From a virus: a stretch of 22,834 bases of DNA. Numbering within the stretch: the stretch's first letter is position 1; each line of letters starts with the position of its first letter. A model generated the notes under the pieces. It saw nothing but the letters and a program-made list of their open reading frames with translations. It made no database searches and was not told the origin of the DNA. Location of the stretch: the IMG/VR virus record IMGVR_UViG_3300045999_005064, positions 1 to 22,834 of that record; one strand, written 5' to 3'. This document shows, in pieces, positions 1-22,834 of this stretch. The translations under genes and the position numbers were made by a program.

Positions 1-176
1 ATCAGCTCTCGCACGAGCGAACCGTCTTGGTTCTGGACGACTTCGAGGGCATCGAGAAGGGTGTCGATAACGCCATGCTTCTCGGGAACCAGAGTCACCT
101 TCTGATCTACCCGAGAACCGAGGGCAAGACTGCCCTGTTGATTCCAGTTGCTCTGCTGCAACTGACGGCGCAGTAG
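1..176 (+). CDS. C-terminal part of an unidentified protein
   Basis: An open frame enters from the left edge (first full codon at 3) and stops at TAG 174-176, leaving 57 visible residues. The composition is protein-like: a hydrophobic/acidic stretch (VLVLDDFEGIEKG) is followed by a conserved-looking HLLIYPRTEGK segment and a hydrophobic end. I do not recognise the family and the start lies outside the window. It converges on the leftward gene ending at 201. The 24-bp gap between them contains the palindrome AGCTAGCTAGCT but no terminator-like hairpin with a T-run. It is called coding because the frame is open from the edge and the residues look normal; the evidence is modest. Confidence 0.55.
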   Translation, partial: QLSHERTVLVLDDFEGIEKGVDNAMLLGNQSHLLIYPRTEGKTALLIPVALLQLTAQ

Positions 177-200
177 CCGCTGCGCTCAACCAACAGCTAG

Positions 201-560
201 CTAGCTTAAGAACTTCAACCGATACAGGGCTGACAGGTAATGACCGACGATCTCATCGATGATGTTCTGGATGGCCGTCTGTTCGCGATCGCAGAACTCG
301 TACCGCCCGACCTGAATCTTTTCGAGCTGCTCTTCGAGGAACTCGATCAGATCGGTCTTGTCGTTGCGCTGAAGAACAACGGCTCCGAGCCGGCCATGGA
401 CGGCCTGATGGGCTTCGGCAAACTGATCGGCCAGACCCGGCAGTCCCTCGTAGAACTTCTGGGTCGCCTTGTGCACGGCATACGAGGTCGTGTTGAGATG
501 AACGCTGTGCGCGACATCCCGTGCCAAGAACAAGTAACCCATGAATTCTGCGGCTGTCAT
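201..560 (-). CDS. Ferritin/Dps-like phage protein, DUF5856-type
   Basis: 119 residues, predicted all-helical. The N-terminal part has a spaced His/acidic pattern (H18, H21, H30, D45, E49) in a context like YAVHKATQKFYEGL followed by LADQFAEA. This resembles the metal-site helix pair of Dps/ferritin-like proteins. A second acidic helix pair follows (LIEFLEEQLEKI, then NIIDEIVGHYL around 99-109). From memory it matches the phage DUF5856 family; the family name is less certain than the gene itself. The ATG at 560 has only a weak ribosome site. The gene is transcribed alone and leftward, diverging from the polycistron that begins at 753. Role unknown; metal or oxidative-stress handling is inference from the fold resemblance. 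Confidence 0.72.
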   Translation of the reverse strand: MTAAEFMGYLFLARDVAHSVHLNTTSYAVHKATQKFYEGLPGLADQFAEAHQAVHGRLGAVVLQRNDKTDLIEFLEEQLEKIQVGRYEFCDREQTAIQNIIDEIVGHYLSALYRLKFLS

Positions 561-678
561 GTGCCCAAGATACCCGAGCGGCTACGCCTGATCAAGTCCG
601 GCTCCCGTCCCTCCCCTCCCCTGCCTGACCGCCTGACGGCCACGCCCTCGCCTTCCGGCTGCGCCAGAACTTGTTCCC

Positions 679-707
679 TTGCTTGCCCAACTTGCTTGGG
701 CTAGACT
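679..707 (+). promoter_or_regulatory. Candidate promoter with palindromic spacer for the 753-7675 polycistron
   Basis: A -35-like TTGCTT (679-684) and a -10-like TAGACT (702-707) are separated by exactly 17 bases. Those 17 bases are a perfect interrupted palindrome, GCCCAA-CTTGC-TTGGGC (685-701). Each hexamer matches the sigma-70 consensus only partly. The site lies about 45 bp before the first gene of the rightward operon, in the 192-bp divergent gap 561-752, which otherwise holds no gene. The palindrome could be an operator for a repressor or a MerR-type regulator, or a short hairpin. The promoter call is inference. Confidence 0.4.
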
Positions 708-752
708 GAAACTGTCCAATCACTTCGACCTGCAAACTATTAGGAGATTGCA

Positions 753-1139
753 ATGAAGTACGAGACCAAAGCTGACTTCCGACTGACCAATGGTTCTTGC
801 TTGCGTGGTGTGATCAATGCCACCTATCAGGAGATTGTCGATGCCTTCGGGCTGCCCCTCCCCGGCGACGGTGAGAAGGTCAAGGCCGAATGGATTGTGT
901 GCTTCGAGATGGATGACGAGACGGTGATTGCCACGATCTACGACTGGAAAAAGGACGCTGCTCCGGAGAACAACACGCTCTGGAATGTGGGCGGCTTCGA
1001 CATGCGCTGCGTGGACATGGTCGAGGGCGCGATCGCCTACAACATCGACATGCGCTACGAGGAGCAGGAGCGGATGCACTCTTGGGACTACGACTCTGGC
1101 TACGCTGACTCCGACTCGGGACAGCGGCAACTGTTCTGA
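753..1139 (+). CDS. Uncharacterised phage protein, first gene of the operon
   Basis: 128 residues starting at an ATG with a strong ribosome site (AGGAG at 742-746). The protein is acidic, with many aromatic residues. It contains the pattern GEKVKAEWIVCFEMDDETVATIYDW-like (about 43-66), then NVGGF (76-80) and an Asp/Ser-rich tail ending GQRQLF. I recall similar small proteins (KVDAEWxxxF...ATIYNWK...WxIGGF) as common in phages, with no known function. No membrane segment or signal peptide is visible. Its TGA (1137-1139) shares one base with the ATG of the next gene, so translation is probably coupled. As the promoter-proximal gene it is likely expressed strongly and early. Confidence 0.88.
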   Translation: MKYETKADFRLTNGSCLRGVINATYQEIVDAFGLPLPGDGEKVKAEWIVCFEMDDETVIATIYDWKKDAAPENNTLWNVGGFDMRCVDMVEGAIAYNIDMRYEEQERMHSWDYDSGYADSDSGQRQLF

Positions 1140-1471
1140 TGACTGATGACTTTCGCAACGAGTGGGGTGTTCGATTAAAGCCGGTGCATCGATGTCCGAA
1201 GTGTCGGCTCGAACACTCCTCTCGTCGCAAGTGCAAGGTAGATCCCGCCTGGATTCAGCCGAAGATCGAGCGGCAGCGGGAGATCACGATCAATCGATTA
1301 ATCAAGGAGCTATGCGATGCCGTTGATCAAGGCAGACGTTCCGCTAGACGGTGGAGTTGGCAACGGGTCAAGACCGAGAACAAAACTCCAAGTGCTATAC
1401 GAGCAGCTTTTAGAGAAGCAAAGAGAACTACGCTTGCTCGAAATCGAAATGCAAAGGACAGATCCAAATGA
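1139..1471 (+). CDS. Small Cys-containing protein, tail overprinted by the next ORF
   Basis: 110 residues. The N-terminal part has a zinc-knuckle-like CPKC plus a later Cys (C19, C22, C32; CPKCRLEHSSRRKC), then a basic helix (about 40-65). The start overlaps the previous stop (TGATG), and its own stop overlaps the next start (ATGA at 1468-1471). Both junctions support the full frame. After about residue 60 the composition becomes very Arg/Lys/Ala-rich, as in a frame shadowing another gene, and a second ORF with its own ribosome site begins at 1317 in another frame. The N-terminal 60 residues are therefore the safest part. A nucleic-acid-binding role is possible but not shown. Confidence 0.6.
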   Translation: MTDDFRNEWGVRLKPVHRCPKCRLEHSSRRKCKVDPAWIQPKIERQREITINRLIKELCDAVDQGRRSARRWSWQRVKTENKTPSAIRAAFREAKRTTLARNRNAKDRSK

Positions 1472-1517
1472 ACTTGCTGATGATACTGATGGAATGGTTC
1501 CGTCGCAGGAAGACTGA
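1317..1517 (+). CDS. 66-aa protein in an overlapping frame
   Basis: The ATG at 1317 is preceded by AAGGAG about 8 bases upstream. The predicted protein is well balanced: a short N-terminus (MPLIKADVPLDGG), one long amphipathic helix likely to form a coiled coil (about residues 24-46, LQVLYEQLLEKQRELRLLEI) and an acidic tail. It overlaps the 1139-1471 frame by 155 bases and the 42-residue ORF at 1468 by 50 bases, each in a different frame. The ribosome site and composition favour a real gene, but the double overlap is unusual. Function unknown. Confidence 0.6.
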   Translation: MPLIKADVPLDGGVGNGSRPRTKLQVLYEQLLEKQRELRLLEIEMQRTDPNELADDTDGMVPSQED

Positions 1518-1596
1518 GTCCGATCGTGACTGGGCGCATGTCCCGGCTCCGAACTGGGCTTGCTCTCGTCGCAGACTCGGCGGAGTGTACTGGTGA
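1468..1596 (+). CDS. 42-aa small protein, translationally coupled both sides
   Basis: This is a short open frame of 42 codons. Its ATG overlaps the previous TGA as ATGA, with AAAGGA at 1453-1458. Its TGA (1594-1596) overlaps the GTG start of the methyltransferase-like gene (1593) as GTGA. The protein starts with a hydrophobic run (MNLLMILMEWF), too short for a normal membrane span, then a basic RRRK. The C-terminal half is Trp- and Arg-rich (WAHVPAPNWACSRRR, ending GVYW). The two exact stop/start overlaps are the best evidence for translation. I do not recognise the family; a membrane-peripheral peptide is one possibility. Confidence 0.6.
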   Translation: MNLLMILMEWFRRRKTESDRDWAHVPAPNWACSRRRLGGVYW

Positions 1597-2168
1597 AAGT
1601 GCTAGTCGCATGCGAGTACTCGGGTGCGGTGCGCCGTGCCTTTCGCGAGCGTGGTCACGATGCGTGGTCATGCGATCTGCTGCCGGCTGACGATGCCTCC
1701 GAGTTCCACTATCAGGACGATGTCCGCAACGTGCTTGGCCGAGGTAAGCCATGGGCAGAGAACGATTGGGATTTGATGATTGCTCACCCGCCTTGCACGC
1801 ATCTCGCTGTAAGCGGTGCACGCTGGTTCAAGGAAAAGCAGGCAGAGCAGGCCGAAGCTTTGGAGTTCGTTCGCTTCCTGCTCGATGCGCCGGTTCCGAG
1901 GATTGCCCTTGAGAATCCGATCAGCATCATCTCATCGAGGATTCGCAAGCCTGATCAGATCATTCAGCCGTGGCAGTTTGGTCACGGCGAGACCAAGGCA
2001 ACGTGCCTGTGGCTGAAGAACTTGCCGCTGCTAGCTCCAACCAAGATTGTTCCCGGCCGCGAGCCGCGAGTGCATCGCATGGCTCCATCGCCTGATCGAT
2101 GGAAGAAGCGCAGCGAAACGTATCTTGGGATTGCTGCTGCGATGGCTGACCAATGGGGTGTGCAATGA
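1593..2168 (+). CDS. Minimal cytosine-C5 DNA methyltransferase-like protein
   Basis: 191 residues from a GTG start with GGAG at 1582-1585. A start further upstream at 1560 would lack this site. The N-terminus VKVLVACEYSG is the SAM-binding motif I of Dcm-like proteins. HPPCTHLAVSG (65-75) carries the motif IV Pro-Cys (C68 as candidate nucleophile). LENP (106-109) corresponds to the motif VI ENV Glu. RSETYLGIAAAMADQWG (173-189) looks like the C-terminal motif that returns to the SAM pocket. The family is known in phages. The protein is about half the length of a typical C5 methyltransferase, with no clear target-recognition domain, so its specificity and even its activity are uncertain. It could protect phage DNA from restriction (inference). 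Confidence 0.82.
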   Translation: MKVLVACEYSGAVRRAFRERGHDAWSCDLLPADDASEFHYQDDVRNVLGRGKPWAENDWDLMIAHPPCTHLAVSGARWFKEKQAEQAEALEFVRFLLDAPVPRIALENPISIISSRIRKPDQIIQPWQFGHGETKATCLWLKNLPLLAPTKIVPGREPRVHRMAPSPDRWKKRSETYLGIAAAMADQWGVQ

Positions 2169-2428
2169 GACGGCATGTACCAAGGCCATACACTAAGCCC
2201 ACGCGGTACAACCCTCGCTTATCTTTTGAGCAGTACTTGATCGTGCTTGAGCGTAAGCACAAGGCAGCAGCCGAGCGTGAGCGTGTGCGTTACAAAGACC
2301 TTGTGAAAGAGTGGGGCATCCGCCAGAGTGTGATTGGAACCGCGCTGCAACGCGGTATCAAGCAGTACGACTACATTTTGTGGAAGCAGGAGCGTAAGGA
2401 AAATTCCTTACCAGAGGCGCGACGATGA
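2165..2428 (+). CDS. Small basic helix-turn-helix-like protein
   Basis: 87 residues. The start is ATG 2165, overlapping the previous TGA as ATGA; an in-frame ATG 12 bases upstream lacks this coupling. The N-terminus is basic with several Pro and Tyr. A long charged helix follows (LERKHKAAAERERVRYKDL), then a segment that could be a helix-turn-helix (KDLVKEWGIRQSVIGTALQRG, about 45-65; described here only by position and feel) and a basic tail. It could be a small DNA-binding regulator, but no family is recognised. Confidence 0.78.
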   Translation: MRRHVPRPYTKPTRYNPRLSFEQYLIVLERKHKAAAERERVRYKDLVKEWGIRQSVIGTALQRGIKQYDYILWKQERKENSLPEARR

Positions 2429-2649
2429 CCCGCGAAGAAGTGATTGCCCTTGCTGAAAGCAAAGGATTCCAAGCCAAGCCTTGTGCGTTGGAAAGCATGA
2501 TGGCAGTCAATGTCGGCAAGGCCGAGGACACTAACGAGCGTATGCGTCTGACCGGTTCGGGGCAGTTGCTTGTGGTGGATGAGGGCTGTTACTGGCAAGT
2601 CGGAACGACTGATGAGTGGGCGAAGCACTTACAGGAGCAACCGCGATGA
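2425..2649 (+). CDS. Uncharacterised 74-aa phage protein
   Basis: The ATG overlaps the previous TGA (ATGA at 2425-2428). The protein starts MTREEVIALAESKGF, a helix. A likely small alpha/beta core follows, with repeated hydrophobic positions (MMAVNV, GQLLVVDEGCYWQVG) and a C-terminal helix containing EWAKHL. There is no transmembrane segment, metal motif or known domain that I can name. It sits in the run of five small coupled genes between the methyltransferase-like protein and the O-methyltransferase. Function unknown. Confidence 0.78.
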   Translation: MTREEVIALAESKGFQAKPCALESMMAVNVGKAEDTNERMRLTGSGQLLVVDEGCYWQVGTTDEWAKHLQEQPR

Positions 2650-2849
2650 AAGTTGAACTGCAATCCGAGTGCATAACCGCCATCGTGCGGGCGGATCTAA
2701 TGTCTGTTCGTAAGCACTTGCGTACCGACCTCAAGCGCCGTAAGGCAGGGCACAAACTGGGCATCTTTAGCAACGACAAAGACGAGGACGTTGCGGAGCT
2801 TAAGCGGCATATCGCCGCATTGGATACGGTGATTAGGTACTACACATGA
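2646..2849 (+). CDS. Uncharacterised 67-aa phage protein
   Basis: The start is chosen at ATG 2646, which overlaps the previous TGA and has AGGAG about eight bases upstream; a start at 2616 would overlap the previous gene without a ribosome site. The protein is mostly helical and charged, with a basic centre (KHLRTDLKRRKAGHKLG) and a C-terminal helix (DVAELKRHIAALDTVIRYY). The first 14 bases are identical to those of the gene that starts exactly 200 bp later, giving the same MKVEL N-terminus. Function unknown. Confidence 0.78.
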   Translation: MKVELQSECITAIVRADLMSVRKHLRTDLKRRKAGHKLGIFSNDKDEDVAELKRHIAALDTVIRYYT

Positions 2850-3175
2850 AAGTTGAACTAGATGATTCTGGAGTCCGACGCCTATGGGCAGCGGTGCTAT
2901 GGCAAGCGATCAAGGACGCCGACTACTCGGAAGGTCGAGGCTCTGCCTACAACTGGATCTTTTCTAGGCGATCCGACGTTGGTTCGATGCGTTGGATCTG
3001 CGACATGCTCGACCTCGACTTTGACAAGCTGCAAACCATGAGCATGAGCCGCGCAGGGCGGAGCAAGATTCTGGGGCGCACAGACGGAGCGGCACGGCCA
3101 CGGTATATGCCACGGCAGCAGCCCGTTCCGCAGAACCAGGCTGATCCATCAGGCCAACAGGGTGAGTTGCTATGA
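2846..3175 (+). CDS. Uncharacterised 109-aa phage protein with a W-rich helical N-terminus
   Basis: ATGA overlap with the upstream gene. Residues 12-62 form a pattern I recall from many small phage proteins: LWAAVLWQAIKDA, then a Ser/Gly turn, W-I-F, and ICDMLDLDFDKL. That pattern resembles a short helix-turn-helix-like domain but has no assigned function. The last third is low-complexity, Pro/Gln/Arg-rich (about 77-109) and probably disordered. It ends in TGA overlapping the ATG of the O-methyltransferase gene. Confidence 0.78.
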   Translation: MKVELDDSGVRRLWAAVLWQAIKDADYSEGRGSAYNWIFSRRSDVGSMRWICDMLDLDFDKLQTMSMSRAGRSKILGRTDGAARPRYMPRQQPVPQNQADPSGQQGELL

Positions 3176-3885
3176 ACGACCCATTCGCACGAGGCGGAGT
3201 CCGCCGCTACTTGGACACCGTAGCCCCCGAGGAATACGTTCCTATGTTTGGCGAGGTCAACCCGCAGGATCTATCTCTGACCGGCCTCGCCGATCTTTAT
3301 GGCTCCGACAAGGGGCGTATCAAGCACAATTACACGAAGGTGTACGAGCAAATTATTGACGACATGTGCTGCTTGGAAGGTGTTCCCAGAAGAGACTGCA
3401 TGTTCGATATAGCCGAAGCCGGTATCGCCTGCGGAGCTAGCCTTCGCATGTGGGCGCACTACCTACCGTCGAGTCACATCACCGGCTACGACATCAGGCC
3501 GGACTGCGCGAAGCTCTGCGCGGATATCCGAGATCAAGTCGAGATCGTGATTGGCGACCCGGCAACCATGTCGGAACCCGAAGGTCTCTACGATCTGTTC
3601 ATCGACGACGCGAGCCACATCGCAGAAGAGATCGTCGCCATGTTCCGCAACTGCTGGAGCTGGGTACGACCGGGCGGGTACTACATCATCGAAGACCTGC
3701 GGTGCACCTACAACGAGGCGTACACAGCACAGTTCCGGCAGCACTTCAATCCGGCAGCGGTGAACGATCGAGCGGCCTTGATTCACATGATGGACGGACT
3801 GATGCAGAACTGCGATGCCCGCAACGGGCTGCATGAGTTCCATTACTACCCACAAATGTTAGTTATTAAGAAGGCGGAAACATGA
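3172..3885 (+). CDS. SAM-dependent O-methyltransferase, macrocin/mycinamicin-type
   Basis: 237 residues. LADLYGSDKG (39-48) followed by HNYTKVYE (52-59) is the signature seen in demethylmacrocin and mycinamicin 3-O-methyltransferases, which methylate a sugar hydroxyl using SAM and a divalent metal. A class I methyltransferase core follows: IACGASLRMW (85-94), GYDI (105-108), and FIDDASH (143-149) with the likely metal/catalytic Asp pair D145/D146. RPGGYYIIED (166-175) completes the fold. The usual motif I reads AEAGIACGASLRMW here rather than the common EIGVGG form. It precedes two glycosyltransferases and a TPR glycosyltransferase in the same coupled operon, suggesting methylation of a transferred sugar. 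The exact substrate is unknown. Confidence 0.82.
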   Translation: MNDPFARGGVRRYLDTVAPEEYVPMFGEVNPQDLSLTGLADLYGSDKGRIKHNYTKVYEQIIDDMCCLEGVPRRDCMFDIAEAGIACGASLRMWAHYLPSSHITGYDIRPDCAKLCADIRDQVEIVIGDPATMSEPEGLYDLFIDDASHIAEEIVAMFRNCWSWVRPGGYYIIEDLRCTYNEAYTAQFRQHFNPAAVNDRAALIHMMDGLMQNCDARNGLHEFHYYPQMLVIKKAET

Positions 3886-4214
3886 GCGAACAATCCGAAA
3901 CCATTTCGAGCGACGTTGACTTTGACTCGCTTGCGAACCCGACAGCGGAAACAAGCGAAGAGGTTTGGTGCAAGATCAACCCAGAGGGGCAGCTTGAGCA
4001 CTTTGACTGGACGTTCGTCGAGAAGACGGCCAAGGAATTCGACACCCTTGGTCCAGCGAGCCAGAAGAACAACGCGCAGATCATCTGCAAACTCGCTGTC
4101 CTTATCCGTGAGCAGACTCTGCAACGCGCAACTACCCTGCTGCAACGCTACGCCGAAATCCCGGCTGAATCCTCTGTCGTTATGTTGAAAGATCCATTAG
4201 GAGAAGACCTGTGA
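3882..4214 (+). CDS. Uncharacterised acidic 110-aa protein
   Basis: ATGA overlap with the methyltransferase gene. The first 30 residues are Ser/Thr/Glu-rich and probably disordered. The rest looks like a small fold: VWCKINPEGQLEHFDWTFVEK, then helices NAQIICKLAVLIREQTLQ and ATTLLQRYAEI (given as separate pieces). No known domain, signal or membrane span is seen. Its stop overlaps the GTG of the next small gene. It lies inside the sugar-modification block but shows no enzyme motif. Confidence 0.78.
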   Translation: MSEQSETISSDVDFDSLANPTAETSEEVWCKINPEGQLEHFDWTFVEKTAKEFDTLGPASQKNNAQIICKLAVLIREQTLQRATTLLQRYAEIPAESSVVMLKDPLGEDL

Positions 4215-4387
4215 GCGAAGCCCCCATCCCAATCGAACTAACCTCGCGTGATTTGTTCGCAGTCTTTGCGATGCAAGCAATCCTCTCCGGCCACGAAGGG
4301 CACCACACCAACCGCTGGGAACTGGCGCGTGATGCGTATCGCGTAGCCGATGCCATGTTGGAGATGCGAAACGAGGAACAGCCGTGA
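4211..4387 (+). CDS. Uncharacterised 58-aa phage protein of a widespread type
   Basis: The frame opens at GTG 4211 (GTGA overlap with the preceding TGA) with AGGAG about 8 bases upstream, and ends at TGA 4385-4387, which overlaps the GTG of the glycosyltransferase. The sequence LTSRDLFAVFAMQAILSG at 10-27, then WELARDAYRVADAMLEMR (39-56), fits a small phage protein type I recall with the pattern LTLRDYFAAxAL...AYxxADAMLxxR. It is probably a two-helix protein. The function of the type is unknown. Confidence 0.75.
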   Translation: MSEAPIPIELTSRDLFAVFAMQAILSGHEGHHTNRWELARDAYRVADAMLEMRNEEQP

Positions 4388-5079
4388 GCAAGAACTCCGG
4401 CACCTTCGTCTTCTTTCATGTGGGCGCGGATGTCACGTTCCCGACGAAGATGGTGAAGAGCCTCAAGCAAGTTATGCCCGATGCCGAAGTCATCATGTGC
4501 ACCGACGATGCCACGCCGAAGGTCGAGGGCGTCGATGATTACAAGTACAGCACCGGCAACTACGAGCAGATCATGTACTGGCGCACCCGAGCGTTTGCCG
4601 AAGCGCGACTGACTCGACCGGCCATGTACATCGACACCGATATGTTGTTCGTACTGCCGGTCAACCCTGCTCAAATCCTTGGCGACAAAGAAGTGATCTT
4701 CTGCCGGCGATCGTTCGATCGGGAAGCAACCTTCAATGGAGCCCAAAGGGATGGTGCTTTCAAGAAATATCACGGCATCCCGCTTGGGACTTTGTATCCG
4801 TATCTCGGCTGCGCCACAGTCACGAGCAACTACCACGCATGGAAGTGCATGACGCTGCTGATGGGGTTCATGGATCAGAACTTGCGTTCATGGTACGGCG
4901 ATCAAGAGGCGCTCAAGGTCTACTCGCACATGCTGTACACGCACCTCGTTGGCGAGATGGAAGAGAGCGACTACGCCTGCCTGCCTGAGCGGACTTTGGA
5001 ACTCAGCACCCAAGGCCACGTTCCTCGCATCCTGCACTACAAAGGCCCCGCCCGTAAGGAGGCGTTCCTCCATGCTTAA
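4384..5079 (+). CDS. GT-A-fold glycosyltransferase-like protein
   Basis: 231 residues from GTG 4384, with GAGGAA just upstream. The features match nucleotide-diphospho-sugar transferases: an N-terminal strand (TFVFFHVGAD), EVIMCTDDATP (35-45) for nucleotide binding, YIDTD (82-86) as the metal-binding DxD, YGDQEAL (171-177) as the acceptor/catalytic-region DQ motif, and a late HYKG (218-221) where such enzymes place a metal-binding His. It likely moves a sugar from a nucleotide donor in the cytoplasm of the infected cell. Donor and acceptor are unknown. The C-terminus overlaps the next glycosyltransferase by 8 bp. Confidence 0.8.
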   Translation: MSKNSGTFVFFHVGADVTFPTKMVKSLKQVMPDAEVIMCTDDATPKVEGVDDYKYSTGNYEQIMYWRTRAFAEARLTRPAMYIDTDMLFVLPVNPAQILGDKEVIFCRRSFDREATFNGAQRDGAFKKYHGIPLGTLYPYLGCATVTSNYHAWKCMTLLMGFMDQNLRSWYGDQEALKVYSHMLYTHLVGEMEESDYACLPERTLELSTQGHVPRILHYKGPARKEAFLHA

Positions 5080-5743
5080 AGTGTTTGTCGGCTACGACTC
5101 GCGTGAAGACATCGCGTATCAAGTCTGTAAGAAGTCGTTGGAGTTACACTCCTCAATCCCCCTCGACATTATCCCGATAAAGCAGGACGAGCTGCGTAAG
5201 AATGGTACTTATTGGCGTATTTTCGATCCGCTCTCGTCTACGGAGTTCAGCTTCACGCGGTTTCTGACTCCATACCTCGCGGGGTACTCCGGCTGGGCGG
5301 TCTTTGTAGACTGCGATTTTCTTTTCCGGGGGGACATCGCGGGATTGCTTGACTACGCCGACGGGGCAAAAGCGTGCTTCGTGGTACCGCACGATTACAG
5401 GCCGACCGAATCGGTCAAAATGGACAACAAGGCGCAGCATCAATACCCCCGCAAGAACTGGTCGAGTTTCATGTTCATCAACTGCGAGCATGAACAAGTT
5501 AAGAAGCTCACGCCAGAGGTTGTGAACATCACTACTGGAATGTATCTTCATAGGTTTCAGTGGCTAACCGACGACTTGATCGGCCACTTACCGATTGCGT
5601 ACAACTACCTCGAAGGGTGGTACACCAAGGACGATTGTCCGAATCCGATTGCGGTACACATGACTCGCGGTGGTCCTTGGTTTGAGGACTGGACTCACGT
5701 TGAGTACGGCAAGGAATGGATGGCGGTGGCATCGACATTATGA
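5072..5743 (+). CDS. Phage glycosyltransferase, GT8-like
   Basis: 223 residues. The start is ATG 5072 because AAGGAGG lies just upstream, inside the end of the previous gene; an ATG at 4949 would give an unrelated extension. MLKVFVGYDSREDIAYQVC is the typical opening of a family I know from cyanophages and other environmental phages. DPLSSTEFSFTRFL (52-65), VDCDF (79-83, the DxD metal site), YPRKNWSSFMF (125-135), TGMYLHRFQWL (155-165) and AVHMTRGGPW (194-203, with the late His) follow in order. The length is full for the family. Sugar donor and acceptor are not known; context suggests shared action with the neighbouring enzymes. Confidence 0.85.
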   Translation: MLKVFVGYDSREDIAYQVCKKSLELHSSIPLDIIPIKQDELRKNGTYWRIFDPLSSTEFSFTRFLTPYLAGYSGWAVFVDCDFLFRGDIAGLLDYADGAKACFVVPHDYRPTESVKMDNKAQHQYPRKNWSSFMFINCEHEQVKKLTPEVVNITTGMYLHRFQWLTDDLIGHLPIAYNYLEGWYTKDDCPNPIAVHMTRGGPWFEDWTHVEYGKEWMAVASTL

Positions 5744-7107
5744 GCAATCACACTAAACATCAGCGAGCAATCAAGAAGATTGAGACTGCCTTTCAAGCGG
5801 GCAAGTATGCCGAGGCGCTCGACCTTTGCAACGTAGCCATTGCGCTCAACCCGAAAGACATCGTGGCCTATCGAGCAAAGGCTCGACTGCTTCAGATCCA
5901 GCGTGACTTCGCCGGAGCTGAGAAGTACTACGACGCTGCCGAGAAGCGTGGCGAGCTAACGGCTGACGATCTTGTTAACCGTGGCATCGTCAAAGCTGAG
6001 CAGCAAAAGTATGACGAGGGCATCAAAGACTTTGACCGCGCTCTCAAGCTGAAGCCCGATTACTTGCTGGCCTACATTCAGCGAGGGGCATCGCAATGGG
6101 AGATGCGTCGATGGCCAGAAGCATTAGAGAGCTTCCGCGAAGCCAACAAGCTCGACCCCAACCACGCCAACGCGCAGTGGATTCTGGGACTGCTTCTGCT
6201 TCAGCAGGGCGAGTTCAAAGAAGGCTGGCCGCTGTATGACACTCGCTGGAAGAGCGACCGATTCAAGAGCCGTCCGCTGCTGACGCAAAAGCCCCAATGG
6301 ACGACGGCCTCAGATGCCAAGTCGGTTCTGGTGTGGGGCGAGCAAGGCATCGGTGATCAGGTGATCTACGGATCTTTGCTTCCGGCCCTAAAGCAACGAG
6401 TCGAGAAGGTCACAGCGATGGTTGATCCACGCTTGATCAGCATCTTCAAGCGGTCAATGCCGGACATCGAGTTCATGTCGCACATCGACAAGATCCGATC
6501 GGACTCCTATGACGCGCACATTCCGTTTGCCAGTCTCGGATCTTGCTTCGTCGAATCCGTTGACGACATTGCGAAGCATGCTGCGCGGGAATACCTGAAG
6601 CCAGATCCGGCTCGTGTCAAAGCGATCTGCGACGAGGCTGGCTTTACTGGCAACGATAAGGTCATCGGAGTTTCATGGGTTAGCAGCGCCATCAAGATCG
6701 GACCGCATAAGAGTGTGAACCTTGAGCAGCTACTGCCGATCCTGCGACTACCCGGCTACAAGTTTCTGAACCTGCAATACGGTTCCTCGAAGGCAGCGGT
6801 TGAGAAGTTCAACGAGGCTTACGGCACGAACATCGTTACGACAAGCGTGGATCTGCTGAAGGACATCGAAGGTCTAGCGGCTGCGTGTGCTGCATGCGAC
6901 ATGCTCGTAGCTATCAGTAGCAGCACGGTTCACGTAGCCGGTGCCATCGGAGTCCCGGTGCATCTTATGGATGCCAACAAGCTCTGGTACTGGGGCAACA
7001 AAGACGGCGATCACAGCCTGTGGTATCCGAGCGTCAAGATCTACCCGAGGGACAACATGATTGCGTCTTGGGATAACGTCATCGAAAAAGTCAGGAGCGA
7101 ATTATGA
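5740..7107 (+). CDS. TPR-repeat protein with GT-B-like glycosyltransferase domain
   Basis: 455 residues from ATG 5740 (ATGA overlap); a start 24 bases upstream would break the coupling. Residues 6-157 hold about four tetratricopeptide repeats (for example AFQAGKYAEALDLCNVAIAL and KYDEGIKDFDRALKLKPDY). FKEGWPLYDTRW (159-170) links to a C-terminal domain with VWGEQGIGDQVIYGSLLP (198-215) and the late AISSSTVHVAGAIGVPV segment. Both are features of TPR-glycosyltransferase 9/41-like proteins. The TPR part would dock the acceptor protein and the C-terminal part would transfer sugar. It ends the sugar cassette of the operon. A protein-glycosylation role is inference. Confidence 0.82.
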   Translation: MSNHTKHQRAIKKIETAFQAGKYAEALDLCNVAIALNPKDIVAYRAKARLLQIQRDFAGAEKYYDAAEKRGELTADDLVNRGIVKAEQQKYDEGIKDFDRALKLKPDYLLAYIQRGASQWEMRRWPEALESFREANKLDPNHANAQWILGLLLLQQGEFKEGWPLYDTRWKSDRFKSRPLLTQKPQWTTASDAKSVLVWGEQGIGDQVIYGSLLPALKQRVEKVTAMVDPRLISIFKRSMPDIEFMSHIDKIRSDSYDAHIPFASLGSCFVESVDDIAKHAAREYLKPDPARVKAICDEAGFTGNDKVIGVSWVSSAIKIGPHKSVNLEQLLPILRLPGYKFLNLQYGSSKAAVEKFNEAYGTNIVTTSVDLLKDIEGLAAACAACDMLVAISSSTVHVAGAIGVPVHLMDANKLWYWGNKDGDHSLWYPSVKIYPRDNMIASWDNVIEKVRSEL

Positions 7108-7307
7108 CCGTTGACAACATCTCTCCGGCTGGCGCATGGAAGACGGAGATGGAACGGATGCCGTGGAAACATTCTCAGCAGGTTAAGGTTGATCAGGCGC
7201 TCGCCAGTATTCGAAGCGCCGGCCTTCAGCTTGAGGCCAACATCTTGGCTTTAGAGATTACTACTTTGAAACGTGAACTGGAGTTACTTAGAAATGCCCG
7301 AGGTTAA
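7104..7307 (+). CDS. Uncharacterised 67-aa coiled-coil protein
   Basis: ATGA overlap with the TPR gene. The N-terminus is short and polar. From about residue 22 to the end there is one long helix with hydrophobic heptad spacing (VDQALASIRSAGLQLEANIL, then ALEITTLKRELELLRN), so a dimeric coiled coil is likely. No domain is recognised. The next gene starts inside its last 14 bases in another frame. Confidence 0.72.
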   Translation: MTVDNISPAGAWKTEMERMPWKHSQQVKVDQALASIRSAGLQLEANILALEITTLKRELELLRNARG

Positions 7308-7488
7308 AAATGCAGTCAGAGAATACTTGGCGAGTATCGGAAGCCGAGGTGGAAGCGCTGGTTCAGGAGATCAGAAGCGAAGATCTAAAGAACATTATCA
7401 GCGAATGGCAAAGCTCAGCCACGCCAAGCGAAAGGCCAAGAAGAAAGGAGCCAAGCGTGAGCGACCCGGTAAATCCGAATCACTATAA
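7294..7488 (+). CDS. Small highly basic phage protein
   Basis: 64 residues from ATG 7294; an in-frame ATG at 7273 would deepen the overlap with the previous gene. It begins MPEVKNAVREYLASIGSRGG, followed by RRSKEHYQRMAKLSHAKRKAKK (in two pieces). The Gly-rich turn then KRRSxEHYxRM matches a small phage protein type I have often seen, which lacks a known function. It is very Lys/Arg-rich, so nucleic-acid binding is plausible. Its end overlaps the DUF3310 gene by 32 bp. Confidence 0.72.
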   Translation: MPEVKNAVREYLASIGSRGGSAGSGDQKRRSKEHYQRMAKLSHAKRKAKKKGAKRERPGKSESL

Positions 7489-7675
7489 GAGCGGATCAGT
7501 TGAATGCATCGACGCCTTGCGGGCTGCGCTCACTCCCGAGGAGTTCCGTGGCTACTGCAAGGGCAGCGCGATGGCCTACCTCTGGCGGCTAGGGCAGAAG
7601 GATGCCCCCGAGCAGGAGGCTAAGAAGGCCGCTTGGTACATCTCCTGGCTTGCAGGTAAAGACCCGAGGAGCTAA
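7457..7675 (+). CDS. DUF3310 family protein
   Basis: 72 residues. The start is GTG 7457, chosen because AAAGGAG (7444-7450) lies six bases upstream and the protein then begins right at the domain. The frame is open further upstream to 7310, but that part shadows the previous gene. The N-terminal VNPNHYKSGSVECIDAL (5-21), then FRGYCKGSAMAYLWRLGQKD (33-52) and AAWYISWL, are the DUF3310 hallmarks (Asn-His-Tyr, then helix with Gly-AMxYLWRxG). The family is common in phages and its role is unproven. It is the last gene before a strong terminator. Confidence 0.88.
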   Translation: MSDPVNPNHYKSGSVECIDALRAALTPEEFRGYCKGSAMAYLWRLGQKDAPEQEAKKAAWYISWLAGKDPRS

Positions 7676-7678
7676 GAT

Positions 7679-7704
7679 CTCTCTGTGCTATCTCCTGTAG
7701 AGAG
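7679..7704 (+). other. Short hairpin preceding the terminator
   Basis: CTCTCT (7679-7684) and AGAGAG (7699-7704) form a perfect 6-bp inverted repeat around a 14-base loop, just after the DUF3310 stop and four bases before the terminator stem. It could help the terminator or protect the 3' end of the mRNA. Chance is possible because the arm is only six bases. Confidence 0.35.
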
Positions 7705-7707
7705 TTG

Positions 7708-7747
7708 GCCCCGGTGTCGAAGCTTAGCTCCGCCGGGGCATTTTTTT
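7708..7747 (+). terminator. Rho-independent terminator of the rightward operon
   Basis: A GC-rich stem GCCCCGG (7708-7714) / CCGGGGC (7733-7739), with an 18-base loop, is followed by A and a run of seven T (7741-7747). The signal is directional: on the other strand the stem is not followed by a T-run. It ends the 753-7675 polycistron and lies 17 bp before the converging end of the primase-polymerase gene. Confidence 0.85.
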
Positions 7748-7763
7748 ACCAGCACTTCCAGTC

Positions 7764-10010
7764 CTACTTCCTGACTCGGTACACCTTGCGATCGCGCCCG
7801 GCTCCGCCTGCCTTCACTGTCTCCTCGATGATGTCGCCGGCTTCCATGAGCGTCTGGAGAATCTCGTTTCGATCGCGAGCCTTCATCCCCTGACAGTACT
7901 TGGCCAACTGGGTGGTGCTGAGTCCATCCTCGCCGGCCTTGCGGATGATGTTCAGGATCTTCTTGTGCGAGGCTTCGATCTCGTTCTCGGCAACCTCCTT
8001 GGTGATCAGGTCAGCCGTATAGTTGAACGACCATCGAGCCAGATCGTTAGCCATCTTGAAGATCTCGAACGTCACGATCGGGCTGCTCGGGTCACGAGCA
8101 ATGGCCTCGATCATCGCAAGCTTGATGGTGATCTCGGTGTAGCGCACCCAGAGGGCATCGTCGTTTCGCGAATGCTGAAGCTGCCAGTCGCGCACCTTGC
8201 TGTACTCGGCGAAGGCGGTGTCTTCCCACTCGACTACGATCGGTGCGATCGACGACGAAGCCAGAGTCTGGATGTTCGTTAGGTTGCCGACGTTGGTCGG
8301 TGCCACCTCATAGGATCTGCGGATGTCATCGATCAGATCCTCGGGCACATCCATCTTCTCGGGTATCTGCGCGTTCGGATAATCCTCGAAGGGCGGGATC
8401 AGCAGAATGCGCGAAAGCGTACCGTTGTCCACCATGTCGTGGTTCAGCGCAGGGATCAGCGTCCTCGGTGTTGTCGTGCCGAAGAAGTTGAAGTTGGGCT
8501 GATTGATATCGAGACGCTGCCGCTCGCGTGAGTCAGCATATTCCTGGCCGTGATAGACGCCGCTGCTACTCGAGTAGACTTCGAGCAAAGTCTTGATTAC
8601 ATCGCGCTGGTGCCCTGCCGCATTCTTTGCAGTCAGGCTCTGGAGGTACAGACCCATCTCGTCGAGATGACTGATCCTTGATGGATAGTCGAACAGCGTT
8701 CTCAGGATGGCAACACCGGAACTGAAGCGATCGCCGCAGATCAGTTGCCCGAGGCCAGAGGCGATCATCAATTCCTTGACGCGCTGACGGCTGTGATCCT
8801 TACCGGCACCGGGCTTGGCAACGGCGATCACGAAGATGTTGCACCGAGTGTGTAGATGCGCCATGGCATAGCGTCTACCGAAGAGCGCACCGAACATGCA
8901 GATGGTATTCATCAGCGCGAAGGTCGGCTGCGGCTGCTGTGCTGTGGAGTTGATCCATCGAGTGACCCGGCCAACGAGCGACGGACTGTTGAACCACTCC
9001 ATCGGAAAATTGTTTCGGGTGCTTTTGGGTATTTTCTTGGGTGGCTCAAGGTTAGTAAGGTCTACCTTCACAGCCTTGATCGGATTCAGATCCAGATGCG
9101 GCGGAGGTGCCCACCCGTTTTGCTGTGCAAAAAAGTACAGCGATCCTGCGCCTATCTTGGTGGGTGGTGACTTGCTGTAGTGATCCCATCGCTGCCGGGT
9201 TTCGAGTTGGTTGTACTTACCCGAGGCTTGCGACCACTGGTCAAAGATGTGGTAACCCTTGGCTTCGGTGGCGCAGTAGATTGCCATGCCAATTTTGTTC
9301 CAGTCGTCCCATGACAGATCCGGGTTCGGCACAAAGCGCAGGGAGTCCTCGACCGCAGCCATGGTACCCACGAGTCCATCATAGGATGTCTTGGCATCCT
9401 TGTTCGGGATCACGGTGGTGACGTTGCCCCCAAGCTTTCGCTGCCGCAGGTTCGGCGGGATCGTCTTATAGGCTTCCTCGCAAGCAGCGAGTACTTGCTC
9501 TCGGGTCACCGTGATCAGGCTGTCTACGGGCGTCTCATGCGGCGCAGAGAACGGCCACTCGTATGGTCTGTTGGTCTCTGGGTGCACGGCATAGGAGACG
9601 AACTGTTGCCCCTGCCCGAGCACCTCGATCGGGTGCATGGAGATCTTGGTGAACGGTTCATCAGTGCGGTACAGATACAGCGCCTTCGGTGCCTTGCCGA
9701 TACGCATCAGCTCGGCTTCGCCCAAATGCTTTTGGAAAACCTTGCCCACCTCGACGGCGACCTCGGCTTCCAAGATATCGATATCGATGGCGATGACTTC
9801 GCCGCACAAGATACCGATGCCGCATCCCGGCCACTTAGACCAGAGATCGATGTGAACTTGCTGGACGTTGACTTCGGTCCATCGAGCCAACTCACCCCAG
9901 CTCTTGCCGTCCCAACGTCCTGGACGTTTGGTTCCCGGCATAATCGGTATGATGCGATAGCCCCCATCCATGAGCTTGGCACCATACTGTTGCATGTAGT
10001 TGTCAGACAT
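7764..10010 (-). CDS. Primase-polymerase fused to DUF3987-like helicase domain
   Basis: 748 residues. The N-terminal archaeo-eukaryotic primase-polymerase domain (about 8-185) opens with RIIPIMPGTKRP; it has IDID with metal-binding D76 and D78, and the SYAVH motif ending in H143. A PriCT-like segment follows (about 219-282: SLRFVPNPDLSWDDWNKIG). The second half looks like a DUF3987/superfamily-3-type ATPase: Walker A KPGAGKD (399-405) and Walker B-like ISHLDE (446-451). Residues 681-748 form a winged-helix-like end. Such fusions start replication in phages and plasmids by making primers and unwinding DNA. It overlaps RusA by 8 bp. No separate DNA polymerase is in the window, so it might also extend primers (inference). 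Confidence 0.9.
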   Translation of the reverse strand: MSDNYMQQYGAKLMDGGYRIIPIMPGTKRPGRWDGKSWGELARWTEVNVQQVHIDLWSKWPGCGIGILCGEVIAIDIDILEAEVAVEVGKVFQKHLGEAELMRIGKAPKALYLYRTDEPFTKISMHPIEVLGQGQQFVSYAVHPETNRPYEWPFSAPHETPVDSLITVTREQVLAACEEAYKTIPPNLRQRKLGGNVTTVIPNKDAKTSYDGLVGTMAAVEDSLRFVPNPDLSWDDWNKIGMAIYCATEAKGYHIFDQWSQASGKYNQLETRQRWDHYSKSPPTKIGAGSLYFFAQQNGWAPPPHLDLNPIKAVKVDLTNLEPPKKIPKSTRNNFPMEWFNSPSLVGRVTRWINSTAQQPQPTFALMNTICMFGALFGRRYAMAHLHTRCNIFVIAVAKPGAGKDHSRQRVKELMIASGLGQLICGDRFSSGVAILRTLFDYPSRISHLDEMGLYLQSLTAKNAAGHQRDVIKTLLEVYSSSSGVYHGQEYADSRERQRLDINQPNFNFFGTTTPRTLIPALNHDMVDNGTLSRILLIPPFEDYPNAQIPEKMDVPEDLIDDIRRSYEVAPTNVGNLTNIQTLASSSIAPIVVEWEDTAFAEYSKVRDWQLQHSRNDDALWVRYTEITIKLAMIEAIARDPSSPIVTFEIFKMANDLARWSFNYTADLITKEVAENEIEASHKKILNIIRKAGEDGLSTTQLAKYCQGMKARDRNEILQTLMEAGDIIEETVKAGGAGRDRKVYRVRK

Positions 10011-10377
10011 TTTCGACTTGAACCTCGACTCGTTCCTCGCCGTACTGCTTCGAGGCCACGAGTTGTGCTACCACTGCGTCGTCGCTAAAGACAACGCCAT
10101 TCAGCCCATCCATGATCGCCTTGACGATGTTGTCCAAGTCAGGACGAGAGATGTGCCACCCCGTTTTTTTCTTGTGTGCAAAGTATGCCGTGACCGTAAC
10201 TTTGACTGGCCCTTCAAACATACTTTTGCCGAGCATAGCGATTTGCGCCAATGCCTTGATGTTCATCTCATAGATCTCGGTTTCGCGTGGCGTATAGGTC
10301 ACAACCTTTCTTCCACGCTTTGCGAATCTAGGACGACCCTTTGGCATCGGCTTGCCATGAATCACGATGTCAATCAT
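10003..10377 (-). CDS. rusA: RusA family Holliday-junction resolvase
   Basis: 124 residues, normal for RusA. The N-terminus has GKPMPKGRPR (8-17), and the core RPDLDN (78-83) supplies D80 and D82. D90 in IMDGLNGVVFSDD and the D99/D100 pair follow, then K110. RusA enzymes are homodimeric, metal-dependent and cut four-way junctions. The stop overlaps the primase-polymerase start and the start overlaps the regulator's stop (TAATG), so the three are cotranscribed leftward. Likely job: resolve recombination or replication intermediates before packaging. Confidence 0.93.
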   Translation of the reverse strand: MIDIVIHGKPMPKGRPRFAKRGRKVVTYTPRETEIYEMNIKALAQIAMLGKSMFEGPVKVTVTAYFAHKKKTGWHISRPDLDNIVKAIMDGLNGVVFSDDAVVAQLVASKQYGEERVEVQVENV

Positions 10378-10730
10378 TACAACCCCGCTAACTTATAGAT
10401 ACGATCGACGATGTCATCCGGTGTCTCTGCCTTCTTGGTCAGGAACCGGCTCAATGTGTTGCGACTGATCCGAAGTTTCTTTGCCGCTGCCGAAAGCGTG
10501 AACCCTTTCCGGTACAACGAGACATAGATCTTCTCGCGATCGGTCATCTCCAATTCATAGCGCAGACTTACTTGCCCCTTGGTTCTGCGCTCTATAATCT
10601 TCAGCCACTTGGGAGACGGCATCCTGGAGCCGGACGACCACCGGGTGACAGCGGCACGGGTACACCCGCACATGGCAGCAAATTGCTCATGTGTCAAGTG
10701 ATTTCGTTCTAGCCATTCATTTAACGACAT
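10377..10730 (-). CDS. Transcription regulator with two helix-turn-helix segments
   Basis: 117 residues. The start is ATG 10730, because AAGGAGG sits 4 bases upstream on this strand; the frame stays open to 10754 but lacks a ribosome site there. Residues 3-46 look like a Cro/CI-type helix-turn-helix (LTHEQFAAMCGCTRAAVTRW). Residues 76-99 form a second one (FTLSAAAKKLRISRNTLSRF). It is the first gene of the leftward RusA/primase-polymerase unit and faces the divergent region 10731-10839. That is the usual position for an autoregulating repressor or switch protein (inference). It has no peptidase or dimer domain like that of lambda CI. Confidence 0.85.
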   Translation of the reverse strand: MSLNEWLERNHLTHEQFAAMCGCTRAAVTRWSSGSRMPSPKWLKIIERRTKGQVSLRYELEMTDREKIYVSLYRKGFTLSAAAKKLRISRNTLSRFLTKKAETPDDIVDRIYKLAGL

Positions 10731-10839
10731 TGATCCTCCTTCGGATGGTGACATCTTGCCACCACTTGCATCCTGTCACAAGGGGTGTTACCTTTCTTCC
10801 GTCGGCATCCCCGACAAACACGCAAAACGGAGAACCTGT
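10731..10839. promoter_or_regulatory. Divergent regulatory region with repeated half-sites
   Basis: This 109-bp gap separates the leftward regulator from the rightward recombination unit. It holds three related half-sites: GTGACA (10748-10753), its exact inverse TGTCAC (10774-10779), and TGTTAC (10786-10791), whose inverse GTAACA differs at one base. The two left-facing copies are 12 bp apart, about one helix turn. These are candidate operators for the adjacent regulator. I see no convincing -35/-10 pair for either direction; TTGCAT (10766-10771) followed 17 bases later by TACCTT is weak. Confidence 0.45.
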
Positions 10840-11223
10840 ATGAGAACTGAAATCGAAATCGCTGATGAACTTTTCCAAGCAAAGCAAGATGAGCGCAAAG
10901 CAAACGAGCATCGAGTGGCGCTAGAAGAAGAGCTGATTACTATCCTCGGTAAGAGAGAGGAAGGTGCTAAGACGCACCAAGTCGGTGACTACAAGATCAC
11001 CATCACGGGCAAACTCAAGCGCAAGATTGATTGGGACATGTTCGACAGCGCCATCGCTGCTCGCATTCCCGAGAGCTTGCATCCCGTGAAACTCAAGCGC
11101 GAGCTTGATGAGACTGGCGTTAAGTACCTCGCCAATAACGAGCCGCAACTGTACAAAGTTCTGGCTTCAGCTCTGACTATTGAACCCGCCAAGACAGACG
11201 TAAAAATCGTCCAAGGAGTTTGA
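10840..11223 (+). CDS. Uncharacterised protein of the recombination module
   Basis: 127 residues from ATG 10840 with GGAG about 7 bases upstream; the open frame extends to 10756 through the regulatory gap and is not used. The N-terminal 45 residues are a charged helix (AKQDERKANEHRVALEEELI). A compact domain follows, with DYKITITGKLKRKIDWDMFD, then LHPVKLKRELDETGVKYL and NEPQLYKVLASALT (separate pieces). Proteins of this pattern (strand, then VK...LDxxGxK.L...NEPxLYK) occur next to Sak4 and DUF669 genes in phages from memory. The function is unknown. It is first in the rightward unit. Confidence 0.78.
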   Translation: MRTEIEIADELFQAKQDERKANEHRVALEEELITILGKREEGAKTHQVGDYKITITGKLKRKIDWDMFDSAIAARIPESLHPVKLKRELDETGVKYLANNEPQLYKVLASALTIEPAKTDVKIVQGV

Positions 11224-11224
11224 G

Positions 11225-11989
11225 ATGGCTATATCACTAAGTAGTTTGAGAAAGACTGGTGTCGCCCGTCCGCCGCGCATTGTGGTGTACGGAACCCACG
11301 GCATCGGCAAATCCACCTTTGCTGCTAACGCACCGGCTCCGGTGTTCATCCAGACTGAAGAAGGACTCGATGCCATCAACGTCGATGCCTTTCCGCTGTG
11401 CACCTCTTACGAGGAAATGGTGGACGCGATCGGCGCACTGGCTAGCGAAGATCATGAGTTCGCTACCGTTGTCGTGGACAGCGCCGACTGGGCTGAGCAA
11501 CTGATCCACAAGCGTGTCGCGCAGGACAACAACGTGGCGACGATTGATGCCATCGGCTACGGCCGTGGCTACAAGGCGGCTGCGGATTACTGGCGTCAGT
11601 TGCTTGATGGTCTCGACCATCTGCGTAACGAGAAGAACATGCAGGTAATCCTGCTCGCGCACACGCAGGTCAAACGATTCGACGACCCGCTCGCTGACCC
11701 GTATGACCGTTACCAACTCGACCTGCATCACGGCAGCGCAAGTCTGGTGAGCGAGTGGTGCGACATCCTGATGTTTGCGAATCAGCAGTACAGCACCGTC
11801 AAGTCTGATGTTGGCTTTAACCAGAAGGTCACTCGCGCAGTCGGCAACGGTAACCGTGTGCTGTACACGCAAGAGCGTCCAGGCTGGCAGGCCAAGTCAC
11901 GTTGGTCGTTGCCGGATTCGCTGCCGCTGGACTATGCAAAGTTTTCCGAGGCGCTTGCCTCATCGATGAACCAAGTAACTGGAGAGTAA
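11225..11989 (+). CDS. Sak4-like RecA-fold ATPase
   Basis: 254 residues from an ATG with AAGGAG upstream. The Walker A motif is GTHGIGKST (23-31). Walker B is TVVVDS (81-86, D85), and LLAHTQ (143-148) holds the sensor-like His. The fold corresponds to a minimal RecA-like core, as in phage Sak4 single-strand annealing/recombination proteins and the related AAA_24 group. These bind ssDNA and promote pairing, working with phage SSBs. The next gene encodes the DUF669 protein that commonly accompanies them. It could also be a helicase-loader type ATPase; annealing is the better fit by context. Confidence 0.85.
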   Translation: MAISLSSLRKTGVARPPRIVVYGTHGIGKSTFAANAPAPVFIQTEEGLDAINVDAFPLCTSYEEMVDAIGALASEDHEFATVVVDSADWAEQLIHKRVAQDNNVATIDAIGYGRGYKAAADYWRQLLDGLDHLRNEKNMQVILLAHTQVKRFDDPLADPYDRYQLDLHHGSASLVSEWCDILMFANQQYSTVKSDVGFNQKVTRAVGNGNRVLYTQERPGWQAKSRWSLPDSLPLDYAKFSEALASSMNQVTGE

Positions 11990-11994
11990 AACAA

Positions 11995-12477
11995 ATGGCT
12001 AAGTTAAACCTGAACCCCACCGAGTTCCAAAACCTTGAGCCGATGGGTGACAACAGCATCCTTCCTGCTGGCGAGTACGTCATGCAGATCGTGCAGTCGG
12101 ATATCCGCGAGACGAAGGCGGGCACCGGCCACTACTTGTGGTTGGAGTTCGACATCATCAAGGGCAACGTGCCGGCTGGCCGTAAGTTCTGGGATCGTCT
12201 GAACATCCTGAACCCCAACGAGACGACTCGTAAGATTGCCAACCAGCAATTGCTTTCGATCTCTCGTGCGGTAGGCATGGATCTGCCGCCGGATGATTCC
12301 GAGCGTCTGCACTTCAAGCCCATCAAGGTTGTGATTCGTCACAAGGAGAACAAGCAGGGAACTTTGGAAGCGCGTCCGGCATACCTCTCGGTATCCGATG
12401 CTACGCCAACGGCTGCCCCTGCTCCTGCTGCTGCCAAGCCGGCGGCTGCGAAGCCTTGGGAAAAGCACACTAAGTAA
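11995..12477 (+). CDS. DUF669 family protein, likely ssDNA-binding
   Basis: 160 residues from ATG 11995 with GGAG upstream; the open frame reaches back to 11902 inside the ATPase gene without support. The core has ILPAGEYVMQIVQSDIRETK (20-39), then GHYLWLEFDIIKG and GRKFWDRLNI with NPNETTRKIANQQL, all typical of DUF669. The family is thought to serve as a phage single-strand-binding protein next to Sak4-type ATPases. The last 30 residues are Ala/Pro-rich (APAPAAAKPAAAKP) and probably a flexible tail ending KHTK; unlike many SSBs the end is basic, not acidic. It is followed by the nested hairpin at 12484-12541. Confidence 0.87.
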   Translation: MAKLNLNPTEFQNLEPMGDNSILPAGEYVMQIVQSDIRETKAGTGHYLWLEFDIIKGNVPAGRKFWDRLNILNPNETTRKIANQQLLSISRAVGMDLPPDDSERLHFKPIKVVIRHKENKQGTLEARPAYLSVSDATPTAAPAPAAAKPAAAKPWEKHTK

Positions 12478-12483
12478 ACAGGC

Positions 12484-12541
12484 GGCGCGGCACTCGGAGG
12501 CGTGATACCCGCCTAACCCCGATACAACCGAGTGTCGCGCC
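12484..12541 (+). other. Long nested hairpin between the DUF669 and nuclease genes
   Basis: The arms GGCGCGGCACTCGG (12484-12497) and CCGAGTGTCGCGCC (12528-12541) pair over 14 bp with a single G-U wobble. In the 30-base loop AGGCG (12498-12502) pairs with CGCCT (12510-12514) around TGATACC, so a second stem stacks directly on the first. It fills the 80-bp gap between the DUF669 gene (ends 12477) and the nuclease gene (12558). There is no T-run, so it is a poor terminator. A structured RNA, an mRNA-processing site, an attenuator or a DNA-level site are possible. Confidence 0.75.
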
Positions 12542-12557
12542 TCCCTTTGGGGGAACC

Positions 12558-13511
12558 ATGGCCAAGATCCCGCAGACACAAGACCCGACGCTATCAGCCA
12601 TCGATCTGATGATGGAGCGCGGGCAAGAAAGCCGTAGCCGAAACTATCTCGGCGCGTCATCCATTGGCGAGTCATGCGAGCGCAAGCTCTGGCTCGGATT
12701 CCGTTGGGTCAAGAAAGGTTTCATTGAAGCCGCTGGCCTGCGCAGGATTAATGATGGGCACAGGGGCGAGGATGTCGTTGCTGACATGATCCGTCTCGTC
12801 CCCGGCATCGAGCTGTCAACCGAGAAAGAACCCGGTGTGCAGCACTCCTTTGAGGATCTGGGTGGACACTTCCGTGGCAACTGCGACGGGCTGCTGACTG
12901 GCTTGATCCAGTCGCCCGAGAAGCTCCATGTGTGGGAGTGCAAGGTTGTCAATGAAACCAAGTTCAAGAAGTTGGCATCGCTTAAGATTTCAAAGGGTGA
13001 AGACGAAGCCCTGAAGAACTGGGACTACGTGTACTACGCGCAGGCTCAGGTCTACATGCATTACTTCGGCGCGACCCGGCACTACATGACCGTCGCCTCT
13101 CCTGGCGTTCGCGATCTGGTGAGTGCCCGGACAAAGTATGTACAGGCCGAAGCCGAGAAGTTTATCGAGAAGGCCAAGCGAATCATCTTTTCATCGAGGC
13201 CGCCGAGCAAGATCACCGAAGATCCCGCATGGCACGAGTGCAAGTTCTGCACCTTCCATAACATGTGCCACGATCAAGAATTCCCGCATCGCAAGTCTTG
13301 CCGCACCTGTCTGCACAGCACACCTGTGAAGGAAGGCGGATGGAAGTGCGAGTTCCACAACAAGGACTTAGACCAAGAGGCGCAGCTTGCCGGCTGTGAC
13401 CAGCACTTGTTCATCCCCGATCTGATCCCCGGCGAGCAGATAAACTCAGGTCCTGACTGGGTCGAGTACAAGATGGGGGATGGATCAGTATGGATCGACA
13501 CTTCGAAATAA
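12558..13511 (+). CDS. Cas4/RecB-like PD-(D/E)XK nuclease with Cys clusters
   Basis: 317 residues. SSIGESCERKLW puts C40 near the N-terminus, and H68 precedes the core. GNCDGLL (108-113) gives D110, and VWECKV (125-130) gives the E127-x-K129 pair. YYAQAQVYMH (159-168) is the QxxxY-type motif. C228, C231 and C237 follow (CKFCTFHNMC); with C40 they would hold an iron-sulfur cluster as in Cas4/AddB-type exonucleases. A further Cys set (C248, C251, C264, C280) could bind zinc. The protein probably resects DNA ends to feed the Sak4/DUF669 pair. It is not linked to CRISPR here. GGGGGA near the ATG can act as the ribosome site, although it lies beside a CCC/GGG hairpin. Confidence 0.85.
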   Translation: MAKIPQTQDPTLSAIDLMMERGQESRSRNYLGASSIGESCERKLWLGFRWVKKGFIEAAGLRRINDGHRGEDVVADMIRLVPGIELSTEKEPGVQHSFEDLGGHFRGNCDGLLTGLIQSPEKLHVWECKVVNETKFKKLASLKISKGEDEALKNWDYVYYAQAQVYMHYFGATRHYMTVASPGVRDLVSARTKYVQAEAEKFIEKAKRIIFSSRPPSKITEDPAWHECKFCTFHNMCHDQEFPHRKSCRTCLHSTPVKEGGWKCEFHNKDLDQEAQLAGCDQHLFIPDLIPGEQINSGPDWVEYKMGDGSVWIDTSK

Positions 13512-13693
13512 CCGAGGACGATGAAGCCGACGAGTTACTACTGACCGGCGAAGACATCGAAACGATTCTGCGAGCACTCGACTCTTACGGCTACGCAATG
13601 GTGATGTCTCAGTCGATCGGTGAACTGGAAAAAATTAAACGCGCCGCACAAGCACTCATGGCACAACTACCCAGAACGGAATTTGACTCATGA
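13490..13693 (+). CDS. Uncharacterised acidic 67-aa protein
   Basis: The ATG lies 22 bp before the nuclease stop in another frame, and the TGA overlaps the helicase ATG (ATGA at 13690-13693). It is strongly acidic in the first third (FEITEDDEADELLLTGEDIE), then forms helices with ILRALDSYGYAMVM and LEKIKRAAQALMAQL. The size, charge and position between a nuclease and a helicase suggest a helper or inhibitor, but no family is recognised. Confidence 0.75.
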   Translation: MDRHFEITEDDEADELLLTGEDIETILRALDSYGYAMVMSQSIGELEKIKRAAQALMAQLPRTEFDS

Positions 13694-15369
13694 TCACACT
13701 CAGGCCATATCAATCAGAATCAATCGACGCCACCCTGCGCTTCTTTGCAGAGGACACCGGCAACCCGCTCATCGTGCTACCGACTGGCACCGGCAAGAGC
13801 GTGGTCATTGCGGAGTTCTGTCGGCAGGTTCTGGGGCAGTGGCCTGATACGAAGATCCTAGTGGTCACCCATGTTCGAGAGTTGATCAAGCAGAACTACG
13901 ACGAACTCAAAGGGCTGTGGCCAGAGGCCCCGGCGGGTATTAACTCGGCTGGCCTGAAGCGGCGCGAGTACGAACCCTCGATCGTATTCTGTGGGATACA
14001 GTCGGTGCACAAGAAAGCATCCCGATTCATCAAGGTCGATCTGGTTCTGGTTGATGAGGCGCATCTGATTCCTCGCAAGACGAATACGATGTACCAAAAG
14101 TTTCTGAAGAACCTTAAACTCATGAACCCAGATATGCGCGTGATTGGGTTGACCGCCACGCCGTATCGGCTCGACAGCGGCTTACTCCATCAGGGCAAGG
14201 ATGCCCTCTTCAGCGCGGTATCGTATGAAGCAGATCTCAAAGACATGGTCTCGCAAGGCTACCTCACCAAGCTGGTATCCAAGCAACCCAAGACGCGACT
14301 GGACGTTAGCGGCGTCGCGACCAGAGGCGGCGAGTTTATCCAAGGTGACTTGGAAAGAGCGGTGGACAAGGATGATGTCAATCGTGCAGCCGTCCGAGAA
14401 ATCATCGAGTACGGAAAAGACCGAAAGTCTTGGCTAATCTTTTGCGCGGGCGTTAGCCACGCTCAGCACGTAGCCGAACTGATCCGCGCTGCCGGCATAT
14501 CCTGCGAGACGATCTTTGGGGACACCGCCAGCGAAGACCGCGATCGGATCGTGCGCGACTTCAAGGCCGGCCAGATCCAATGCCTTGCCTCGATGGGCGT
14601 ACTGACCACCGGCTTCAATGCCCCTGCCGTAGACATGATCGCCATGCTGCGACCGACTCAGTCAACCGGCTTGTATATACAGATCATGGGACGGGGTATG
14701 CGCAACTCTCCCGGCAAGACGGAGTGCCTGGTGCTGGACTTCGCCGGCAACGTGGCTCGGCATGGCCCGGTCGATCGGGTCAATCCCAAGAAACCTCGTA
14801 AGAGCGACGGAGAAGGCGAGGCCCCGGTCAAGACCTGCCCCAAATGCGACAGCATCGTCTTTGCGGCCCTCAAGGAGTGCCCCGACTGTGGCTATGTCTG
14901 GCCGGCTAGAGAGGTTCAGATCGAGCGTACAGCGACGACACTGGCGGTCATGTCTATCGAGGCTCCGGCCATCTGGCGCAAGGTGAATGCGGTGTCGTAT
15001 CGACGCCACAAGAAACCCGACAAGCCGGACTCGATGCGGGTGGACTACCGATGTGGGCTGAGTCAGATCAGCGAGTGGGTCTGCTTCGACCACAAGGGCT
15101 TTGCCAAGGACAAGGCTCGACGCTGGTGGCAGCGCAGACTCGTCGCCCCAGACGCCATCCCCGACAGCACCGAGCAGGCTCTCGCTTGGTCCGGCCGGTT
15201 AGCTAAGCCAATTGAAATACAGGTTCGCCAGAATGGTAAGTACACAGAAATTGTGGACGTTCGGTTTGTGTCCGATGTGCAAACGGGAGGCGCGGGGATT
15301 CCTGTATCTGCCGCCACCGGGGGTGCTTCGACGCAAGGCCCGCTTCTGCTCAATGCGATGTATGGATGA
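13690..15369 (+). CDS. Superfamily 2 DEAD/DEAH-type helicase with zinc ribbon
   Basis: 559 residues. Motifs in order: Q-like RPYQ (5-8), motif I PTGTGKS (31-37), Ia VVTHVRELIKQ, II DEAH (122-125), III TAT (155-157), V-region TTGFNAPAVD (306-315) and VI QIMGRGMR (331-338). A zinc ribbon follows with C383, C386, C397 and C400. Residues 415-505 are a phage-type C-terminal region ending around KYTEIVDVRF. The final 33 residues (527-559, low-complexity Gly/Ala/Ser) lie over the start of the zinc-ribbon gene in another frame. Homologues are common in phages and act as ATP-dependent DNA helicases or translocases in replication or recombination. Exact role unknown. Confidence 0.92.
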   Translation: MITLRPYQSESIDATLRFFAEDTGNPLIVLPTGTGKSVVIAEFCRQVLGQWPDTKILVVTHVRELIKQNYDELKGLWPEAPAGINSAGLKRREYEPSIVFCGIQSVHKKASRFIKVDLVLVDEAHLIPRKTNTMYQKFLKNLKLMNPDMRVIGLTATPYRLDSGLLHQGKDALFSAVSYEADLKDMVSQGYLTKLVSKQPKTRLDVSGVATRGGEFIQGDLERAVDKDDVNRAAVREIIEYGKDRKSWLIFCAGVSHAQHVAELIRAAGISCETIFGDTASEDRDRIVRDFKAGQIQCLASMGVLTTGFNAPAVDMIAMLRPTQSTGLYIQIMGRGMRNSPGKTECLVLDFAGNVARHGPVDRVNPKKPRKSDGEGEAPVKTCPKCDSIVFAALKECPDCGYVWPAREVQIERTATTLAVMSIEAPAIWRKVNAVSYRRHKKPDKPDSMRVDYRCGLSQISEWVCFDHKGFAKDKARRWWQRRLVAPDAIPDSTEQALAWSGRLAKPIEIQVRQNGKYTEIVDVRFVSDVQTGGAGIPVSAATGGASTQGPLLLNAMYG

Positions 15370-15577
15370 CTATATGATCGACAAATCACCGAACGAACAA
15401 ATTGCCATGAACGAAGCCGCTGCTGCGGCCGGCCACTTCATCGAGGCATCGGGGGTTTACAACTTCCTCGAGTTCACACCTGGTCAGTTTGACCAGTTCA
15501 TCGAGGCGATCGTAACCGCCTACGTCGAGTCGCTTCAGGATCAGAAGATCGAGACAGACGGTGTAAGATTCCCCTAG
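15233..15577 (+). CDS. Zinc-ribbon protein, DUF6511-like, overprinting the helicase end
   Basis: 114 residues if started at ATG 15233; TTG 15212 in the same frame is an alternative, and neither has a strong ribosome site. C13-x-x-C16 (CPMC) and C39/C43 (FCSMRC) make a clear zinc-binding pair around the loop FLYLPPPGVLRRKARF. Helices follow (NEQIAMNEAAAAAGHF; then FDQFIEAIVTAYVESLQD). This matches a phage type I recall as DUF6511 (YLPPPxVxRRxAxFCSxxCMD). It shares 137 bases with the helicase gene in another frame. Its TAG (15575-15577) lies within the palindrome CTAG that also gives the converging phosphoesterase its stop. Confidence 0.78.
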   Translation: MVSTQKLWTFGLCPMCKREARGFLYLPPPGVLRRKARFCSMRCMDDYMIDKSPNEQIAMNEAAAAAGHFIEASGVYNFLEFTPGQFDQFIEAIVTAYVESLQDQKIETDGVRFP

Positions 15578-16569
15578 ACCGCCTTACCACGGAACCATGC
15601 CTTGCCATGCTCGACGACGCACAGTTCCGGCTGAAGCATCTTACCGCCCACAAAGGTAATGACGGCAAACCCCGATGCCCAATTGACCGGACTGGCCTCA
15701 GTGTAGTTGAACTGCGGACCATATGGCTCCGCCAGAGTCCCGGTGTCTACGCCATAACGCCGACCTCGATAGTCCGCCCACGGCGTAACCTGAAGCTTGT
15801 GCATGTGCCCGTGAACATACGAGACACCAGCCTTAAGGGTTGAGTTGTAGGCAGAGTGAACCCCGCCGGCTATGGGGCGGTGCCGGATGCAGAGCCAGTC
15901 GTCCTGCTCACGGTTCAGGTGGACCGCCCAGCCCGCTTCCCAGCGCGGCAGATAGTCCAGCAGAGTCATGCCGGTCATCTCCTCAAACTCGCCCACACGG
16001 CCTGAGAGGTAGTTCTCGAAGCGGGAATCGTGGTTACCGATCGTTCGCAGGAGCTTGGCTCCCTTGGCCGCACGTTCGATCTCAGCGCAGCGATCCTGCA
16101 CGGTATGGATCTCGTCCTTCAACTCCGGCTGCTTTTCCCACATGATGCGGGCGTGCCGGGAGATTCGAGCGCCGTCCAAGATGTCGCCATTCAGAATGAC
16201 CATCTTCGGACTAAGTTGCTTAGCTAACTTGCAAAAGGCTTCGTGAGCCTTGGTGACGATACCGGGCCAGTAGTGGGCATCCGATGCCACCATGAGAACG
16301 CCGTCATGCAGCGTCTCGTCGATCTGGTTTTTGTAGTTACGGGAACGCTTCTCGGCTAACTGGTTCAGGCTCTCGCCAACCTTCTTGCGCCAGCTAGTTC
16401 CCTTGCCGTTGTCTTTGGATTCCAGAACGATACCGTATCGAAGTTCAATCGTTCTTCGCCTCATCCGTGCGGCACGGATGTTCATCTGGAAGTATTCTGA
16501 TACCGCTTTGGCTCCGCCTAGTTTTTTCCACGCTGTAATGAATTCCTCGTCAGTCGATAGCTGAGGCAC
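15574..16569 (-). CDS. Calcineurin-like metallophosphoesterase with N-terminal helix-turn-helix
   Basis: 331 residues from GTG 16569, with AAAGGTG just upstream on this strand. The metal-binding motifs are complete: SDAHYW (D97, H99), NGDILDG (D129), GNHD (N179-H180-D181), IRH (H230) and VHGHMH (H253, H255, H257). The first 60 residues are separate: GGAKAVSEYFQMNIRAARMR looks like a helix-turn-helix followed by a basic linker. Such phage proteins are annotated as phosphoesterases; the substrate may be a nucleotide, DNA end or phosphoprotein. The N-terminal part suggests binding to DNA (inference). It is the last gene of the leftward unit and converges with the 15233 gene. Confidence 0.88.
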   Translation of the reverse strand: MPQLSTDEEFITAWKKLGGAKAVSEYFQMNIRAARMRRRTIELRYGIVLESKDNGKGTSWRKKVGESLNQLAEKRSRNYKNQIDETLHDGVLMVASDAHYWPGIVTKAHEAFCKLAKQLSPKMVILNGDILDGARISRHARIMWEKQPELKDEIHTVQDRCAEIERAAKGAKLLRTIGNHDSRFENYLSGRVGEFEEMTGMTLLDYLPRWEAGWAVHLNREQDDWLCIRHRPIAGGVHSAYNSTLKAGVSYVHGHMHKLQVTPWADYRGRRYGVDTGTLAEPYGPQFNYTEASPVNWASGFAVITFVGGKMLQPELCVVEHGKAWFRGKAV

Positions 16570-16777
16570 GATTCACCTTTATTCCTAGTTTCTTGCGGCG
16601 AGCATTGGTCTTTTTATCGTCTCGGGAGGCCCGCCATTCTAGGTGCCCATCAACCAGACGATATTCTTCCTTGTGGACCAACGCGCAATCACAGCACTCC
16701 GAGTGCGTGTACCCACGGACCCTGTACCACTTGCCGTCTTCGATCTGGACGGGAACGTACTTGTCCTTCTTTTTCAT
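16550..16777 (-). CDS. Small Cys-containing phage protein
   Basis: 75 residues, basic. The centre has SECCDCALVHKEEYRLVDG (26-44; C28, C29, C31 and H35), a zinc-like Cys/His set, followed by HLEWRASRDDKKTNARRKK. Proteins with a CCDCxLxHxxEYR core are frequent in phages and their function is unknown. It overlaps the phosphoesterase start by 20 bp and begins 10 bp after the stop of the 1260-aa gene. Its ribosome site is weak. Confidence 0.78.
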   Translation of the reverse strand: MKKKDKYVPVQIEDGKWYRVRGYTHSECCDCALVHKEEYRLVDGHLEWRASRDDKKTNARRKKLGIKVNRASAID

Positions 16778-16787
16778 GGGCTTGACT

Positions 16788-19700
16788 CTACCTGTTTGCG
16801 TACCGCTTTAGCAAGAGCTGTTCTTCTGGGCTGTATGAAGATTTCTCTTCTTCTTCCTGCATAATTCTCAACAGCTCACCGCCGTCCGTCTCGCGCATAA
16901 CTTGGCGAGCCTTTTGCTCGCTTCCGTAACGCTTAATTAACGCTCTGAGAATTCGAGCGTTGTACTTGGTGTAGTCTTCTCCAGAGTCTGCTAAACCGCC
17001 TTGATTTTTTCGAATCACTCCGCCATGCGCTCTTTGATTTTGAGCCAAAAGGCGGAACAGTTCCTTGCGCTTTTCTAGCGGAGTCGCGTTAAAGGTTTGT
17101 GCATTTAACAAGAACTCTGGATTAAGACCGCCGCCCATTTCGGGGCTTCGGGTAGACGACATCAGATCCTGAAGACGCTTCCTTTGGTCAGGGGTCAGCT
17201 CCTCAAAAGAGTAACCTTGAGGGGCAGCGGCAGGGGCGGGCGGAGATTCTGCCGGGGCTTCTTGGCCTTCCTTAGAACTGCCGCCGTAGTACTTATCCAT
17301 GATGTACTTCTCAACATCGGCCTCGGTCTGCCCAGGCTTTGTCTTGACGTTGTAAGGCTTGCCATCTGGGCCAACAAAACGGACAACGTTTTTCTCAGCC
17401 TTAGACTCTTCAGCCTTTGGCTCTTCCGCTGCCGGCTCCTTAGCCTCTTCAGCCTTCGGGCCTTTCTCGCGCTTCTCATACTTGTTGAAGATATTTTCTA
17501 AACGAGTATTAAAAGTGTCCGAGTGCCCCTTCAGTTCATCATCGTCCATCAAGCCTTGTTCATGCTTACGAAGCTTTGACTGATAGTCTTTAGCCGCCGC
17601 TTCGATGTCGCGATCCATCGAGAACAGTTGCTGCATGGTCAGCTTATCGAGGTCGATCGGTGTGACCTTGATGCCAAAGGTTTGCAACGCAGCCTGAGCA
17701 ACAGACAGCTTGGGCTGAGTCATCGTCTCTGCGCCTGCCGCTGCCTTCTCAAACTTCTCCGTTGCCGGCATACCGGGGATACCCGGCAGATTGGGCAGCA
17801 AGGAAGTAATGAACCGGCTAGCCTTAATGGCAGCGTTGTTGGCGCGGACTTCGCCTTCGGTCGCTCCTACATTTAGCCCAGGCAAGTCCTGCCCAGTAAA
17901 CGGATCGCGGCCTTCTTGGAAGATTGTGATGGCATCAAATATCGGGCCACCCGGCTGCAAGAACTGCGGCAAGAACTCAACTCGCCGGCCGGCGGCTTCG
18001 GTCGTAGCAAAGATGTCGCCACCCGGAATGAACCGCTGCACATCGAGGTACATTGATGGCGGGACTTCGCCCTTCTCGTCCGGCTTCGGCTCTTCAGACG
18101 GAAGCTTGATCATGGTCGGCGGCGCACCGGGTATACCAAACAAGGTTCCCTTCTGGCGCTCCGGCATCATGCGCCGCTCGGCCTCGATGTCACGGCCCGG
18201 AGATTCAGACTCGCCGTACTCATTGACTGCATATCCAAGCGCCGCCCACTTGGCATACTTCCACGGCCGCAGGGCAGCGGACTCCGCCAGCAGCGGAATA
18301 GCACGATAGCTGTACGCAATGAATGGATGCGTCGTGTTGCGCATACCTTGGATCAATGGCGCATTGATCTCGTAATCAATCAACCACTTCTTGGCTTCCT
18401 TAGCCGCATCCTCTGGCGACATACCAGCCTTGAGTCGATCAACGAAAATACCGAAGCGGAAGATACTGTCTTCGCCCTGATAAGCATCGATGATTTTTCC
18501 GCCGGTTTTTTGCCAGCCTGCATTTGCAATCTTTAGCGCAGAGTCAACAACGTTATCTGCGGGACGAGACTTCTCAATCGCATCAAGAACCTGCTTTCCT
18601 TCGCGACCAAGTTCTTGCGCCGAGAATCCGGCGTCGAATACACCAAGTTTTTGCGCCTGATTGTACAGATCGCTCTTTTCGCCCTTGCGAAGTTCGTTCG
18701 CAGCCGATGCCAACGATGACCAGTTTGACCCAGAAAGGTCATAGATCATTACGTTCGACACGACGTTGTTCATGTGAACGGCTGGGTTTAGCGCAGTCTT
18801 TCCGGTCTTCCATGCCGTGAGCGCATCGCGATAAGTTCTAAACAGCGGATTGCGATTCAGGCCGCGAGTAAACTCAAGTCCCTGCAAGTCCTTGGCAACC
18901 TCCGGCGAGACGTACTTGCCGGCTAAGTTGCCATAGCGAGTCACATTGGTCTTGGGGATTTTGTCAGTTGAGATCTGAACCCAGCCCTCGACCGGCTCGT
19001 CGCTAACGTATTGCTTCATCTTAGAGACATCGTCGTACATCTTGTATGTAGCAATGTCGTTGGTCATAAGCTGACCAGTGCGAGCGATCGCATACGCAGC
19101 GTCGTCGATCTCACCCTTGGCTCGTCGCTCTTCTGGCGTCAACTGCCGGCGAACCTTAATCTTGCCGCCCTTGGCATCGCCAAACTTTTCCCACCCGTCG
19201 GCTTCATACTTGGACAGATTCTTTGGCGAGATCTCGACGATAACGCCACGCGGCTTCAGACTGGAGCCGATGACTCGAAGATTATTCGCAGCCCTACTGA
19301 TCAGCCCCTCAGGCTTCAGCTTGCTGGTGTACTCGCGACGAAGATATGTGGCGGCATTCTTCTCGAATGTTTCTGGGTTAAGCAGGCCAACGTCCACCAT
19401 CTTCTGGCCGTACTTGGTGATTGTCTCTCGCGCCTTCTCGCTAAGGCCCGCCAAGTTCTCAACTGGTACAGCCTCGCCTTGCATCATGTAGTACATGGTG
19501 CGGCGCTCATCGTCCGACAGTTTGGCAACGTCACGAGTTAGATCCAAGAAGTCAGACGACATTTGATTCTTGAAGATCTTGGCGTTTTGCTTAACTTCCA
19601 AATAGTCAGCAGGCAGACCGTAGTTGTCTATGGTCATGCGAGAGAACCAGTTGGCAATGTTCTCATCGTTGCCGGCGGGGATCTTGCCGGCTATGTACTT

Positions 19701-20570
19701 AGTACCTTTTGCTCCACTGAAACCGGCAAGTGCGCCAAGCGCCATGGCCTTCATCTTGTCTTCGACCGTGGCGTCTTCTGGCAAATTCTCCAAAGCAAAG
19801 ACGCTCGTTGCTGCACCAGTTGTTGCAGACAGAGGGCTTTGCTTCATGAACTCTAGCGCGGGCCGGCCAACGTAGTCCTGATAAATCTGAATTGGTTTAG
19901 CAGCGATGCCGCCACGGACTTGCTCGATTGGCAGAGGAGCCTGCGTAGACTTGATGACCTGCTCACGAGCGGTCTTCTCAGCCTGCCCCGCAGCCGTAGC
20001 TTCGAGTACATCAACGCCGGTCTTTTCCTGAAGTTCTTTTGCCGCCTGTCTAACCTGCTTTGTCTTGGAGCCAAACGGCAACGCCATACCAAGAACTAAC
20101 TCGGTGCTTTCTGACGGGATGCCGACAGCCTCTTCAATTGGCTTACCGGCTACGGTCTCGATCGCGGCTTCTACGGGGGCAGTGGCAACGCCAAGCATGC
20201 CGAGGCCGATCTTGCCAACGCCTTTAGCCTTCTCAAGGATTTCAGGCTTCTGCAACTGCGCAACGCCTTCTTGAGCAAACTCGTAGCTCTCGCCTGCTGC
20301 ACGCTGAACGGCTTCCGGATAAGTCGTGATTGGCTGCAACGCCTTCTCAACAATTGACGGAGCCGGGACATACGATCGCTCCTGCTTCGGCTTCTCAGCC
20401 GGCATAGCAGGAACTTGAGTAGCAAGGTTGGATACCGTCGTTACATCGACGGGCTTATCGCCGTAGTACTTGCTAAAGATGTACCGGTTGGCGTCCTGTT
20501 GCGTCTGGCCCTCTTTGGACGTAACGCGAAACTTCTTGCCATCCGGGCCACGAACTTCATAAACAGGCAT
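16788..20570 (-). CDS. Giant virion-associated (internal/ejected) protein
   Basis: 1260 residues from ATG 20570 with GAGGG just upstream. There is no enzyme motif that I can name. A segment with hydrophobic helices and small-residue turns runs about 120-300, a long helical region with Arg/Lys-rich parts follows, and the centre has LNPAVHMNNVVSNVMIYDLSG plus HPFIAYSYRAIPLLAES. I recall such patterns in large phage 'polyvalent'-type proteins. The last 250 residues include an Ala/Glu/Lys-rich spacer. A 30-residue motif (GPDGK...GQTxxD...YYG) occurs at both ends (residues 6-37 and 1065-1096). Size, position and composition fit an internal or ejected virion protein; this is inference. Confidence 0.75.
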   Translation of the reverse strand: MPVYEVRGPDGKKFRVTSKEGQTQQDANRYIFSKYYGDKPVDVTTVSNLATQVPAMPAEKPKQERSYVPAPSIVEKALQPITTYPEAVQRAAGESYEFAQEGVAQLQKPEILEKAKGVGKIGLGMLGVATAPVEAAIETVAGKPIEEAVGIPSESTELVLGMALPFGSKTKQVRQAAKELQEKTGVDVLEATAAGQAEKTAREQVIKSTQAPLPIEQVRGGIAAKPIQIYQDYVGRPALEFMKQSPLSATTGAATSVFALENLPEDATVEDKMKAMALGALAGFSGAKGTKYIAGKIPAGNDENIANWFSRMTIDNYGLPADYLEVKQNAKIFKNQMSSDFLDLTRDVAKLSDDERRTMYYMMQGEAVPVENLAGLSEKARETITKYGQKMVDVGLLNPETFEKNAATYLRREYTSKLKPEGLISRAANNLRVIGSSLKPRGVIVEISPKNLSKYEADGWEKFGDAKGGKIKVRRQLTPEERRAKGEIDDAAYAIARTGQLMTNDIATYKMYDDVSKMKQYVSDEPVEGWVQISTDKIPKTNVTRYGNLAGKYVSPEVAKDLQGLEFTRGLNRNPLFRTYRDALTAWKTGKTALNPAVHMNNVVSNVMIYDLSGSNWSSLASAANELRKGEKSDLYNQAQKLGVFDAGFSAQELGREGKQVLDAIEKSRPADNVVDSALKIANAGWQKTGGKIIDAYQGEDSIFRFGIFVDRLKAGMSPEDAAKEAKKWLIDYEINAPLIQGMRNTTHPFIAYSYRAIPLLAESAALRPWKYAKWAALGYAVNEYGESESPGRDIEAERRMMPERQKGTLFGIPGAPPTMIKLPSEEPKPDEKGEVPPSMYLDVQRFIPGGDIFATTEAAGRRVEFLPQFLQPGGPIFDAITIFQEGRDPFTGQDLPGLNVGATEGEVRANNAAIKASRFITSLLPNLPGIPGMPATEKFEKAAAGAETMTQPKLSVAQAALQTFGIKVTPIDLDKLTMQQLFSMDRDIEAAAKDYQSKLRKHEQGLMDDDELKGHSDTFNTRLENIFNKYEKREKGPKAEEAKEPAAEEPKAEESKAEKNVVRFVGPDGKPYNVKTKPGQTEADVEKYIMDKYYGGSSKEGQEAPAESPPAPAAAPQGYSFEELTPDQRKRLQDLMSSTRSPEMGGGLNPEFLLNAQTFNATPLEKRKELFRLLAQNQRAHGGVIRKNQGGLADSGEDYTKYNARILRALIKRYGSEQKARQVMRETDGGELLRIMQEEEEKSSYSPEEQLLLKRYANR
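17283..17387 (-). repeat. C-terminal copy of the duplicated GPDGK...YYG motif
   Basis: Encodes residues 1062-1096 of the 1260-aa protein. Gapless comparison with residues 6-37 gives 17 identical of about 30 positions, including GPDGK, GQT, D, YI and KYYG. The two copies sit at opposite ends of the protein, the second after an acidic Ala/Lys/Glu spacer. They were found by eye. At the DNA level they are less similar, so the duplication is old or kept by selection on the protein. Confidence 0.75.
20460..20564 (-). repeat. N-terminal copy of the duplicated GPDGK...YYG motif
   Basis: Encodes residues 3-37 of the 1260-aa protein, almost its very N-terminus (VYEVRGPDGKKFRVTSKEGQ and then a helix ending KYYG). 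It is the partner of 17283-17387. The motif looks like a small beta-hairpin plus helix that could be a docking or assembly element. Confidence 0.75.
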
Positions 20571-20584
20571 GGATCGCCCTCGCG

Positions 20585-21565
20585 TTAAGGCATTTCTTCT
20601 TCGATGACTTCCTCGTCATCAGCAGGAGCGGGAGCAGAAGCAGAGGCCCCGCCGGCCAGCATCTCGGCATACGTCTTTCTGCTTGCAATGTTATATGCCC
20701 TAACGATGTCATTTTCTCTGGCGTTCCGGTACTGGCCTTTACGGAAAGCCATGTCGATATCACGCTGAGGAATTCCTTTGAGCAAACCTCTTGCTCGAAG
20801 AACTTCTTCGTCCTGTCTTAGCTGCGAAAGAGTTAACTGTTTTCCGTCGCTGCCACCCTTGCTCAGAATGTTAAAGAGAATCAAGCCCTCTTCTCGCTCG
20901 GCAGGATTCGTGCTCTTGGACATTTTTAGGGCGCGGGCCAACTGACCAAGGCGAGTATTGTCAGCCTCGGACCTGCCTTCAGTCAGTTGTTTCAACTGAG
21001 TTTGAGCAGCGGCTTTTGCATTTGCAGAAGCGGTGTCACTACTAATAATTGACTCAAGATCCAAAATCTTCTGAGCATCCGCAACCAAGGTTCTTCCTTT
21101 CTGCGGCTTACCAAAAGTCTTCATTGCCTCGAAGGCGCGATCCTCAAGAGACTGCGCTTCTTCAAATTCATACTTGCGCTTTAGATCTTGAAGCTTCTCT
21201 ACCTGAGACTGACGAGCCTCAAGCAGCTTCTTTTCTTCTTCCTTACGCTTAGCGCCGTACTCGCCAACGTCTCGAAGAGCGGTAAAGAAATTACGCTTCT
21301 CGTAGAAGCGTGGATCTTTTGGATCAGTCGGGCGAGCCAAAGCGCCGGCTAGTTCTCGAAAGAAACCGGGCCGCTCCTGAACTGGCTTCTCTAAAAGTTT
21401 TTTGGTGGCAGCATCAATCGCGCCAATCATTTCGCCAAACTTACTTTCGCGCTGCTTGACCCGCTTGCGGTACTCCGTCTCGTAGTCAGTCGCCGCTTCT
21501 AAAGCGCCAGCCGGCTCTTGCTCAAAGTCGGACTCAAGCCCAGTCAGTTCGTTATCTTCATCCAT
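20585..21565 (-). CDS. Coiled-coil virion-like protein, 326 aa
   Basis: Start ATG 21565, with GAGGGG upstream on this strand and only two bases between it and the upstream stop. The first 25 residues are acidic. Residues 30-160 are rich in Glu, Lys and Arg with long helices (for example EEEKKLLEARQSQVEKLQDL), so a coiled coil is likely. The centre has RPTDPKDPRFYEKRNFF. The tail is Ala/Pro-rich and ends in an acidic EVIEEEMP. No domain is recognised. It lies between two virion-like genes, which suggests an internal core or scaffolding-like role (inference). Confidence 0.75.
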   Translation of the reverse strand: MDEDNELTGLESDFEQEPAGALEAATDYETEYRKRVKQRESKFGEMIGAIDAATKKLLEKPVQERPGFFRELAGALARPTDPKDPRFYEKRNFFTALRDVGEYGAKRKEEEKKLLEARQSQVEKLQDLKRKYEFEEAQSLEDRAFEAMKTFGKPQKGRTLVADAQKILDLESIISSDTASANAKAAAQTQLKQLTEGRSEADNTRLGQLARALKMSKSTNPAEREEGLILFNILSKGGSDGKQLTLSQLRQDEEVLRARGLLKGIPQRDIDMAFRKGQYRNARENDIVRAYNIASRKTYAEMLAGGASASAPAPADDEEVIEEEMP

Positions 21566-21567
21566 GA

Positions 21568-22587
21568 TTAACCCCCCTCACTCGGGGTGACGGTAATCGT
21601 TTCGCTCTTACCGCGAGCCGGATCGTACTGACCAGTTTCATCAGAAACTTTATCGCCACTACTTGAAGAGCCGCTAGGGAAATACTTCTTGATGAGATCA
21701 ATGACTTCGCTTGCGCCACCGGCACCCTTAATAAATTTCTCAAAGGCCGACTCGCCACCCGGTTGCGGCGCAGTCTCAACAGTCTGAGAAATCTCCGTCT
21801 TCGGCAAATTAACGTTCTTGAGAATCTCTGACAAAAACTGGATCTGTTCTTTCGGATAACCTTCCTGACGCAAGAAGTCTTCGTAAGCCAACTTGAGGTT
21901 AGCCTGCTGCATGGCGCGCTCTTTCTCGCCAACGCCACCAACCGCCTCAGCTCCAGTCAGACCGTACTTCTGCGCCATGCCAGCGATGTCCGCTGCCGTA
22001 CCAGCCAACCGAGCCTTTCGCTCAGCATCAGATTGGAAGATGTCCGCAGCCTGACCATAGCCAGCCTGAAGCGCCTTGGCTTGCTCAGCAAGAACGTTCT
22101 GCTGAACGTCGCGCAGCGCACGCGCACCAAACTCGCCCATACGGGTCGAGCCGGGGCCGACGCCAAACTGGCCAGCCTGAATAAACTCTTGACCAACTGC
22201 CGGAAGATACTTTTCCGTTAGCTGACGCACACCCTGCTCCGCGATCTGATTGACCACGTTCTGGGTGTAGGGGTTCATGTATGCGTTAACTGCCTCGGGA
22301 AAGCTTTGACCAGCTCCCGTTAAGGCTTCTCCGGCTTGCCCCAAGAACGGCTGATAAGCGCCAGCCGCCGATTTGGTCATCTCAAAGCCGGTCTTCTCCG
22401 TTGGCGTAAAGCCAGCAATGCGCGGCCCTGTGTACTGGGCATACGGAAGATTGGCTACGCCTTGAGCCTTGCCCAGCATTTCAGTGGTGTACTGGGTATA
22501 CCACTCAGGCAACTGAACCTGAGATGTAGTGCTAGTGGTGCCAGGAGTCGGGGCTTTCCCGTCGAAAAGAAAATCTACAGCAGGCAT
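21568..22587 (-). CDS. Virion-associated protein, 339 aa
   Basis: ATG 22587 shares bases with the upstream TAA (TAATG), with GGAGGG ahead of it. The N-terminal region has LPEWYTQYTTEMLGKAQ, then LPYAQYTGPRIAGFTPTEK: a pattern I associate with phage structural or ejected proteins. A long Gly/Ala/Gln-rich helical middle follows (NAYMNPYTQNVVNQIAEQGV; GYGQAADIFQSDAERKARLA). The end has a Ser/Gly-rich linker and an ITVTPSEGG tail. The function is not established; virion assembly or internal protein is inference. Confidence 0.75.
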   Translation of the reverse strand: MPAVDFLFDGKAPTPGTTSTTSQVQLPEWYTQYTTEMLGKAQGVANLPYAQYTGPRIAGFTPTEKTGFEMTKSAAGAYQPFLGQAGEALTGAGQSFPEAVNAYMNPYTQNVVNQIAEQGVRQLTEKYLPAVGQEFIQAGQFGVGPGSTRMGEFGARALRDVQQNVLAEQAKALQAGYGQAADIFQSDAERKARLAGTAADIAGMAQKYGLTGAEAVGGVGEKERAMQQANLKLAYEDFLRQEGYPKEQIQFLSEILKNVNLPKTEISQTVETAPQPGGESAFEKFIKGAGGASEVIDLIKKYFPSGSSSSGDKVSDETGQYDPARGKSETITVTPSEGG

Positions 22588-22834
22588 TAGCTCAACCCTC
22601 CGCCCATGTACTTATCGGGCGACTTTGCGTCCGGACTAATCTGGCCACGCGAGAGGGCACGACCCTTGTGCTGTCGGATCTTAGCACGGAACTTATCCAT
22701 GCGCCGAGCACCCTCCTTGGTCGAGCCGTCCCCCAAAAGGGCCAGCGTTTCTGCATCCATCACGTATTCCCCATCGCTCAGAAGAGCCGGGATCTTGTCA
22801 TCGCGACCCGAGCCGGGACCGTCGAAATAGCTTC
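22587..22834 (-). CDS. C-terminal part of a phage structural-type protein
   Basis: The frame enters from the right edge and stops at TAA (22587-22589), leaving 81 residues. It has GPGSGRDDKIPALLSDGEYV, then MDAETLALLGDGSTKEGARRM and a basic, small-residue end (KSPDKYMGGGLS). The GxGSGRxDxIPAxLSDGEYV segment is one I know from tape-measure and other phage virion proteins, where it often lies near the C-terminus. The gene continues outside the window, so its true product cannot be named. It is the most upstream visible gene of the leftward virion unit. Confidence 0.75.
   Translation of the reverse strand, partial: SYFDGPGSGRDDKIPALLSDGEYVMDAETLALLGDGSTKEGARRMDKFRAKIRQHKGRALSRGQISPDAKSPDKYMGGGLS

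Follow-up and report, generated by a model that had tools for sequence, protein, structure and literature searches.

A conserved intercistronic hairpin behind the single-stranded DNA-binding protein gene of uncultured phages

We analysed a 22,834-base virus record from IMG/VR (IMGVR_UViG_3300045999_005064; the window is this whole stretch) and found, behind the gene for its single-stranded DNA-binding protein (SSB), a hairpin which on the evidence of covariation is a conserved structured RNA. Its pairing is conserved in the sense-strand RNA, and it occurs as a single copy at a fixed position behind the SSB stop codon, independently of the nuclease gene. It matches no Rfam family and was not found described in the literature searched, and we regard it as a previously undescribed, covariation-supported RNA element of uncultured phages, of a kind that is already known, the intercistronic regulatory hairpin. 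With moderate confidence, we propose that this hairpin of the SSB 3' end derives from a terminator which lost its U-tract, and that it acts in the mRNA to set SSB above the nuclease. The portion of the transcript encoding the Sak4-like ATPase and SSB would then outlast or outnumber the portion encoding the nuclease and helicase.

The recombination unit and its one gap

The rightward unit of the window consists, in order, of a DUF7173 gene, a Sak4-like ATPase gene, the DUF669 SSB gene, a Cas4-domain exonuclease gene (the nuclease), a 67-aa ORF and a helicase gene. The domain matches (Sak4-like AAA_24, DUF669 SSB, Cas4-type exonuclease and helicase; Table 1) agreed with the gene names of the original prediction. 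Its description of the SSB-nuclease gap as the only sizeable one in the unit was also accurate. This gap is 80 nt long (12478-12557) in a tightly packed unit, where the Sak4 and SSB genes are 5 nt apart (11990-11994), the preceding junction is 1 nt, and the two junctions after the gap overlap. No promoter-like site was found in the window between 7000 and 17000. A run of ORFs resembling, by eye, methyltransferase, glycosyltransferase and TPR-containing proteins lies at 3172-7107.

Folding of 12470-12570 gave a minimum free energy of -44.6 kcal/mol, compared with -31.7 +/- 3.4 in 200 dinucleotide shuffles (z -3.8), and 0/200 shuffles were as stable. The fold reproduced the hairpin as it had been described, with a 14-pair stem containing one G-U pair (P1), a 30-nt loop and a second 5-bp stem (P2) stacked on the first. 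A short CCC/GGG hairpin (P3), expected at about 12543-12554, was located at 12542-12554.

Table 1. Features of the SSB-nuclease junction and of neighbouring genes in the window
Feature	Position	Strand	Basis
Sak4-like ssDNA annealing ATPase gene	11225..11989	+	phrog_124 2e-42; PF13479 (AAA_24) 5.5e-52
DUF669 single-stranded DNA-binding protein gene	11995..12477, TAA 12475-12477	+	PF05037 E 8.5e-16; phrog_6015 SSB 5.6e-25
P1 stem, 5' arm GGCGCGGCACTCGG	12484-12497	+	fold; pairing kept in relatives with compensatory changes
P2, inner 5-bp hairpin (AGGCG/CGCCT) stacked on P1	12498-12514; arms 12498-12502/12510-12514	+	folds
Loop, unpaired C-rich part AACCCCGATACAA	12515-12527	+	CCCC in loop of 44/47 relatives
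P1 stem, 3' arm CCGAGTGTCGCGCC	12528-12541	+	fold and conservation
P3, short pyrimidine-tract/SD hairpin directly 3' of P1	12542-12554	+	fold; swap tests weak
Shine-Dalgarno-like (SD) G-rich run GGGGGA	12549-12554	+	sequence
Cas4-domain exonuclease (nuclease) gene	12558..13511	+	phrog_1990 E 7.1e-74
Superfamily II helicase gene, further along the recombination unit	13690..15369	+	phrog_16 1.2e-104

Conserved pairing and attachment to the SSB gene

To collect relatives, IMG/VR was searched with the nuclease and SSB sequences and with an alignment of each protein. Using tblastn, 118 loci with both genes were obtained; three on the minus strand were left unused, and the remainder represented 54 distinct SSB-nuclease junctions. 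The hairpin was present in all 46 distinct junctions in which the nuclease was at least 60% identical (46/46, corresponding to 107 locus entries, some of which share a contig). These 46 junctions, together with locus L060, which was recovered by SSB alone, made up an alignment (A2) of 47 sequences. Across the 15 pairs of the stem, 97.0% of 704 cells were paired, compared with 89.4% in column shuffles and 37-58% in slid structures. Compensatory changes in related phages, which the original prediction had named as a check, were found at 9/15 pairs (61 cells changed on both sides). When mapped on a nuclease tree of the 46, 25 both-side changes kept pairing, as against 3-11 in slid controls, and 20 changes led to or from an unpaired state, as against 54-101; these counts are approximate because they come from a single parsimony reconstruction. 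Pairing was therefore kept rather than lost in relatives, which supports the original claim of a structured RNA. Model R1 detected one locus per record in 32/32 records searched whole, with reverse-strand matches falling at the same places.

Particular letters were conserved as well as pairing. The P1 core, CGGCA/UGUCG, was nearly invariant in A2, and a G-U pair within it was fixed in 43/47 sequences. The P1 loop had a median length of 32 nt in relatives, with CCCC in 44/47 and a median composition of 42% C and 16% G. One locus, L020, kept the stem with a loop of 5 nt and no C-run. The inner hairpin P2 was present in part of the relatives only.

In 47/47 sequences, P1 started 3-8 nt past the stop codon of SSB. 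Eight loci in which a gene has been inserted were examined. In each, P1 had kept its place next to SSB, and the nuclease came after the inserted gene without P1; in three of these eight, the stop of the inserted ORF overlapped the nuclease start. In L060 the next gene after the hairpin differed from the nuclease. Since P1 stays with SSB despite insertions, and the next gene in L060 is a different one, the element belongs to the SSB 3' end. In L110, L118, L123 and L124, a 73-aa ORF (MKTI[IV]HVNQH...) separates the hairpin/SD cassette from the nuclease; in L110 this ORF would reach 88 aa if read from a start further upstream. A gene starting MK.. stands between the hairpin and the nuclease in L060 (MKRF, after 3079), L081, L087, L100 and L103, and its protein in L060 may resemble PAPS-reductase-like proteins.

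Function of the hairpin and competing explanations

The original prediction had as its main idea a structured leader that could control translation of the nuclease; in the form considered here, P3 would hide the SD. In most phages the pyrimidine tract after P1 can indeed pair with the following SD, and P3 had a negative folding energy in 34/35 distinct tails with a G-rich run before the start. Its own halves also paired better than swapped ones, although 58/2000 and 47/5000 permutations were as good, which is weak. The mini-hairpin by the start codon recurred where an SD was present, but its covariation was weak, and P3 was dropped as the main element on account of these swap statistics. Pairing of the C-run in the loop with the G-run of the SD, as a pseudoknot, was likewise dropped, because the C-run is still present in phages that lack the G-run. 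A nuclease leader is also difficult to reconcile with the L006-type and L012/L028 phages, which keep P1 without an SD and without P3. Because the hairpin stays at the SSB 3' end on gene insertion, it is not a nuclease-specific leader, and a canonical terminator stands at this place in many of the distant phages; we regard the leader as very unlikely. A long, single-copy inverted repeat might also be expected to serve as a site in the DNA, for replication origin, packaging or recombination, or to give rise to a small RNA that acts in trans; this explanation appears less likely still. C-rich loops could in principle pair in trans with SD sequences, which counts for a small RNA. However, the 15 pairs contained 119 G-U as against 3 A-C cells (76 as against 3 when the fixed wobble pair was excluded), and this asymmetry indicates that pairing is selected in the sense-strand RNA, rather than in DNA or an antisense RNA. 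The DNA-level site that had been offered as an alternative is disfavoured by these counts, and both forms of this explanation also have against them that the position is tied to the end of the SSB gene and that no promoter-like site was detected in 7000-17000.

A more substantial alternative, which we consider possible though clearly the lesser prospect, is that the hairpin still works as an inefficient intrinsic or factor-assisted terminator, where some polymerases stop after P1 and readthrough feeds the nuclease and helicase. P1 is a stable, G+C-rich hairpin, and it occupies the place at which canonical terminators stand behind SSB in distant relatives and most cultured phages, including those annotated in PaMx42. 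The tail has at least 3 T in its first 8 positions in 47/47 sequences (best in L028, 6/8), so that some weak termination may occur. Stem letters are also shared with terminators of the host family: 4/200 Burkholderiaceae genomes gave weak matches, which resemble ordinary terminators and have identical or similar stem letters, and terminators in this genome sample share the letters GCGCGGCA. Against this explanation, the window stem is followed by TCCC rather than a T-run (tail TCCCTTTG), the loop is 30 nt long, and no promoter-like site from which the nuclease could be transcribed if termination were complete was found in 7000-17000. On the T-tail index, a standard index from the literature, the window tail TCCCTTTGGGGGAAC scored 2.64, below the window's 95th percentile of 3.05; the clade median was 2.58, compared with 3.1-6.0 in 12 outgroup terminators selected by eye. 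The statement that this is not a plain terminator, and the missing T-run on which it relied, were therefore borne out. A terminator scan of the window did not list P1, which the scan's loop limit of 8 would exclude in any case. In a MAG labelled Ottowia (L250, 1518-1551), the same stem letters form an ordinary terminator between a tRNA-like gene and thrS. The Burkholderiaceae terminators, together with those of the outgroups, suggest that the hairpin may have descended from a terminator; it differs from intrinsic terminators and intra-operon attenuators in its lack of a U-tract directly after the stem, its loop of about 30 nt and its conserved letters.

These letters form the basis of a further explanation, in which a protein, for example the phage SSB or a host RNA-binding factor, would bind the conserved stem core and the C-rich loop and so make the junction a regulated switch with feedback on SSB or the nuclease. 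The (nearly) invariant stem core with its fixed G-U, and the C-rich loops, are what such a site would predict, and L020, with its stem kept around a short loop without a C-run, is not. There is a precedent in T4 gp32, which binds its own mRNA (PMC3014915). Like the present element, the T4 site is a structured part of the mRNA adjoining a phage SSB gene. It is a pseudoknot with an A+U-rich stretch upstream of its gene, in the 5' leader, whereas the present element is a plain hairpin 3' of SSB. We judge a protein site to be rather improbable, and give the same low probability to the bolder form of the idea, a new class of phage mRNA switch. In it, an infection-made protein, possibly SSB, would recognise the CGGCA/UGUCG core and the C-rich loop that follow its own coding region, and so set exonuclease/helicase expression. 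If true, such reading would couple end resection to the amount of SSB available.

We favour a dosage hairpin at the SSB 3' end, and processing or stability of the mRNA, mentioned as an alternative in the original prediction, is among the best readings of its probable function. SSB is needed in stoichiometric amounts and the nuclease in low amounts, these levels being assumed here, and the promoter-proximal mRNA would thus be favoured over the nuclease/helicase part. The element would have arisen as a mid-operon intrinsic terminator whose U-tract was lost in this clade. In its present form, the hairpin would let most polymerases pass, perhaps attenuating transcription slightly, and would block 3'-to-5' exonucleases after downstream cleavage, as in malE-malF and puf; the adjacent P3 would further damp translation of whatever gene comes next. 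The outcome would be abundant SSB and scarce DNA-degrading exonuclease. Consistent with a decay barrier of the malE/puf type, a stable hairpin with conserved pairing lies just after the upstream gene inside the operon in 47/47 sequences. The malE-malF and puf barriers (PMC5927463) share with the present element a stable hairpin without a U-tract behind a promoter-proximal gene needed in larger amount, with downstream genes needed in smaller amount. The same paper reports a stable hairpin at the end of 26/34 upstream segments that are stabilised within E. coli operons. The present element differs in its conserved stem sequence and C-rich loop, and decay protection is here predicted from sequence. 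A barrier that slowed decay by purely mechanical means could have any sequence, and the conservation of the core and the loop C-run therefore counts against a dosage hairpin of this type; the conserved letters argue for some role beyond that of a generic stem. If the SSB:nuclease ratio is set by the hairpin, phage recombination would have a simple dosage control built into its own transcript.

Known families and more distant phages

No matches to Rfam release 15 were found at gathering thresholds for the window or 11 relatives, and a relaxed search of 12400-12640 gave none up to E 5; the element thus shares covariation-supported structure with Rfam families and matches none of them. GenBank phages gave no match by DNA, and in the literature searched, which covered few subscription journals, no paper was found on the element or on hairpins that follow the SSB gene of phages of this kind. 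Structured elements in bacterial 3' UTRs are described as highly unusual in a 2010 structured-RNA survey (PMC2864571). A pattern scan of IMG/VR for the stem returned at least 120 stretches, comprising SSB-linked copies and scattered others; among the 79 of these on which R1 was run, scores above 50 were obtained at three loci only, all SSB-linked. On inspection by eye, the pattern matches L139, L142, L154, L156 and L203 had no gene context in common, and they were treated as chance or terminators. A near-identical short GCGCGGCACC..GTGTCGCGC hairpin was seen in A+T-rich stretches of L135, L149, L165, L177 and L209, on IMG/VR contigs that appeared non-phage-like by eye.

Among distant IMG/VR relatives, canonical hairpin and T-run terminators stand at this place in L026, L027, L029, L030, L035-L038 and L062-L064, and further relatives have hairpins without a T-run or no gap; this tabulation is rough, as L301, a copy of the in-group L020, was counted as outgroup and start codons were guessed. 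Many of the distant relatives have no hairpin and only 0-4 nt between the SSB stop and the nuclease start, which indicates that the arrangement is not essential. We also sampled cultured phages with a DUF669 SSB, taking 25 annotated regions of which 23 were analysed; this sample is not random, as it was picked by hand from listed hits, some of them related. In 22/23, the gap behind SSB measured 25 nt or more and held a hairpin, the exception being Mcat26 with a 1-nt gap. GottfriedDienst (Bas21) and JenK1, which can be grown on E. coli K-12, have a hairpin and T-run at this place. At least 5 T in 8 followed the stem in 15/22, a lenient count because it was made from inner stem pairs too. The median fold z of these SSB gaps was -2.57, compared with -0.47 for 29 control gaps in those regions (p 5e-6); the weakest case, S0112, was no better than shuffles (z -0.5). 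In the PaMx42 record, terminators were already annotated behind SSB. In recombination units of the Sak4/DUF669/Cas4 type, a mid-unit hairpin or terminator would thus usually stand between SSB and exonuclease. The present finding adds a covariation-supported RNA element from uncultured phages, and the junction pattern is testable in laboratory phages.

Other layouts were observed behind SSB. A two-tier hairpin whose outer stem ends near the SD of the next gene was seen in L257, L272, L276, L277, L298, L320 and the cultured CRP-902 (L338); in this group, inner stem sequences vary between lineages and the layout is kept. Rhizobium phage RHEph04 (L354, 1946-2058) has two successive hairpins behind its DUF669 gene, with stems that have no sequence similarity to those of the window and long C-rich loops that resemble the window's own.
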